Assembly (NCBI RefSeq): GCF_000959525.1
Contig: NZ_CP009831.1
Location: 1,984,001-2,048,000 of the forward strand
Reading direction: 5' to 3'
DNA: 64,000 nucleotides
Origin: Burkholderia multivorans ATCC BAA-247
GTDB taxonomy: Bacteria > Pseudomonadota > Gammaproteobacteria > Burkholderiales > Burkholderiaceae
Below, piece by piece: positions 1 through 64,000 of the stretch. The translations under genes and the position numbers were made by a program. The notes below the pieces were generated by a model. It was not told the origin of the DNA. It was given only the letters and a program-made list of their open reading frames with translations, and searched no databases. Position 1 is the stretch's first letter. Each line of letters starts with the position of its first letter.

Positions 1-610
1 AGCCGCGGTCGGCGACCTGCAGCGCCTTGTTCGCGTTCTGCTCGACCAGGAACACCGTGACGCCTTCGTCGCGAATCGTCCGGATGATGTCGAAGATCTG
101 TGCGATCACGAGCGGCGCGAGGCCGAGCGTCGGCTCGTCGAGCAGCAACAGACGCGGCTTGCTCATCAGCGCGCGGCCGATCGCGAGCATCTGCTGCTCG
201 CCGCCCGACATCGTGCCGGCCCGCTGCGTCGCACGTTCCTTCAGGCGCGGAAACAGCTTGAACACGTGCTCGATGCCGTCGTCGATCTCGTGACGGCTCG
301 CGAAGAAGCCGCCCATCTTGAGGTTCTCGAGCACGGTCAAGCTCGGGAACACGCGCCGCCCTTCCGGCGAAATCGCGAGCCCCTGCCGCATGATCTGGTG
401 CGTCGACATCGCGGTGATGTCCTTGCCCTCGAACAGCACGCGGCCCGACGATGCGCGCGGCGTGCCGCACACCGTCATCATCAGCGTCGTCTTGCCCGCA
501 CCGTTGCTGCCGATCAGCGTGACGATCTCGCCCTTGTTCACCTCGATCGACACGCCCGCGAGCGCTTCGACCGCGCCGTAATGCGTGTGGACCTGTTCCA
601 GCTTCAGCAT
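1..610 (-). CDS. livF: Branched-chain amino acid ABC transporter, ATPase LivF (3' end outside window)
   Basis: One of two cytoplasmic ATPases that power uptake of leucine, isoleucine and valine through LivHM. The visible 203 residues carry Walker A GSNGAGKTT near residue 35, the ABC signature SGGEQQ near residue 136 and Walker B LLLLDEP near residue 155. The C-terminal end lies beyond the left edge. The ATG overlaps the livG stop as TGATG, so the two are translationally coupled. It is the last visible gene of the livHMGF run. LivF is set apart from LivG by gene order and by the shorter spacing from the start to the P-loop. Confidence 0.93.
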   Translation of the reverse strand, partial: MLKLEQVHTHYGAVEALAGVSIEVNKGEIVTLIGSNGAGKTTLMMTVCGTPRASSGRVLFEGKDITAMSTHQIMRQGLAISPEGRRVFPSLTVLENLKMGGFFASRHEIDDGIEHVFKLFPRLKERATQRAGTMSGGEQQMLAIGRALMSKPRLLLLDEPTLGLAPLVIAQIFDIIRTIRDEGVTVFLVEQNANKALQVADRG

Positions 611-1383
611 CACTCTTCCCCCAGATACGCCTTGATCACGCGCGGGTCGTTACGGACCGCTTCCGGCGTGCCGATCACGATCGGCCGGCCGTGCTCCATC
701 ACGAGGATGCGGTCCGACACGCCCATCACGAGGCTCATGTCGTGCTCGATCAGCAGCACCGACACGCCGAACTCGCGGCGCAGCTTGTCGATCAGATGCT
801 GAAGCTCGATCTTCTCCTGCGGGTTCAGGCCGGCCGCCGGCTCGTCGAGCATCAGCAGACGCGGCTCGGTGATCATGCAGCGCGCGATTTCCAGACGCCG
901 CTGGTGCCCGTACGACAACGTGCCCGCCGGCCGGTTCGCGACCGAGGTCAGCCCCATCCGGTCGAGCCACACGGCCGCGCGCTCGAGCGCCTCCTGCTCC
1001 GCGCGGCGATACGCGGGCGTCGCAAACAGCCCATGCAGCAGGCCCGACTTCACCTTGCGATGCTGTGCGACGAGCAGGTTCTCGACCACCGTCAGCGACT
1101 TGAACAGCCGGATGTTCTGGAACGTGCGCACGAGGCCCTTCAGCGCGATCTTGTGGCTCGGCAGCCCCGCGATCCGGTGACCGTCGAGCACGACCTCGCC
1201 CGCCGTCGGCCGATAGAAGCCGCCGACGCAGTTGAACACCGTCGTCTTGCCGGCGCCGTTCGGCCCAATGATCGCGAACACCTCGTCACGGCGCACGTCG
1301 AAGTCGATGCCGTCGACCGCAAGCAACCCGCCGAAGCGCATCTGCAATCCGGCGACCTTCAACAGTTCTGCATTCGCGCTCAT
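610..1383 (-). CDS. livG: Branched-chain amino acid ABC transporter, ATPase LivG
   Basis: Second ATPase of the LivHMGF importer, 257 residues, usual length for LivG. Walker [10 protein letters not shown] is at about residues 40-48, the signature LSYGHQ at 156-161 and Walker B LLMLDEP at 176-182. The reading frame stays open upstream, but the ATG chosen (MSANAELL) overlaps the livM stop as ATGA and starts at the normal distance from the P-loop, so the longer upstream extension is not coding. Cytoplasmic face of the inner membrane. Confidence 0.95.
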
Positions 1384-2651
1384 TGCGGCAACTCCACGTG
1401 GGGACGGCTCGCGGGCAGCAGGCCCTGCGGACGCCACATCATCATCAACACCATCACGAGACCGAAGATCAGCATCCGGTACTCGGCAAAGCCGCGCGCG
1501 ACTTCCGGCAGCACGGTCAGCAGGATCGCCGCGAGGATCACGCCGAGCTGCGAACCCATCCCGCCGAGCACGACGATCGCGAGAATCAGCGCCGATTCGA
1601 TGAACGTGAACGACTCCGGATTCACGAGGCCCTGACGCGCAGCGAAGAACGCGCCGCCGATACCGGCGAACGCGGCGCCGAGCGTGAACGCCGACAGCTT
1701 GATGCGCGTCGGATTCAGGCCGAGCGAACGGCATGCGATCTCGTCGTCGCGCAGCGCTTCCCATGCGCGGCCCATCGGCATGCGAATCAGGCGGCTCGTC
1801 ACGAACAGCGTGAAGCCGACCAGCAGCAGCGCGAGCAGATACAGGAAGATCACCATGTGCTCGCCGCTGTATTCGAGGCCGATCAGTTCATGGAAGGTCT
1901 TCGCGCCTTCGACGCTTGCCGAACGCGCCATCTCGAAGCCGAACACGGTCGGCTTCGGAATGCCGGAGATGCCGTCCGGGCCGCCGGTGAGGCTCGTCAG
2001 GTTGTTGGCGAGCAGGCGGATGATTTCGCCGAAGCCCAGCGTGACGATCGCGAGATAGTCGCCGCGCAGACGCAGCACCGGGAAGCCGAGCAGGAAGCCG
2101 AACGTCGCCGACGCGATCGCCGCGATCGGCAGGCACTCCCAGAACGTCAGCCCGAAATACTGGTTCAGCATCGCGTACGTATAGCCGCCGACCGCGTAGA
2201 ACCCGACATAGCCGAGATCGAGCAGCCCCGCGAAGCCGACGACGATGTTCAGCCCGAGACCGAGAATCACGTAGATCAGCGCGAGCGTCGCGACGTCGAC
2301 TGCGCCGCGCGAACCGACGAACGGCCACACGAGCCCGACCGCGAGCAGCACCCAGATGATCGCGCGCTGCTGGCGCGCGCCCATCGCGGGCACCGCGGGC
2401 AGCTTCACTGCGGATTTCGCGCGCAGCAGCCACGGCTTGAACAGCTGGAACAGGAACACGGCCGCGACCGCGATCCATACCGGGCGCCAGTGGCGCTCGA
2501 GCACGACCTGATAACCGTCGAGCTTCAGCTGCAGCCCGAGCACCGGCACCGTGAGGATCGCCGTCAGGATCGCGGCGGCCACGGCATTCTTCAGCGCCTG
2601 GCCGAACGAAGCGTCGGCGGCCGGGCGGCGTACGGAAATGACTTGACTCAT
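1380..2651 (-). CDS. livM: Branched-chain amino acid ABC transporter, permease LivM
   Basis: Inner-membrane permease that pairs with LivH to form the translocation path, 423 residues. An N-terminal extension of about 100 residues with two hydrophobic segments precedes the LivM core, which starts near [20 protein letters not shown] and ends with MWRPQGLLP, a typical LivM C-terminal motif. The start MSQVISVRR lies 11 bases after the livH stop; the much longer open frame upstream is a shadow of livH. Overlaps livG by four bases. Confidence 0.94.
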
Positions 2652-2662
2652 CTGCGTGTCCC

Positions 2663-3589
<927 letters not shown>

Positions 3590-3716
3590 GTGCGGGAAGC
3601 TCCCGTTGGCGTCGCGCCGCCGGCCGCAGCCGGATCACGGCGCGGCCGTGCGCAACGCACGGTATCGTCTCGGTTCGCCCGCGGTCGCGCGATGCACGAA
3701 TGCGCGGCGACCAATA

Positions 3717-3755
3717 CGCACCCGCCCCGTCCGGATCTCGGACGGGGCGGGTGCG
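3717..3755 (-). terminator. Strong intergenic hairpin between livK and livH (attenuator or mRNA stabiliser)
   Basis: A perfect 17-bp inverted repeat with a 5-base GATCT loop; core arms are GCACCCGCCCCGTCCG and its complement. It lies after the livK stop and before livH. There is no T-tract on the minus side, so it is more likely a partial terminator or 3' stabiliser that raises binding-protein mRNA above permease/ATPase mRNA, a known arrangement in ABC operons. The function is inferred from position. Confidence 0.7.
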
Positions 3756-3773
3756 CGGGCGGGTAGTCCGTTG

Positions 3774-4892
3774 TTACTTGGCGGCGGTCTTCGTCGCGTC
3801 CTTGTGCCACGTGTAGACGACGAACTTGAACGCCTTCAGGTCGCCCTGCGCGTCATATGACACCTTGCCGATCGGCGTGTCGAACGTCGTCTTGTGCATG
3901 TACGCGGCGACCTTCGTCGGGTCGGTCGTCTTCGCTCCGGCGATCGAGTCGGCGATGATCTTCACCGCGGCGTACGCCGGCATCTGGAACGGGCCGTTCG
4001 GATCGCGCTTCTTGTCGGCGAACGCCTTCACGAGCGCCGCGTTGGCCGGGTCGGCCGAGAAGTCGGCCGGCAGCGTGACGAGCATGCCTTCCGATGCCGG
4101 GCCCGCGATGGCCGTCACGTCCTTGTTGCCGACACCCTCAGGCCCCATGAACGTCGCCTTCACGCCCTGCTCGCGCGCCTGGCGCAGCAGCAGGCCCATT
4201 TCCGGGTGATAGCCGCCGAAGTAGACGAAGTCGACGCCTTGCGACTTCAGCTTCGTGATGATCGCCGAGTAATCCGAGTCGCCGGCGTTGATGCCTTCGA
4301 ACAGCACGACCGGAATCTTCGCCGCTTCGAGATCCTTCTTCACCGACGATGCGATGCCCTGGCCGTACGACTGCTTGTCGTGCAGCACGGCGACCTTCTT
4401 CGGCTTCACGTGATTGATGATGTACTGCGCAGCGGCCGGACCCTGCTGGTCGTCACGGCCGATCGTGCGGAAGATGAAGTGACGCTTCTTGCCTTCGGTC
4501 AACTGCGGCGCGGTGGCCGACGGCGTGACCATCACGATGCCTTCGTTCTCGTAGATGTCGGATGCCGGAATCGTCGAGCCCGAGCACACATGGCCGATCA
4601 CGTACTTGATCTTCTGGCTGACGATCTTGTTGGCCACGGCGACCGCCTGCTTCGGTTCGCAGGCGTCGTCCATCATCACCACTTCGAACTTGTTGCCGCC
4701 CGCACCGCCTGCCGCGTTGATCTGCTCGATCGCGGTCAGCGCGCCGGCCTTCACCATGTCGCCATACTGGGCGACCGAGCCGCTCATCGGGCCGGCGATG
4801 GCGATCTTCACGGTTTCCGCTTGCGCGGCAGCGGCGCCGGCGGCGAACAGCACGGCGGCGACGGAAATGGACGTAAGACGGGACAGCGTCAT
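3774..4892 (-). CDS. livK: Periplasmic branched-chain amino acid-binding protein
   Basis: Substrate-binding protein of the LivHMGF importer, 372 residues. A Sec signal peptide (MTLSRLTSISVAAVLFAAGA then AAAQA) is cleaved near residue 25, followed by the family opening ETVKIAIAGPMSGSVAQYGD. A Cys pair near DACEP and HVCSG fits the disulfide seen in LivJ/LivK proteins. A good GAGGAG ribosome site precedes the ATG. First gene of the liv operon. LivJ and LivK cannot be told apart from sequence alone. Confidence 0.93.
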   Translation of the reverse strand: MTLSRLTSISVAAVLFAAGAAAAQAETVKIAIAGPMSGSVAQYGDMVKAGALTAIEQINAAGGAGGNKFEVVMMDDACEPKQAVAVANKIVSQKIKYVIGHVCSGSTIPASDIYENEGIVMVTPSATAPQLTEGKKRHFIFRTIGRDDQQGPAAAQYIINHVKPKKVAVLHDKQSYGQGIASSVKKDLEAAKIPVVLFEGINAGDSDYSAIITKLKSQGVDFVYFGGYHPEMGLLLRQAREQGVKATFMGPEGVGNKDVTAIAGPASEGMLVTLPADFSADPANAALVKAFADKKRDPNGPFQMPAYAAVKIIADSIAGAKTTDPTKVAAYMHKTTFDTPIGKVSYDAQGDLKAFKFVVYTWHKDATKTAAK

Positions 4893-5696
4893 CAGGAGCT
4901 CCTCGATGTTGTTTAGTCATACGGGCAAAGGCGGCATGACTTGCGCAATCGAACAGCACCCGGGGCGAGAACATGGGACACGCCCGAGACGCGGAGACGG
5001 ACCTGCGGTGGAGAAATGCTTGCGGGGCCCGGCTCGTGAAGTCCCCGAAGGGGACGTCTGGTTCGGAAAGACAACGTGATGCGTCTTGCATTGCGCAAGC
5101 GTTTCGCCTGCCCCGCTTGCCGAACCGCTTCGTCGGAGGGATGGTCCGACAGCCGTTGGCAAGGCAGTCGAAATTATATGGGCGTTTCCCATTCCTCTGT
5201 CAAAAATGACCGCGGACCAAGGGAAAACACGGAGAACCTTCGCATGCTCGCGGTAGCGCTCGTGGCGCAACCGCGAAAGCGCGACAACGTTTGCGCGAGG
5301 CGCCATCCGGTTGCGCTCGGCGGTGTCGAGATGCGTGAACGCGTTGCGTGGCGCGGGTTTGCGGGAAGGTCTGCTGCTTGCGGTGCGGCCACGCTGTCGC
5401 TCTGCGCCGAATCGCCGCCGGCAATCGACTGAGGATTGTCGAGCGACCGAAGCACACGTCGGAAACCGGCTTCCTTTCGTTTTCCGACGTTTTCATCGAG
5501 CCAGAAAGCTTATCGTTATTTTCGTGAAATAATGCGAACCCGTTTCAGCAATCCAGCCAGCCTTCCCGCGATTCGCGTCTGTCGCGCGCCGGAGCCGCTT
5601 TGTCGTCGTTCCGCCTGCGCTTCTGCCGTGCAGCCGCCAGCCAGTGATCTGCCGTTTCTTGTTTCTTCATTGCACATCACCTGGATCCGATCGCCG
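4893..5696. other. Intergenic region: liv leader and promoter, no convincing gene
   Basis: About 800 bases between livK and the next plus-strand gene. Open frames here overlap one another on both strands, lack ribosome sites and resemble no family I know. The left 270 bases are probably the livK leader; the rest is promoter DNA plus unassigned sequence. A more AT-rich patch at about 5505-5530 could hold a promoter for the plus-strand gene. Confidence 0.5.
5173..5203 (-). promoter_or_regulatory. Candidate sigma-70 promoter for the liv operon
   Basis: On the minus strand a perfect -35 TTGACA (5203-5198) and a perfect -10 TATAAT (5178-5173) are separated by 19 bases, slightly longer than the ideal 17. 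Transcription would start near 5166 and leave a leader of about 270 bases before livK. That leader contains a compact GTCCCC/GGGGAC hairpin at 5041-5055. No start site has been mapped. Confidence 0.45.
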
Positions 5697-6308
5697 ATGA
5701 CTCTTGCGTTCCGCCTTTCGTTGTCCGCCGCAACCGTCTGCGCGCTGGCGCTTGCCGCGTCCGCAGCCGCGTCGCCCGCGAGCGATGCGCTCGCCGACCG
5801 CTCTGCCGTCACCAACGTATTCCGCGTCGAGCGCCGTGCCGCTCGCGACAGCGATGCCGCACGCGACAGCACGCGCTACGCGCGGCCGGCCGCACGCAGC
5901 CCGTTCGAGACGGAAGACACGCGGCCGCTGCAGATCGACGGCGACCGGCTGACGCCGCAACCCTCGAACGCACGACCGGCCGACTCCGCGTGGGCCGACA
6001 CGCGCGTCGCGCCCGGCCGCGACACCGCGGGACGTTTGCTGCCCGAAGCCGCACGCCGCAGCGCAGACTGGGACGCGTATCTGCGCGCGAACGGTTCGCT
6101 GTCCGCCGACGGTTTGTCGCCGGCGCGGCCCTATGCGCCGATGCGGCCGTTCGATGCCGTGCGCGGCGTGCCGGGCGCGCCGAACCCGTTCGATCCGTCG
6201 ATTCCGCATCCGGAGACGCGCACGTTCTATGACGACGGCGCAGGCTCGCGCTGTACGGCCACCGGCGGCGCGGGCACGTCGCGCTCGTCGTGCAGGCTCG
6301 ATTGGTGA
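5697..6308 (+). CDS. Hypothetical secreted protein
   Basis: 203 residues, not recognised. The N-terminus MTLAFRLSLSAATVCALALA followed by ASAAASPASDA is a clear Sec signal peptide. The rest is rich in Arg, Ala, Pro and Asp, with no membrane segment. The C-terminus contains two Cys in a Gly/Ser-rich tail. An earlier in-frame ATG at about 5532 would add 55 residues without signal-peptide character, so 5697 is preferred, although its ribosome site is weak. It lies 152 bases before the aminotransferase on the same strand. Confidence 0.55.
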   Translation: MTLAFRLSLSAATVCALALAASAAASPASDALADRSAVTNVFRVERRAARDSDAARDSTRYARPAARSPFETEDTRPLQIDGDRLTPQPSNARPADSAWADTRVAPGRDTAGRLLPEAARRSADWDAYLRANGSLSADGLSPARPYAPMRPFDAVRGVPGAPNPFDPSIPHPETRTFYDDGAGSRCTATGGAGTSRSSCRLDW

Positions 6309-6460
6309 GCGTTGCGCGCATCGCATTGCGCGTGCACGGGCGGCTTTCGTTAGAATCGGTCGTCGTCGCAGCAAACCGCAGATTTGCACGAGGCGGCTGG
6401 ATTCGCTCGCGAACGCCGCGCGCGCTCATGACAGACTCATTCTTTCCCCCGGAGGCGAAC

Positions 6461-7588
6461 GTGCCAGGATTACTTCCCGATGTCGACCGCGACGGACTGC
6501 TCGAATACTCGGTCGTCTACACGGACCGCTCGATCAATCACATGTCGCAGCGCTTTCAGCACGTGATGCGCGACATCTCCGACCTGTTGAAAAAGGTCTA
6601 TCACGCGAAGTCGGTCGCGATCGTCCCCGGCAGCGGCACGTTCGGCATGGAAGCCGTCGCGCGCCAGTTCGCGACGAACAGGAAGTGCCTCGTCATCCGC
6701 AACGGCTGGTTCAGCTACCGCTGGTCGCAGATCTTCGAGATGGGCAGCATTCCGTCCGAGTCGATCGTGCTGAAGGCACGCCCCGTCGAATCGGGACGAC
6801 AGGCCGCGTATGCGCCTGCGCCGATCGACGAAGTCGTCGCGGCGATCCGCGAGCACAAGCCCGATCTCGTGTTCGCGCCGCATGTCGAAACCGCATCGGG
6901 GATGCTGCTGCCGGACGCTTACCTGCGCGCGGTGGCGGACGCGGTGCATGAGGTCGGCGGCATGTTCGTGCTCGACTGCATCGCGTCCGGCACGATCTGG
7001 GTCGACATGGAGGCAAGCGGCGTGGACGTGCTGGTCAGCGCGCCGCAGAAGGGATGGAGCGCATCGCCGGGCTGTGCGCTCGTGATGCTGAGCCCGCTGG
7101 CGCGCGAGCGGATCGACGGCACGACGAGCACGAGCTTCGCGTGCGATCTTCGCAAGTGGCTGCAGATCATGGAAGCGTACGAGGGCGGCGGATTCGCGTA
7201 TCACGCGACGATGCCGACCGACAGCCTCGCGACGCTGCGCGACGTGATCAAGGAGACCGACGCGTACGGCTTCGACAAGGTGCGCGACGAACAGCTCGAA
7301 CTCGGCACGCGCATTCGCGCGCTGCTCGCCGAAAAGGGTTTCCGGAGCGTGGCGGCGGAAGGGTTTCAGGCGCCCGGCGTGGTGGTCTGCTACACCGACG
7401 ACGACGACATCCGCTCGGGCAAGAAGTTTGCCGACGTCGGCGTGCAGATCGCGGCCGGCGTGCCGCTGCAATGCGACGAGCCCGCGGACTTCAAGACGTT
7501 CCGGATCGGGCTGTTCGGCCTCGACAAGCTGCATGATGTCGATGGCGCGGTGGCGCGGTTTGCCGATGCGTTGGAGCGGGTTTTGTAG
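6461..7588 (+). CDS. Class V PLP-dependent aminotransferase (alanine-glyoxylate aminotransferase family)
   Basis: 375 residues. Fold-type I PLP enzyme of the alanine-glyoxylate / serine-glyoxylate aminotransferase family. The PLP-binding Lys is K197 in SAPQKGWSASPG, and D172 in LDCIASG would hold the pyridine nitrogen. PGSGTFGMEA near residue 56 is the phosphate/PLP loop region. A GTG start is chosen because GGAGG lies 5 bases upstream (6451-6455) and the product then begins MPGLLPDVD; an ATG at 6428 has no ribosome site. The exact substrate is unknown, and no pathway partners lie next to it. Confidence 0.87.
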   Translation: MPGLLPDVDRDGLLEYSVVYTDRSINHMSQRFQHVMRDISDLLKKVYHAKSVAIVPGSGTFGMEAVARQFATNRKCLVIRNGWFSYRWSQIFEMGSIPSESIVLKARPVESGRQAAYAPAPIDEVVAAIREHKPDLVFAPHVETASGMLLPDAYLRAVADAVHEVGGMFVLDCIASGTIWVDMEASGVDVLVSAPQKGWSASPGCALVMLSPLARERIDGTTSTSFACDLRKWLQIMEAYEGGGFAYHATMPTDSLATLRDVIKETDAYGFDKVRDEQLELGTRIRALLAEKGFRSVAAEGFQAPGVVVCYTDDDDIRSGKKFADVGVQIAAGVPLQCDEPADFKTFRIGLFGLDKLHDVDGAVARFADALERVL

Positions 7589-7694
7589 GGTGGTTTTTCG
7601 CGGTTTCGGCGCGGCAGCGGGGGTGTCGCGCCAAGCGCGGCGGGATTGTCGAGGGCTATGAGTGGCGGTGACGTGGGGGGGATCGATCGAGCTG

Positions 7695-7782
7695 TCATAT
7701 CGTTATGGACCCCAAAGTCTGCGACGCAATCAGCTTCGGTAACGGGTCGCATCGGCATTGGCACAAATCATCCTCCAATGCG
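7695..7782 (-). pseudogene. C-terminal fragment of PAAR gene cut off by the IS256-family insertion
   Basis: Read on the minus strand this segment encodes a short tail (ALEDDLCQCRCDPLPKLIAS, then QTLGSITI and a stop). It matches the tail of the intact PAAR protein at 10926-11210 (ALENDLCQCKCEPLPKLVAS). Joined to the fragment at 9137-9341 across the 8-bp target duplication, it restores one open frame. Confidence 0.85.
7775..7782. repeat. Target-site duplication, left copy (CCAATGCG)
   Basis: CCAATGCG here and at 9137-9144 flank the insertion sequence. Eight bases is the usual duplication for IS256-family elements, and removing one copy restores the PAAR reading frame. Confidence 0.85.
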
Positions 7783-9136
7783 GGAGGTATCCGGAATTCC
7801 GTGTGTGAGGCGGGTTGAGACTCAGATTCCAATGTTGAATCGTTCCGGGTAAAGCAGCGCGAACTGGGTCATCGCGCTCTTCCAATCGTGCCGAGAGCCG
7901 GTCCACTTGGCCACGACGTTGCGCAGCGCCAGCCAGATCAGTTTGAGCGCGGCCTCGTCCGACGGGAAGTGGCCGCGCGCCTTGATGATCTTTCGAAGCT
8001 GCATGTGCAGCGACTCGATCGCGTTGGTCGTATATACAATTTTCCGGATGTCAGGCGCGAAGGCGTAGAACGGAATCACCTGATCCCAGGCCCGGCGCCA
8101 GAGCGCGGCAATCGGAGGGTATTTCGTACCCCACGGGCTCGTATCGAACGCGTCCAGCGCCACGGCGGCCGCTTCGGCCGACGGTGCCCGATAGACCTCC
8201 TTGAGCGCCGCTGCGACCGATTTCCTGTCTTTCCAGCTGGCAAAGTCCAGCGAGTTCCGGATCAGATGCACGATGCAGGTCTGGACCGTCGTTTCCGGGA
8301 ACACCGTGTTGATCGCTTCGGGGAAGCCCTTCAGGCCGTCGACCACGGCGATCAGGATGTCCTGCACGCCGCGCAGCTTCAGGTCGTTCACCACCCGCAG
8401 CCAGAACTTGGCGCCCTCGGTCTGCTCGATCCAAAGGCCCAGCACGTCACGTGTGCCGTCGCGGCGCACGCCCAGCGCCAGGTAGATCGCCTTGTTGCGC
8501 ACCACGCCTTCGTCGCGGATCTTGACTCGCAAGGCGTCGAAGAACACGACCGGGTACATCGGCTCGAGCGGTCGCTGCTGCCATTCGCGCACTTCGTCGA
8601 TCACGGCATCAGTCACCGTGCTGATGAAGTCCGGCGACACCTCGATGCCGTACATCTCCAGCAAGAAACCCTGAATCTCCCGCACGCTCATGCCGCGGGC
8701 ATACATCGCGATGATCTTGTCGTCGAAGCCCGTGAAGCGTCGCTCGCCCTTGGCGATCAGCACCGGATCGAACGTGCCTTCGCGGTCGCGCGGAATCTCG
8801 ACGTCGAGCAGGTCATTGTCGGTTGCAATGCGCTTGCGGCTGGTGCCGTTGCGATGGTTCGTGCGGCCTACCGGCTTGGCTTCGCCCTTCTCGTAGCCCA
8901 GGTGGTGGGTCAGTTCACCGCCCAGTGCACGCTCGAAGATTGCCTTCTTGAGCGCCGCGAGCTGTTCGTTGATCGTCGCCCGATCCAGCGTCCCGGGCAC
9001 CAGTTGCTTGATCAGTTCCGGGTCCAGGTTCAATCCCTTGCCCGGTTCAATCGTCACTTCTTCCTTGCGTTTGCGTGGCATAAAGTGGCTCCTTGGCCAT
9101 CAGTTTATGCCCACACACAAAAGATCGGATAGGCTC
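7783..9136 (-). mobile_element. IS256-family insertion sequence, complete (about 1354 bp)
   Basis: Bounded by imperfect 25-bp terminal inverted repeats: left end GGAGGTATCC and right end, read inward, GAGCCTATCC. They align without gaps and share the inner block GTGTGTG. It carries one full transposase gene and is flanked by an 8-bp duplication. Size, single transposase gene and duplication length all fit IS256. It sits inside a PAAR gene. Confidence 0.88.
7822..9081 (-). CDS. IS256-family (mutator-type) transposase
   Basis: 419 residues, full length for the family. DDE-type transposase acting on the terminal repeats of its own element. Family blocks seen include the first Asp region VVFFDALRVKIRDEG, the second Asp in AVVDGLKGFPEAI, the conserved QTCIVHLIRNS, and the C-terminal YTTNAIESLHMQLRK. 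The ribosome site AAGGAG precedes the ATG. No frameshift is visible, so the element may still be active. Confidence 0.95.
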   Translation of the reverse strand: MPRKRKEEVTIEPGKGLNLDPELIKQLVPGTLDRATINEQLAALKKAIFERALGGELTHHLGYEKGEAKPVGRTNHRNGTSRKRIATDNDLLDVEIPRDREGTFDPVLIAKGERRFTGFDDKIIAMYARGMSVREIQGFLLEMYGIEVSPDFISTVTDAVIDEVREWQQRPLEPMYPVVFFDALRVKIRDEGVVRNKAIYLALGVRRDGTRDVLGLWIEQTEGAKFWLRVVNDLKLRGVQDILIAVVDGLKGFPEAINTVFPETTVQTCIVHLIRNSLDFASWKDRKSVAAALKEVYRAPSAEAAAVALDAFDTSPWGTKYPPIAALWRRAWDQVIPFYAFAPDIRKIVYTTNAIESLHMQLRKIIKARGHFPSDEAALKLIWLALRNVVAKWTGSRHDWKSAMTQFALLYPERFNIGI

Positions 9137-9341
9137 CCAATGCGACCTGCTTACCCATCATTGTCATCAGCCTCGGCGTGCCGTCGCTGATGATGACGCC
9201 CGTCGTGCCGCAAGCCGGGCACTGGACAGCGGCACCCAGATAAGCGACCGGTTGACCCTGAAAGGAGGTGTTGGCGATACCGTCGACCACCACACCGTTG
9301 CGGTCGGTCTTATCGCCTCGGAGAATGAAGCGGCGGTTCAT
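9137..9341 (-). pseudogene. PAAR-domain T6SS spike-tip protein, N-terminal part, interrupted by IS256-family element
   Basis: Starts at ATG 9341, which overlaps the stop of the DUF6708 gene as ATGA. The product begins MNRRFILRGDKTDRNGVVVD and runs through QCPACGTTGVIISDG to MGKQVAL, where the insertion interrupts it; the frame then reads about 13 foreign codons into the IS. Close paralog of the intact PAAR protein at 10926-11210. 9137-9144 is the right copy of the target duplication. Normally such proteins cap the VgrG spike; this copy loses its Cys-rich tail. Confidence 0.85.
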
Positions 9342-10306
9342 GCTGGGAGCCCGGTGGTGGAAGCCTCGGCACTGCAAGCGCGTTTGATATTGTCCGGCCA
9401 CACTGGCTCGCGGCAAGTCAATTGAGCAAGCCAATGCAACAAAGACTGAGCGAACGCGGGAAGCGATCCAACCGCCACAACGAGCCAAACCAGCGGATTG
9501 CCGGAACTAAGTAAGTCTGAGGTGCCATCGAAATTCAACCTCAGCGAATTGCGCAACGAAGCACCTTTCGGTAAGAATTCCGTGACGGGTGGCACCGACG
9601 CGGGGCCTTCTTGCATAAATCGCCGGTAGAACTCGAAGTCCTGGTAGAGCACATTCATGATCTCCTGCCCGGCAGCGCTTGACTCTTCGCAAGACAGCAC
9701 GACGCGCGTTCCTACCGAAAACGTGTCCGTGACCATTCCGTTGTCGTCGAGAACCAGACAGCGAACCACCCGTGCTGCACTCCGCGTGGGGCCGCTTCTG
9801 GGCTTGCGTTCAACGTACAGAAAGGCCTTATCCCACGGCACTGACACAACACCGCCAGGACCGTTGTGCCTGAATGCATGAATCATCCGGTTGTGTCGAT
9901 CAAAGAGAATGGGCTTGCACGTATAGTTGAAGCAGTCGCGCGTCAATGCCCAAATGCCAAGCGCCGATAAGCAAAGTCCGATGAACAGAAAAAAGCTCAA
10001 TCCACCATATACGAGCCCAAGCTGCCCTCGCTGCTCATAGATCCGAGGTACATGCGTCAGCATCCAAAGTATGGTCGCCGTGAATGCCAACGAGCCGACC
10101 CCTGGCAACATAAAGGCAAAAACGCCCCAACCCTTCTCCGAATAGGTTCCATCCCGGACCTCAAGACAAGTATCGCTCATCGAGAATACGGAACGGTCCT
10201 CCTTCGGCGTGTCTGACGCAGGCTGTCCGACTGCGAGGCGAGCAGCCTGTTCTTCCTCGCTGACCGGCCGGTTCATGCGATACCAGGAGAGTCCATCGAA
10301 TGCCAT
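9338..10306 (-). CDS. DUF6708-type membrane protein, copy 1; candidate T6SS immunity protein
   Basis: 322 residues. Two strong membrane segments at about 62-86 and 96-121, then a soluble domain with NYTCKPILFDRHNRMIHAFRH, and a third hydrophobic stretch at about 273-298. Homologous over its whole length to the neighbour at 11207-12190. Start MAFDGLSWYR has GGAGA about 8 bases upstream. It lies just after the debris of a VasX-like effector and overlaps the split PAAR gene. An immunity role against a pore-forming effector is inferred from membrane topology and cassette position; the DUF6708 name is from memory of the family. Confidence 0.7.
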   Translation of the reverse strand: MAFDGLSWYRMNRPVSEEEQAARLAVGQPASDTPKEDRSVFSMSDTCLEVRDGTYSEKGWGVFAFMLPGVGSLAFTATILWMLTHVPRIYEQRGQLGLVYGGLSFFLFIGLCLSALGIWALTRDCFNYTCKPILFDRHNRMIHAFRHNGPGGVVSVPWDKAFLYVERKPRSGPTRSAARVVRCLVLDDNGMVTDTFSVGTRVVLSCEESSAAGQEIMNVLYQDFEFYRRFMQEGPASVPPVTEFLPKGASLRNSLRLNFDGTSDLLSSGNPLVWLVVAVGSLPAFAQSLLHWLAQLTCREPVWPDNIKRACSAEASTTGLPA

Positions 10307-10361
10307 CTGTGTTCTCCATCACGAAAGCATTGCAGCAAATGCCCTTTGTCTTCAGCCAGAG

Positions 10362-10575
10362 TCAGAACCCGGTCTTTGTCCTCTCCCCCCAAAAGCATCG
10401 CTTGAGCCACCTATCCACTTCTTCACCTTTGAGGTAATTGACGATAATATCAATAAGGTCAGCGATAACCGGAAGTGGCAAGACAACAACAGCTGCAGCA
10501 GAGCTAGAAAGGAAGACGACCGAGAAAGCAAGACCAAGACCGATGACGTAGCCAGAGCCCCAGCACGCAGACGAA
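10362..10575 (-). pseudogene. Remnant of the C-terminus of a second VasX-type effector
   Basis: The minus-strand frame encodes a hydrophobic segment ending VLPLPVIADLIDIIVNYLKG then EEVDRWLKRCFWGE. It aligns with the C-terminus of the intact effector (LTLPLLLLAALIGVLINYFK then SREVDDWLEQCYFG). The frame stops at 10364-10362. Homology continues in another frame (DKDRVLTLAEDKG against SERFERLEEDRKA), so a one-base loss in the G-run at 10385-10390 explains the stop. Upstream, homology ends near the IS3 relic. This is a truncated gene, not a functional protein. Confidence 0.75.
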
Positions 10576-10689
10576 CTAACTCTGAAACTTCCGCATAACG
10601 AAGGTCCCGTGGCGTGGCCCCTTCAGTAGGAGCAACCGGCTTCTAGCAAAGTCCTTTTAACCCGACTGCTGGAATTCAGCATGAGCATT

Positions 10690-10905
10690 CGCTATTTCCG
10701 ATGTTTCGCCGTGAACTCTGCTGATGAAAGATGATTAAGTGCGCTATTAGACTTCTTCTCGCCGTAGCGTACGCGCCACGCGACGATGGTGCCGCGGGCA
10801 TGCGCGAGACTCGTGAACCAGTGCTCGCGTTAAGGTATTCATCGCAGAACTTGCGGTTGAACGACTCATATACACACCCTGCGTCGGTTTAAACGGAGCA
10901 GAGGC
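10690..10905 (-). mobile_element. Degenerate IS3-family transposase (OrfB) relic
   Basis: Three minus-strand frames together rebuild the C-terminus of an IS3-group OrfB: FKPTQGVY, then ESFNRKFCDEYLN, then HWFTSLAHARGTIVAWR, then NSALNHLSSAEFTAKHRK. These match the family pattern KPTDNAYIESFNGxFRDECLN...HWF...AR..IEAWR...PHSALGYLTPAEFAAKHR. At least three frameshifts and the lack of an N-terminal half make it non-functional. It lies between the two effector cassettes and may mark the recombination point. Confidence 0.75.
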
Positions 10906-10925
10906 CGGGTTTCGTAAGTGAGCCA

Positions 10926-11210
10926 TCATGTCTTTTGGGAGCCCAAACTCTGTGACGCCACGAGCTTCGGCAACGGCTCACATTTGCATTGGCACAAGTC
11001 GTTCTCTAATGCGACCTGCTTACCCATCATCGTCATCTCACGATGTGAGCCATCGCTTATGATGATGCCAATCGTGCCGCAGGTTGGACACTGAACAGCG
11101 GCGCCCAGATAAGCGAAAGATTGGCCTTGCAGCGAAGTTCCCACGATACCGTCGATCACAGTACCGTTGCGGTCAGTTTTATCGCCCTGACGAATGAATC
11201 GTCGGCTCAT
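10926..11210 (-). CDS. PAAR-domain protein (T6SS spike tip)
   Basis: 94 residues. PAAR proteins cap the VgrG trimer with a zinc-stabilised point and can tether effectors. Seen here: DKTDRNGTVIDGIVG at the N-terminus, VQCPTCGTIGIIISDG in the middle and a Cys-rich tail LCQCKCEPLPK. The ATG overlaps the DUF6708 stop as ATGA, so it is translationally coupled. It is the intact paralog of the split gene at 9137-9341. Confidence 0.82.
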   Translation of the reverse strand: MSRRFIRQGDKTDRNGTVIDGIVGTSLQGQSFAYLGAAVQCPTCGTIGIIISDGSHREMTMMGKQVALENDLCQCKCEPLPKLVASQSLGSQKT

Positions 11211-12190
11211 ACAGGAAGCCCGTCGGACGGCATCGCCGCGTTACACGCCTGCTCAACGTCTTCGGGCCATACTGGTTCCCGACAGGTCCGTTGCGCGATG
11301 TAGTAAGCAACCGCAAGGATGAATGTCGGTAGCGTAGCAATGGCCGTCACCAAAGACACAACCGGATTTCCCGATCTAAGTAGGTCCGACGCTCCGTCAA
11401 ACTGCAATTTGAGAGAATTTCGGAGCGAGACTTCTGTGGTGAGGAATTCGGCCACCGGAGGTACCGCAGATGGTCCCTCTTCCATGAAACGCCGATAGTA
11501 TTCAAAGTCTTGGTAAAGTTCTTCCATCGCCAGTTGTCCGGCCGGACTGTCTTCGTCAAATGCAAGTTCTACGTACTTTCCGATAGAGAACGTGCCGACA
11601 ACCAGCCCCTTGTCGTTAAGCACGAGGCAACGAACCACGCGCGGTGCTGTTCCAGCGAGACCAGCTTTGGGCTTGCGTTCAATGTACAAAAATGCGTTAT
11701 CCCAAGGAACTGACAAGACACCACCCGGCCCGTTGTGACGAAAGGCGTAAATCGTGCGGTTCAAGCGGTTAAACCGTATCGGCTTGCGAGTGTAATTGAA
11801 GCAATCGACGAGAAGCGCTCGCACGGTTACTGCAAGGCCTCCAACGCCAACTAATGTGAAGATGGCCAGAAGCGCGTAAACAATGCCCTCCTGCCCTTTT
11901 TCACGGACGGCGATTGGCATGTGTGTTGCTATCCACACAAACATCGCAACCAAGCAAAGAAAGAGGACACCAGCGGTAGAAAACGCCAGTAACCCCCAGC
12001 CCTTTTCACGATAAAGGCCGTCGCATACCTCGAGGTAGGAATCGGTTGCTTTGAAGGCTGTCCCCACGCTCTTTGCGTTATCGGCGTATCGTTCGTTGAC
12101 ATGTAGTCGCGCCGATGACTCCGTATCTGTCACCGGTCGATTGAGCTTATACCGGGAGTGTCCGTCGAAAGCCATACTGATTCCATTCAA
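11207..12190 (-). CDS. DUF6708-type membrane protein, copy 2; candidate immunity protein for the adjacent effector
   Basis: 327 residues from an ATG that overlaps the effector stop as ATGA; an in-frame ATG at 12175 (MAFDGHSRYK) matches the start of copy 1 and is a real alternative. Two membrane segments follow GLLAFSTAGV and GIVYALLAIF; the central motif NYTRKPIRFNRLNRTIYAFR is shared with copy 1. It lies between effector and PAAR in one overlapping run. Immunity to the membrane-active effector is inferred from position and topology, not shown. Confidence 0.75.
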   Translation of the reverse strand: MNGISMAFDGHSRYKLNRPVTDTESSARLHVNERYADNAKSVGTAFKATDSYLEVCDGLYREKGWGLLAFSTAGVLFLCLVAMFVWIATHMPIAVREKGQEGIVYALLAIFTLVGVGGLAVTVRALLVDCFNYTRKPIRFNRLNRTIYAFRHNGPGGVLSVPWDNAFLYIERKPKAGLAGTAPRVVRCLVLNDKGLVVGTFSIGKYVELAFDEDSPAGQLAMEELYQDFEYYRRFMEEGPSAVPPVAEFLTTEVSLRNSLKLQFDGASDLLRSGNPVVSLVTAIATLPTFILAVAYYIAQRTCREPVWPEDVEQACNAAMPSDGLPV

Positions 12191-14748
12191 GAAAAAATTG
12201 CTGTGAACGCCTTCCGGTCCTCTTCAAGCCGCTCAAATCTTTCGCTAGTCGACTTGATGCCGAAATAGCATTGCTCTAGCCAATCGTCCACTTCGCGACT
12301 TTTGAAATAGTTAATCAACACACCGATCAGAGCAGCGAGAAGGAGCAATGGCAACGTTAGAACACTTCCTACGAAGGCGGCAACGACCAAGGCTCCTCCA
12401 ATAAGTGCCGATGTAGTATAGAGCGCAAACATAAGAATATTTCCGTGCTCGAGTTCGTCGTAGGCATGATATGCATCGATAGCCGCCGATACTAACCCGA
12501 CGACAGCCCCACCGAACCTGCCAACGATGGCTAGGAATCGCCCAACCTTGGCCAGGCTCTCGGAGACCTTGACGCCCGCCTTCTCCATCTGCTCGAGCGC
12601 GGCTGAACCATATTGTGCGACGCCCGCAACGAGCCCACCGACCGCATTGTCGAACTTGATACCAGCTTCCGTCTGATTGAACCGATTCGCTTTCTTCAAC
12701 TCCTCACGAGCGAAACGAAGATTGATGGCACTGAATATCGCCCCGATGCCAGCAAAACCCGGTTCGCCCTTCGTCATAAGCCGGAACTTCGGCATGTAAA
12801 TCGTCTCGACTACGTCGGGCGTAAGCGTCGCGCCGGCCAACTTCTCAAAGCCGGGTCTGGCCTTGACGTTTGCCATGGCTGCGGCTTCTGCCGCCGGGCT
12901 TTCGACTGGCACGAATTGTCTCACCTTGACTTCCGGCTCGGCGCCTCTGCCTACAGTGGCCTTTTCCTGAAGTTGCTTTTTCAGGTCCCGCACACTGATT
13001 TTCTGCCGGCCTGGCATCATTTCCTGCATCTGACGGGCGATGTAATTCACCCACTGGTTTACCGAACCGTATACGGCCTTAAACTCGAACAACTGTTTCG
13101 TCCGCATGCTCAGCGTGACGTATAGCGTCTTTGTTGCCGCTGTCTCCACGCCCGTACTGACCGCTTGAACGATCGGTCCGCCGGTCTCGTGCAGCAGTCG
13201 CGCCAACGCCTGCGCAACCGCCACCTTGATGCCTTTATCCCTCGACTCCTCCACCTGCTCTATCTTGCTGTAAGACTCGATGAGCTTCGCCACAAACTCC
13301 CTCAGCTCCGCGTACGGGTAACTGGACGCCTCCTTGACCTTCTCGGCCAACACTGGACTATTCAAGACGAACGCACGTAGCAATGGATTGCGGGTATCGG
13401 ATACGTTCCCTTCGGCCCATTTAACCAGCACATCAACGGTTTCTTTGCGATCCGCGGAACCTTCGATGCACCGGGTAAACGTGTTGGTATAGTTGAGGCC
13501 GCAACGCCAGCTTCCCGGCTCGTAGTCGAACTCGAACACATTGAGGAGCGCGGGACTGGACAGCCACGCCTGATGGTCTTGCGATAGCGGCACGAGCGTA
13601 CTGGTTTGCTCCTGCTTCATCGCGTTTGCCATCTTTTTCCGAAAATCGACGATGGCCTGCTGCCGATAGTGCGTCGTATACGGCTTCCATGCCTCCGGTC
13701 CAGCCGTTGCAAGTTCAGCAGTCTTCTTTGTCTCAATGCTCTTAAGTTGCTTCTCCAGCGCCTTGCCACCATCGAATAGAGCACCGAGGCTCATTCCCTC
13801 ATAGGTATTCGCTTCCAGCATGCCGGCCGCACGTTCGACGTCCTCTTTCGCCGAGACCGCGACCGCCTTTTGCAGTGCGTCGATCGCGCTGGCTGTCCAG
13901 ATGCCGTGCTCATACGGTGCAAGCGCAGCGCCGAAAGCCACGCGCTGCTCGAAGTTGAGTTCCTGCGTGATGCCGACCGGGTCCCACAACGCAAAGAACA
14001 AGCCTTTGTTCGGCAGGACCGAGTCCATTGCCTTCTTCAAAGCAGGCTGCTGTCCCGCACGGTCGTGGTAAGGAAAGCAACCGGTGACGAGCGCATCGGG
14101 ACGGCCGCCCTTGTACTCACTCAGTAGCCCCTCGAGATGGTCCACGCTATCGGCGTGCAACTGATTCATGTTGCCGTTATACCAGGCGGTCGCATCGAAC
14201 TTCTGCATCCGCTTGTCACGACAGCCCATGAAGTTCTTCGCGTACATGTCGCGGACTTTCTGCGTCCAAAGCTCATCGCTGAACGCCAGATACACGGTTC
14301 CGGCATGTTCGGCGTCTTCAATGGTGATGCATTGGGCCAACTGCGCATGCCCGGGTTGATGACAACTGAACGGCTTCTCGAAGCTGCGATCGAGCTTGAT
14401 GCCGACCGGATAGTCGTACAAGTATCCTTCCGCCGTGACTGCATATATCTGCCACCGCTGTGTTTTTGGATAGAAGATATATACGTAGCCGTAACGCAGA
14501 GTACGTAGCGTGTACTTCGCCCTCTTGAGCGGGACGCCCACGACGCCGTCGCCAAACTTTCCGCCCATGAGCGACATCGCGCCAGCAGCGCTGTGAGCCT
14601 TCGAGTTCGCCACGACCCCGTAACGGACAGGCAGAATCGGCAGTCCCTTCTTCTTGCACATGTTGCATGAATTCGGCGCACGCGAGCTTGTCTGCATCGC
14701 GGACTGCGTGAGCTGCGAAATGCTCGCAAAGTTCGTGTCGAGTGCCAT
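12187..14748 (-). CDS. VasX-type T6SS effector with C-terminal membrane-inserting region (BTH_I2691 family)
   Basis: 853 residues. The N-terminus carries CxxC (C28, C31) followed by KKKGLPILPVRYGVV, the hallmark of the VasX N-terminal domain. The large middle part is soluble and charged. The C-terminus has hydrophobic segments at about 738-757 and 770-815, ending in a basic amphipathic tail, as in colicin-like pore formers. Start MALDTNF is chosen for its purine-rich upstream (GAGAGAGAAAGA); an in-frame GTG at 14772 would add eight residues. It sits between its DUF4123 adaptor and a membrane immunity candidate. Composition is visibly less GC-rich than flanking operons. Expected target: membranes of neighbouring cells; pore formation is inferred from VasX. 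Confidence 0.85.
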   Translation of the reverse strand: MALDTNFASISQLTQSAMQTSSRAPNSCNMCKKKGLPILPVRYGVVANSKAHSAAGAMSLMGGKFGDGVVGVPLKRAKYTLRTLRYGYVYIFYPKTQRWQIYAVTAEGYLYDYPVGIKLDRSFEKPFSCHQPGHAQLAQCITIEDAEHAGTVYLAFSDELWTQKVRDMYAKNFMGCRDKRMQKFDATAWYNGNMNQLHADSVDHLEGLLSEYKGGRPDALVTGCFPYHDRAGQQPALKKAMDSVLPNKGLFFALWDPVGITQELNFEQRVAFGAALAPYEHGIWTASAIDALQKAVAVSAKEDVERAAGMLEANTYEGMSLGALFDGGKALEKQLKSIETKKTAELATAGPEAWKPYTTHYRQQAIVDFRKKMANAMKQEQTSTLVPLSQDHQAWLSSPALLNVFEFDYEPGSWRCGLNYTNTFTRCIEGSADRKETVDVLVKWAEGNVSDTRNPLLRAFVLNSPVLAEKVKEASSYPYAELREFVAKLIESYSKIEQVEESRDKGIKVAVAQALARLLHETGGPIVQAVSTGVETAATKTLYVTLSMRTKQLFEFKAVYGSVNQWVNYIARQMQEMMPGRQKISVRDLKKQLQEKATVGRGAEPEVKVRQFVPVESPAAEAAAMANVKARPGFEKLAGATLTPDVVETIYMPKFRLMTKGEPGFAGIGAIFSAINLRFAREELKKANRFNQTEAGIKFDNAVGGLVAGVAQYGSAALEQMEKAGVKVSESLAKVGRFLAIVGRFGGAVVGLVSAAIDAYHAYDELEHGNILMFALYTTSALIGGALVVAAFVGSVLTLPLLLLAALIGVLINYFKSREVDDWLEQCYFGIKSTSERFERLEEDRKAFTAIFS

Positions 14749-14778
14749 TCTTTCTCTCTCTTGTGCCGTCACCCGGGC

Positions 14779-15582
14779 TCATTGATATTGGATGCTCTCG
14801 CGCGCAATCGCTTCCCAGTCCGCTGCGCTCCAGTTCGCCACTGCCTCAGCATACGGGCCTTTTCGTGGTGCCTGTAGAACCGCTTGAACACGAGGATGGC
14901 GGTCAAAGTATGGCGAAACGAGGGCGCCGTGAAGCGCAAATGCGATCAGGTTGCCGCCTGAGAGTCCATAGGCCTCGCCCTTTGCAAGCTGCACATCGAG
15001 CAACGCCGGCATATCGGGACGCGGCGCCGTACCGTTGCGTCTCAGCACATCGATCGCGCGCCGAACCAGTTCGATGCGCGCGATTTGCGCATGCTGGTCC
15101 GCCGTCACGGAGAAGGCTGCTTCCAGTTCGGTCGGGCCGTTGACTTCAGTCCAGCCGCCTATGGGGTCGAGGTATGTCCATGTTTTAATCGGCCCCAGAA
15201 GCGTCCCCTTCTGCTCTGCCGTCAAGATGCGACTCAAATGCGGAAACACGCGCGGGTCGTAGTAGCGGAAGACAGCATCGCCCGAAGTCGGCGCCTGCAG
15301 TATCAACCGGTCCGCCAAATGCTGCTGCAACCGGCCCGTTGCCTTACCGCATTCGACAATGGCGCAAACGACCGGAGGCAAGTCGCTCTTCAGGTCCGAC
15401 TCGGCACGCTCCCTCAACGCCGGCAATTGCAGCTCGGGATGCTCGGCACAGTACAGGACGGGAGCCACGCCTTCGAGCTCTGGGCGTGCCAGAGGAACCA
15501 ACTCGCCGACTTCATAGACCGGCGGCACACCAGACAACTCAAGCGCCCCGTTGACCGCTTCAACGATAACGTAGTGAACCAT
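14779..15582 (-). CDS. DUF4123-domain T6SS adaptor/chaperone
   Basis: 267 residues. DUF4123 (Tap-1/TEC) proteins bind an effector and load it on VgrG; they are found between vgrG and the effector gene, as here. Visible family features include FRYYDPRVFPHLSRIL and GPIKTWTYLDPIGGW in the centre. The start MVHYVIVEAVNG is taken because it follows the vgrG stop by 10 bases; a longer open frame upstream overlaps vgrG and is unlikely. Cytoplasmic. Confidence 0.85.
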   Translation of the reverse strand: MVHYVIVEAVNGALELSGVPPVYEVGELVPLARPELEGVAPVLYCAEHPELQLPALRERAESDLKSDLPPVVCAIVECGKATGRLQQHLADRLILQAPTSGDAVFRYYDPRVFPHLSRILTAEQKGTLLGPIKTWTYLDPIGGWTEVNGPTELEAAFSVTADQHAQIARIELVRRAIDVLRRNGTAPRPDMPALLDVQLAKGEAYGLSGGNLIAFALHGALVSPYFDRHPRVQAVLQAPRKGPYAEAVANWSAADWEAIARESIQYQ

Positions 15583-15592
15583 GCCGCTCACC

Positions 15593-18145
15593 CTACACGA
15601 GTGCTGAACCGGCCTGCGCTGCGGCAGCGAACTGCTGGGCGCACGACTTTGAAGGCGCAAGCTGTGCTGACGCGCTATCACCCTCCGGTCCGTCGAAGAC
15701 GAGCGGACTGCCTTTTACCTCGACCAGTCCGGGCGCATGAATGAAAATTTTCCCCTCTGCGATGCGAATTGTTGCGCCACCGGCAGTGAGAGTGATCTCC
15801 TTCTGCGCCGTAACGTTCACCGAGTCGGAAGTAGACACGACCTTCACGGTCTTATCTGCCGTAAGTTCGATGTTGTCCGACTGCGCTTGCACTTCGACCT
15901 TGCCTTTCCCCGCAAACAGCTTGATACCGGCGTTCTGCACGAAGAAGCTCAGTTTCTCGCCGATACTGGCAATCCACGACTTGGCCGCCGAAACGTAGGT
16001 ACTCTCGCCGCTGACCAGATTGACGTGCTGGGTGGCGGCTGCGTGGAGTGACTTCTGTGTCGACAGCCCCATATCGGCCGGGCTCGCAAGCAACATGACA
16101 GGTTGGGAAAACGCATTGGCGCTTCCGGTACCTCCACCCGCAGTCCTGCCGCCCGACATGGAGCCCTGCGCATCGCTCTGCGTCGCAGCAGCAAAGTCCT
16201 TGATGGCGTCCTGTGCGTCGTCCAATGTCTCGGCCTTGCCATCGGCCGCGGCGAGCGATCGATGCTCAATCACACCACTCGAATCGATGAGGTGCTGTGT
16301 CGCTTCCTTCACATCCAGCGCCTGACTCGACGTGCCGCCGCGGGCGTAGGTCGAAACGTAGAGCCCGCGGCCGGCCCGCAGTGCGCCCGACGCCTCGGTC
16401 TTCAACTCGAACCCAGTACCAAGGTAGTTGCCGCGCGTATTGCCAGTGTGGTCGATGAGATAGCCGATGTGCAGATACGAATTCGCCGTCGAGCTAAAAA
16501 GCTGAGCCCGGTTCTGCGACGTCGAATCGTCGAAAAGGAGCTGATTGAAACCCTGACCGCTGTACTCTTGCGACTTGAAACCCGACAGCAGGCCGTTCGA
16601 ATGCCAGTGTGGCGTATTGACGGAGTGAAAGAGCACGCCGCTGACGACCGGACGATCGCAATCCCCGTCGAGGTAATTGACAGCCACTTCCTGCCCGATT
16701 CGCGGCACAAACACACCACCGAATCCCTTGCCGGCGTGCGGCAATATCACCCGCATCCAGCACGACGACGTCTCGTTATTGGTGCCGAGACGGTCCCAGT
16801 GCATCTGAACCTTCACCCGGTTCAGCTCGTCCGTGTACACCTCCTCGCCCGGCGGTCCGACGATGGTGGCCGTCTGCATATGCATGACGGGCTTTTTGTG
16901 CTCGAACGGGCTGCGAAATGGCACCGAACGGCGCTGAACCTCGATCTCGACCAGCACGAAGCTTTCATTACCTAACTGGTCTCTGGACACGAAGGCGGCC
17001 TGACGGTCCTTGTACTCGGCACGCAAACGCGACAGGCGCCGCTGCAGACTGCCCGGAAACGGCCGGCTATTGCCCAGCGGTAGATTGTTCTGGAAGGCCC
17101 AGCGCACGCCAAGAATCGCGAACTCGCGGTCCTCGGGCTTGCCTGCGTCATGCTCGGGATGGTCTTCGAGGGCGAACCATCGACCGGCATCCATGCACGG
17201 CACACTGCCCACTCCGAAAAACCGTTTGCTGCGGGAGACCATTTCTTCGAGCCGAATTCGCATAGCGCGCTCGCCACGATCATAGGACTCGCCGGTAACC
17301 GGAAAGCTATAGTGGCCTGCGTATTCGTAGACTTCCAGTTGCTGCGGGATATCGCCCTGGTCGGAGGACGAGCGGTCCGCGCGCAGCAACGGGCGTGACG
17401 GACGCTTGTAATCCGCCGTGCTGAACGCGTAGCCGACGCTTTGCGTCGTGCGCTCGGCGCCCCATTCGACGAGCGTGCCTGCTTGACCGTCTTGGTCGCC
17501 GCGGTAGAACGCTACTCGCTGAGTAGCGAGTGCCTTGCAACTGAAGAGGTCGTCGGTCACGACAACGGTATGGGACTTGCCGTCCTCCGCGTGCTCGATA
17601 TACGTGAACCATCCCTCCGATTCCATCAATCGATGGACGAAATTGTGGTCGGTTTCGTACTGCGTGCAGTACGAGCGAACCGCGCCTGCGTCTGTCACAT
17701 CGAGGCGGAAGTGGCCGCGTGCCTGCGGATGGCCGTTGAATATCTCTGTCAGGATGTCGGCTGTCGTCAGGTCCTGGAAGATGCGGGCGTCCTTGCGGTA
17801 CTGCAGAAAACGCATCCAGGACGAGAATGAGAGCTGGTAGTAAACGAGCCCTCCGTCCGCCCCGAGACGTCGCGTTGCGTGGACGTAACCGTGCCACGGC
17901 AAGTACGACTCGTCGGTTTGACGCACCCATAACGTGACAGGTTGCGCCATCAACTTCTTTAGCTCGAGCGCTTGCTCACGCGAAACAACGTCGACCGTGA
18001 GCTCGAAATCCCGCCCCACGCGCGATTCGCCCATAGCACGCTGCGGCAGCAATACTTTCGTCCCGAGAGGAGTGTCCAGGATCAGTGTCCGGTTCGTCTG
18101 CTCGATACCGGCATCAAGCATCAACGAATTGGGCAACCTACCCAT
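15593..18145 (-). CDS. vgrG: Type VI secretion spike protein VgrG
   Basis: 850 residues. VgrG forms the trimeric spike pushed out by the T6SS tube. N-terminal gp27-like region (VGRDFELTVDVVSREQALEL; TADILTEIFNG; HRLMESEGWFTYIEHAED), a gp5-like OB-fold region (EEVYTDELNRVKVQMHWDR; SSCWMRVILPHAGKGFGGVF; GDCDRPVVSGVLFH), and a C-terminal DUF2345 beta region ending VKGSPLVFDG. A GAGGAGATATCTGCT ribosome region fixes the ATG. First gene of the cassette; no T6SS core genes are in the window, so it must use an apparatus encoded elsewhere. Confidence 0.95.
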   Translation of the reverse strand: MGRLPNSLMLDAGIEQTNRTLILDTPLGTKVLLPQRAMGESRVGRDFELTVDVVSREQALELKKLMAQPVTLWVRQTDESYLPWHGYVHATRRLGADGGLVYYQLSFSSWMRFLQYRKDARIFQDLTTADILTEIFNGHPQARGHFRLDVTDAGAVRSYCTQYETDHNFVHRLMESEGWFTYIEHAEDGKSHTVVVTDDLFSCKALATQRVAFYRGDQDGQAGTLVEWGAERTTQSVGYAFSTADYKRPSRPLLRADRSSSDQGDIPQQLEVYEYAGHYSFPVTGESYDRGERAMRIRLEEMVSRSKRFFGVGSVPCMDAGRWFALEDHPEHDAGKPEDREFAILGVRWAFQNNLPLGNSRPFPGSLQRRLSRLRAEYKDRQAAFVSRDQLGNESFVLVEIEVQRRSVPFRSPFEHKKPVMHMQTATIVGPPGEEVYTDELNRVKVQMHWDRLGTNNETSSCWMRVILPHAGKGFGGVFVPRIGQEVAVNYLDGDCDRPVVSGVLFHSVNTPHWHSNGLLSGFKSQEYSGQGFNQLLFDDSTSQNRAQLFSSTANSYLHIGYLIDHTGNTRGNYLGTGFELKTEASGALRAGRGLYVSTYARGGTSSQALDVKEATQHLIDSSGVIEHRSLAAADGKAETLDDAQDAIKDFAAATQSDAQGSMSGGRTAGGGTGSANAFSQPVMLLASPADMGLSTQKSLHAAATQHVNLVSGESTYVSAAKSWIASIGEKLSFFVQNAGIKLFAGKGKVEVQAQSDNIELTADKTVKVVSTSDSVNVTAQKEITLTAGGATIRIAEGKIFIHAPGLVEVKGSPLVFDGPEGDSASAQLAPSKSCAQQFAAAAQAGSALV

Positions 18146-19294
18146 AGCAGATATCTCCTCGGAAATGCGAATGAATATAAGTAAGGGACGGGAAAATCGA
18201 AAGTGCGGCGATATTTTGCCACAGCGCATCGCCCTTTTTTATAACAAGCGTTAAACAACGATCGAGACACGCGCGAATTTCGCTTTGCGCGATGTCGCCC
18301 ACGTCGCGGACGCGGCGGAATTTTCGCACGCCATTCCAGCGAGAACGAGCAACGATCCAACATCATTTTGGTCCGGAACGGAATTATATATGTCTCGCCG
18401 CCCTCTCAGAGACGGCAAGTCAAAATACTGAACACACGCCATTTTACAAATGATCGTCGGTATCAGTCCCGGTAAACTTGTAAAACTACTCTGTGCCTTT
18501 GATAGCTGTTATTCCCGAGCCGGGGCAGCTGTCAGAAATAGCAGGCTATGCGCTTTCGAGAACGCGTCGTCGCCTCGCACTCAAGGCCGCTCGTACGGCG
18601 GTCGTGCCGTGCCATATCGCCGTGGCCCGGCGGACTTCTTGACGCAACGTTGGAGTATCTGTTACCCAATCTGGATGGCCAAGTCAAAGGTCGATCTGGA
18701 CAGGCCGGGTGTGAGGCCGTCGAGAAGGAAAGCTGTTTGAAGCTTCTCCGATTTCTCCCTCAAATCCATGCTGCACGCGGTGTAGCTCACGACCGGGTCG
18801 CGCAAAGCGCACGTCGAGCCGGTGCTCAATAGCATAAAGAGATAAATCAGTTCCGCACGCCACAGTCCCGTGCAGACAAGCGTGAGAGAAATTTTACGTT
18901 ACCCCAAAATGCTTCTTGCTTCCGAATCGTAAACTGAAGCCATCTCGCCCCGACGATCGCACCAACGAACAAGTCAAGCTTGCTTAGCAGGAAGGTGAGG
19001 TGAAGACCCTTCGGACGGCGATTACACAAACTACATCGGCTCGACGACCCGCTCAGGTTATGGTCGAGCACGGGAAGCGCAGTGACTTAACATTTTTACA
19101 TAATGATTTCACCCGGGGCTGTATTGCTCGACGCTGGTCAAGCCGAGCTGACGGTCGATTCGCGCCGATCTCGCTCGAAATAGACGTCCGCCGGACAAAC
19201 CGCCCCTTTACCCCGCCGCCCCGACCAGAAGCGTCAAACATCGACCACGTGCGGCGCTGAAAAGAACCGTTCACGGTCGCACGCCCCGACAACC
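18146..19294. other. Intergenic region of about 1.15 kb without a recognisable gene
   Basis: The first 300 bases next to vgrG are AT-rich and probably hold its promoter. The rest has only short unsupported frames. One minus-strand frame of 58 codons starting at an ATG near 18823 (MLLSTGSTCALRDP) shows a faint lipoprotein-like start, but its lipobox is poor and it has no convincing ribosome site. I see no tRNA, repeat or IS end here. It may be decayed sequence at the border of the T6SS island. Confidence 0.5.
18383..18388 (-). promoter_or_regulatory. Possible -10 element (TATAAT) upstream of vgrG
   Basis: A consensus TATAAT on the minus strand within an AT-rich patch, about 240 bases before the vgrG start. 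No good -35 sits at the usual distance (a TTGACT is 29 bases away), so this is weak. Confidence 0.25.
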
Positions 19295-19810
19295 CTACCT
19301 CGGCGAAACCACAATCGCCGCCCGTCGATTCTGCGCCCTGCCCACCGGCATCCGGTTATCGCCCACCGGATCGTGCTTCCCTCTCCCCACGATCGCGATG
19401 CGTCGCGCATCGAGCCCGACGTCGACCAGTTCGATCGCGACCACCTCCGCACGCCGACGCGACAGCTCCATATCGTACGCATCGGTGCCCTCATCATCCG
19501 TATATCCGTACACCCGCACGCCATCGATCCCCGCCGAGTGCAGCGTGCGCCCGATCCGCTCGACGATCCGCCGCACGTCGGGCTTCAGGTTGTAGCGATC
19601 GAAATCGAACAGAATCGGGCCGGCCGCGCCAAATTCGAAGCCCTGCTCGGTCTCCTTGAAGCCGGCCGACTTGAGCGTCGTCACCTGCGTCTCGGTCAGA
19701 CCGCGATGCGGCGGCGCCGTATGACAGCCCGAGCTCAGCAGCACCCCCAGCAGCGTCGCGCCGACGACCCACATGCGCCCCCGGCGCACCGGCAACGAGT
19801 GTCCCATCAT
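19295..19810 (-). CDS. yfiB: OmpA/Pal-like outer-membrane lipoprotein YfiB
   Basis: 171 residues. In Pseudomonas YfiB sits in the outer membrane and sequesters periplasmic YfiR, releasing the cyclase YfiN. Seen here: signal peptide with lipobox LLSSGC (Cys about 29) and an OmpA peptidoglycan-binding domain from about residue 70 (ILFDFDRYNLKPDVRRIVER; VYGYTDDEGTDAYDMELSRR; GRAQNRRAAIVV). AGGGGG precedes two adjacent ATGs (19810 and 19807); either may be used. It follows yfiN by 41 bases. Confidence 0.85.
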   Translation of the reverse strand: MMGHSLPVRRGRMWVVGATLLGVLLSSGCHTAPPHRGLTETQVTTLKSAGFKETEQGFEFGAAGPILFDFDRYNLKPDVRRIVERIGRTLHSAGIDGVRVYGYTDDEGTDAYDMELSRRRAEVVAIELVDVGLDARRIAIVGRGKHDPVGDNRMPVGRAQNRRAAIVVSPR

Positions 19811-19851
19811 CGCCCCCTTTCCACACGAATATGCGCGCGACGCCATCGGCG

Positions 19852-21120
19852 TCACGCCGGTCCCGCCGCCCCGCCCGCCGACTGCCACGATCCCGGTCGC
19901 GTGCGCTTCGCGCGATACATCGCGGCGTCCGCCGCGCGCAGCAAACCGGTCGCATCCGACGCATGATCGGGATACAGCGCGATCCCGACGCTCATCATCG
20001 TCGCGACCATGCGCCCGTCGGACAGCTCGATCGACGGCACCATGCCGGACAGGATCGCATCCGCGATCCGGCCGACGCTGCCCGCCTCGCGCACGGCCTC
20101 GAGCATCACCGCGAATTCGTCGCCGCCGAGCCGCGCGATCAGATCGGCGTCACGCAACTGTGCGCGCAGCCGCGCCGCGATCCCGATCAGCACCGCATCG
20201 CCGGCCTCATGACCGAAGCAGTCGTTGATCTCCTTGAAGCCGTCGCAGTCGAGATAGAGAATCGCGACGCGCTGCCCGGTCGCGCCGGCCTCGCCGAGCG
20301 CACGCGCGAGCCGCGACTCGAACTGCACGCGATTCGGCAGCCCGGTGAGCGCATCGTGCATCGCCTTGTGTGCAAGCGACGCGTTCTCGTGACGCAGCGT
20401 GTCCTGCCACTGTTCAAATTCGTCGAGCAACGCATTGAAGTCCGCGCCCAGCTGATTGAGTTCGTCGATCGCGACCGGCTCGACGCGTCGCCCGAACGCA
20501 CGCTCGCGTCGCACGGCATGCGCGACGTCGGCCAGCGCGCGCAGCGGCGCGACGATGTTACGCATCAGCCGCTTCGAACTGACGTAAGCGCCGAGCACGC
20601 TGACGATCAGGCAGCCCAGAATGCCGCCGACGCCACCGAGCAGGAAACCGAAGAACTGTTGTCCGCGCCCGCGCACGACGACATGTCCGACGACGATGCC
20701 GTCGTGCAGCACCGCTACGCTCGCGGGCCCCGGCAGCGCGAAGTCCGCAACCGCGCGTTCGACGCGCGCGATCCGGCTGGGCGCACGCAACTGCCACGTT
20801 GCGAACGGCCGCCCGTCCGCATCGGTGACGATCACCTGCGCGACGTCCTCGTCCGCAGCAATCAGCGCGATCGCCTCTGCCGCCGCAACGCGGTCGCGAA
20901 ACACGAGCGCCGCCTCGACCGTATACGCCAGCGAGCGCGCGAGCAGGTTCAGGTTGTTGCCGGCATACGCGCGCAATGCGATCACGGCGACGACGATCAG
21001 CGACACGGCGGCCATCGCGACGGCGACGAACGCGAGCCGCAGATGCGCGCGTCGCAACACGCTTTGCAGCGTCGGGCGCGGCACGCGCGAAGACGAAACG
21101 GGCGGCGCGGATCGGGTCAT
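19852..21120 (-). CDS. yfiN: Membrane diguanylate cyclase YfiN (TpbB)
   Basis: 422 residues. Makes c-di-GMP from GTP. Two membrane segments (about 28-52 and 160-185) bracket a periplasmic CHASE8-type sensor domain. A HAMP linker follows (MRNIVAPLRALADVAHAV), then a GGDEF domain with intact GGDEF at about 332-336 and an RDAD (RxxD) inhibitory site nine residues before it, so an active, product-inhibited cyclase is expected. No EAL domain. The ATG overlaps the yfiR stop as ATGA; the open frame continuing upstream to 21960 is a shadow. Operon order yfiR-yfiN-yfiB matches the known YfiBNR system. Confidence 0.9.
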   Translation of the reverse strand: MTRSAPPVSSSRVPRPTLQSVLRRAHLRLAFVAVAMAAVSLIVVAVIALRAYAGNNLNLLARSLAYTVEAALVFRDRVAAAEAIALIAADEDVAQVIVTDADGRPFATWQLRAPSRIARVERAVADFALPGPASVAVLHDGIVVGHVVVRGRGQQFFGFLLGGVGGILGCLIVSVLGAYVSSKRLMRNIVAPLRALADVAHAVRRERAFGRRVEPVAIDELNQLGADFNALLDEFEQWQDTLRHENASLAHKAMHDALTGLPNRVQFESRLARALGEAGATGQRVAILYLDCDGFKEINDCFGHEAGDAVLIGIAARLRAQLRDADLIARLGGDEFAVMLEAVREAGSVGRIADAILSGMVPSIELSDGRMVATMMSVGIALYPDHASDATGLLRAADAAMYRAKRTRPGSWQSAGGAAGPA

Positions 21121-21827
21121 GGCATCACCGGCCGCCGCGCGAGATTGAGCACGTTCGGATGCACGCGCACGCCGCTGCGCGCCACCGCATCGAGATTGAT
21201 GTCGAACGTGACGGGCTCGCCGTCGACGTTCAGACAGAACATGCCGCCCGCGATGCACGACGGATCGTGTTCCGCGATCGTCAGCACCGGATGCCCGGCG
21301 ACGGCGCGCCTGACCTGCGCGCGCTCGTCGTCGCTCAGCATGCCGAGATAGACGACGTCGCACGCGCTGCCGAGCGCGCGTTCGTCGAAGCGGATGCGCT
21401 GCACGTCGAGCGGTGTCGTGCCGGCCTGCAGCGTGTCGATCAGTCCGCCCGCATAGTCGGGCCGGCCCACGATGCAGAGACGCAGCCGGGCCGGCTGCGT
21501 CGGCCAGCGCGTGAAGCTGACGATGCCGAGCACGACGCGCCGCACGGCGGCATCGTGCGGCGGCAGGGCCGCCTCGGCCTCGGCGGCGCTCGCGGGCGGC
21601 GCGGCGGCGATGCGCGCCGCTTCGTCGGGCGCGCCCGCGTATGCGGCAAATCCGGCGAGCGCGGCCGGCACGGCGCCGAGCGCGCACGCGACAGCGAGCA
21701 GCACATGGCGCAACGACGCGGCCCGGCCGCAGCGGCCGAACGTCGTCCGCGCGGCCGTCGCTGCCGCGCCCGCCGGCGCCGGTGCAGTCGGGCGATCTGC
21801 AGCCGGCGCGCACACTGTCGCAACCAT
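21117..21827 (-). CDS. yfiR: Periplasmic repressor YfiR (DUF4154)
   Basis: 236 residues from MVATVCAPAADRP; an upstream ATG at 21896 is possible. YfiR binds and inhibits YfiN in the periplasm. A hydrophobic segment (LRHVLLAVACALGAVPAALA) lies about 43 residues in, suggesting either a long leader or a membrane anchor. The YfiR core follows: GIVSFTRWPTQPARLRLCIV, CDVVYLGM and HPVLTIAEHDPSCIAGGMFC, then the Asn/Asp-rich end VTFDINLDAVARSGVRVHP. Its Cys residues fit redox-sensitive YfiR proteins. Confidence 0.85.
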   Translation of the reverse strand: MVATVCAPAADRPTAPAPAGAAATAARTTFGRCGRAASLRHVLLAVACALGAVPAALAGFAAYAGAPDEAARIAAAPPASAAEAEAALPPHDAAVRRVVLGIVSFTRWPTQPARLRLCIVGRPDYAGGLIDTLQAGTTPLDVQRIRFDERALGSACDVVYLGMLSDDERAQVRRAVAGHPVLTIAEHDPSCIAGGMFCLNVDGEPVTFDINLDAVARSGVRVHPNVLNLARRPVMP

Positions 21828-22121
21828 GATCGAAACATCCGCTGGCGTCCTTCCCGGCGCAGCCGCCTGCACGTCGCCATGCGCGTGCAGCGGCACCGTA
21901 TCGCGCGCACGGTTGCTTCCATCTTAGGTAGAAACGCGTGCGGCCAGCAGTGGGAAACACCCGCGAAAAATCGAAAGTGTGCGACAGCCGTCACGTGCAA
22001 GACGATGCACGCGCAATTGTTCAGCGGATTGAACGCAGGCGTGCATCAAACTTCATACGTTCATCGGCGTCGCCCGCATGCGCGATGCGCGACGCTCGAC
22101 GCACGGCGATCGTTTCGCGCG

Positions 22122-24371
22122 CTACGAAACCGCCGACAAATCGAACGGTGTCTCGCGCAACCGTTTGCCGGCCAATCGGAACACCGCGTTCGCGATCGCG
22201 GGCGTAACGGCAGGACTCGACAGTTCGCCGACACCGCCCGGCTTCGCGCGGTCGCCCTGCACGATGTGAATGTCGGTGTCCGGCATGTCGTTCATGCGCA
22301 TCACGCGATACGTGTCGAAGTTCGACTGCTGCACGCGGCCGTTGCGGATGTCGATCCGGTCGGACGTCGCGTGGCCGAGCCCCCACATCAGCCCGCCGTA
22401 CAGCTGTTCCTCGACGCCGGCCGGCGACACCGCGATCCCGCAGTCGGCGACGCACGTGAGCTTGGCGACGCGCACCGCGCCGTCCGCATCGCGCGCGACA
22501 CGCGCCACCACCGCGACGTAGCTGTCGTAGGCCTGATTCGTCGCGACGCCGAGCGCGACGCCGTCCGGCAGCGGCTGCCCCCAGCCGGCGCGCGCCGCGG
22601 CCTCGCGCAGCACGGCCGCGTGCCGCGGGCGGCCTTGCATGTGCGCGAGCCGGAATTCGACCGGGTCGCGCGCGGCCGCGTGCGCGGCCTCGTCCATCAG
22701 CGACTCGACCGCGAATACGTTCGGGATATAGCTGACCGCGCGATACCAGCCGGTCGGCACGCCGGTCTCCAGACGAATCCAGCCGATGTCGCGATGCGGC
22801 GCCGCATACGCGAACTCCCATTTGGTGAGCGCTTCGGTCGTGCTGAAGTCCATCCGGTCCGCGCGCTCGAGATAGCCGGGCTCCCATTGCTGCGGCGATG
22901 CGGGCATTACGGCGCGCAGCCACAGCGACGCGAGGTTGCCGCGCGCGTCGAGCACCGCGCGTGCACGATGGCAGCTTGCCGCGTGATAGAACAGCGCGCG
23001 CATCTCGTCCTCACGGCTGTTCATCAGCTTCACCGGCTTGCCGGTCTTCACCGCGAGCCAGGTCGCCTCGAACAGCCAGTACTTCGATTCGCGCGCACCG
23101 AAGCTGCCGCCCGATACGCGTTCATGCAGCGTCACGCGGTGCGCGGGAATGCCGCCGATCACCTGAGCGGCTTCCATAGCAGTGGACGGCACCTGCAGCC
23201 CACCCCAGTATTCCATTCCGCCGTCGCGCGCCCATACGGTCACGTTGATCGGCTCGAGCGGATTCGCCGCCTTGTACGGCATCGCATAGGTCGCGTCGAC
23301 GGTGCGCGCGCCCGCGAGCGATGCATTGGCGGGATCGCCGTCGCGGATCGTCGGCACGACGCGCGCGGCCGGATCGTCGACCCACGCGGCCTGCCGCGCG
23401 GCCAGCGTGCTGCTGTCGAACGTCTCGAACAGGCTGTCCTCCCATTCGATCTTCAGCGCGGCCTGCGCGCGATGCGCGGACCAGTAGTCGTCGGCCAGCA
23501 CCGCGACGCCGGCCTGGTTGCCGCCGAGCACGTCGGGGCGCGGCGGAATCTGCAGCACGTCGCGCACGCCGGGCATCGCGAGCGCTGCCTTCGCGTCGAC
23601 GCTGCGCACGCGCGCGTCGATCACCGGCGCGCGCGTGACGACGGCGACCAGCATCCCCGGCAGCGATACGTCGATGCTGTACGGAAACGATCCGTCGGCC
23701 TTTTGCGCGGCGCCGCGCTTGCGACGCAGCTTGCCGATATAGCGGAATTGCGCCGGGTCCTTCAGCGCGACACGCTGCGGCGCCGGCAACCGTGCGGCAG
23801 CCGATGCAAGCGATCCGTACGTCGCGCGGTGTCCGCTCGCCGCATGCTGCACGGCGCCGTCGGCGGTCGTGCATGTCGACGCCAGCACGTTCCATTGCCG
23901 CGCAGCCGCTTCGACGAGCATCGCGCGCGCAGTCGCACCCGCCTCGCGCAGCCGGTCGTACTCCATCGCGACGCTCGTGCTGCCGCCGGTCGAGAACACC
24001 TTCCACAACGGATGGATGTAGTCGGCAAAGAACGGATCCTCGGGCGTGATCACCTCGACCCTGAACGGATCGACGTCCAATTCCTCCGCGACGAGTGCCG
24101 CGAGTGCGGTGCGCGTGCCGGTACCCGAATCGTGCTTGTGCACGACGAGCTTGATCGTGTCGTCAGGGAGCACGCGCACCCATGCGTTCGGCTCGAATTC
24201 GCCGGCGGCCGGATGCGGGTCGCCGCTCGCGCGTGGGGCGGCCGCCGTAGCATCGGCCAGCCGAAAACCGACGGCGACGCCGGCCGTGAGCAGCGCGGCG
24301 CTCCGCTTCAGAAAGCGGCGCCGCGGGGTGTCGTCGATGGGCGGCATCGGTGCGGTTCGATCGTGTCGCAT
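22122..24371 (-). CDS. Molybdopterin-binding subunit of a periplasmic xanthine-oxidase-family hydroxylase/aldehyde dehydrogenase
   Basis: 749 residues. Tat signal RRRFLKRSAALLTAG near the N-terminus implies export of the folded Mo enzyme. It resembles the IorB-type large subunit (isoquinoline 1-oxidoreductase beta): GSTSVAMEYDRLREAG, HERVSGGSFGARESKYW (MoCo region) and a C-terminal GGVGELSSPAVTPAIANAVF with the catalytic Glu region. The ATG is set by AAGGAGG 7 bases upstream, one base after the small-subunit stop. The substrate is an aldehyde or N-heterocycle; it cannot be named from sequence. Confidence 0.85.
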   Translation of the reverse strand: MRHDRTAPMPPIDDTPRRRFLKRSAALLTAGVAVGFRLADATAAAPRASGDPHPAAGEFEPNAWVRVLPDDTIKLVVHKHDSGTGTRTALAALVAEELDVDPFRVEVITPEDPFFADYIHPLWKVFSTGGSTSVAMEYDRLREAGATARAMLVEAAARQWNVLASTCTTADGAVQHAASGHRATYGSLASAAARLPAPQRVALKDPAQFRYIGKLRRKRGAAQKADGSFPYSIDVSLPGMLVAVVTRAPVIDARVRSVDAKAALAMPGVRDVLQIPPRPDVLGGNQAGVAVLADDYWSAHRAQAALKIEWEDSLFETFDSSTLAARQAAWVDDPAARVVPTIRDGDPANASLAGARTVDATYAMPYKAANPLEPINVTVWARDGGMEYWGGLQVPSTAMEAAQVIGGIPAHRVTLHERVSGGSFGARESKYWLFEATWLAVKTGKPVKLMNSREDEMRALFYHAASCHRARAVLDARGNLASLWLRAVMPASPQQWEPGYLERADRMDFSTTEALTKWEFAYAAPHRDIGWIRLETGVPTGWYRAVSYIPNVFAVESLMDEAAHAAARDPVEFRLAHMQGRPRHAAVLREAAARAGWGQPLPDGVALGVATNQAYDSYVAVVARVARDADGAVRVAKLTCVADCGIAVSPAGVEEQLYGGLMWGLGHATSDRIDIRNGRVQQSNFDTYRVMRMNDMPDTDIHIVQGDRAKPGGVGELSSPAVTPAIANAVFRLAGKRLRETPFDLSAVS

Positions 24372-24372
24372 C

Positions 24373-24867
24373 TCATGCCTCCTTGGCGTCGCCGGCCACC
24401 GCGTCGAGCGCGGGATCGCCCGACGCCGCGCGCTTGATCGCGCGATGAATGCGCGCATACGTGCCGCACCGGCACACATTGCCCGACATCGCGGACACGA
24501 TCGCCGCGTCGTCGACGGGCCGGCCGCCATTCAGCAGCGCGGCCGCCTGCATCAGCTGGCCCGGCTGGCAATAGCCGCATTGCGGCACGTCTTCGGCGAC
24601 CCATGCGAGCTGCAACGGATGCCGTCCGTCCGGCGACAATCCCTCGATCGTCGTCACTTTGCGGCCCTGCACCGCGACGGCCGGCATCACGCACGACCGC
24701 ACGGCCTGCCCGTCGACATGCACCGTGCATGCGCCGCACAAGCCCTTGCCGCAGCCGAACTTCGTACCGGTGAGCTTGAGCCGGTCACGCAGCACCCAGA
24801 GCAACGGCATATCGTCCGGTACCTGGTCGAGCGAATGGCGTGTATCGTTCACGACGATGTCGATCAT
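24373..24867 (-). CDS. (2Fe-2S)-binding subunit of the molybdenum hydroxylase
   Basis: 164 residues. Carries two [2Fe-2S] clusters that pass electrons from the Mo subunit: plant-type site [14 protein letters not shown] near residues 39-52 and the helical site QCGYCQPGQ plus NVCRCGTY in the C-terminal half. IorA/CoxS family size. No FAD subunit is adjacent, as in the IorAB group, which passes electrons to cytochrome c. Two-gene operon with the large subunit, divergent from a LysR gene 123 bases away. Confidence 0.9.
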
Positions 24868-24990
24868 GCGCGGTCTCCTGAGTCGGGTCGTGGGGCCGCG
24901 CATCGCCGTGCGCGGTATCGCATTATCGAAACGCGGCACGCGGGCGCGCCAGCGATCATTTCGTCGATTCCCTGTCAGTCGGACTAACAG

Positions 24991-25884
24991 ATGCTCAAGC
25001 GATACCCTTCGATCCAGTCGATGCAGGCATTTCTGCAGGCCGCGCGGGTCGGCAGCTTCTCCAGCGCCGCACGGCAGCTCGCGCTGACGCACAGCGCGAT
25101 CAGTCAGCAGATCCGCTCGCTCGAGGAATTCATCGGCCAGCCGCTGTTCGTGCGCACGGGCGGCCGCGTGAGCCTCACCGATGCGGGCACGCTGCTCGCC
25201 CACCAGTTGTCGGACGGCCTCGAGCAGATCGATCGCGCGTTATCGTCCGTGAAGGGCCGCGCGAGCGCGCCGTCGCTGCGGCTCGACGTCGATCCCGAAC
25301 TGATGCAGGGCTGGCTGCCGGCGCGCATGCCGGCACTGATGCGCGCGCTCGGCGGCACGACGCTGACGGTGCTGTCGGCGCCGCGCCACGATCGCGATGC
25401 GTTCGATCGCGTCGATGTCGCACTGCGCTACGGCTACGGCGAATGGGAAGGCGTCGACAGCGCGCTGGTCTGCCCGGACCGGCTGACCGCGATGGCCTCG
25501 CCGGCGCTGCTCGAACGCTACGGGTTGCGCGCGCCGCTCGCGCCGGCCAGCGTGCTGACGCTGCCGCTGCTCGGCTATACGAAACGCTCGTGGATTCCGT
25601 GGCTCGAAGCAGCCGGGCTCGCGCCGGTCGAACCCGACACGATCGCCGTGTTCGACAACGCGGCCGGGCTCGTCGCCGCGCTCGCCTCAGGGCTCGGCGC
25701 AGGCCTCGCACGCGGGCTGCTCGCCGCCGACGCTCGCCGCGACGGCCGCCTCGTCGAGCTGTGCACGATCGCGATTCCGACGCACTACAACCTCCATGCG
25801 ATCTGGCCGCGCGAGCGGCACGCGCGCGTGAAGCCGCTGCTCGACGCGATCGGCGCGCTGGTCGCGCAAACGCTCGCGCGTTGA
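24991..25884 (+). CDS. LysR-family regulator (GcvA-like), likely controls the divergent Mo hydroxylase
   Basis: 297 residues. N-terminal winged [58 protein letters not shown]. The C-terminal effector domain is of the GcvA type ([20 protein letters not shown]). It is transcribed away from the hydroxylase genes, the usual LysR arrangement, which is the basis for the proposed target. Ends convergently one base from the next LysR gene. Confidence 0.88.
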
Positions 25885-25885
25885 G

Positions 25886-26776
25886 TCACGCGCGGTATTC
25901 GGCCGCGACTTCGCGCACCGTATCGAGAAACGCGCCGAGCACGGCGGACGTGTCGTCCGCGCGGTAGCGCGCCTGCAGCGACACTTCGAGCTCGGGCGCG
26001 AGCAGCGGCACGAACGACACGCCGCCCGTCGAGATCTGTCGCGCCGACGCGGGCAGCAATGCGACGCCCAGCCCCTCGCGCACGAGCGACAGCAGCGTGT
26101 GCACCTCGACGACCTCATGCTCGATCCGCGGCGTGAAGCGCGCGTCCACACAACACTGTTGCAGGAAGCGCGCGAGCTGCGAATGGCGCAGCCCGAACGA
26201 CACGAAGCGCTCGTTCGCAAGCTCGCCGAGCGCGATCGCTTCGCGCGACGCGAGTCGATGATCGAGCGGCAGCGCGGCCACCGCCGTTTCGCGCACGACG
26301 ACCTCGCTGCGGATCGCCGGATCGTCCTGGAACAGCCGGAAGAAACAGACGTCGAGCCGCTTCTCCTTGAGCGCATCGATCTGCGCGGCCGGCGTCATCT
26401 CGTGCAGCGACCACTGCACGTGCGGATGCCGCTCGGCGAACACGCGCAGCGCGCGCGGAATCGGCGCGACCATCGCGGAGCTGATGATGCCGACCGCGAC
26501 GCGGCCTTTTTCGCCGCGCCCTGCGCAGCGCGTCAGGTCGATCGCGCGATCGAACTGCGCGACGATCAGCGGCACCTGCTCCTTCAGTGTTTTCCCTGCC
26601 TCGGTCAGCTCGACGCGATGCTGCGAGCGCACGAACAACGCGGTGCCGAGCTGTTCCTCGAGCAGCCGGATCTGCTGGCTCAGCGGCGGCTGCGAGATAT
26701 GGAGCCGCGCGGCCGCGCGCCCGAAATGCAGCTCGTCCGCAAGCACCGCAAAGTAACGCAACACACGCATGTCCAT
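25886..26776 (-). CDS. LysR-family regulator (CatR/BenM-like), divergent from the amidohydrolase-UbiD cluster
   Basis: 296 residues. HTH MRVLRYFAVLADELHFGRAA then ARLHISQPPLSQQIRLLEEQ, characteristic of the BenM/CatM group that senses aromatic ring-cleavage intermediates. Effector domain follows from residue 90. It is divergent from the gene at 27019 with a 242-base gap, so it probably controls that cluster. The inducer is unknown. Confidence 0.88.
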   Translation of the reverse strand: MDMRVLRYFAVLADELHFGRAAARLHISQPPLSQQIRLLEEQLGTALFVRSQHRVELTEAGKTLKEQVPLIVAQFDRAIDLTRCAGRGEKGRVAVGIISSAMVAPIPRALRVFAERHPHVQWSLHEMTPAAQIDALKEKRLDVCFFRLFQDDPAIRSEVVVRETAVAALPLDHRLASREAIALGELANERFVSFGLRHSQLARFLQQCCVDARFTPRIEHEVVEVHTLLSLVREGLGVALLPASARQISTGGVSFVPLLAPELEVSLQARYRADDTSAVLGAFLDTVREVAAEYRA

Positions 26777-27018
26777 ATCGGAAACGTATCAAGAGCGTCA
26801 GTAAAAAATATTGTACAGAGCGCATTTGGCTTGTGACACTCGGTCCCAAGCAGCAGTGCACGTCGCAGTGTGTCACTCGATGCCGGCGAGGGGAAGGCGC
26901 CAAAAAAGGACGCCTTGAAAAGGGCCGCGTGAATCCGACCGGAACGGTCGCTTCATCGACGTGCCTGCCCGCGACCCGGCAACCGGCCCTTCCGGTTCCT
27001 CTCAAGGAGATCGAGTAG
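26777..27018. promoter_or_regulatory. Divergent promoter region, LysR gene / amidohydrolase cluster
   Basis: An AT-rich stretch at 26800-26830 suits a promoter. A spaced inverted pair, GTGACAC at 26833-26839 and GTGTCAC at 26870-26876, could be regulator half-sites. A purine-rich AAGGAG lies 9 bases before the ATG at 27019. No site is proven. Confidence 0.35.
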
Positions 27019-27921
27019 ATGATCATCGACACAAGCTGTTATCCGACGAACCTCGTCGACCTCGCCTGGCGCCACGACGGCGAGCCGTTCACCGGCGAGC
27101 GCCTGATCGACACGATGAACGGCCCGTTCCTCATCAACGGCAAGCCGCGCCGCATCGACAAGGCGTTCATCCAGCCGCCGCAGGGCAACACGATCTACAC
27201 GTACACCGACGGCGAAAAGTCCGGCACCGAATCGATCGACGCGTACATGGCCTACACCGTCGAGATGGTGCGCAAGTATCCGGACCGCTTCATCGGCTGC
27301 TTCGTCTACAACCCGCGGTGCGGCGTCGAGAACGGCGTAAACGCGATCGGCCACTACGTGCGCAAGCTCGGCTTCAAGATGGTCCAGTTCCAGGCGAACA
27401 TGCACGCGTACCGGCCCGACCGCGCGCTCGACTGGCTGCGGCCCGCGCTCAGGAAATGCGCGGAGCTCGGCGTGCTCGTGAAGCTGCATACGGGCGACGG
27501 CCCGTACAGCATCCCGACCGAATGGGTGCCGATGATCAAGGAATTCCCGACCGTCAATTTCATCATGGCGCACTTCGGCGTGCAGACGGGCGGCGTCTAC
27601 TGCTTCGAGCCGTTCCAGCTCGCGATGGATTTGCCGAACGTGTACTGCGAATCCGGCTGGTGCCTGCAGTCGCGCATCGTCGAATTCGCGAAGGTGCTGC
27701 CGACGCACAAGATCCTGTTCGGCTCCGACACGCCGCCGAACGAACCGGGCATGTGGCTGCGCCTGCTCGAAGTGCTGTGCTTCGATCCGCCGCAAGGCAT
27801 GAATCTCGACGAGGACACGCTCGAGGACTACCTCGGCAACAACACCGCGCGGATGATCGGCCTCGAACCGACGCCCGCGCCGCGCACCGTCGACGAAGCG
27901 AAAGCGCTGCTGGCCGCCTGA
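27019..27921 (+). CDS. Amidohydrolase-superfamily protein lacking the HxH metal motif (paralog A)
   Basis: 300 residues, amidohydrolase-2 / ACMSD-like fold. Close paralog of the next gene over its entire length, but the N-terminal metal motif reads DTSCYP where the neighbour has DTHLHP, and a second conserved site reads MVQFQANMH where the neighbour has MVKLHANMH. Later ligands remain: His in KLHTGDGP, His in MAHFGVQ, Asp in FGSDTPPNEP. It may be a non-catalytic partner subunit or use another metal arrangement. First gene of the cluster, 34 bases before its paralog. Confidence 0.82.
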   Translation: MIIDTSCYPTNLVDLAWRHDGEPFTGERLIDTMNGPFLINGKPRRIDKAFIQPPQGNTIYTYTDGEKSGTESIDAYMAYTVEMVRKYPDRFIGCFVYNPRCGVENGVNAIGHYVRKLGFKMVQFQANMHAYRPDRALDWLRPALRKCAELGVLVKLHTGDGPYSIPTEWVPMIKEFPTVNFIMAHFGVQTGGVYCFEPFQLAMDLPNVYCESGWCLQSRIVEFAKVLPTHKILFGSDTPPNEPGMWLRLLEVLCFDPPQGMNLDEDTLEDYLGNNTARMIGLEPTPAPRTVDEAKALLAA

Positions 27922-27955
27922 CGCCGCATTCCCTGTCCCGATTCCGGAGCATTGC

Positions 27956-28861
27956 ATGATCATCGATACGCACCTGCACCCGACCAACCTCGTCGACGAA
28001 GCGTGGCGCCACACCGGCGAGCCGTTTACCGGCGAACGCCTGCTGAAGATGATGGACGGCCCGTACATCATCAACGGCAAGCCGCGCCGCATCGACATGG
28101 GCTTCATCCAGCCGCCGCCCGGCAACACCGGCTATCGCGACGGCAACCGCCGCGGCCGCGAAGGCATTCGCGACTACATGGCCTATATCGCCGAACTGAC
28201 GCAGAAGTACCCGGACCGCTTCATCGGCAACTTTACGTACAACCCGCGCTGGGGCCCGGAGAACGGTGCGGCGGAACTCGAGTTTCACATCAGGGAGTAC
28301 GGCTTCAAGATGGTGAAGCTGCACGCGAACATGCACGGCTATCGGCCCGATCGCGCACTCGACTGGCTGCGGCCCGCGATGAAGGTCTGCGCGAAGTACA
28401 ACACCGTCGTGCTGATTCACACCGGCGACGGCCCGTACACGATCCCGACGCAGTTCTACCCGATCATCCGCGAATTCCCGATGGTGAACTTCATCATCGG
28501 TCACTTCGGGATCCAGACGGGCGGCAACTATTCGTTCGAGGCGTTCTGGATGGCGATGGACACGCCGAACGTCTATTGCGAATCGGGCTGGTGCTACCAG
28601 TCGCGGATCGTCGAATTCGCGCGCCAGCTGCCGCGCCACAAGATCGTGTTCGGCACCGATTCGCCGCCGAACGAACCGGGCATGTGGCTGCGCGAGCTCG
28701 AGATGCTGTGCGGGCCGGCCCCGCAAGGCATGGATCTCGACGAAGACGGGCTCGAGGACTACATGGGCAACAACATCGCGCGGCTCGTCGGCATCGAGCC
28801 GACCAAACCGCCGAAGGACCTCGCCGAAGCCGAGAAGCGCCTGAAGGCGACGTACGTGTAA
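27956..28861 (+). CDS. Amidohydrolase-superfamily hydrolase or decarboxylase (paralog B, intact metal site)
   Basis: 301 residues, amidohydrolase-2 / ACMSD-like fold. The metal motif is complete: HxH in IDTHLHPTN, Lys-x-His in MVKLHANMH, His in LIHTGDGP, His in IGHFGIQ and Asp in FGTDSPPNEP. The superfamily includes C-C hydrolases and non-oxidative decarboxylases (ACMSD, gamma-resorcylate and isoorotate decarboxylases). The exact reaction is unknown. Probably acts with paralog A encoded immediately upstream. Confidence 0.85.
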   Translation: MIIDTHLHPTNLVDEAWRHTGEPFTGERLLKMMDGPYIINGKPRRIDMGFIQPPPGNTGYRDGNRRGREGIRDYMAYIAELTQKYPDRFIGNFTYNPRWGPENGAAELEFHIREYGFKMVKLHANMHGYRPDRALDWLRPAMKVCAKYNTVVLIHTGDGPYTIPTQFYPIIREFPMVNFIIGHFGIQTGGNYSFEAFWMAMDTPNVYCESGWCYQSRIVEFARQLPRHKIVFGTDSPPNEPGMWLRELEMLCGPAPQGMDLDEDGLEDYMGNNIARLVGIEPTKPPKDLAEAEKRLKATYV

Positions 28862-28869
28862 GCGCGCGC

Positions 28870-28908
28870 GGCCGGACCGCGCCGCGCACATGCGCGTGCG
28901 GTCCGGCC
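28870..28908 (+). terminator. Strong hairpin between amidohydrolase B and the UbiD gene
   Basis: Perfect 11-bp arms GGCCGGACCGC / GCGGTCCGGCC enclose a 17-base loop that can pair further (GCGCA/TGCGC). The sequence after it (ATTTCTGTT) is only weakly T-rich. It could be a leaky terminator or a processing barrier that lowers expression of the ubiD-ubiX-GTPase block. Confidence 0.6.
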
Positions 28909-28938
28909 ATTTCTGTTCCGTATCCGACGGAGTGCATC

Positions 28939-30333
28939 ATGGCGTCGAGCCTTTTCGCCGAGCAGCAGGATTTTCATCACTTCGCGAACGCCTATCGCGC
29001 GCATTACCCCGACGACATGCTCGCGATCGCGCAGCCGTTGTCGGCGGACCAGGACGTGACGGCCGTCGTCGCGTCGCTCGCGGCGCGCGGGCGGCACGAC
29101 ATGCTCGTCTGCGAGCGCGTCGACGGTCTCGCGGTGCCGCTCGTCACGAACGTATTTGCGTCGCGCACACGCATCGCACGGCTGTTCGGCGTCGACGCGC
29201 ACGATCTGTTCGATGCATGGCAGCGGCGCGCGAACGCGCCGATCGCGCCGGTCTTCGTATCGCACGGGCCCGTGCTCGATCACGTGGTCGAAGGCGACGC
29301 GGTCGATCTCGCGCAGTTGCCGATGATCCGCCACTTCGAAACCGATCGCGGGCCGTACGTGACGAACGCGGTGATCGTCGCGGAAGATCCCGAAACCGGC
29401 ATCGCGAACCTCAGCTATCACCGTTCGATGCGCGCTGCGCGCGACGCGCTCGCGACGAGCCTGCATTCGCGCGGCCATCTGTGGCGGATGCTGCACGCGG
29501 CGAAGTCGCGCGGCGATACGCTGAAGGTCGCGATGGTGATCGGCGCGCATCCGCTGTTCATGCTGGCCGCCGCCGCGCGCGTGCCGTTCGGCGTCGACGA
29601 GCGCGCGATCGCGGGCGGGCTGTTCGGCGCGCCGCTGCAGCTCGTGCGCACGCCGCGTTACGGCATCGGTGTGCCGGCCGCGGCGGAGTTCGTGCTCGAA
29701 GGCACGATCGATCCCGACGCACACGCGCAGGAAGGGCCGTTCGGCGAATTCACCGGCTATTCGTCGGACCGATCGACGAACAACGTGCTGCGCGTCGACA
29801 CGATGATGCGGCGCCGCGATGCGTGGCTCGTCGACGTGGTCGGCGGCCCCTATGCGGAGCACCTGACGCTCGCGCGGCTGCCGCGCGAAGCCGAGATGAG
29901 CGAGAAGCTGAAGGCGCGCTTTCCGGCCGTCACCGCGATCCACTATCCGAATTCGGGCACGCACTTTCACTGCTACGTCGCGCTGAAGCAGACGCGCGAC
30001 GGCGAAGCGCGGCAGATCATGCTCGCGCTGCTCGGTTGGGATCCGTATCTGAAGAACGTCGTCGCGGTCGACAGCGACGTCGACATCACCGACGACGCGC
30101 AGGTGCTGTGGGCCATCGCCACGCACTTCCAGCCGCATCGCGACCTGTTCGTCGTCGACGGTCTGCCGGGCAGCCCGCTCGATCCGTCGTCGTCGGCCGA
30201 CGGCACGACGTCGCGGATGGGCCTCGACGCGACGCGCGGTGCGCGCTTCGACGGTGTGCGCGCACGCGTCGGCGACGCCGCCATGAAGCGCGTGGCGCAG
30301 CTGGTCGCGCAACTCGACGGAGCCGCGCGATGA
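28939..30333 (+). CDS. UbiD-family prenylated-FMN decarboxylase
   Basis: 464 residues, normal for the family. UbiD enzymes decarboxylate or carboxylate aromatic, heteroaromatic or unsaturated acids using prFMN. Seen here: [15 protein letters not shown], the conserved Glu-rich active-site segment at about 265-280, and [20 protein letters not shown] in the C-terminal domain. CGGAG precedes the ATG. It overlaps a ubiX gene that supplies its cofactor. It is not likely to serve ubiquinone synthesis, given the catabolic context. Confidence 0.9.
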
Positions 30334-30932
30334 GCGCGCGCCGCCTCGTGGTCGGCATCAGCGGCGCGTCGGGCTTCGTGTACGGAATGCGGCTGCTCGC
30401 GCTGCTGCGCGCGCTCGACATCGAAACGCACGTGGTCGTATCGCGCGCGGCCGCGCTGACGATGGCGCACGAGACCGACTGCAAGCTCGCGGACGTCGCC
30501 GCGCTGGCCGGCGTGCTGTACCGCAGCGACGACATCGCGGCGCCGATCGCGAGCGGCTCGTTCCGCACGCTGGGCATGATCGTCGCGCCGTGCTCGATGA
30601 AGACGCTCGCGGAGATCGCGTGCGGTTTGACGTCCGGCTTGATCTCGCGCGCGGCCGACGTCGCGCTGAAGGAACGCCGCCGGCTCGTGCTGCTCGCGCG
30701 CGAGACGCCCTACACGCTCACGCACCTGCGCAACATGGCGGCCGTCACCGAAATGGGCGCGATCGTCGCGCCGCCCGTGCCCGCGTTCTACGCGCGCCCG
30801 GCATCGCTCGACCAGATGATCGATCACACGCTCGGCCGCGTGCTCGATCTGTTCGACATCGATTCCCGCACCGTCCATCGCTGGAAGGACAACGATTCGC
30901 AGCCCCATCGACTCAACGGAGACGCATCATGA
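30330..30932 (+). CDS. ubiX: Flavin prenyltransferase UbiX
   Basis: 200 residues. Joins a dimethylallyl group to FMN to make prFMN for UbiD enzymes. Motifs: [15 protein letters not shown] at the N-terminus (FMN/phosphate loop), [17 protein letters not shown] near residue 90 and [20 protein letters not shown] near residue 120. The ATG overlaps the decarboxylase stop as ATGA, and its own stop overlaps the next ATG, so three genes are translationally coupled. Probably a dedicated copy for this pathway. Confidence 0.93.
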
Positions 30933-32065
30933 CGCATATCCACACCACGCACAGCGACGTCGAAAAGATCCCGGTCACCGTGCTCACCGGCTTTCTCGGC
31001 GCGGGGAAGACCACGCTGCTCAACTACATCCTGCGCGAAAAGCACGGCCGCAAGATCGCGGTGATCGAGAACGAGTTCGGCGAGATCGGCATCGACAGCG
31101 GCCTCGTGCTGGAATCGACCGAGGAAATCTACGAGATGACGAACGGCTGCGTGTGCTGCGTCGGCGCCGTGCGCGAGGATCTGGTGCGCATCGTGCGGAT
31201 GCTGGTCGCGCGGCCCGACCGGCTCGATCACATCATCGTCGAGACGAGCGGCCTCGCCGATCCGTATCCGGTCGCGCAGACGTTCTTTCTCGACGATCCG
31301 ATCGCGAAGGAGGTCGCGCTCGATGCGGTCGTCACGATGGTCGATGCGAAACACATTCGCGCGCATCTCGACGATCTCGTGCTCGACGGCCGCGACAACC
31401 AGGCGGTCGACCAGATCGTCTGCGCGGATCGCATCGTGATCAACAAGGTCGATCTCGTCGACGCGGCCGACGTCGAATCGCTGAGCGCGCGGCTGCGCGA
31501 ACTGAACGCGACGGCCGAGATCGTCACGTCGAGCTACGCGCAGGTCGATCTCGATCGCATTCTCGGCGTCGGCGCGAACGAATTCGCGCAGATTCTCGTC
31601 GAGAGCGACGGGCTGCACGCCGACACGGACGCGCATGCCGACGGACATGCCGAGGAACACGCGGCGCACGACGCGCACGACGGCCACGATACGCACGCGC
31701 ATCGCGACCACCCGAGCCACGACCGCCACGACGATCACGACGACCACGAACACGACGCGAGCGTGTCGTCGGTCGGGATCGAAGTCGACGCCGACGTCGA
31801 TCTCGACGCGCTCGAAGCGTGGCTCGCGGAGCTGCGCGACGCCGACACCGCGAACCTGTTCCGGATGAAAGGGATTCTCGCGGTGCACGGCCGCGCGCAG
31901 CGCTACGTGCTGCAGGGCGTACACGGCGTGATCGAGCTGCGCGCCGCGCAGGCGTGGGGCACCGAGCCGCGTGCGTCGCGCATCGTCTTCATCGGCCGCG
32001 ATCTCGATCGCGCCGCGCTGACCGACCGTTTCCATGCCTGTCTCGCCGCGCCGGTCGCGGCCTGA
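30929..32065 (+). CDS. COG0523 (CobW/P47K) G3E GTPase, His-rich candidate metallochaperone
   Basis: 378 residues. P-loop GFLGAGKTT at about 21-29, the metal-binding CxCC in NGCVCCVG at about 74-77, NKVD specificity motif, and a C-terminal CobW_C domain. Between the two domains, at about residues 224-277, is a His/Asp-rich loop (repeated [24 protein letters not shown]) likely to bind Zn or another metal. The gene start overlaps the ubiX stop. By context it may deliver metal to the amidohydrolases of the cluster. Confidence 0.88.
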
Positions 32066-32125
32066 CGGGGCGCCGGGCGCGCGCATGCCGCGCGCGCCGG
32101 ATCACGAACATCAGGAGACACGCCC

Positions 32126-33499
32126 ATGCACTCTGCCTCACATCCCGTCGACCGCATACTGCCGCGCCGTCAGATGCTGACGCTCGGCCTGCAGCACATG
32201 CTCGTCGCGTATATCGGCGCGATCGCCGTGCCGCTGATCGTCGCATCCGCACTGAAGATGTCGCCCGCCGATACGACCGTGCTGATCAGCACCGCGCTGT
32301 TCTGCTCGGGGATCTCGACGATCCTGCAGACGGTCGGCATCTGGAAGCTCGGCGTGCGCCTGCCGATCCTGCAGGGCGTCGCATTCAGCAGCGTCGGCCC
32401 CGTGATCGCGATCGGCCTCACGCCGGGCGTCGGCTTCGCGGGCGTGTGCGGCGCAGTGATCGGCGCCGGCATCGTCACGACGCTCGCCGCGCCGCTGATC
32501 GGCCGGCTGCGTCGGCTGTTCCCGCCGGTCGTCACCGGCTGCATCGTGACCGTGATCGGCCTGCAACTGTTTCCGGTCGCCTATCAGTGGGCGGGCGGCG
32601 GCGACGCGGCGAAGCTGCAGTTCGGCGAGCTGTCGTTTCTCGCGGTCGCGCTCGTCGTCGCGGTCTCGATCCTCGCGATCAACCGCTTTGCGAACGCGTT
32701 CCTGCGCAACCTGTCGGTGCTGATCGGGCTCGTCGCCGGCAGCCTGCTCGCCTATGCGCTCGGGATGGGCAATTTCACGAACGTCGCCGCGGCGCCGTGG
32801 TTTACCGTGCCGATTCCGTTCCACTTCGGCGCGCCGGTGTTCGCGATCGTGCCGGTGCTCACGATGGTCGTCGTGATGATCGTGCAGATGGTCGAGTCGA
32901 TGGGGCTGTTCGTCGCGATCGGCGACATCGTCGAAAAGCACGTCAGCGAGGACGACGTCGTGCGCGGGTTGCGCGCAAACGGCGTGGCAAGCGCGATCGC
33001 CGGCACCTTCGCCGCGTTTCCGTTCATCGCGTTCATGGAGAACGTCGGCCTCGTGATCCTGACCGGCGTGCGCAGCCGCTGGATCGTCGCGGTCAGCGGC
33101 GTGCTGATGTGTGTGGTCGCGCTGGTGCCGAAAATCGGCGCGGTCGTCGCCTCGACACCATCCGCCGCGCTCGGCGGCGCCGGCATCGCGATGTTCGGCG
33201 TGGTCGTCGCGGCCGGCGTGCAAACGCTCGCGAAGGTCGACTTCGAAAACAACCGCTACAACGTGCTGATCGTCGGCTTCACGATCGCGACTGCGCTGAT
33301 CCCCGTGATGGCGCCGAAAGTGTTCGCGCACATGCCGGACTGGACGCAGCCGTTCCTGCACAGCGGCGTCGTCATCGCGTGCATCGTGTCGGTCGTGCTG
33401 AACGCGCTGCTGAACGGCGTGCAGGCGGCCGACCCCGCACCGGCGCACGCCGCCGCCGACGCGGCGCACGGCGGCCCGATGGCGCGCGAATGCGACTGA
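32126..33499 (+). CDS. NCS2-family (xanthine/uracil) permease
   Basis: 457 residues with 12-14 membrane segments. NCS2 signatures are LGLQHMLVAYIGAIAVPLIV near the N-terminus, ILQGVAFSSVGPVIAIG near residue 85, and the substrate-site region MVESMGLFVAIGDIVE. Proton- or sodium-coupled uptake of a nucleobase-like compound is expected, which hints that the cluster degrades an N-heterocycle. It follows the GTPase by 60 bases with GGAGA before the ATG. Confidence 0.9.
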   Translation: MHSASHPVDRILPRRQMLTLGLQHMLVAYIGAIAVPLIVASALKMSPADTTVLISTALFCSGISTILQTVGIWKLGVRLPILQGVAFSSVGPVIAIGLTPGVGFAGVCGAVIGAGIVTTLAAPLIGRLRRLFPPVVTGCIVTVIGLQLFPVAYQWAGGGDAAKLQFGELSFLAVALVVAVSILAINRFANAFLRNLSVLIGLVAGSLLAYALGMGNFTNVAAAPWFTVPIPFHFGAPVFAIVPVLTMVVVMIVQMVESMGLFVAIGDIVEKHVSEDDVVRGLRANGVASAIAGTFAAFPFIAFMENVGLVILTGVRSRWIVAVSGVLMCVVALVPKIGAVVASTPSAALGGAGIAMFGVVVAAGVQTLAKVDFENNRYNVLIVGFTIATALIPVMAPKVFAHMPDWTQPFLHSGVVIACIVSVVLNALLNGVQAADPAPAHAAADAAHGGPMARECD

Positions 33500-33587
33500 C
33501 CATGCGACTGAATTGCAGCGCGCTGCGCGCGGGCGCAGGCTCGCGTGCGGCGTGCGACTGCCCCTATCTTTACGAGGAAACCGAATC

Positions 33588-34970
33588 GTGAGTCTTCCGT
33601 CTGCTTCCCTGCTGATTCGCCGCCCGCTCGCGATCATGAGCGGCCGCACGGGCGCCGCCGCGCGGCTCACCCGCGCCGACCTGCGCGTCCGCGACGGCCG
33701 GATCGAAGCGATCGCGCCCGATCTCGCGCCGCAGCCCGGCGAGCGTGTGATCGACGCGCGCGACTGCGTCGTCTATCCGGGCTGGGTCAACACGCATCAC
33801 CATCTGTTCCAGAACCTGCTGAAAGCGGTGCCGGCCGGCATCAACGCCGATCTGCAGGCATGGCTCGCGGCGGTGCCCTATCCGCGCGTCGCGCGCTTCA
33901 CGCCGACGCTCGCGCGCATCGCCGCCCGGCTCGGCTTCGCCGAGCTGCTGCTGTCGGGCGTCACGACCTGCGCCGATCATCACTACCTGTATCACGCGGG
34001 CGGCACCACCGAGACCGGCGACCTGCTGTTCGACGAAGCGGCCGGCTTCGGCATGCGCTTCGTGCTGTGCCGCGGCGGTGCGCTGCAGGCGGCGGGCGAT
34101 CATCCGGGATTTGCGGGCACCGCACTGCAGCCCGAGACGCTCGACCGGATGCTCGCGGACATCGAGCGGCTGAAGGCGCGCTATCACGATGCGGGCGATG
34201 CATCGATGCGCCGCGTCGTCGTCGCGCCGACGACGCCGACCTTCTCGCTGCCGCCCGACCTGCTGCCCGAAGTCGCGCGTGCGGCGCGCGGGATGGGACT
34301 GCGGCTGCACTCGCATCTGTCGGAGACGACGCGCTACGTCGATTTCTGCCGCGAGCGCTACGGGCAGCTGCCGGTCGAGTTCGTCGCCGAGCGCGAATGG
34401 CTCGGGCCCGACGTCTGGTTCGCGCATCTGGTCCATCTCGAGCCGACCGAGATCGCACTGCTCGCGGATACGGGCACCGGCTGCGCGCACTGCCCCGTCA
34501 GCAATGCGCGGCTCGGTAGCGGCATCGCGCCCGCGCCGCGGATGGCGGCCGCCGGCGTGCCGATGTCGCTGGGCGTCGACGGCGTCGCGTCGAACGAATC
34601 GGGCAGCATGACGCACGAAGCGAACTTCGCGTGGCTCGTGCATCGTGCGGCGCACGGCGCGTCGGCGACGACCGTCGAACAGGTATTGCACTGGGGCACG
34701 CAGGGCGGCGCACGCGTGCTCGGGCTCGACGCGGTCGGCACGCTCGACGTCGGACAGGCCGCGGATCTCGTGCTGTACGACGTCAGCGGGCCGCGCTTCG
34801 CCGGCTTTCACGACCCGGCCGTCGCGCCGGTCACGGCCGGCGAGCCGGCGCCGGTCAAGTACAGCATCGTGAACGGGCGCGTCGTCGTCGACGACGGCGA
34901 GATTCCGGGCCTCGATCTGCACGCCCTTCGCCGCGATGCGATCGATGCGGTGCGGCAACTGATCGATTGA
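33588..34970 (+). CDS. TRZ/ATZ-type amidohydrolase, 8-oxoguanine deaminase-like
   Basis: 460 residues. Metal-dependent deaminase or dechlorinase of the cytosine-deaminase branch. Features: NTHHHLFQNLLKAVPAGINA at about 66-85 (HxH and the loop seen in 8-oxoguanine deaminase), LHSHLSETTRYVDFCRERYG, WFAHLVHLEPTEI and GVDGVASNESGSM. GTG start with GAGGAAA about 8 bases upstream. It probably removes an amino group from a heterocyclic ring imported by the neighbouring permease. The true substrate is unknown. Confidence 0.85.
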   Translation: MSLPSASLLIRRPLAIMSGRTGAAARLTRADLRVRDGRIEAIAPDLAPQPGERVIDARDCVVYPGWVNTHHHLFQNLLKAVPAGINADLQAWLAAVPYPRVARFTPTLARIAARLGFAELLLSGVTTCADHHYLYHAGGTTETGDLLFDEAAGFGMRFVLCRGGALQAAGDHPGFAGTALQPETLDRMLADIERLKARYHDAGDASMRRVVVAPTTPTFSLPPDLLPEVARAARGMGLRLHSHLSETTRYVDFCRERYGQLPVEFVAEREWLGPDVWFAHLVHLEPTEIALLADTGTGCAHCPVSNARLGSGIAPAPRMAAAGVPMSLGVDGVASNESGSMTHEANFAWLVHRAAHGASATTVEQVLHWGTQGGARVLGLDAVGTLDVGQAADLVLYDVSGPRFAGFHDPAVAPVTAGEPAPVKYSIVNGRVVVDDGEIPGLDLHALRRDAIDAVRQLID

Positions 34971-35258
34971 CCGTCGATCGCCGGTACGCGCAGTTCGGGA
35001 TCGTCCGCGTCGCGTAACGGCAACTCGGGCTGCGCGAGAACGCGCCATGCGCGGCGATGCGCGACCGACGCATCGCCCACGCCCTCCATCACACCCTTCG
35101 CCCGCCCCGCTTCGCAAACGACCTGCCCACCCGCGCCTCTTGGTGCCGCACCCGCTCGCGAGTATGCTTGCAGTTCAAACGAATTCCGGCACAGGGCCAC
35201 GCAACGGCGCTCACGTGCTGGCCGGCCAACCGCCTCTTCCGTCTATTACCACGCGTTC

Positions 35259-36500
35259 ATGGATTTCGACGTCATCGTTCTCGGCGCGGGCATCGTCGGC
35301 GTGTCCGTCGCGCTGCATCTGCAGGACCGTGGCCGCAAGGTCGCATTGGTCGATCGTTCGGCCCCCGGCGAAGGGACGAGCTTCGGCAACGCGGGCCTGA
35401 TCGAGCGCTCGTCGGTCGAACCGTATCCGTTCCCGCGCAGCCCGTTCACGCTGATGCGCTATGCGCTGAACCGATCGACCGACCTGTACTGGCACAGTGC
35501 ATCGCTGCCCGCCTTCGCGCCGTGGCTCGCGCGCTTCTGGTGGGAGTCGGCGCCGCAGCGTCACGCAGCTGCCGCACGCGACATGCTGCCGCTGATCGAG
35601 CGCTGCATCGTCGAACACGACGCGCTGATCGCCCGCTCCGGCGCGGGCGAGCTCGTGCGCGCGAGCGGCTGGATGGAAGCGTTCCGCACGCCGGCCGCAT
35701 TCGAGCGCGGCGCGGCCGAGGCGCAGCTCACCGCGCGCCGCCACGGGCTCGGCGTCACGCCGCTCGACGCGGCGGCACTGCTCGCGCAGGAGCCGAGCCT
35801 CGCGCCGGGCTTCTGCGGTGCGCTGCACTGGCGCGACCCGAAAAGCGTCGTCGATCCGTCCGCTTTGGTCAAAGCGTATGCGCGGCTGTTCGAGCAAGGC
35901 GGCGGCACGCTGCTGTCGGGCGACGCCGCAAGCCTCTCCGCCCGCTCGCCGGGCTGGGCGGTCGCGACCGAGCACGGCACGGTGGCCGCACCGGCCGTCG
36001 TCGTCGCGCTCGGCCCGTGGTCCGACACGGTGTTCGCGAAGTTCGGCTACCGCATTCCGCTGCGCGAGAAGCGCGGCTATCACATGCACTACGCGCCGTC
36101 CGCGCGCGGCGTACCGTCGGCGCCGATCGTCGATCGCGAATACGGCTACGTGATCGCGCCGATGCGGCGCGGGCTGCGGCTGACGACCGGCGTCGAGATC
36201 GCCCGCCGCCGCGTGCCGCCGACCGGCGTGCAGATCGAACGCGCGGAGCGCATCGCGCGGCCGGTGTTCGGCTTCGGCGAACGGCTCGATCCGCAGCCGT
36301 GGCTCGGCTTTCGGCCCTGCACGCCCGACATGCGGCCCGTGATCGGCCCGGCGCCGGCGCATCGCGGCATGTGGTTCGCATTCGGCCACAACCACCACGG
36401 GCTGACGCTTGGCCCCGTCACGGGCCGGCTGCTCGCGGAAATGATGACGGGCGACACGCCGTTCACCGATCCGGCGCCGTATCGCGCCGATCGCTTCTGA
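35259..36500 (+). CDS. FAD-dependent amino acid oxidoreductase (DadA-like)
   Basis: 413 residues. DAO-fold flavoenzyme: N-terminal FAD motif VLGAGIVGVSVALHLQDRG, GTSFGNAGLIERSS typical of the DadA group, and C-terminal GHNHHGLTLGPVTGRLLAE. It would oxidise a D-amino acid or secondary amine to an oxo acid and ammonia. It follows the deaminase by 288 bases, a gap with no gene I can recognise, so it may belong to the same catabolic unit or be independent. Ends convergently with the GntR gene. Confidence 0.85.
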   Translation: MDFDVIVLGAGIVGVSVALHLQDRGRKVALVDRSAPGEGTSFGNAGLIERSSVEPYPFPRSPFTLMRYALNRSTDLYWHSASLPAFAPWLARFWWESAPQRHAAAARDMLPLIERCIVEHDALIARSGAGELVRASGWMEAFRTPAAFERGAAEAQLTARRHGLGVTPLDAAALLAQEPSLAPGFCGALHWRDPKSVVDPSALVKAYARLFEQGGGTLLSGDAASLSARSPGWAVATEHGTVAAPAVVVALGPWSDTVFAKFGYRIPLREKRGYHMHYAPSARGVPSAPIVDREYGYVIAPMRRGLRLTTGVEIARRRVPPTGVQIERAERIARPVFGFGERLDPQPWLGFRPCTPDMRPVIGPAPAHRGMWFAFGHNHHGLTLGPVTGRLLAEMMTGDTPFTDPAPYRADRF

Positions 36501-36526
36501 CGCGGCGCACGCACGCGCACCGCGCG

Positions 36527-37288
36527 TCAGTCGAGCGCGCGCCCGAAGATCCGGATCACCTCGTCCAGATGCTCGGCCATCGCGCGGCGCGCGGCCTCGG
36601 GGTCGCGCGCGCGGATCGCGTCGAGGATCGCGCGATGTTCGAGTTCCGACCGATGCGGCATGTCGTGCGGCATGTACAGCGACTGCAATCGCTGAAACAT
36701 CGGATCGTATTTATGCGCGAGCAGCTGCTTGACCATCAGCGCGTAGGCTGCGTTGTCGCTCGCCTCGGCGATGCGGATATGAAACAGCCGGTCGCCCGGA
36801 TGCGTGACCGAGCCGCTGCGATTGTCCGCCTGATTGCGCTCGAACGCGGCGCCGATCGCGTCGATCTGCGCGTCCGAGGCATGCTTCGCGGCGAGCGACG
36901 CGGCTTCGGGCTCGATCAGACGGCGCGCCTGCAGCAGCGCGAACGGCGGGATTTCGGTATCGAGATCGAGCGCAATCCCCAGTTCGGGATCGATCTCGAC
37001 GACCGCAAGCGGCGCGGCCTTCGCGGCGGCGGCAGGCGCGGGTGCCGTCGCGGCCTCCGGATGGCGCACCTTCACGCCGTCGCCGACACGCACGCTGACG
37101 CGCCCACCCACTTCGAGCGCGATCAGCGCCTCGCGCACCGACGTGCGCGACACGCCGAACTGCTCGGCCAGCTCGCGCTCCGGCGGCAGATAGCTGCCCG
37201 GCGGAAAATCGCCGGACTCGATCATCGCGGTGAGCCGGTCGGCGATCTGCTGGTAAAGGCGGCGGTTCTGAATCGGCTGGATGGACAT
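36527..37288 (-). CDS. FadR-subfamily GntR regulator, likely L-fucose operon repressor
   Basis: 253 residues. N-terminal wHTH (LYQQIADRLTAMIESGDFPP, LPPERELAEQFGVSRTSVRE) joined by an Ala/Pro-rich linker to a C-terminal FCD ligand domain (ALLQARRLIEPEAASLAAKH; HIRIAEASDNAAYALMVKQL). It is the last gene of the fucose run, 68 bases after the lactonase gene. A palindrome at 45778-45792 upstream of the operon is its likely operator. The ligand is probably fucose or a fuconate-pathway intermediate. Confidence 0.85.
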   Translation of the reverse strand: MSIQPIQNRRLYQQIADRLTAMIESGDFPPGSYLPPERELAEQFGVSRTSVREALIALEVGGRVSVRVGDGVKVRHPEAATAPAPAAAAKAAPLAVVEIDPELGIALDLDTEIPPFALLQARRLIEPEAASLAAKHASDAQIDAIGAAFERNQADNRSGSVTHPGDRLFHIRIAEASDNAAYALMVKQLLAHKYDPMFQRLQSLYMPHDMPHRSELEHRAILDAIRARDPEAARRAMAEHLDEVIRIFGRALD

Positions 37289-37356
37289 ACGTCGATGCGG
37301 AAAATCGGTTGCGTGGCGAACGGGCCGGCGAAGCGGGCGAATCGTGCGCGCGTATT

Positions 37357-38247
37357 TTATAGGCGCGCGCCGGACGGTTCCGGCAGCGCGTAGCAGCGCG
37401 CGGCCGTCCCGCCCCACAGCGCGCTGCGCTCGGCCGCCGACAGCCGCGACTCGGCCCATCGCTCGACGAGCGACGCCACTTCGTCGTACGACGCGGCCAG
37501 CAGGCACACGGGCCAGTCCGATCCGAACATCAGCCGCTGCGGGCCGAGCGCGTCGAGCGCCGCATCGAGACACTGCTCGATGTGCCGGATGTCCGACGCG
37601 CGCAGTCCGCGCCGCCAGTCGGCCTCGGTCACGAGGCCCGACAGCTTGCACACGACGTGCGGCAGCGCGGCCAGTTCGCGCAACGCGGCACGCCAGCGCG
37701 CGAGCGCCGTATCGTCGCGGTCGAATTCGGCGAGTGCCGGCTTGCCCGCGTGGTCGAGCACGAGCCAGTGTGCGTCGTGCCGCGCGCAGAACGCCTGCAC
37801 GTCCGGCAGCTGGCGTTCGAACACGAGTACGTCGTACACGTAGCCGTTCGCCTGCAGCCACGCGACGCCGCGCGTGAAATCGGCATCGTCGACGAACGCG
37901 CGCACGTCGGCTTCGTCCTGCAGCTGATGGCGAAACCCGCGCAACTTCGTGCCACGCCACTCGGCGACGCGCTCGGCCAGTTGCGGCGCGCGCAAGTCCT
38001 CCCAGCCGACCACCGCCGCGATACGCGCCTCGTCGCGCGCGAGGTCGAGCAGGAACGCGGTTTCGTCGCGGCCCGCGCGCGCCTGCACGGCGATCGACGC
38101 GCCGAGCGCCTGCGCATGCATCAGCGGGTGCAGCGCGTCCGGCAGATAGTCGCGCGCGAGCACGCCCATCCCGGCACCGATCCACGGATAGTCGGCGGCC
38201 CGATAGCGCCAGAAGTGCTGATGGGAATCGATACGCAATGCGCCCAT
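37357..38247 (-). CDS. L-fucono-lactonase (amidohydrolase-2 family)
   Basis: 296 residues. Hydrolyses L-fucono-lactone to L-fuconate, step 2 of the non-phosphorylating fucose pathway. HxH in IDSHQHFWRYRAADYPWIG at the N-terminus, WLVLDHAGKP near residue 165 and FGSDWPVCLLAASY near residue 245 mark the family. GAGGA precedes the ATG. The assignment to fucose rests on the adjacent fucose dehydrogenase, fuconate dehydratase and hydrolase genes. Confidence 0.85.
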   Translation of the reverse strand: MGALRIDSHQHFWRYRAADYPWIGAGMGVLARDYLPDALHPLMHAQALGASIAVQARAGRDETAFLLDLARDEARIAAVVGWEDLRAPQLAERVAEWRGTKLRGFRHQLQDEADVRAFVDDADFTRGVAWLQANGYVYDVLVFERQLPDVQAFCARHDAHWLVLDHAGKPALAEFDRDDTALARWRAALRELAALPHVVCKLSGLVTEADWRRGLRASDIRHIEQCLDAALDALGPQRLMFGSDWPVCLLAASYDEVASLVERWAESRLSAAERSALWGGTAARCYALPEPSGARL

Positions 38248-38320
38248 GATGTCCTCGTATGCCGTCGTTCGGCGCGACCGCACGCGTGCGCGACCGCGCG
38301 TGCGACGTCGCCCGCAACGT

Positions 38321-39262
38321 TCAGTCGTACAGCACCGCCTTGATCTTCGGGTCGTCGATGTTGGTCTTGTCGTACCAGTAGAAGCCGGTATCGATGACCT
38401 TCGGCAGCTTCTCGCCCTTGATCGCCTTCACGGCGGCCTCGACGGTCTTGTAGCCGATGCCGATCGGGTTCTGCGTGATCGCGCCGGCCATCAGCCCGCT
38501 GCGGATCGCGTCCTTCTGCTGCTTGCCCGAATCGTAGCCGACGATCACGACCTTGCGCTTCATCTCGCGCACGCCGTTGACGACGCCGATCGCCGAGCCT
38601 TCGTTGGTGCCGAACAGCCCCTTGAGCTTCGGATAGGCCTGCAGGATCGACTTCGTCACCTCGGTCGATTTCAATTGATCGCCTTCGCCGTACTGCACGG
38701 TGACGACCTGCACCTTCGGATGCGCAGCCTTCATCCGGTCGAGAAAACCGTCGCGCCGATCGATGCCGGTGCGGCTCGTCTGATCGTGCGCGACCACGGC
38801 GACCTGCCCTTCATCGCCGATCAGCGCGGCGAGCTTGTCGGCGGCGAGCGCGGCGGCCGCCTTGTTGTTGGTCGTCGCGGTGGTCACGGGGATGTCGCTG
38901 TCGACGCCCGAGTCGAATGCGATCACCGGAATCTTCTCCGCCTGCGCCTTCTTCAGCAGCGGCAGCGCGGCCTTGCTGTCGAGCGCGGCAAAGCCGACCG
39001 CGGCCGGTTTCTTCGCGATCGCGGCGGACAGCATGTCGATCTGCTTGTCGACCATTGCCTCCGTTTCGGGGCCTTCGAACGTCACCCTCACGTGGTAGTC
39101 GTTCGCGGCCTGCATCGCGCCCGACTTCACGGCCTGCCAGAACTGATGCTGGAAGCCTTTCGAGATCAGCGGGATGTAGCTTTCCTGCGCGTGCGCGCCG
39201 GTCGCGATGCCCGCGGCGAACGTCAGTCCGACGATCGCGTTCAACACCTTGCTCCTGATCAC
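38321..39262 (-). CDS. Periplasmic sugar-binding protein (RbsB-like), likely L-fucose
   Basis: 313 residues. Signal peptide MIRSKVLNAIVGLTFAAGIA ending TGAHAQ; a periplasmic binding protein of the ribose type follows (YIPLISKGFQHQFWQAVKSG, AIAKKPAAVGFAALDSKAAL, FGTNEGSAIGVVNGVREM). Works with the permease and ATPase encoded just upstream. Ligand inferred from the operon. Confidence 0.87.
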   Translation of the reverse strand: MIRSKVLNAIVGLTFAAGIATGAHAQESYIPLISKGFQHQFWQAVKSGAMQAANDYHVRVTFEGPETEAMVDKQIDMLSAAIAKKPAAVGFAALDSKAALPLLKKAQAEKIPVIAFDSGVDSDIPVTTATTNNKAAAALAADKLAALIGDEGQVAVVAHDQTSRTGIDRRDGFLDRMKAAHPKVQVVTVQYGEGDQLKSTEVTKSILQAYPKLKGLFGTNEGSAIGVVNGVREMKRKVVIVGYDSGKQQKDAIRSGLMAGAITQNPIGIGYKTVEAAVKAIKGEKLPKVIDTGFYWYDKTNIDDPKIKAVLYD

Positions 39263-39330
39263 TTCGCGTCTCCTTGGTTATATCCGCTGGAATGCCGGCC
39301 CGGCCGGCGGTGATGCGCAGCCTGCGTGCG

Positions 39331-40368
39331 TCAGCGGCGTCGCCGGCGCAGGATGTCGACGTAGACGGCGAGGATGATGATCACGCCCGTCACGACGGTC
39401 TGCCATTCCTGCGCGACCGACATGATGCGCAGCCCGTTGGTCAGCACGCTCATGATGAACGCGCCGATGATCGTGCCGGCGATACTGCCCGCGCCGCCGG
39501 ACAGCGACGTGCCGCCGATCACGACCGCCGCGATCGCGTCGAGCTCGTAGCCCTGCCCGAGCGCCGGCTGCGCGGAGTTCAGGCGCGACGCGATCAGCAG
39601 GCCCGCGATCCCGCATACCGCGCCACTGAACGTATAGACGGCGATCTTCCACGCGTCGACGTTCACGCCGGACAGCCGCAGCGCCTCCTCGTTGCTGCCG
39701 AGTGCGAACGTATAGCGGCCGAAGATCGTGCGATTCAGCACGATCGACGCGCCGACCGCGACGACGAACAGGATCAGCACCGCGTTCGGAATCGGCAGTG
39801 CCGGAACGAGATGGCCGATCAGCGAATCCTGCGCGATCGCGGTGAAGCCGGGCGTGTCGTTGAAATAGATCGGCCGAGTGCCGGAGATCACGAGCGACAG
39901 CCCCTTGAGCAGCATCATCATGCCGAGCGTCGCGATGAACGGCGGCACCTTCATCTTCGCGATGACGAAACCGGACACGCAGCCCGACAGCGCGCCGAAG
40001 CCGAGCGCGGCCGCGATCCCGAGCGGCAGCGGCATCCCCCAGTTCGTCAGCACGACGCCGGCCATCACCGCGCAGAACGTCATCAGCGTGCCGACCGACA
40101 GATCGATGCCCGACGTGATGATCACGTACGTGCAGGCGACCGCCAGCACGCCGTTCACCGCGGTGGCCTGCAGGATCGCGACGAGGTTGTCGACTTCGAG
40201 GAAGTTCGGCGATGCGGCGCCGAAGAACACGATCAGCAGCACGAGGCTCGCGAATGCGAGCAGGCGCTGCCGCGTCGCCGGATTGAACAGGCGCGCGCGA
40301 AGGCCCGACGCGGCGGCCGGCGCGTCGCCGGAAGCAAGGGGCGGAACGGGATGCGTATCGTTGGACAT
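39331..40368 (-). CDS. Sugar ABC transporter permease (RbsC-like)
   Basis: 345 residues. Inner-membrane permease of the ribose/xylose family with 8-10 hydrophobic segments. Typical motifs are AVACTYVIITSGIDLSVGT and GGTSLSGGAGSIAGTIIGAF. The N-terminal 40 residues are a cytoplasmic Ala/Pro-rich extension. It belongs to the fucose import system. Confidence 0.9.
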   Translation of the reverse strand: MSNDTHPVPPLASGDAPAAASGLRARLFNPATRQRLLAFASLVLLIVFFGAASPNFLEVDNLVAILQATAVNGVLAVACTYVIITSGIDLSVGTLMTFCAVMAGVVLTNWGMPLPLGIAAALGFGALSGCVSGFVIAKMKVPPFIATLGMMMLLKGLSLVISGTRPIYFNDTPGFTAIAQDSLIGHLVPALPIPNAVLILFVVAVGASIVLNRTIFGRYTFALGSNEEALRLSGVNVDAWKIAVYTFSGAVCGIAGLLIASRLNSAQPALGQGYELDAIAAVVIGGTSLSGGAGSIAGTIIGAFIMSVLTNGLRIMSVAQEWQTVVTGVIIILAVYVDILRRRRR

Positions 40369-40389
40369 GACGGACCCTGAACGGCTGAC

Positions 40390-41928
40390 TCACGACAAAA
40401 CGGTCGACTCGCGCTGCGTCGCGAGCTGCATGATCTTTTCCTGCGTCGCCTCGGCGGCGCTCAGCTCGCCGGTCACGCGCCCTTCGCACATCACGAGGAT
40501 CCGGTGGCTCATGCGCAGCACCTCGGGCAGTTCGGACGAGATCATCACGATGGCCTTGCCGTCCGCGGCGAGCGCGTCGAGCAATTTGTAGATCTCGCTT
40601 TTCGCGCCGACGTCGATGCCGCGCGTTGGCTCGTCGAAGAACAGGATGTCGCAGTCGCGCAGCAGCCACTTCGCGATCACGATCTTCTGCTGGTTGCCGC
40701 CGGACAGCAGCCTCACCGGCTGCGCGACCGACGGCGTGCGGATCGCGAGCTGGCGCACGTATGCGTGCGCGGTGTCGCGCAGCGCGCGCGCATCGACGAA
40801 CAGGCCGCGGCGCACGAAGCGGCGCAGGCTCGACAGCGCGATGTTGTTCTGCACGTCCATCCCGAGCGCGAGCCCGAAGTGCTTGCGGTCCTCGGACAGA
40901 TAGCCGATGCCGTGCGCGACGGCGTCTGCCGGCGTGCGGATCGTCACGCGCTTGCCGTGCACGCGGATCTCGCCCGCGTCGACCGGATCGGCGCCGAACA
41001 CGGCGCGCGCGACCTCCGTGCGGCCCGCCCCCATCAGCCCCGCGAAGCCGAGAATCTCGCCGCGGCGCACCGTAAAGCCGACGTCGCGAATCGCACGGCC
41101 GCGCGTGAGGCCGCGCACGTCGAGCGCGACCGCGTTCGACGACGTATCGGGCGGCGTGCGAAACGCGCTGTCGAGCTGGCGGCCGACCATCATCGCGATG
41201 ATCGCGTCCGTCGAGGTCTGCGCCATCGACACGGTCGCGACGTATTTGCCGTCGCGCATGACCGTCACGCGATCGGCGATCTGACGCAGCTCGTCCATCT
41301 TGTGCGAGATGTAGACGATGCCGACGCCGTGCGCGCGCAGCTCGCGGATGATGCGGAACAACTCGGCGATCTCGGCGTCGTTCAGCGCGGCGGTCGGCTC
41401 GTCCATGATCAGCACGCGCGAATCGAACGACAGCGCCTTCGCGATCTCGACCATCTGCTGCTTCGCGACCGTCAGCCGGCCGACCCGCGTGCGCGGGTCG
41501 AGATCGAGGCGCATCCGCGCGAAGATCGCGGCCGCGTCGCGATTCAGCTTGTCCTCGTCGACGAACACGCGCAGGCGCCCGCGCGGCTCGCGGCCGATGA
41601 AGATGTTCTGCGCAACGCTCAGATGATTCATCAGGTTCAGTTCCTGATGGATGATCGCGATGCCGTGCGCCTGCGCGGCGCGCGGATCGGCGATGTCGAC
41701 TTCGCGGCCGTCCATCAGGATCTCGCCGGCATCCTTCGGGTAGACGCCCGCGAGGATCTTCATCAGCGTCGACTTGCCGGCGCCGTTCTCGCCCATCAGC
41801 GCGTGCACTTCACCGGCGTACAGCTCGAAGCGGCAATCGTCGAGCGCCTGCACGCCGGGAAAGCGCTTGCAGATGCCGCGCAGCGCGATCAGCGGCGCGG
41901 CGGCTTCGGCGTTCGGATCGGGTTGCAT
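40390..41928 (-). CDS. Sugar ABC transporter ATPase with two ABC domains (RbsA-like)
   Basis: 512 residues. N-terminal ABC domain with Walker [10 protein letters not shown] at about 46-54 and Walker [12 protein letters not shown]. The C-terminal half is a second, degenerate ABC domain ([51 protein letters not shown]). This is the standard layout of carbohydrate-uptake-2 ATPases. Confidence 0.93.
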
Positions 41929-41946
41929 GAGGCCTATCCGTCGCGT

Positions 41947-44059
<2,113 letters not shown>

Positions 44060-44082
44060 GAAGAACCGTCCGCGAAAGAAGG

Positions 44083-44925
44083 TCAGGCTTGTACCGTGCG
44101 CTGGCGCTGCTCGCCCAGCCCGTCGATGCCGAGCGTCATCACCTGCCCGGCACGCAGATAGACGGGCGGCTTCTGGCCGAGCCCCACGCCGGGCGGTGTG
44201 CCGGTCGAGATCACGTCGCCCGGCTGCAGGCTCATGAAGCGGCTCAGATAGCTGATCAGGTGGGGCACGCGAAACACCATCGTCGCGGTCGTGCCGTCCT
44301 GATAGCGATGACCGTCGACCTCGAGCCACAGACGCAGCGCATGCGGATCGGGCACTTCGTCGGCCGTCACGAGCCACGGTCCGATCGGGCCGAACGTGTC
44401 GTTGCCCTTGCCCTTGTCCCACGTGCCGCCGCGTTCGAGCTGATATTCACGCTCCGACACGTCGTTGACGACGCAGTAGCCGGCGACGTGCGACAGCGCA
44501 TCGGCTTCGGCGATGTAGCGGCCGCCGCGGCCGATTACGACGCCGAGCTCGACTTCCCAGTCGGTCTTCTCCGATCCGCGCGGAATCTCGACGTCGTCGT
44601 TCGGCCCCGAGATCGCGCTCGTCCACTTGCCGAACACGACGGGTTCTTTCGGCACGTCCATGCCCGACTCGGCCGCGTGATCCGAATAGTTGAGCCCGAT
44701 GCAGATGAACTTGCCGACGCGGCCCACGCAGGCGCCGATGCGCGGTGTGCCTTCGACGAGCGGCAGCGACGACGGCGGTATGTCGCGCAGCCGCGCGAGC
44801 GACTCCGGTAGCAGCACGTCGCCGGCGATGTCGTCGACCACGCCCGACAGATCGCGGATCTGTCCGTGCGCATCGAGCAAGCCCGGCTTTTCACGATGTT
44901 TGTCGCCGAATCTGAGCAGTTTCAT
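44083..44925 (-). CDS. 2,4-diketo-3-deoxy-L-fuconate hydrolase (fumarylacetoacetate hydrolase family)
   Basis: 280 residues. Final step: C-C cleavage to pyruvate and L-lactate. FAH-fold motifs: KFICIGLNYSDHAAESG near residue 70, DWEVELGVVIGRG with two metal-ligand Glu near 119, VVNDVSEREYQLERGGTWDK, and ISTGTPPGVGLGQKPP. 23-base gap before the dehydratase gene. Confidence 0.88.
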   Translation of the reverse strand: MKLLRFGDKHREKPGLLDAHGQIRDLSGVVDDIAGDVLLPESLARLRDIPPSSLPLVEGTPRIGACVGRVGKFICIGLNYSDHAAESGMDVPKEPVVFGKWTSAISGPNDDVEIPRGSEKTDWEVELGVVIGRGGRYIAEADALSHVAGYCVVNDVSEREYQLERGGTWDKGKGNDTFGPIGPWLVTADEVPDPHALRLWLEVDGHRYQDGTTATMVFRVPHLISYLSRFMSLQPGDVISTGTPPGVGLGQKPPVYLRAGQVMTLGIDGLGEQRQRTVQA

Positions 44926-44957
44926 GTCGCGTCGATAGGAAAGGAGAATGGGAACGG

Positions 44958-45722
44958 TCAGTTGGACCAGCCGCCGTCGATCAGATGAATCGCGCCCGTC
45001 GTGAACGACGATTCGTCGGAGGCCAGATACAGCGCGAGCGCCGCGACTTCGTCCGGGCTGCCGATGCGGCCCATCGGCTGACGCGCGACGAACGCCTGTC
45101 GCACGGTGTCGACCGATACCTGCCGCGCCCGCGCCTGCTCGGCGATCCGCTGCTCGAGCGACGGCGACTCGATCGTGCCCGGGCAGATCGCGTTGCAACG
45201 AATGCGCTGCTCGACGAAATCGGCGGCGATCGACTTCGTGAGGCCGATCACGGCCGCCTTCGTCGTCCCGTAGACGAAACGGTTCGGCACGCCCTTCACG
45301 CTCGACGCGGCCGAGGCCATGTTGACGATCGACGCGCCACCGGCCGCGATCATCGCGGGCAGCAGCGCGCGCACGAGCCGGTACATCGACGTGACGTTCA
45401 GCTGCCACGCGAAGGTCCATGCCGCGTCGTCGCAGTCGAGGATCGAGCCGTGATGGACGTAGCCCGCGCAGTTGAACAGCACGTCGAACGCAGGTTCGGC
45501 TGCCGCCAGCGCCGCGATCGCCGTCGCGTCGGTCACGTCGAGCCCGCGCGTGGTCACACGCGTGCCGGCCGCGTCGGCGTCGGCCGCGAGCCGCGCGAGC
45601 GCGGCTTCGTCGATGTCCGTCGCCAGTACGTCGGCGCCTTCGCGCGCGAAGCGCAGCGCGGTCGCGCGGCCGATGCCCTGACCGGCGGCCGTGACCAGCG
45701 CGCGTTTGCCCTGCAATCTCAT
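44958..45722 (-). CDS. 2-keto-3-deoxy-L-fuconate dehydrogenase (short-chain dehydrogenase)
   Basis: 254 residues. Oxidises 2-keto-3-deoxy-L-fuconate to the 2,4-diketo compound with NAD+. N-terminus LQGKRALVTAAGQGIGRATA, Asp in ATDID favouring NAD, FNCAG, catalytic YGTTK at about 154-158, and CNAICPGTIESPSL as in BDH2-like SDRs. First gene of the fucose operon; a palindromic operator candidate lies 56 bases upstream of its start. Confidence 0.85.
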   Translation of the reverse strand: MRLQGKRALVTAAGQGIGRATALRFAREGADVLATDIDEAALARLAADADAAGTRVTTRGLDVTDATAIAALAAAEPAFDVLFNCAGYVHHGSILDCDDAAWTFAWQLNVTSMYRLVRALLPAMIAAGGASIVNMASAASSVKGVPNRFVYGTTKAAVIGLTKSIAADFVEQRIRCNAICPGTIESPSLEQRIAEQARARQVSVDTVRQAFVARQPMGRIGSPDEVAALALYLASDESSFTTGAIHLIDGGWSN

Positions 45723-45777
45723 GAGCCGCTCTCCGATGACGTCGCCAACGCCCGCAGACCGCCGTACATTGGCGCAA

Positions 45778-45792
45778 TGGACCAAAGGTCCA
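45778..45792 (-). promoter_or_regulatory. Palindromic operator candidate for the fucose-operon GntR regulator
   Basis: TGGACCAAAGGTCCA: 6-bp arms around an AAA spacer, 56-70 bases upstream of the first operon gene. FadR-type GntR proteins commonly bind short palindromes with GGTC/GACC-like arms, so this is a natural repressor site. A second copy was not found before the GntR gene itself. Confidence 0.6.
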
Positions 45793-46166
45793 ACCAATCA
45801 TAGGAAGCGATCCGGCGTTTGTCACGGGCCGGCAATTCAGTGTTTTCCCGAGCGAACGGATCGCGCGACGGCGCCGCGATGCTGCCCTCTCCGGCACGGC
45901 GACAGGCTCGCCTCATTCGCCGCACAGCCAATACCGGCGCGGCTTTCAGGCCGTCGCCGCACGCCGCGTCGCGGGCCCTTTCGTCGAAACTGACCGAATC
46001 GTCATCTTCGCGTCAGGGTCTCAACGGGCCGCGCGCGCGATCATCCGAAGACCGGGCCGCGCGGTGCGTCGCCAGCGCCCGCCGCCGATCCCTGCGGGCG
46101 TCTCCGTCCCCCGGCGGCGCACCCCGTGACTGGGCGAGCAGACACGGTTGCGCGGGCCCGTTTTGC

Positions 46167-46197
46167 CGCCTCGGACGTTCGCGTCCGGGGCGTTTTT
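46167..46197 (+). terminator. Intrinsic terminator with TTCG tetraloop, no upstream gene
   Basis: Eleven-pair stem (one G-T pair) closed by TTCG at 46178-46181, core CGGACG/CGTCCG, followed by TTTTT at 46193-46197. A textbook rho-independent terminator on the plus strand. The nearest plus-strand coding gene upstream is almost 10 kb away, so it probably ends a short unannotated transcript. Confidence 0.75.
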
Positions 46198-46394
46198 GTG
46201 CACGCGTGCGCAAGAAAATAAGCGTGGATTGTTTCTGAATCGGCAAAAGGTAATTCAATCCAGACAGGATGTTTTTTCACGTCACAGACGCTTACATTTA
46301 CCGCACCACTCATGGAAACCCCTAACGGAAACGCCATCGGGCACTGAGACCTGTTGCCCGGGCGCACACCGCACGAGCTTTAGGAAACGGCACA

Positions 46395-46685
46395 ATGAAG
46401 GCTTCCAAATCTTTGCCTGCGCTCGATCCCGCCGACGTCCACGTCGAAATCCTCGAACAGTCCGATACGCTGCTCGTCGTCCGCTGGGTCGAACCCGGCC
46501 GCTGCCACTACGGCGAGCAACGCTGGCGCCGCCGCTTCGCGCAGCGCACCGGCACCTGCGCGCTGTCGCGCCAGGTGATCCACCGCGGCGACGAAGTGTT
46601 CCGCCCCGCCGAGCGTCCGGCGCCCGCGAATGCCGGCGCGATGATCTCGGCGGCCGAAGTGCTCGGGCTGTCGAGCGGCAAGTAA
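46395..46685 (+). CDS. Small hypothetical protein (DUF3331-like)
   Basis: 96 residues. Contains LVVRWVEPGRCHYGEQRWRR, TCALSRQVIHRGDEVFRP and a C-terminal NAGAMISAAEV, a pattern I associate with the Burkholderia DUF3331 family; the family name is from memory. Two Cys are conserved in that pattern. No signal peptide, no membrane segment. Function unknown. Stands alone between two intergenic regions. Confidence 0.7.
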   Translation: MKASKSLPALDPADVHVEILEQSDTLLVVRWVEPGRCHYGEQRWRRRFAQRTGTCALSRQVIHRGDEVFRPAERPAPANAGAMISAAEVLGLSSGK

Positions 46686-46941
46686 CGCGCTTCGTCGCGC
46701 ACCGGCATCGCAGTCGCGCCATGCCGGCATGCCACGGCCGCCGCGCGCTTTTCTTCATACTTATTGCGCAAGTTGCAAAGAAAGGCGAATGAAAGATTTA
46801 TTCTTGCGCCGACTGTTACGACCCAGGAAACAATTTATCGTCAAAATCAGCGTTTACCCTGAGATCGCCGGTCACTACCATGGAGTCAATCGCTCGAGAC
46901 ATGGTGTCGCGAGCGAAGCGAATAAAACACCGGAGGTCATC

Positions 46942-47241
46942 ATGAAATCGCTCGTTATCGCCGTTGCTGCCGCTGCCGCCCTGTCCGCTTCGTTCAGCAC
47001 GTTCGCCCAAAGCACCGTGACGCGCGCGCAAGTGCGCAACGAACTGGTTCAGCTCGAAAAGGCCGGCTACAAGCCCGGTCTGGCAAGCCCGTACTACCCG
47101 AACGACATCCAGGCCGCCGAAGCACGCGTGCATGGCGCGGACGCAAGCGGCTACGGCGCACAGCCGGCGCCGGTCGTCCACTCGGGCGCGCCCGCTGCCG
47201 CGACGTCGAACGCACGCGATTCGATCTTCTTCGGCCAGTAA
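46942..47241 (+). CDS. Small secreted DUF4148-family protein
   Basis: 99 residues. Signal peptide MKSLVIAVAAAAALSASFST ending FAQ, then the DUF4148 core VTRAQVRNELVQLEKAGYKP and YPNDIQAAEARVHG. Such small periplasmic proteins are numerous in Burkholderia; their role is unknown. GGAGG lies 4-5 bases before the ATG, so the longer open frame starting at 46729 is rejected. It is followed by two terminators. Confidence 0.85.
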   Translation: MKSLVIAVAAAAALSASFSTFAQSTVTRAQVRNELVQLEKAGYKPGLASPYYPNDIQAAEARVHGADASGYGAQPAPVVHSGAPAAATSNARDSIFFGQ

Positions 47242-47292
47242 GCCGAAGCGCCCCGAGCGGGCGCCGCGCGTTGCGCGATGAAGCTGTATCCG

Positions 47293-47324
47293 GACGAGCC
47301 CGTCATGCGGGCTCGTCTTTTTTT
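47293..47324 (+). terminator. Intrinsic terminator of the DUF4148 gene
   Basis: Perfect 10-bp stem GACGAGCCCG / CGGGCTCGTC with loop TCATG, followed by seven T at 47318-47324. About 50 bases after the stop codon. Confidence 0.9.
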
Positions 47325-47366
47325 GCGAAGCACCGCATACCTCCGCCGCCCGGCAACGGGTGGCTT

Positions 47367-47397
47367 CGCCCGGGCGCATCGCGTCCGGGCGCTTTTT
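47367..47397 (+). terminator. Second tandem intrinsic terminator
   Basis: Eleven-pair stem CGCCCGGGCGC / GCGTCCGGGCG (one G-T pair) with a 3-base ATC loop, then C and TTTTT at 47393-47397. Acts on the plus strand, about 40 bases after the first terminator; a backup that keeps transcription out of the convergent carnitine operon. Confidence 0.8.
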
Positions 47398-47430
47398 CGT
47401 CTGCGGCACGCGAGCCGCGCGGCCGGCCCG

Positions 47431-48411
47431 CTAGGTATCGGGCGCGAGCAGGAACGCGCCGACCATGCGGTGCAGGCGCGCCGCCTGCGGACTCGTCGCC
47501 AGCGCGCGCCAGCAGCCGTGCACGAGCCCCTCGCCCATCCAGTAGCGCGCACGGCCGCCGGCCGCGCGAATCCGTTCGACGTACGCGCGCGCATCGTCGC
47601 GCAGCGGATCGTGCTCGGCGCCGATCGCGAGCACCGGCGGCAGTCCGTCGAAACGCGCGGCCTCCAGCGGCAGCGATGCGCGCAGCAGCGGATCCGCGTG
47701 CGACGAACGATCGCCGGTGCGCGCCGTTGCCTCGCGTTCGCCCCAGTACCACGCGCGATAGCGATGCACGTCATCGAGCGTCAGCATCGGCGCATGCGCT
47801 TCCGTCTCGCGCGCCGGCGATTGCGGTTCGAAGCCGAGCATCGGATAGACGAGCGCGACGCCGTCGATGCCCTCGATGCCGCGCGCGTCCGCATCGCGCA
47901 GCACCGTCGCGACGGCCGCCGCGAGATTGCCGCCCGCGCTGTCGCCGGCGAGCGTCAGCGGCGCCGTGCACGGGCCGAACGGCAGGCGCGCATCGCGTGC
48001 CGCGCGCGCGACGGCCGCGCAATCCTCGAGCGCGGCCGGCGCACGATGCTCGGGCGCGAGCCGATAGTCGACCGCGATCACCGCGAGGCCCGTATCGGCC
48101 GCGAGCCGCGCGGTGATCAGCTGATGACTGTCGAGCGAGCCGACGACGAACCCGCCGCCATGAAAAAACAGCACCGTGCCGCGCGGCGCGCCGTGCGACG
48201 GCGCGTAGCGCCGCAGCGCGATCGCCTGGCCGTGCGGCGCGTGCCATACCGCGTCCTGCCGTGCGACGCCGGCCGGCAGCGTCGCGGGCGTCCACGCGGC
48301 CGCGAAGCGGTCGTACAGGCGACGCTGCTCGTCGGGCGTGCACGCGGCCGCGCCCGGCGGATACCAAGCGTCGACCGCCGCGACGAACGCCGCGATTTCC
48401 GCTTCGAGCAT
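47431..48411 (-). CDS. Alpha/beta hydrolase (HSL-type lipase/esterase) of the carnitine operon
   Basis: 326 residues. Hormone-sensitive-lipase family: oxyanion-hole HGGGF near residue 82, nucleophile elbow GDSAGGN near residue 153, Asp in GAEHDPLRDDARAY and His in GLVHGCW. It holds the position of the lipolytic gene that follows cdhB in Pseudomonas (PA5384), where it may release carnitine from acyl-carnitines. Start MLEAEIAAFVAA lies 17 bases after the thioesterase stop; the open frame reaching 49827 is an out-of-frame shadow upstream of that. Confidence 0.87.
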   Translation of the reverse strand: MLEAEIAAFVAAVDAWYPPGAAACTPDEQRRLYDRFAAAWTPATLPAGVARQDAVWHAPHGQAIALRRYAPSHGAPRGTVLFFHGGGFVVGSLDSHQLITARLAADTGLAVIAVDYRLAPEHRAPAALEDCAAVARAARDARLPFGPCTAPLTLAGDSAGGNLAAAVATVLRDADARGIEGIDGVALVYPMLGFEPQSPARETEAHAPMLTLDDVHRYRAWYWGEREATARTGDRSSHADPLLRASLPLEAARFDGLPPVLAIGAEHDPLRDDARAYVERIRAAGGRARYWMGEGLVHGCWRALATSPQAARLHRMVGAFLLAPDT

Positions 48412-48428
48412 CGCGTGACCCGCGTACG

Positions 48429-48917
48429 TTAGCGGCGCGGCGGCAGCGCGATCACCCGGCCCGCATACGCGGGCGCCGCGCAATCGCGCTGCAACGCGTG
48501 AAGCTCGGCCACACGCGCGGCGACGTCGTCGTCGAACGGCGCCGATTTCGCGCCGCCGCGCGTATCGACGTGCAGCAGCATCTGCTCGCTCGCCGACACC
48601 GCACCGTCGTGCCCGTCCGCGAACAGCTCGAGATACAGATGCAGCCGCTTCGCGTCGTGCGCGAGCACGCGCGCATCGACGCGCACGCGCGTGCCTTCCT
48701 TGATCTCCTGCAGATAGTTGACGTGCGCTTCGAGCGTATAGACCGAGCGGCCGCACTCGCGACGCGCCGCGTCGTCGAGCCCGATGCGGTCCAGCAGCGC
48801 ATCGGTCGCGAAGCTGAAGATCAGCAGATAGAACGCGTCGCGCAAATGGCCGTTGTAGTCGACCCACTCTGGCCGCACGACGTCGCGGTAAAGCGTCAGC
48901 GGGGTATCGCCGGTCAT
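48429..48917 (-). CDS. cdhB: Betainyl-CoA thioesterase (hotdog fold)
   Basis: 162 residues. 4HBT-type hotdog thioesterase: VRPEWVDYNGHLRDAFYLLI at the N-terminus with the usual Asp/Asn-Gly-His active region, then VYTLEAHVNYLQEIKEGTRV. In carnitine breakdown it releases glycine betaine from betainyl-CoA made by the BKACE enzyme. Six bases after cdhA. Confidence 0.85.
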   Translation of the reverse strand: MTGDTPLTLYRDVVRPEWVDYNGHLRDAFYLLIFSFATDALLDRIGLDDAARRECGRSVYTLEAHVNYLQEIKEGTRVRVDARVLAHDAKRLHLYLELFADGHDGAVSASEQMLLHVDTRGGAKSAPFDDDVAARVAELHALQRDCAAPAYAGRVIALPPRR

Positions 48918-48923
48918 GTTCGT

Positions 48924-49889
48924 TCAGTCCTCGAATCGCATCCCATGCCGCGCCTTCACCGCGGCGATCGCCTTCAGCACCTCGGTAATGCACTCGTCGC
49001 GATAGCGTTCGAGTTCCTTGATGCTGCGCTTGCCCTGCTGCTCGCTCGTGCCGTCGACGACGCGATCGATCAGTTCGTCGGTCAGCGTCGGCGCGACGAG
49101 TTTCGTCCACGGCAGTTCGAGCGCGGGGCCGAACTGCTGCATGAAGTGTCGCATGCCCGCGTCGCCGCCGGCCAGCGTGTAGGTCAGGAACGTCCCCATG
49201 AAGGACCAGCGGATGCCTGCACCGAAGCGGATCGCGTCGTCGATTTCGCCGGTCGTCGCGACGCCTTCGTTGACGAGATGCAGCGCCTCGCGCCACAGCG
49301 CTTCGAGCAGCCGGTCCGCGATGAAGCCCGGCACTTCCTTGCGCACGTGCAGCGGCCGCATGCCGAGCTTCCGATAGATCGCCATCGCGGCCTCGACCGC
49401 TTCGGGCGACGTGCGCGCGCCGCCGAGCACTTCGACGAGCGGCAGCAGATACACGGGATTGAACGGATGGCCGACCACGCAGCGCTCCGGATGCGTCGCG
49501 CGCGCATAGAAATCGGTCGGCAGCAGTCCCGACGTCGACGATGCGATGATCGCGTCGGGCTTCGCCGCGCGGCTGATCTGCTCGTGCAGTTCGAGCTTCA
49601 GCGCTTCGCGCTCGGGCGCGCTTTCCTGGATGAAGTCGGCGTCGGCGACGCAAGCTTCGATCGTCGACTCGAAACGCAGCCGCGCGGGATCGGCGCCCGC
49701 TGCAAGACCGACGCGTTCGAGCGCGGGCCACGCGTTCGCGACGTTCGCCCGCAGCCGCGCTTCCGCGCCCGGCGCCGGATCCCATACCACCACGTCGAGA
49801 CCGTGCGCGAGCGCGCGGGCGATCCATCCGCTGCCGATCACGCCGGTGCCGATGGCGGCGAACGTCTTGATGTCGGTTATCACTGCCAT
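48924..49889 (-). CDS. cdhA: L-carnitine 3-dehydrogenase
   Basis: 321 residues. Oxidises L-carnitine to 3-dehydrocarnitine with NAD+. 3-hydroxyacyl-CoA-dehydrogenase fold: NAD motif [10 protein letters not shown] at the N-terminus, [34 protein letters not shown] and [20 protein letters not shown]. Immediate neighbours (BKACE enzyme and thioesterase) confirm the carnitine role. Confidence 0.92.
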
Positions 49890-49974
49890 GTCAACGCATC
49901 CTTCAATTCGAGAGAAATCGGACGGCGCGCGCGCATCGTGCGCGCCGCCATGTCATATCGGTCGTTCAGCGCGC

Positions 49975-50904
49975 TCATGCAAATTCGGCGATCGCGCGGC
50001 GCTCGAGCGGACGTTCGCCGCGCGGCGGCAGCCCGAGCTTGCGGCGGCCTTCGGCCGGCGTCAGCACGCGTCCGCCGAGCCGCTCGACGATTTCGCGTGC
50101 GCGCTCGACGAGCGTGCCGTTGCTCGCGTGAACGCCGCGGTCGAGCCACAGGTTGTCTTCGAGGCCGACGCGCACGTGCCCGCCGAGCAGCATCGCCTGC
50201 GCGACCATCGGCATCTGCATGCGGCCGATGCCGAAGCCGGCCCAATGCGCACCCGGCGGCAGGTTGTCGACCATCGCCTTCATCGTGCCGGTGTCGGCCG
50301 GCGCGCCCCACGGAATGCCGAGACACAGCTGGAACAGCGGCGGATCGTCGAGCAGCCCTTCCTTCAGCAGCTGCTTCGCGAACCAGAGATGGCCCGTGTC
50401 GAAGATTTCCAGTTCCGGCTTCACGCCGAGTTCCTGGATCCGTTTCGCGCCGGCGCGCAGCTGCGCGGGCGTCGACACGTAGATGTAGTCGCCGTCGCCG
50501 AAATTGAGCGTGCCGCAGTCGAGCGTGCAGATCTCGGGCAGCAGCTCCTCGACGTGCACGAGCCGCGTGAGCCCGCCGACCAGATCGGTGCCCTTGCCGA
50601 AGCGCATCGGATCCTCGCCGGGGCCGATCTCGAGATCGCCGCCCATGCCGGCCGTCAGGTTGATGATCACGTCGACGTCGGCCGAGCGGATCCGGTCGAC
50701 CACTTCGCGATACAGGTTCGGGTCGCGGCTGCCGCGGCCCGTTTGCGGATCGCGCACGTGGCAGTGCGCGACCGTCGCGCCGGCCTTCGCGGCCTCGATC
50801 GCGGCGGCCGCGATCTCCTTCGGCGTGACCGGAATCGCCGGGTGTTTGCCGACCGTGTCGCCTGCGCCGGTGACCGCGCAGGTGACGATGACTTCATGGT
50901 TCAT
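49975..50904 (-). CDS. cdhC: 3-dehydrocarnitine cleavage enzyme (BKACE family)
   Basis: 309 residues. BKACE enzymes join a beta-keto acid with acetyl-CoA; here 3-dehydrocarnitine would give betainyl-CoA and acetoacetate. Zn motif HCH in [17 protein letters not shown] near residue 47, NLTAGMGGD near residue 82 and [14 protein letters not shown] in the C-terminal half are family marks. Second gene of the operon. Confidence 0.9.
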
Positions 50905-50977
50905 GCTGTATGCCTCGCTTGAAACGGGTTGTGTCGCATTGCGCGGAAATCGTTGCGCGCGGCGCGCGCGCCGGCCG

Positions 50978-51931
50978 TCACAGGCCGAGATACGCCTTCA
51001 CCGCGGGCAGGCCGTCCTTGCCGTCGAACGTCTTCACGCCCGCGAGCCACGGATCGAGCACCTGCGGATTCTTCTTCAGATACGCCTTCGCGGCGTCGGC
51101 CGGCTTCGTCTTGTTCATCACGGCCTGCATCAGTTGGTTCTCGAGCTGCGTCGTGAAGCGCAGGTTCGTCACGAGCTTGCCGGCGTTCGGGCAGCGCGTC
51201 AGGAAGTCGGGCGCGGTCAGCGTGTAGACGCGCGCTTCGCCGTAGTTCGGCCCGAACGCCGCGTCGCCGCCGGACAGATAGTTCATGCTGATCTGGATGT
51301 TCATCGGGTGCGGTTCCCAGCCGAGGAACACGACCCACTTCTTCTCGCGGATCGCACGCTCGACCGTCACGAGCATGCCCGCCTCGCTCGACTCGACGAG
51401 CTTGAACCCGCCGAGCCCGTACTGGTTCGTGTCGATCATCTTCTGGATCGTCGCGTTCGCGCTGCTGCCCGGTTCGATCCCGTAGATCTTGCCGTCGAGT
51501 TCCGCGCGGTGCTTCGCGATGTCGTCGAACGTCTTGAGGCCCGCCTGATATTCGTAGCTCGGCACCGCGAGCGTCGCCTTCGCGCCGGACAGGTTCGGCG
51601 GTTCGATGACGTTGATCGACTTGCTGTCGAGGAACGGCTGCAGCTGCTTCTGCTGCACGGGCCACCAGTAGCCGAGCGACACGTCGAGCTGCTTGCTCTT
51701 CAGGCCTGCGAACGAGATCGGCACGGAAGAGATCGTCGTCGTCGGCTTGTAGCCGAGCGCTTCGAAGACGGTCGACGCGAGCGCCGTCGTGGACGTGATA
51801 TCGGTCCAGCCGATATCGGCAAAGCGGACGTTGCGGCAGGAGGCGGCATCCGCATCGGCGTGCGCCGCCTGCATGAATGCGCCTGTCGTCAGCATGACCG
51901 CGGCCAGCGCGGCGATCTTCGTCGACTTCAT
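50978..51931 (-). CDS. caiX: Periplasmic carnitine/betaine-binding protein
   Basis: 317 residues. Signal peptide [20 protein letters not shown] ending QAAHA, then an OpuAC/ProX-type domain ([20 protein letters not shown]). Trp residues in [11 protein letters not shown] and [11 protein letters not shown] would form the box for the quaternary ammonium group. Lead gene of the operon, as caiX is in Pseudomonas; the permease and ATPase of the betaine transporter are not nearby, so it probably shares one encoded elsewhere. Confidence 0.9.
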
Positions 51932-52293
51932 GGTCTCTCCCGGTTCAACCGATGGGCCGCGGGTGCGCAGGATTGCGTCCCGGCCTGCATCGTGGACTCA
52001 AAAGTAACGAGCCATATTGGCGGCGAGAAGCCCGGCGGCGACCTATTCTTGACTGGCTGCGACTATGAGTGGAAACCACTATGTTGCGCCCGATGCTTGC
52101 CGCACGGCGGTTTGCGCGCGGTTTCCGCGGATGCGGGTTTGTTTGGATGCGGCGTCGGGCGATTTGCGGCGGGCGGTCCGTGTCGGGTTGCGGCGCCGCG
52201 CGCCTGCGCGGTGCGCGAAGCGGCAGGGCGAAGACGGTCGGGGACCGCCGCCGGCATGCCGCGAGCGCGGCGTGCGGTGTGCGGCGCGACTGC
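51932..52293. other. Intergenic region: carnitine operon promoter, no gene seen
   Basis: About 360 bases between caiX and the end of the porin gene. The left part should hold the caiX promoter and a quaternary-amine regulator site; I see no clear palindrome. The right part is GC-rich and lacks a convincing gene or a clear T-tailed terminator for the porin. Confidence 0.45.
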
Positions 52294-53511
52294 TCAGAAG
52301 TTGTGCCGCACGCCCATCGTCAACGCCAGTTGCCGGTTGCCGTTCGCATTCGGCAGATTCGGAATCTGCGCATAGTTGGCCGGCGCGCCCGTCGCCGGAT
52401 CGCGACCGATGCCGTGCCCCGCGGCCTGCTGGAAGAAACCGACCGCATAAAGCGCCGTGCGCTTCGAGAGGTTGTAGGTCGCGCCGAGATTGATCTGATG
52501 GAAGGTCGGCGAGCCGCTCGCGTCAGTCTTCATCGCGTTGTAGATGTATGCGGCACCGAGTGTCAGTGCCGGCGACACCGCGAACGCCGCATTCACCTCG
52601 ACGATGTCGAAGCGTGCGTCGGCGCCGTGCGAATGCGCGGCATCGGCAAAGTACCGGCTGTCGTCGAGCGTCGTATGCGTGTAGACGAGGCCGAGCGTCA
52701 GCGGCCCGATCGTGTACGCACCGCCCGCGCCGATCGCCGTCAACGATCGCGCGTTCTGCAGCATGCAATACATCGCGGCCGGATTCGAGCACGCGAAATC
52801 GCCGATATAGCCGCTCGCGCCACCGAGTGCCGCGTCGAGCGGCCGGTTCAGATCGAGCACGCCCACGCCGAACGAGAACGGCGCGCGGTTGTAGCTCGCC
52901 GCCAAGGCCCAGCCGCGCCGCCGCGAGAAGTCGCCGGCCACGCCGCCGAACGAGAACGTGCCGCTGAACGAGAAACCCGCGAAGGTCGGGCTCGCGTACT
53001 GAATCGCGCTGTTCAGGTTGAGCGCCGCGTTCAGGTTGTCGACGTCGCCGATATGCGAGCCGTACAGCGTCGCCCACGGAATGCTCGATGCGTACGGCGC
53101 GAGCGTCGTCGTGTACGAGTCGAACTGGCGGCCGACGGTGAGCGTGCCGTAGCGTTCGTTCGTCAAGCCGACCCACGCGTTCTGGTTGAACAGCGTACCG
53201 GCCTGCAGCAGGCTGCCGCTGCCCGTCCAGAAGCTGTTCTCGAGCTTGAACGTCACGGCCGTGCCGCCGCCGATGTCCTCGCTGCCCGTCAAGCCGAGGC
53301 GCGACGGCGCGAGATTGCCGCCGCCGAGCTGCACGGCGCGGCCGCCGCGCACGCTGCCGTCGGCGCTCGTCGTCTGCTGATCGCTCGTGAATGTGATGCC
53401 GGCATCGACGTCGCCATACAGCGTGACGCTGCTCGATGCCTGCACGCCCTGCGCGACGGCGAGCGCCGCCACCGCCGCCGCGATCCGGCGCGGCGTCGTC
53501 AGTCTGTTCAT
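52294..53511 (-). CDS. Gram-negative porin (OmpC-like, Burkholderia type)
   Basis: 405 residues. Signal peptide ending QGVQA, then SSSVTLYGDVDAGITFTSDQ, the standard start of beta-proteobacterial porins; LTGSEDIGGGTAVTFKLENS and GRQFDSYTTTLAPY are strand/loop L3 features; C-terminal Phe in LALTMGVRHNF. AGGGGG 6 bases upstream favours MNRL over MTMNRL. Follows the aldehyde dehydrogenase of the amine operon by 116 bases and may let the amine into the periplasm. Confidence 0.92.
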   Translation of the reverse strand: MNRLTTPRRIAAAVAALAVAQGVQASSSVTLYGDVDAGITFTSDQQTTSADGSVRGGRAVQLGGGNLAPSRLGLTGSEDIGGGTAVTFKLENSFWTGSGSLLQAGTLFNQNAWVGLTNERYGTLTVGRQFDSYTTTLAPYASSIPWATLYGSHIGDVDNLNAALNLNSAIQYASPTFAGFSFSGTFSFGGVAGDFSRRRGWALAASYNRAPFSFGVGVLDLNRPLDAALGGASGYIGDFACSNPAAMYCMLQNARSLTAIGAGGAYTIGPLTLGLVYTHTTLDDSRYFADAAHSHGADARFDIVEVNAAFAVSPALTLGAAYIYNAMKTDASGSPTFHQINLGATYNLSKRTALYAVGFFQQAAGHGIGRDPATGAPANYAQIPNLPNANGNRQLALTMGVRHNF

Positions 53512-53627
53512 CGTCATCCCCCTGATCGATCGCGTTGGTGTCGCGCGCGACGGACTGCGCATGCATCGGCCTGCCGTCGCCGGCGCACTGCTGAAGCGAG
53601 CGGGCACGCGCGCGCGTGCTGCAACGC

Positions 53628-55133
53628 TCACGCGTAGTTCATCATCACCGACTTCGTTTCCGTGTACTGGTCGATCACCGCGCGCCCGAGTTCGCGGCCG
53701 AAGCCCGACTGCTTCATCCCGCCGAACGGCATCGCGTTGTCGAGCAGCGAATGGCAGTTCACCCACACGGTGCCCGCCGCGATGCGCGGCACGAGCTTGT
53801 GCACGGCCGACAGATCGTTCGACCAGATGCTCGCGCCGAGCCCGTACGGCGTATCGTTCGCGAGCTGCACGGCCGTATCGATGTCGTCGAACGGCATCGC
53901 GACGAGCACCGGCCCGAAGATCTCCTCGCGCACGACGCGCATCGCATGCGTCGTGTCGACGAGCACGGTCGGCTCGACGAAGAAACCCGCGCCGTCGCGC
54001 GCGCGTCCGCCTGCGATCGCGCGTGCGCCTTCCTCGAAGCCGGACGCGATGTAGTCGCACACGCGCGCACGCTGCTTTGCCGACACGAGCGGCCCGATCT
54101 GCGTCGCCGGATCCATGCCGGGCCCGATCTTCAGACCGGCGGCAATCTGCGCGACGCGCTCCATCACGCGGTCGAATACCTTCGTATGGACGTAGGCGCG
54201 CGAGCCGGCCGTGCAGACCTGCCCCTGGTTGAAGAAGATCGCATTCGCGATGCCTTCGGCCGCCTTGTCGACGTCGACGTCGGGCAGCACGATGACCGGC
54301 GACTTGCCGCCCAGCTCGAGCGACATGCGCGTCATGTTGTCGAGCGCCGCGTGGCCGATCGCCTTGCCGGTCTGCGTCGAACCGGTGAACGCGATCTTGT
54401 CGATACGCGGATCGCGCGACAGCGCCGCGCCCGCCGTATGCCCGTAGCCGGCCACGATGTTGACGACGCCGTCCGGAAAGCCGGCGTCGCCGATCAGTTC
54501 GCCGAGCCGCAATGCGGTCAGCGGCGTATCTTCGGCCGGCTTCAGCACGACCGCGCAGCCGGTCGCGAGTGCGGGCGCAAGCTTCCACGCGGCCATCAGC
54601 AACGGAAAATTCCACGGAATGATCGCGCCGACCACACCGACCGGCTCCTTGCGCGTATAAGTGAACGTCTCGCTGCCCGGCAGATACGGCATGCCGGCGT
54701 CGATCACGCTCCCCTCGATCTTGGTTGCCCAGCCGGCCATGTAGCGAAAGCACTGCGCGGCCATCGCGACGTCGAGCCCTTGCGCGACGCTCACCGATTT
54801 GCCGTTGTCGAGCGATTCGATCTCGGCGAGTTCGCGCGCGTTCGCGTCGATGAGGTCGGCCAGCGTCAGCAGCAAACGCTCGCGGTCGGTCGTCTTCGCG
54901 GCACGCCACGGGCCCGTATCGAAGGCGCGGCGCGCGGCCGCGATCGCTCGCTGCACGTCGCGCTCGTCCGCTTCGGGCACACGCGCGAGCGTACTGCCGT
55001 CGGCCGGATTGACGACCTCGATCGTGCGGCCCGACGCGGCGTCGCTCCACTCGCCGCCGATCAGCATGCGCTTCGGCTTCGCGAGGAAGGCGCGCGTGGC
55101 GTCGAGCAGCGCAAAGTTGTCGTTCGTCTCCAT
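53628..55133 (-). CDS. NAD-dependent aldehyde dehydrogenase (phenylacetaldehyde type)
   Basis: 501 residues. Oxidises the aldehyde made by the amine dehydrogenase, e.g. phenylacetaldehyde to phenylacetate. Motifs: IIPWNFPLLMAAWKLAPALA, FTGSTQTGKAIG (NAD loop), LELGGKSP (general base Glu), FFNQGQVCTAGSR (catalytic Cys near residue 302), and EEIFGPVL. AGGAGA precedes the ATG; upstream open frame is not coding. 37 bases after the cytochrome gene. Confidence 0.92.
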   Translation of the reverse strand: METNDNFALLDATRAFLAKPKRMLIGGEWSDAASGRTIEVVNPADGSTLARVPEADERDVQRAIAAARRAFDTGPWRAAKTTDRERLLLTLADLIDANARELAEIESLDNGKSVSVAQGLDVAMAAQCFRYMAGWATKIEGSVIDAGMPYLPGSETFTYTRKEPVGVVGAIIPWNFPLLMAAWKLAPALATGCAVVLKPAEDTPLTALRLGELIGDAGFPDGVVNIVAGYGHTAGAALSRDPRIDKIAFTGSTQTGKAIGHAALDNMTRMSLELGGKSPVIVLPDVDVDKAAEGIANAIFFNQGQVCTAGSRAYVHTKVFDRVMERVAQIAAGLKIGPGMDPATQIGPLVSAKQRARVCDYIASGFEEGARAIAGGRARDGAGFFVEPTVLVDTTHAMRVVREEIFGPVLVAMPFDDIDTAVQLANDTPYGLGASIWSNDLSAVHKLVPRIAAGTVWVNCHSLLDNAMPFGGMKQSGFGRELGRAVIDQYTETKSVMMNYA

Positions 55134-55170
55134 CCTGGTTCTCCTGGAATCGGTCACAGCTGTGAGTGGT

Positions 55171-55680
55171 TCAGTAGCGGTCGGCGACGCCGTCGATGCC
55201 GCGCTCGTGCAACGCACGAACGAGCCTCGCGCGTACGGTCGCGACATCGGACAAGGCGGGACGCCGATGCGCAGCGACTTCGTCGGCCGTATAGGGCTTG
55301 AAGTCGCGCGGCAGCGCATCGCGATTCATCGTCGTCAGCACCCAGTTCAATACGTCGGCCAGTTCCTGATCGGACAGCGCCGAATTCGATGCGCCGGGCA
55401 CGCGCATCACGTACTCGCGTCCGGCCGGCACATGCGTGAAATAACCGAGCGAGTTCGCGAGCGGCGGCACCTTGCCGGGAATGCCGCCGCCCGTCGCCGT
55501 ATGGCAGCCCATGCAGTTGAGTACCCAGTGCTGCCGCGCGCGCGCGGCATCGGCAACATCGCCGGCCCATGCGTGTGCCGCCATCGCACACGCGGCGGCG
55601 GCAGACAGCCACCGTGCCGCGACGCGCGTGCCGACGCGACGCACTGCGCCGCGGCAGCCCCGTGCACGCGCGGCAGTCAC
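55171..55680 (-). CDS. Periplasmic c-type cytochrome, single heme (amine dehydrogenase operon)
   Basis: 169 residues. Signal segment (WLSAAAACAMAAHAWA) then one heme site CMGCH near residue 56; possible axial Met residues in YVMRVPG or TTMNRD. ALSDQELADVLNWVLTTMNR is a normal class I cytochrome helix. Its ATG overlaps the previous cytochrome stop as ATGA. Probable electron carrier between the amine dehydrogenase and the respiratory chain. Confidence 0.82.
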   Translation of the reverse strand: MTAARARGCRGAVRRVGTRVAARWLSAAAACAMAAHAWAGDVADAARARQHWVLNCMGCHTATGGGIPGKVPPLANSLGYFTHVPAGREYVMRVPGASNSALSDQELADVLNWVLTTMNRDALPRDFKPYTADEVAAHRRPALSDVATVRARLVRALHERGIDGVADRY

Positions 55681-56177
55681 AGCCCGAGCCCCTTCGTCAC
55701 CGCCGCGCGCTGGGCGTGCACGGCCGCACCGTCCATCTCCTTCGCGCGCCCCGCGCGAATCTCGGCCGCGGTGAACGGCTTCGCATCGCCGTGCTGCACG
55801 CCGAGATCGAACACGATGTAGTTCAGCACGTGCGCGATATCGTCATCGCTCGCACTCGCAAACGACGGCATCTTGAAGTTGTAGTGTTTGTCGCGCACCG
55901 CGATCTCGCCGAACATGCCGTGCAGCAGCGTCGCGACGAGCTGCGCGCGACCCTGCTCGACGGTCGCGTACTTGCCCGGATAGTCGGTCAGCGGCGGCGC
56001 GAGACCGTCCTGCCCCTTGCCGCCCGCCTGATGACACACCGCGCATTGCGCATCGAACAGGCTCTTGCCCGCCGGGTAGTGCACGGCCTGCTGCGCGCCG
56101 GCCGCACCGGGCCACGCGAATGCGACGGCCGCCGCCACGCATGCGGCCCCCCACTTGCTTGCATCGATCGCCTTCAT
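55677..56177 (-). CDS. Periplasmic c-type cytochrome, single heme
   Basis: 166 residues. Signal peptide ending GAAGAQ, heme site CAVCH near residue 45 in LFDAQCAVCHQAGGKGQDGL, axial Met probably in NFKMPSFASASDDDIAHVLN. Overlaps aauA (ATGA) upstream and the second cytochrome downstream. Likely electron acceptor of the TTQ enzyme in place of, or in addition to, a blue copper protein; no azurin or amicyanin gene is in the operon. Confidence 0.85.
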   Translation of the reverse strand: MKAIDASKWGAACVAAAVAFAWPGAAGAQQAVHYPAGKSLFDAQCAVCHQAGGKGQDGLAPPLTDYPGKYATVEQGRAQLVATLLHGMFGEIAVRDKHYNFKMPSFASASDDDIAHVLNYIVFDLGVQHGDAKPFTAAEIRAGRAKEMDGAAVHAQRAAVTKGLGL

Positions 56178-56719
56178 TGCTTTGCCGCTCCCAGCAGGAC
56201 CGAAACCGAACAGTGATAGTTCGAGTTGCCGTTCGCCATGCACCAGTTGATGTCGTTGTTCAGCGACAGCTTGTAGAGCGGCTTCTCGCGCTCGTTCCGG
56301 TTGCAGAAGCACTTGCCGCACGAGGTTTTCCCGCAGCAGTCGTTGTACGACACGATGTAGTCCGACCCGTCGTGCGGATTGCGGCACGTGCCGATCCACG
56401 TGATCGGCGACGGCGTCGTGCCGGGCGGGCAGCTGCTCGACGTACCGCCGCAGCAGCTGCAGAGCCACCCGTCGATCGCGCAGTATTTCCAGTAGTCGCA
56501 GCTCGTCGGATCGTCGCTCGTGCCCGAGGCGGCCGCGCCGCCGGCACTCGACGCGCCGGACGCCGCATCGATCGCATACGCGGTGCGATCGACGGGCAAC
56601 AGCGGCAGCATCGCGGATCCGACGAGCACCTTGCCGAGCTTCGCCATCGCGCTGCGCCGCGAGCTGTGCTGCGCGACGCCGCGCGCGGAGCGCTCGAACC
56701 ATGAATCAAACAGCCCCAT
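56174..56719 (-). CDS. aauA: Aralkylamine/methylamine dehydrogenase light chain (TTQ subunit)
   Basis: 181 residues. The small subunit carries the tryptophan-tryptophylquinone cofactor made from two of its own Trp. Cys-rich pattern DPTSCDYWKYCAIDGWLC then SCCGG, with the quinone Trp in DGWLC; PPGTTPSPITWIGTCRNPHD and a second Cys cluster CCGKTSCGKCFCNRN. The long N-terminus with SRRSAMAKLGKVLVGSAMLP is a Tat-like leader, usual for this subunit. Six disulfides are known in the family, explaining MauD and MauE. Confidence 0.93.
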   Translation of the reverse strand: MGLFDSWFERSARGVAQHSSRRSAMAKLGKVLVGSAMLPLLPVDRTAYAIDAASGASSAGGAAASGTSDDPTSCDYWKYCAIDGWLCSCCGGTSSSCPPGTTPSPITWIGTCRNPHDGSDYIVSYNDCCGKTSCGKCFCNRNEREKPLYKLSLNNDINWCMANGNSNYHCSVSVLLGAAKQ

Positions 56720-56758
56720 CTCGTTGTTCTCCCGTGACGTTGAAAAAGGTCCGGTCGC

Positions 56759-57394
56759 TCACGCGTGCTGCGCGTGCGCTTCGTGGCCGTGACGATCGCG
56801 ATCGCCGTGCACGAACTGCTGCAGCGATGCGACGCCGCGCTCCTTCGCTTCGAACAGGCTCTCCAGATGCTCGCGCGTATTGACGAGCCCCTTCGCGCGC
56901 ACCGTGCCCGTTTCGTCGAGCAGCACCGCGTAGGGCAGCTTGCCGATCTGATAGGCGAGGCCGAGCTCCTGCGACAGCACGTACGGGAAGCGTGCGAGGT
57001 CGTGCTTCTGCGCGAAGCGCGCATGCTCGTCGCGATCGCCGTCGCTGGCGAGCACGATGTCGACCGGCGTCGTTTCGCTCGCCTGCAGCGACGGCAGCAG
57101 CGGCAGCAGCTTCTTGCACACCGGGCAGGTCGGCGACAGGAAGAACAGCAGCGTCGAGCGGCCTGCCGTGTCGATGCCGCCGACCTTCACGCGCGTGCCG
57201 CGAATGTCGGTCAGCTCGAACGTCGGCGCGATTGCACCGACGGCCGGCCCCTTGTCGATCATCAGTGCGCCGGCCGGCATGATCCGTTCGTACAAGATGC
57301 CGATCTGACGGACGAGCGCGAGACAGATCGCGCCGAGCGCGACGACGGCAACCCACAACAGGGCGGTGGAAACGGCAAGAGCGGTTTGCATCAT
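56759..57394 (-). CDS. mauD: Thioredoxin-like maturation protein MauD
   Basis: 211 residues. N-terminal membrane anchor (ALLWVAVVALGAICLALV), then a periplasmic thioredoxin fold with CPVC in FLSPTCPVCKKLLPLLPSLQ near residue 97. Helps form or shuffle the many disulfides of the TTQ light chain. Ends in a His-rich tail. GAGG lies 5 bases before the first of two ATGs; the start overlaps the mauE stop. Confidence 0.88.
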   Translation of the reverse strand: MMQTALAVSTALLWVAVVALGAICLALVRQIGILYERIMPAGALMIDKGPAVGAIAPTFELTDIRGTRVKVGGIDTAGRSTLLFFLSPTCPVCKKLLPLLPSLQASETTPVDIVLASDGDRDEHARFAQKHDLARFPYVLSQELGLAYQIGKLPYAVLLDETGTVRAKGLVNTREHLESLFEAKERGVASLQQFVHGDRDRHGHEAHAQHA

Positions 57395-57972
57395 GAATTC
57401 CTCATAGCGGTCAGGCGCGGTACGTTGGCGAGCAGCACGTCGACGGTGAGCAGCGCGCAGACGATCAGCGGTACGGAAAAGAACAGCGTCAGATAGTCGA
57501 ACCACACGACGGCGCGTGTGTCCGGTGCGAGCAATGCCGTCGCGATCAGCGCGACGATGAGCAGCACACGCGCGACATGCAGCCAGCCGATGCGGCGCGG
57601 CGCGGCGGCGCCCGACGCGTTGGCGCCCGGCACGGCGCGGACGCCGGCAAGCCCGGTGCAGCCGCAGTCGATGTCGGTGCGGCCGCGCAGGATGTTGGCG
57701 GCGAGCGCGGCAGCGAACGCGAGCAGCAGCGCGATCAGGCCGATCGCGGCGGCCGTACGCGTATCGGGGAACAGCAGCGCGGCGGCGCCGAGTGCTTCGG
57801 CAAGCGGGATCGCGAGCGCGGCCGGCGCGACGAGTGCGTCGGGCAACAGCCGGTAGCCGGCCACCGCGTCACGGAACGCAACCGGCGCGCGCAGCTTCGC
57901 AACCGCGCCGAGCAGCACGACGGCGGCTGCGCCGGCCTGCGCGCTGGTGGCGAGTACGGGATCGATCGTCAT
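57391..57972 (-). CDS. mauE: Membrane protein MauE
   Basis: 193 residues with four to five membrane segments (AGAAAVVLLGAVAKLRAPVA; LAIPLAEALGAAALLFP; IGLIALLLAFAAALAANI; VARVLLIVALIATALL; VWFDYLTLFFSVPLIVCALL). CGC in DIDCGCTG is the conserved Cys pair of the DoxX/MauE family. Expected to pass oxidising or reducing power to MauD during light-chain folding. Confidence 0.87.
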   Translation of the reverse strand: MTIDPVLATSAQAGAAAVVLLGAVAKLRAPVAFRDAVAGYRLLPDALVAPAALAIPLAEALGAAALLFPDTRTAAAIGLIALLLAFAAALAANILRGRTDIDCGCTGLAGVRAVPGANASGAAAPRRIGWLHVARVLLIVALIATALLAPDTRAVVWFDYLTLFFSVPLIVCALLTVDVLLANVPRLTAMRNS

Positions 57973-57979
57973 CGCGGCC

Positions 57980-59137
57980 TCACGGGTTGACGAGCAGCGT
58001 CGACGTGTTGCCGATCTGCTTCTCGACGTGCTGCAGCTTGCCGCTGCGCGCGTCGATCACGACGAGATCGGACGTCGCCGTCAGCCCGTAGAGCAGCGGC
58101 GCATCGTCGTCGCTCACCTGGATCGACACGAGCGGCTCGACCTTCTGCTGCGCGAGATCCCAGCGCGCGATGCGCTGCTTCGTCTTCAGGTCGTACACCC
58201 ACACCTGCGTGCCGGGATCCTTGTGCGAGTGCGCGTCGCCCTGGTGCATCAGCACGTAGTAGCGGTCGAGCTTCGCGTGCACCGCGGTCTGCTGCATGCC
58301 GCCCGGACGCCATCCTTGCGCGCGCTCCGCATCGCTCAGCAGCGACCACGGCCGGCCGAACGACGGCTGATCGCCGCTGAAGTCCGCACGCCGCACGTTG
58401 CCGCCGAACGTCGTGAACAGATAGCCGCCGCGATACGGCGACGCATTCACGAATGCGGGGTCGCGATCGACGTCGATGAACGCATCCGACATCGTGCGCT
58501 TCACTTCGTGGCCGTTCGCGTCGAGCATGACCGTCAACGCCTTGCCGCTTTCGCAGAGCGAAGTAAAGCGATCGTTCGCGCTCGGATACGCGAGCACGCA
58601 GGCGGCCGTGTCGATTTCGGAGAGCACCTTCTTCGAGACCGCGTCGATCACCGTCACCGATGCGGCCGGCGTGATGTTCGCGACGTACAGCCGCTTGCCG
58701 TCCGCGCTGAACGCTGTGTTGTACGGCGACGGCACGTGCTGCGCATGCTTCGCCGGAATCGCGATCTCGCCGGCGTGATCGAGCGTCGTGTTGTCGGTCA
58801 GCTCGACGACGTCCGTGCGCGCGCCGTGCGAGCCGCGCGAGAAGTAAGTCGTCGCGACGTAGCTGGTCTTGTGATCGGGCGAAATCGCCAGGCCGGGCGC
58901 GAAGCCCGCGTCGATCTGGCCGAGCAGCTTTTTCGCGTCGGCGTCGTAGACGTAGATGCGTCCGTCGGTCATCGACGGCATCGAGATGTCGACGATGTAG
59001 ATCTCGTGCGGATGCCATGGCGGCATCTTCTGCACGACCAGTTGCTCCGGTTTCTCTGCTGCGTGCGCGCCGCCGGCCGATGTCGCAGCGAGCGCCAGCG
59101 TCGCTGCGAGCGCCGCGCCTCGTCGCGTTGTCCTCAT
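57980..59137 (-). CDS. aauB: Aralkylamine dehydrogenase heavy chain
   Basis: 385 residues. Signal peptide MRTTRRGAALAATLALAATS ending GAHA, then a seven-bladed beta-propeller (IYIVDISMPSMTDGRIYVYD; AISPDHKTSYVATTYFSRGS; AFSADGKRLYVANITPAASV; TQVWVYDLKTKQRIARWDLA). It holds two light chains in the periplasm. GGAGG precedes the ATG. First gene of aauB-mauE-mauD-aauA. Aralkylamine rather than methylamine is preferred because an aldehyde dehydrogenase follows and mauG-type genes are absent. Confidence 0.9.
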   Translation of the reverse strand: MRTTRRGAALAATLALAATSAGGAHAAEKPEQLVVQKMPPWHPHEIYIVDISMPSMTDGRIYVYDADAKKLLGQIDAGFAPGLAISPDHKTSYVATTYFSRGSHGARTDVVELTDNTTLDHAGEIAIPAKHAQHVPSPYNTAFSADGKRLYVANITPAASVTVIDAVSKKVLSEIDTAACVLAYPSANDRFTSLCESGKALTVMLDANGHEVKRTMSDAFIDVDRDPAFVNASPYRGGYLFTTFGGNVRRADFSGDQPSFGRPWSLLSDAERAQGWRPGGMQQTAVHAKLDRYYVLMHQGDAHSHKDPGTQVWVYDLKTKQRIARWDLAQQKVEPLVSIQVSDDDAPLLYGLTATSDLVVIDARSGKLQHVEKQIGNTSTLLVNP

Positions 59138-59324
59138 GTCGCCTCCAGTCGGAAAATCGTGTGATGTGGGGCGACTGTAGTTCGACAATAAATCGCGTCA
59201 GCACCCGGACCGGCAACGCGTGCGTGCCGATTCGGGATATTGGAAAACCGCCTGAAAGCCGCGCGTCGCGCGCACGCTCCGACCCTCGGCACGCGGCGCC
59301 CGGAATAACCCTCGGCCTTATTGC

Positions 59325-59342
59325 ACCGGTCGGTCGGCCGGT
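59325..59342. promoter_or_regulatory. Inverted repeat in the aauB / AraC divergent promoter region
   Basis: ACCGG and CCGGT separated by 8 bases (TCGGTCGG), 38 bases before the regulator start and about 190 bases from aauB. Could be a binding site of the EutR-like regulator; unproven. Confidence 0.3.
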
Positions 59343-59379
59343 TTAATCTTGCGCCGTTTGCACGCTACCGGGAGGCGCT

Positions 59380-60342
59380 GTGTTGGTGTTTCACCAGACG
59401 TTCGACGACGCAGACCGACATGCGGAGGCGCTGCGCGGCTGGAATCAGCGCTACGACCAGATCGGGCCGGGCGCGTATCGCAGCGCGGTCAAGCATCTGG
59501 CGCTCGAGGGCCTCGAGCTGTTTCAGGAAACCGCGAACGTCCGCATCACGCAGCGCGGCTGGCTGCCTGCCGGTCACACCGTGTTCGGCATGCCGCTCGC
59601 CGGCGCCGGCGCATTCGCGTTCGGCGGCGCGCGCATCGAACGCGGCACCATCGTGCTGGCGCGAGGCGGCGCCCCTTTCGAATTGCATTCACCCGACGAC
59701 ATGTCGCTGATCGGCGTGCTCGTCGATGCGGCGCTGATGGCGCAGATCGAGGAGGCCGCCGAGTTGCGCATCGACGAACGCACGCTGCGGCGCGGCGTGA
59801 TCGATCTGCCGATGGCCGCGCGCATGCGCGCGGGCGTGCAGCTCGCGACGCTGCTCGAGCGCGCGCTCGCCGCGCCGGACGCGCTGCGCGACGCGCGCGT
59901 GCAGTGCGAGCTGCGCGGCGAAGTGGGCAACGTGCTCGTCGATCTGCTCACGTACTGGATGCCCGACGCGTCCAGCGGCCTCACGCAGGCGTGCCGCGCC
60001 GACATCGTGCGGCGCGTGCACGACTACGTGATCGCGCATCCCGAAGCGCCGGTCGACATCCTGAGCCTGTGCGCGCAGTTGCGCGTGAGCCGCCGCACGA
60101 TGCAGAACAGCTTTCAGTCGGTCGTGCAGACGAGTCCGCTCAACTACGTCCGCTCGCTGCGCCTCGCGCAGGTGCGCCGGATGCTGCTCGATACGCGGCA
60201 GTCCGATCTGTCGATCGCCGATGCCGCCGCGCACTGGGGCTTCATTCATCTCGGGCATTTCGCGAACGCCTACAAGGCGCAGTTCGGCGAATTGCCGTCG
60301 ACGACGCAGCGCCGCTCGGCGCGCGGTGCAAAATCGCACTGA
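59380..60342 (+). CDS. EutR-like AraC-family regulator of the amine dehydrogenase operon
   Basis: 320 residues. The N-terminal domain matches EutR by eye (WNQRYDQIGPGAY, LPAGHTVFGMP, LHSPDDMSLIGVLV). The C-terminal AraC double HTH includes DILSLCAQLRVSRRTMQNSF and DAAAHWGFIHLGHFANAYKA, also close to EutR. EutR responds to ethanolamine plus B12 in enteric bacteria; here no eut genes are visible and the gene is divergent from the amine dehydrogenase operon, so an amine-responsive activator is proposed. TTG/GTG/ATG choice: GTG at 59380 (codes as Met). Confidence 0.75.
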   Translation: MLVFHQTFDDADRHAEALRGWNQRYDQIGPGAYRSAVKHLALEGLELFQETANVRITQRGWLPAGHTVFGMPLAGAGAFAFGGARIERGTIVLARGGAPFELHSPDDMSLIGVLVDAALMAQIEEAAELRIDERTLRRGVIDLPMAARMRAGVQLATLLERALAAPDALRDARVQCELRGEVGNVLVDLLTYWMPDASSGLTQACRADIVRRVHDYVIAHPEAPVDILSLCAQLRVSRRTMQNSFQSVVQTSPLNYVRSLRLAQVRRMLLDTRQSDLSIADAAAHWGFIHLGHFANAYKAQFGELPSTTQRRSARGAKSH

Positions 60343-60437
60343 GCCGGCCCGAAACCCGCGATAATCTGCGGCAGACCGTTCTGCCGTCGCGGCCGCGCCC
60401 CGCACGCGATCTATCGTCGACTTCTTCCTACGCTCCG

Positions 60438-61382
60438 ATGCCCGAGGATTTCCACTTCCTGCTGCTGCCCGGCTTTTCCGCGCTCGGCTTCATGTCCGCG
60501 GTCGAGCCGCTGCGCGTCGCGAACCGGTTTCGCACCGAGCTTTACCGTTGGCACGTGCTGAGCATCGACGGTGGGCCCGTGCGCGCGAGTAACGGCATCC
60601 CGGTCGCTGCCGAAGCCGCTTGCGCGGACGTCGAGCGCGTCGATACGGTCTTCGTCGTGGCCGGCTTCGAACCGCTCGCCTGCTACACGCGCGCGCTCGG
60701 CGACTGGTTGCGCCGGCAGCATCGCCACGGTGCGACGCTCGGCGGCATCGATACGGGCAGCTTCGTGCTCGCGGAAGCCGGGCTGTTCGACGCGTCGCAG
60801 CCGCTGACCGTGCACTGGGAAGCGCTCGCCGCGTTCCGCGAGCGCTATCCGCGGCTGAAGGCGACGCAGGAGCTGTTCGAGATCGACGCGCGCCGTATCA
60901 CGTGCGCGGGCGGCACCGCGTCGATCGACATGATGCTCGACCTGATCGGCCGCCGGCACGGCGCCGAACTCGCGGCCGTGATCTCCGAACAATTCGTCGT
61001 CAGCCGGATCCGGCAGCGCTCCGACAGCCAGCGGCTCGAGATCGCCGCGCGCTACGGCGTGCACAACCGCAAGCTGATCCAGGTGATCGGCACGATGCAG
61101 CGGCATATGGAGAACCCGCTCGGCTCCGACGCACTCGCGCAGGAAGTGTCGATCACGCGCCGCCAGCTCGAACGGCTGTTCAGCGCGACGCTGAACGACA
61201 CGCCGACGCGCTTCTATCAGAACCTGCGGCTCGACCGCGCACGCGAACTGCTGCAGCAGACGGACATGAGCATCACGTCGGTGTGCGTCGCGTGCGGATT
61301 CGAATCGCCGTCGCATTTCTCGCGCGCGTATCGCGCGCGGTTCGGGACGAGCCCGCGCAACGACCGGTGCGCGACGCGCTGA
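60438..61382 (+). CDS. GlxA-type AraC regulator (GbdR/CdhR-like)
   Basis: 314 residues. N-terminal DJ-1/PfpI-like domain ([40 protein letters not shown]) and C-terminal AraC HTH ([40 protein letters not shown]). This architecture is that of GbdR and CdhR, which control betaine and carnitine genes in Pseudomonas. The carnitine operon lies 9 kb away, so regulation of it is possible but not shown. Confidence 0.83.
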
Positions 61383-61482
61383 AGCGGCCGGCGCTCGCCC
61401 GGCGTTCCGGCATCGGCGCCGGCACGCATGGCGGCCCGGCTACAATCGCCGTTCGACCCGCAACCGATGGACGGCTTTCCCG

Positions 61483-61851
61483 ATGACCGACGCTCCCCGC
61501 TCTCCCGACGCGCTGTCGCCCGATCGCGTCACGACCGCATTCGACCTGCCCGGCCATACGACGGTACGCGCGCTCGGCGTCGCGCAAGGCATCGTCGTGC
61601 GCTCGCGCTCGATCGTCGGCACGTTCGGCGCGTCGCTTCAGACGCTGTTCGGCGGCAACATCACGCTCTATACGTCGCTGTGCGAAAAAGCGCGCCAGCA
61701 CGCGTTCGACAAGATGCTCGACGACGCACGCCGGCTGGGCGCGAACGCCGTCGTCGCGATGCGCTACGACTCGACCGAGATCGGCTCGGGCGTCACCGAA
61801 GTCATCTGCTACGGCACGGCCGTGCAGGTCGCGCCCGACGCGGGTCGCTAG
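61483..61851 (+). CDS. YbjQ/UPF0145-family protein
   Basis: 122 residues. Contains [40 protein letters not shown] and [20 protein letters not shown], the core of the YbjQ (heavy-metal-binding-like) family, normally about 105-120 residues forming a pentameric ring. Function unknown. Stands alone, convergent with piuB-like gene. Confidence 0.87.
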
Positions 61852-61882
61852 CGCCGGCTCGAAGCAATACGCGCCGGGCGCT

Positions 61883-62584
61883 TCAGACGCTCGCGGTGCA
61901 CACGATCGCGACGATCGAGCCGACCACGAGCAGCGCACCGACCGTCTTGCGCTTGTTGAGACCCGTCCACAGCAGCACGCCGGTCAGCGACAGCAGGATC
62001 AGCGCGCCGGCGAGCGTATCGACGAGCAGCACCCAGCCGATGCTCATGCCGACGCCCTTGTGCAGGTTCGTCAGCCACGCGAGCGTGCCGTTGCCGGTAC
62101 GCTTGAGCGTGATCGCGTCGCTGCCGACCCAGTAGTCGACCGCGACGTTCTCGCGCGGCGACGCGAACACGAGCTGCCAGTGCTCGGGCTGCACGGTCTC
62201 GCGATCGCCCCATGCGACCGGATGCGCGGGTTCCTGCTGCACGCGGCCCATGCGTGCCGGCAGATGCAGGTCAGGTTGCGCACGCAACCACTTCGCAAGT
62301 TCGCGCGGCGACGCGGGCGCCGGGACGGGCACCGCGAGCCGCAGCGTGTCGACGCGCGGCGCGCCGGTCTGGATGCGCAGCGGCGGCGCACGATGATTCA
62401 GCAGGAAGCCGGTCGTGCCGAACAGCAGCCCGAGCGCCGCGCCCCAGAGCCCGACCCAGCCGTGTATCTTGCGCAGCCATTGGAGGAACGTGCCGCGGCG
62501 CGAGCGCGCGCTGCCGGCCCGCGCGCCGGGCGCCGTCCGCGACACAGGCGTCGCTGCAATTTCGACAGAATCGATCACGCTCAC
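61883..62584 (-). CDS. PepSY-associated membrane protein (PiuB-like)
   Basis: 233 residues. Membrane segments [40 protein letters not shown] and [21 protein letters not shown] near the start and LTNLHKG in the centre are PepSY_TM features. In iron-uptake loci such proteins reduce or handle iron-siderophores in the inner membrane. The GTG start overlaps the dioxygenase stop (GTGA); a second GTG two codons later is possible. Confidence 0.82.
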
Positions 62585-63264
62585 ATCTCGCTCCAGATTC
62601 GCAAAAGGTTGTGGTAGCAGCCGACGAGGCTGCGGCATGCCTGCGGATCGGCGCCACCGGCATTGAGCCGCTGGATCGCCGTATCCATGTCGAACAGCAG
62701 CGCGCGCTGCGCATCGCTGCGCACGAGGCTCTGCACCCAGAAGAAGCTCGCGACGCGCACGCCGCGCGTGACCGGCGTGACCTGATGCAGGCTCGTCGCC
62801 GGATAGACGATCATGTCGCCGGCCGGGAGCTTCACCTGCTGCACGCCGTACGCATCCTCGATCACGAGTTCGCCGCCGTCGTATTCGTCGGGCGCGGACA
62901 GGAACAGCGTGACCGACACGTCGGTGCGCAGCTTCACGCCGCTCGGCAGCACGCGCACCGCGCCGTCGACGTGGCTGCCGAACGTCATCCCGCCTTCGTA
63001 ACGGTTGAACAGCGGCGGATAGACCTGATTCGGCAGCGCCGCGCTGATGAAGAGCGGATGGCGCTCGATCGCCGCCAGGATCACGTCGCCGAGCTCGCGC
63101 GCGATCGGCGAATGCTCGGCGATCTGCTGGTTGCGCTTGACCGGCGCGCCCGTATAGCCGGCCGTCGCGCGGCCGTCGACCCAAGCGTCGCCCGCCTGGT
63201 CGAGCCGGCCGCGGATCATGCGGACCTGTTCCGGCGTCAGCACGTTCGGAATGTGTACAAGCAT
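62581..63264 (-). CDS. piuC: Fe(II)/2-oxoglutarate dioxygenase PiuC (YbiX, PKHD-type)
   Basis: 227 residues. Prolyl-4-hydroxylase-like fold with iron ligands H..D in [10 protein letters not shown] near residue 97 and His in [17 protein letters not shown] near residue 155, plus R for 2-oxoglutarate. Found next to TonB-dependent siderophore receptors in many proteobacteria, as here. AGGTGA precedes ATG 63264; the ATG at 63291 is less likely. Confidence 0.9.
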
Positions 63265-63309
63265 CGTTTCACCTGTTTCGTCGATTGGCACGCCGGCCGC
63301 ACGCGCCGC

Positions 63310-64000
63310 TCAGAAGCGGTAGTCGAGCGTCGCGAGGAACGTGCGCCCGATGCCCGGCACCGCGCGCCCGCCGTCCGACTGGATCAGCGCATCGTAATAG
63401 AACTTGTCGGTCAGGTTCAGCACGTTGAGCCGCAGATCCCACCGCTTCGCGTGATACGCGGCCGTCGCATCCCAGCGCGTGTAGCCGCCCACCTGCACGT
63501 AGTTCGTGTTGGCCGCACAGCGCCCCGACATGTAGGTCGGGCCGCCGCCGATTTCCCAGTGCGGCGTGAACGCGTACGTGGTCCACAACGTGAACGTGTT
63601 GCGCGGCGTATTCGCGAGCGTTTTGCCCTGCGTGCCGTCGCGCGCACTGAGGATCGTGCCGTTCATGTACGTGTAACTGCCGAACACCTGCCACTTCGGC
63701 GTGATATGGCCCGTCACGCTCGCCTGGAAGCCGCGCACGCGAATATCGCCTTCGAGCAGGTATTCGCCCGTCGACGTCTGCGTGCGTGCATTGCTCTTCT
63801 CCTGCTGGAACAGCGCCGACGTGACCGACAGGTTGTCGTTCAGCAGATCCCACTTGCCGCCGACCTCGTACGACTTCGTGTGTTCGGGCGACAGGTTCTG
63901 CGTGTTGTTCGTGACCGTCAGCGTCTCGAGCGACGGGTTGAACGACGTGCCGTACGAGAAGTAGTACGACTGCGATTCGGTCGGCTGATAGATCACGCCG
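63310..64000 (-). CDS. TonB-dependent siderophore receptor, C-terminal part (5' end outside window)
   Basis: At least 230 residues visible of a family of about 700-750. Outer-membrane beta-barrel strands (SYYFSYGTSFNPS, SYEVGGKWDLLNDNLSVTSA, FGSYTYMNGTILSARDG, GGPTYMSGRCAANTNYV) and the typical C-terminus NLTDKFYYDALIQSDGG to LATLDYRF, ending in Phe. Upstream of piuC and a PepSY gene, giving a PiuA/Fiu-type catecholate uptake group. The plug domain is not in the window. Confidence 0.9.
   Translation of the reverse strand, partial: GVIYQPTESQSYYFSYGTSFNPSLETLTVTNNTQNLSPEHTKSYEVGGKWDLLNDNLSVTSALFQQEKSNARTQTSTGEYLLEGDIRVRGFQASVTGHITPKWQVFGSYTYMNGTILSARDGTQGKTLANTPRNTFTLWTTYAFTPHWEIGGGPTYMSGRCAANTNYVQVGGYTRWDATAAYHAKRWDLRLNVLNLTDKFYYDALIQSDGGRAVPGIGRTFLATLDYRF

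Follow-up and report, generated by a model that had tools for sequence, protein, structure and literature searches.

The gene cluster described here, which lies in a 64,000-nucleotide stretch of the Burkholderia multivorans ATCC BAA-247 genome (the window), probably serves in pteridine catabolism, feeding the ring of pterins, via xanthine, into the usual breakdown of purines; we hold this reading with some, but by no means full, confidence. More tentatively, we propose that two amidohydrolases, AH1 and AH2, are obligate partners in a heteromer that joins a pseudo-amidohydrolase lacking HxH to a zinc amidohydrolase and that may contract a pteridine to a purine by hydrolysis and reclosure (EC 5.5.1.3), which UbiD would then decarboxylate, linking pteridine and purine catabolism in proteobacteria. 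An earlier note on this DNA had suggested a nucleobase-like substrate entering through an NCS2 permease, deamination, and prenylated-flavin (prFMN)-dependent decarboxylation under a LysR regulator, an outline consistent with family placements and with co-conservation. As the substrate itself, a pteridine now appears more likely than the carboxylated nucleobase that was then envisaged, and the carboxylate is probably made within the pathway through ring contraction.

Every gene named in the earlier note is present, full-length, in the order and on the strands described there, and scores above the curated Pfam or NCBIfam cut-offs. On the + strand, AH1 (27019..27921; Amidohydro_2, PF04909, 114.9 bits, cut-off 26.4) is followed after 34 nt by AH2 (27956..28861; PF04909, 158.2 bits) and, 77 nt further on, by the UbiD gene (28939..30333; three UbiD domains; TIGR00148, 294 bits, cut-off 244.9). 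Overlaps of 4 nt join UbiD to the UbiX/flavoprotein gene (30330..30932; TIGR00421, 237 bits, cut-off 108.9) and the latter to a CobW/COG0523 GTPase gene (30929..32065; cobW 191 bits and CobW_C 89 bits in Pfam). Next, across gaps of 60 and 91 nt, come a PbuX-type NCS2 permease (Xan_ur_permease; 32126..33499; TIGR03173, 467.3 bits, cut-off 414.2) and an aminohydrolase of the Amidohydro_1 family, the deaminase (33591..34970; NF009059, 804 bits, cut-off 543). Judged by these distances, the spacing from AH1 to the deaminase is operon-like. A scan of the + strand from 24300 to 36600 detected no terminator-like site, which is weak evidence because the method found fewer sites than in shuffled sequence. 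In the whole window, neither Rfam models at their gathering thresholds nor a tRNA search gave a hit. After a further 288 nt lies a DadA-like oxidase gene (35259..36500, +; DAO by Pfam), already suspected of being separate; it was matched in 2 of 80 related loci by tblastn (3 of 80 by cruder gene picking), and we dropped it from the cluster.

To the left, the cluster extends further than the original gene list, which had missed a divergent molybdenum (Mo) hydroxylase at 22122-24867; with its LysR gene, this IorBA-type enzyme occupies 22122-25884. The − strand encodes an IorB-type large subunit (22122..24371), bearing the twin-arginine motif RRRFLK, and an IorA-type 2Fe-2S subunit (24373..24867), recognized from its open reading frame and translation. 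LysR regulator 1 (24991..25884, +; LysR_substrate 78 bits and HTH_1 74.5 bits in Pfam) is divergent from IorA, and LysR regulator 2 (25886..26776, −; LysR by Pfam) is divergent from the main operon. The description of the latter as BenM-like did not hold (NF040709, 139.3 bits, cut-off 600).

The gene set is strongly co-conserved. Genes were counted by tblastn over 80 loci kept from 214 relatives, within the DNA fetched around each locus. Co-conservation, the test set beforehand, was found: AH1, AH2 and UbiD occur together and in the same order in all 80 loci, UbiX in 79, COG0523 in 78 and an NCS2 permease in 77. LysR 2 was matched in 76 of the 80 loci (at 35% identity or more in just 59) and LysR 1 in 45 (44 at that level). 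A Mo hydroxylase of some kind is present in 65/80 loci, with none in the DNA fetched for 15/80, and a deaminase, belonging to one of two types, in 58/80. Among 65 genomes of the genus, UbiD was found in 11, with a match of at least 90% in 10, and the deaminase in exactly those 10, about 4.6 kb away. Carriers were found among scattered soil, plant-associated and clinical bacteria. In some lineages the deaminase and the Mo hydroxylase are replaced by non-orthologous, distantly related families around a constant core, which is what real upstream steps should show.

The Amidohydro_2 metal site consists of an HxH pair, two further histidines and an aspartate. AH2 carries H6, H8, H155, H183 and D235 in 81/81 sequences, a predicted metal site. 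In AH1, despite its PF04909 match, the metal-binding HxH pair at the domain start is replaced by S6, C7 and Y8 in all 81 sequences, while H157, H185 and D237 are kept in every one. The two proteins of a locus are 62-70% identical (n=81), and a search of 398 genomes of the phylum (E 1e-8) found the interval from 65% down to 32% identity empty; by these comparisons, they are an isolated, always-paired paralogous subfamily. Because AH1 lacks HxH throughout, the two appear to be an obligate pair in which one subunit has degenerated, and we propose AH1 as a candidate partner subunit and AH2 as a candidate ring-contracting enzyme. The earlier note correctly reported two amidohydrolases, but overlooked both their constant pairing and the missing HxH of AH1. 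In the Sinorhizobium, Ensifer, Shinella, Paracoccus and Ponticoccus records examined, the pair is labeled merely “amidohydrolase family protein”.

The deaminase has its best solved match in 2paj (464 bits), to which it is 53% identical, versus 43% to 3hpa and 41% to 7ww2. We take 2PAJ to be an isoxanthopterin deaminase that also accepts pterin-6-carboxylate, reportedly the enzyme described by Hall et al. in 2010. Window-type and 2paj-type deaminases form sister clades (split support 0.933; 17 sequences, rooted on a three-sequence 8-oxoguanine outgroup), and we propose the window enzyme as a candidate isoxanthopterin/leucopterin deaminase; at only 53% identity to 2paj, a different substrate is conceivable. 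The closest 2paj relative found (69%, in L135) adjoins a xanthine dehydrogenase (XDH) that shares 92% identity with the one in the L076 cluster, and a search of the genus for a closer 2paj orthologue turned up the cluster deaminase alone. In alphaproteobacteria, the deaminase is replaced by another amidohydrolase family that resembles cytosine deaminase and AtzC, carried by six loci without the window type (L062, L083, L084, L088, L089 and L090). One of the 24 genomes searched (G751) had neither a window-type deaminase (at least 67%) nor the other type in its locus.

For the hydroxylase, the name IorB is our reading of a putative product rather than a scan result. All 12 of its NCBIfam matches are to Mo subunits of the XDH/aldehyde-oxidoreductase type, each below cut-off, and its nearest solved chain is 8gy3_C (215 bits); classical xanthine dehydrogenase was rejected as its identity (TIGR02965, 73.3 bits, cut-off 849.5). 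An IorB orthologue occurs in 48/80 loci, and a lax RRxFL-like pattern was seen in 48/48 IorB loci checked. IorA was matched in 65/80 loci; 48 of these matches reach at least 55% identity, and the others belong to XDH-type enzymes as their FeS subunits. The hydroxylase gives way to an XDH-type enzyme, distantly related to it, in Cupriavidus, Janthinobacterium, family f3 and rhizobia. XdhC genes lie next to the clusters of L085, L086, L091, Ensifer and Shinella.

The solved chains nearest to UbiD are 6h6v (about 230 bits) and 7p9q (AnInD; 171 bits), which we take to be HmfF and an indole-3-carboxylate decarboxylase, respectively; both presumably use carboxylates on five-membered heteroaromatic rings. 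The EGPFGE stretch of UbiD is invariant in 81 sequences. UbiX, like UbiD above its family cut-off and encoded together with it, is predicted to be the flavin prenyltransferase supplying prFMN, and UbiD is our candidate for a prFMN-dependent xanthine-8-carboxylate decarboxylase. A vanillate-type VdcBCD label was rejected (VdcC, 245.5 bits, cut-off 650). In the COG0523 protein, a His-rich stretch can be seen by eye. The ZigA and CobW labels fell short (NF038288, 180.5 bits, cut-off 600; TIGR02475, 207.5 bits, cut-off 332.1), and on present models the protein is a member of an unnamed COG0523 subgroup; we propose it as a candidate zinc chaperone for the metallo-amidohydrolases, and the NCS2 permease as a candidate pterin importer.

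The core sits next to a urate/allantoin island in two related genera. The island contains PuuE, UraD, AllC and UraH (with Gcl and Hyi in one), a context that calls for a purine product; the two genera belong to one family with shared synteny and are effectively one event. When the same purine genes were sought in the 80 loci, the only hits were AllC-like, at 34-35%, in two loci from Pseudomonas. UraD is present in 27/27 carriers tested versus 74/300 genomes in the order, a contrast confounded by size and lineage, as carriers are mostly large genomes. The B. multivorans genome itself has xdhB (TIGR02965, 1344 bits, cut-off 849.5; G000:C3:903135) and UraD. Xanthine oxidase converts lumazine to violapterin (PMC9966888).

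From sequence, we infer the following substrate and course of the pathway, including what AH1/AH2, UbiD, the hydroxylase and COG0523 would do in it. The Mo hydroxylase (Tat-exported IorAB here, XDH-type elsewhere) would add the missing ring oxygen, for instance converting xanthopterin or isoxanthopterin to leucopterin. The pterin would be imported by the NCS2 permease and stripped of its 2-amino group by the 2PAJ-type deaminase, giving 2,4,6,7-tetrahydroxypteridine. AH2, with its obligate HxH-less partner AH1 and zinc loaded by COG0523, would hydrolytically open the oxamide side of the pyrazine ring; reclosure with loss of water would yield the isomer xanthine-8-carboxylate, the reaction of tetrahydroxypteridine cycloisomerase (EC 5.5.1.3). 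UbiD, using prFMN from UbiX, would convert this product to xanthine, and the xanthine dehydrogenase that the cell already has would, with its urate/allantoin pathway, complete the breakdown. A start from plain pterin needs two hydroxylations; the cluster has one hydroxylase. We know of no gene for the cycloisomerase or for the decarboxylase step, nor of any UbiD that acts on purines. Tetrahydroxypteridine and xanthine-8-carboxylate appear as alternative labels for one mass in a published report (PMC5941619).

An unlikely alternative starts from folate: pterin-6-carboxylate would be imported and deaminated to lumazine-6-carboxylate, UbiD would remove the 6-carboxylate, the Mo enzyme would hydroxylate, and AH1/AH2 would open the ring without xanthine-8-carboxylate. 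Such a route would directly supply the aromatic carboxylate that UbiD needs. Carboxypeptidase G belongs to the M20 superfamily, and both f3 islands begin with an M20-family hydrolase (L012:1095-2321, TIGR01910, 223 bits, cut-off 218; 81% in L146); however, among solved structures it comes closest to deacylases of the DapE/ArgE type, carboxypeptidase G being absent from its hits at 1e-15, and a search of the 80 loci at 1e-30 failed to find it. No folate-cleaving gene was recognized in the window cluster, and the ureide context calls for a purine product. On the other side, Sargasso Sea amidohydrolases studied by Hall et al. deaminate pterin-6-carboxylate as well as isoxanthopterin, as PMC5270733 relates. 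In a 2022 study of folate-degrading Variovorax, lumazine-6-carboxylate is a candidate breakdown product, products were identified up to deaminopteroic acid with further catabolism inferred, and the origin of the candidate later products is termed elusive (PMC9513972).

It is rather improbable that the substrate is some other N-heterocyclic carboxylate (of a pyrimidine, pyrazine or pyridine, or purine-8-carboxylate) and that AH1/AH2 are ACMSD/LigW-like decarboxylases or hydrolases. Nothing characterized lies close to AH1 and AH2, which may therefore act as decarboxylases or hydratases; the solved relatives of AH2 are few and weak, namely 5-carboxyvanillate decarboxylases (the best match, LigW, at 26-30 bits), the predicted amidohydrolase 3cjp and 4-oxalomesaconate hydratase. 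The NCS2 and deaminase families are also broad, as the alphaproteobacterial deaminase illustrates. Yet the window deaminase groups with 2paj, the ureide context again points to a purine product, and AH2 as a decarboxylase would require two separate decarboxylases. Salvage of oxidized purines by an 8-oxoguanine deaminase is very improbable: the superfamily is the same, and an 8-oxoguanine-type deaminase (60-61% to 7ww2 and 3hpa) does stand next to PuuD-like, UraH and XDH genes in Paracoccus (L134), but the window deaminase falls below the corresponding model (NF006055, 440.9 bits, cut-off 532) and shares with 13 further members of its group 25 positions that set them apart from 3hpa and 7ww2, and 8-oxoguanine deamination yields urate directly, making UbiD and AH1/AH2 superfluous.

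Pterins are widespread, as folate, biopterin, molybdopterin and insect (wing) pigments, and few genes for bacterial breakage of the pterin ring are known to us. If the pteridine-to-xanthine reading is true, carriers import pterins and shrink them to xanthine as food, the always-paired “amidohydrolase family protein” set is explained, and two steps for which no gene is known to us, the orphan cycloisomerase and the purine-8-carboxylate decarboxylase, gain one. The claim that no described pathway has this gene set stands as far as topical searches of the open-licence literature reach, which found neither a description of the cluster nor an earlier link between a 2PAJ-type deaminase and AH1/AH2/UbiD genes; the chemistry, conversely, resembles a pathway that is said to be 60 years old and that becomes open to testing by a few assays.

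That pathway is the breakdown of isoxanthopterin in Alcaligenes faecalis, with a tetrahydroxypteridine cycloisomerase, reportedly described by McNutt in the 1960s. Its deamination, hydroxylation, ring contraction, decarboxylation and xanthine oxidation are each matched by a fitting gene; the difference is that its cycloisomerase and decarboxylase had, to our knowledge, no assigned genes, and the cluster supplies candidates. The isoxanthopterin/pterin-6-carboxylate deaminase 2PAJ is the best solved match of the cluster deaminase, which passes the NF009059 cut-off but is not orthologous to 2PAJ. With ACMSD/LigW-type amidohydrolases (PF04909), AH2 shares the set of HxH, two histidines and aspartate and the weak LigW match, whereas AH1 and AH2 are isolated and always paired, AH1 being without HxH. 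Finally, HmfF and the indole-3-carboxylate enzymes share with the cluster protein the UbiD family, here with a companion UbiX at the locus; they differ in that their matches are distant and in that the substrate here would be a purine-8-carboxylate.

The closest AH2 match in the plasmid collection, at 99.7%, sits on a Burkholderia multivorans replicon, which makes that species or a near one the probable source of the window. In this three-contig, 6.32-Mb genome (window at G000:C2:1984001-2048000), an operon-like run on the plus strand (27019-34970) comprises the genes for the paralogous Amidohydro_2 proteins AH1 (27019-27921) and AH2 (27956-28861), UbiD, the flavin prenyltransferase UbiX, a COG0523 protein, an NCS2 permease and a deaminase, with successive intergenic spacings of 34, 77, -4, -4, 60 and 91 nt. 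One LysR gene (regulator 2) is divergent from this run, and a second is divergent from an IorBA-type molybdenum hydroxylase (22122-24867). The genes named in the earlier note were all found, scoring over curated cut-offs; its set was incomplete, omitting the molybdenum hydroxylase, and its doubt about the last gene, a DadA-like oxidase (35259-36500), was well placed, as DadA occurs in just 2 of 80 loci (3 by a cruder count). Both in the window and in B. arboris (L028), an FCD/GntR-type regulator comes directly after this oxidase, which may be part of the 36527-40368 group, whose genes by eye resemble sugar-lactonase and ABC-transporter genes. Of the 80 loci, 29 carry an arylmalonate-decarboxylase-like gene (PF17645), which lies immediately 3' of the deaminase in four Burkholderia loci; it had no match in the window at 34971-35258, where only a 288-nt gap stands.

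The cluster is real, co-conserved and patchily distributed. Scanning genome contigs with AH2 gave 214 confirmed relatives, and in the best 80 of these, on which the counts out of 80 rest, AH1, AH2 and UbiD occur in fixed order in 80/80, accompanied by UbiX (79), the COG0523 gene (78), the NCS2 permease (77) and a molybdenum hydroxylase (65; 48 of IorB type and 17 of XDH type). The co-conservation by which the earlier note had proposed to judge the gene set was thus borne out across these best 80. Within the fetched DNA, 52 of the 80 loci have a deaminase of the window family, and six more, all alphaproteobacterial, have another type (65-67% identical to the rhizobial/Ponticoccus one), giving 58 with either. 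Whole-genome searches covered 24 genomes, 23 belonging to the 28 loci whose fetched DNA lacks a window-type deaminase and one to L057, where it is present; matches were found in 22 at E 1e-90 and in 20 at at least 67% identity. Three of the four genomes below 67% (G754, G755 and G756) hold the other deaminase type in the locus (L062, L084 and L083, respectively), and G751 has a 43% copy only. In three of four Cupriavidus regions fetched, the deaminase lies just past the flank and is preceded by an NCS2 gene, which is 1.3-4.6 kb from the COG0523 gene; the fourth region is on a 15-kb contig that has none of the other genes. Carrier genera include Burkholderia, Paraburkholderia, Caballeronia, Ralstonia, Cupriavidus, Pseudomonas, Marinobacterium, Janthinobacterium, Paracoccus and Ochrobactrum/Brucella. 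AH2 orthologues were found in 4 of 300 genomes from the order; among 398 from the phylum, 22 gave a match, 4 of them orthologues and the other 18 at no more than 32% identity. Among 65 genomes of the genus, 11 have UbiD (10 at at least 90%, one at 66%), and exactly those 10 have the deaminase, about 4.6 kb away (2paj query, E 1e-100).

Within one locus, AH1 and AH2 are 62-70% identical (81 loci), and they are reciprocally monophyletic in a midpoint-rooted tree. AH2 keeps H6, H8, H155, H183 and D235 in 81/81 loci; in AH1 the HxH motif is replaced by S6-C7-Y8 in all 81, with H157, H185 and D237 retained, and AH1 may be a non-catalytic or altered partner subunit. Both evolve slowly relative to UbiD and UbiX (mean pairwise identity over 79 loci: AH2 0.91, AH1 0.85, UbiD 0.73, UbiX 0.68). 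Outside Burkholderia, the window's AH1 is closer to Cupriavidus loci and a handful of others (0.90-0.95) than to most Paraburkholderia/Caballeronia (0.81-0.84), whereas AH2 shows the reverse (0.90-0.93 and 0.94-0.97, respectively). These opposite affinities across 27019-28861 suggest mosaic ancestry, with recombination inside the pair.

AH1-AH2-UbiD is unchanged across lineages. Two steps, those of the molybdenum hydroxylase and the deaminase, are filled in different lineages by proteins that are distantly related and not orthologous, a pattern suggesting a constant core pathway whose entry steps can be exchanged. The window has the IorAB type, and a lax RRxFL-like Tat pattern was present in 48/48 IorB loci checked; Cupriavidus, Janthinobacterium, one Paracoccus, both genomes of family f3 (G002 and G175) and rhizobia have an XDH type, accompanied by FAD and FeS subunits of its own. 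XdhC, the factor that sulfurates the molybdenum centre, adjoins the cluster in L085, L086, L091, Ensifer and Shinella. On Sinorhizobium, Ensifer and Ponticoccus plasmids the deaminase is swapped for a ~431-aa amidohydrolase resembling cytosine deaminase and AtzC, all of whose scores fell under NCBIfam cut-offs; a Paracoccus plasmid matches it in two pieces, within a stretch without a listed gene. The plasmid collection gave 182 places of AH2-like sequence in 91 records, with two places in every one of the 50 records listed. In Sinorhizobium meliloti 2011 the AH2 gene is at 151234-152136 of pSymB. Between the replacement deaminase and LysR lies a class II aldolase (Ensifer L139:4363-5151, PRK06486 455 bits, cut-off 269; Shinella L141:4334-5134), which might cleave pterin side chains. 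BMP-type ABC transporter genes, a possible second uptake route, adjoin the cluster in Janthinobacterium (L093:2389-7165), Ensifer (L139:1-2794) and Shinella (L141:1-2767).

The best solved relative of the window deaminase is 2paj (464 bits, 53% identity, versus 321 for 3hpa and 298 for 7ww2, both 41-43% identical), which we take to be the isoxanthopterin deaminase from the Sargasso Sea described by Hall et al. in 2010. A section of PMC5270733 describes that enzyme's discovery. In a tree of 17 sequences rooted on the 8-oxoguanine group (3hpa, 7ww2, L134), window-type and 2paj-type deaminases are sister clades, and 25 positions are invariant across 14 of the sequences but hold a different fixed residue in 3hpa and 7ww2 (L134 left out of the count). 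The nearest 2paj relative found, in a Cupriavidus genome (L135, 69%), adjoins an XDH that shares 92% identity with the one in the L076 cluster, and the deaminase close to the Janthinobacterium cluster groups with the 2paj/L135 pair (support 0.997). Paracoccus L134:8084-18220 groups an NCS2 gene, an 8-oxoguanine-type deaminase, UraH, a PuuD-like gene and true xanthine dehydrogenase genes; the fetched stretch had no match to AH1/AH2.

The cluster product likely enters purine breakdown, as indicated by ureide islands, the distribution of UraD, and the presence of xdhB and UraD in the window's own genome. In G002 and G175, two genera of another family, the core comes after a ureide operon; this synteny is common to both and so counts as one event. 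The G002 island has an NCS2 gene, PuuE allantoinase (501 bits, cut-off 425), UraD (184, cut-off 96), allantoate amidohydrolase (531, cut-off 479), UraH (79.5, below its cut-off of 87.5) and a PuuD-like gene 41% identical to the Paracoccus one, itself named by eye without an NCBIfam match. The G175 counterparts are 76% (PuuE), 73% (UraD), 76% (AllC) and 71% (UraH) identical, with added glyoxylate carboligase (1174 bits, cut-off 711) and hydroxypyruvate isomerase (397, cut-off 353). An M20-family hydrolase in both islands was rejected as carboxypeptidase G, as it resembles DapE/ArgE instead. Of these purine genes, the 80 loci showed none, apart from a 34-35% AllC-like match in two. UraD is present in 27/27 carrier genomes (chosen for spread), 74 of 300 genomes of the order (including all four carriers in that sample) and 4 of 14 named controls, a contrast that is partly an effect of size and lineage, carriers being mostly large genomes.

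Taken as a class, the pathway is most likely one of pterin catabolism, a reading we hold with moderate confidence. McNutt's route from pterin to xanthine reportedly runs from isoxanthopterin through 7-hydroxylumazine, tetrahydroxypteridine and xanthine-8-carboxylate, the last two being isomers. A metabolomics table in PMC5941619 gives both as alternative names for one mass. The ring would be hydrolysed on its 6,7-dioxo (oxamide) side to an oxalylamino-aminouracil, which would reclose with loss of water to the imidazole carboxylate, steps that would fit zinc amidohydrolase chemistry. More tentatively, AH1/AH2 could be a heteromeric cycloisomerase and UbiD the decarboxylase, a serious possibility that falls somewhat short of probable. 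Xanthine oxidase hydroxylates lumazine to violapterin, as a portion of PMC9966888 describes, so molybdenum hydroxylases do act on a pteridine-type ring. PMC9513972 describes a folate degrader with a pterin deaminase of 399 aa and does not settle what later becomes of the ring. Searches of an open-licence paper library yielded no description of the cluster and, in keeping with the earlier note, no pathway with this gene set. The cluster is a source of candidate genes for two steps that, to our knowledge, have none assigned. The closest solved UbiDs are presumably HmfF and indole-3-carboxylate decarboxylase, whose substrates, like that proposed for the cluster UbiD, are carboxylates of five-membered heteroaromatic rings.
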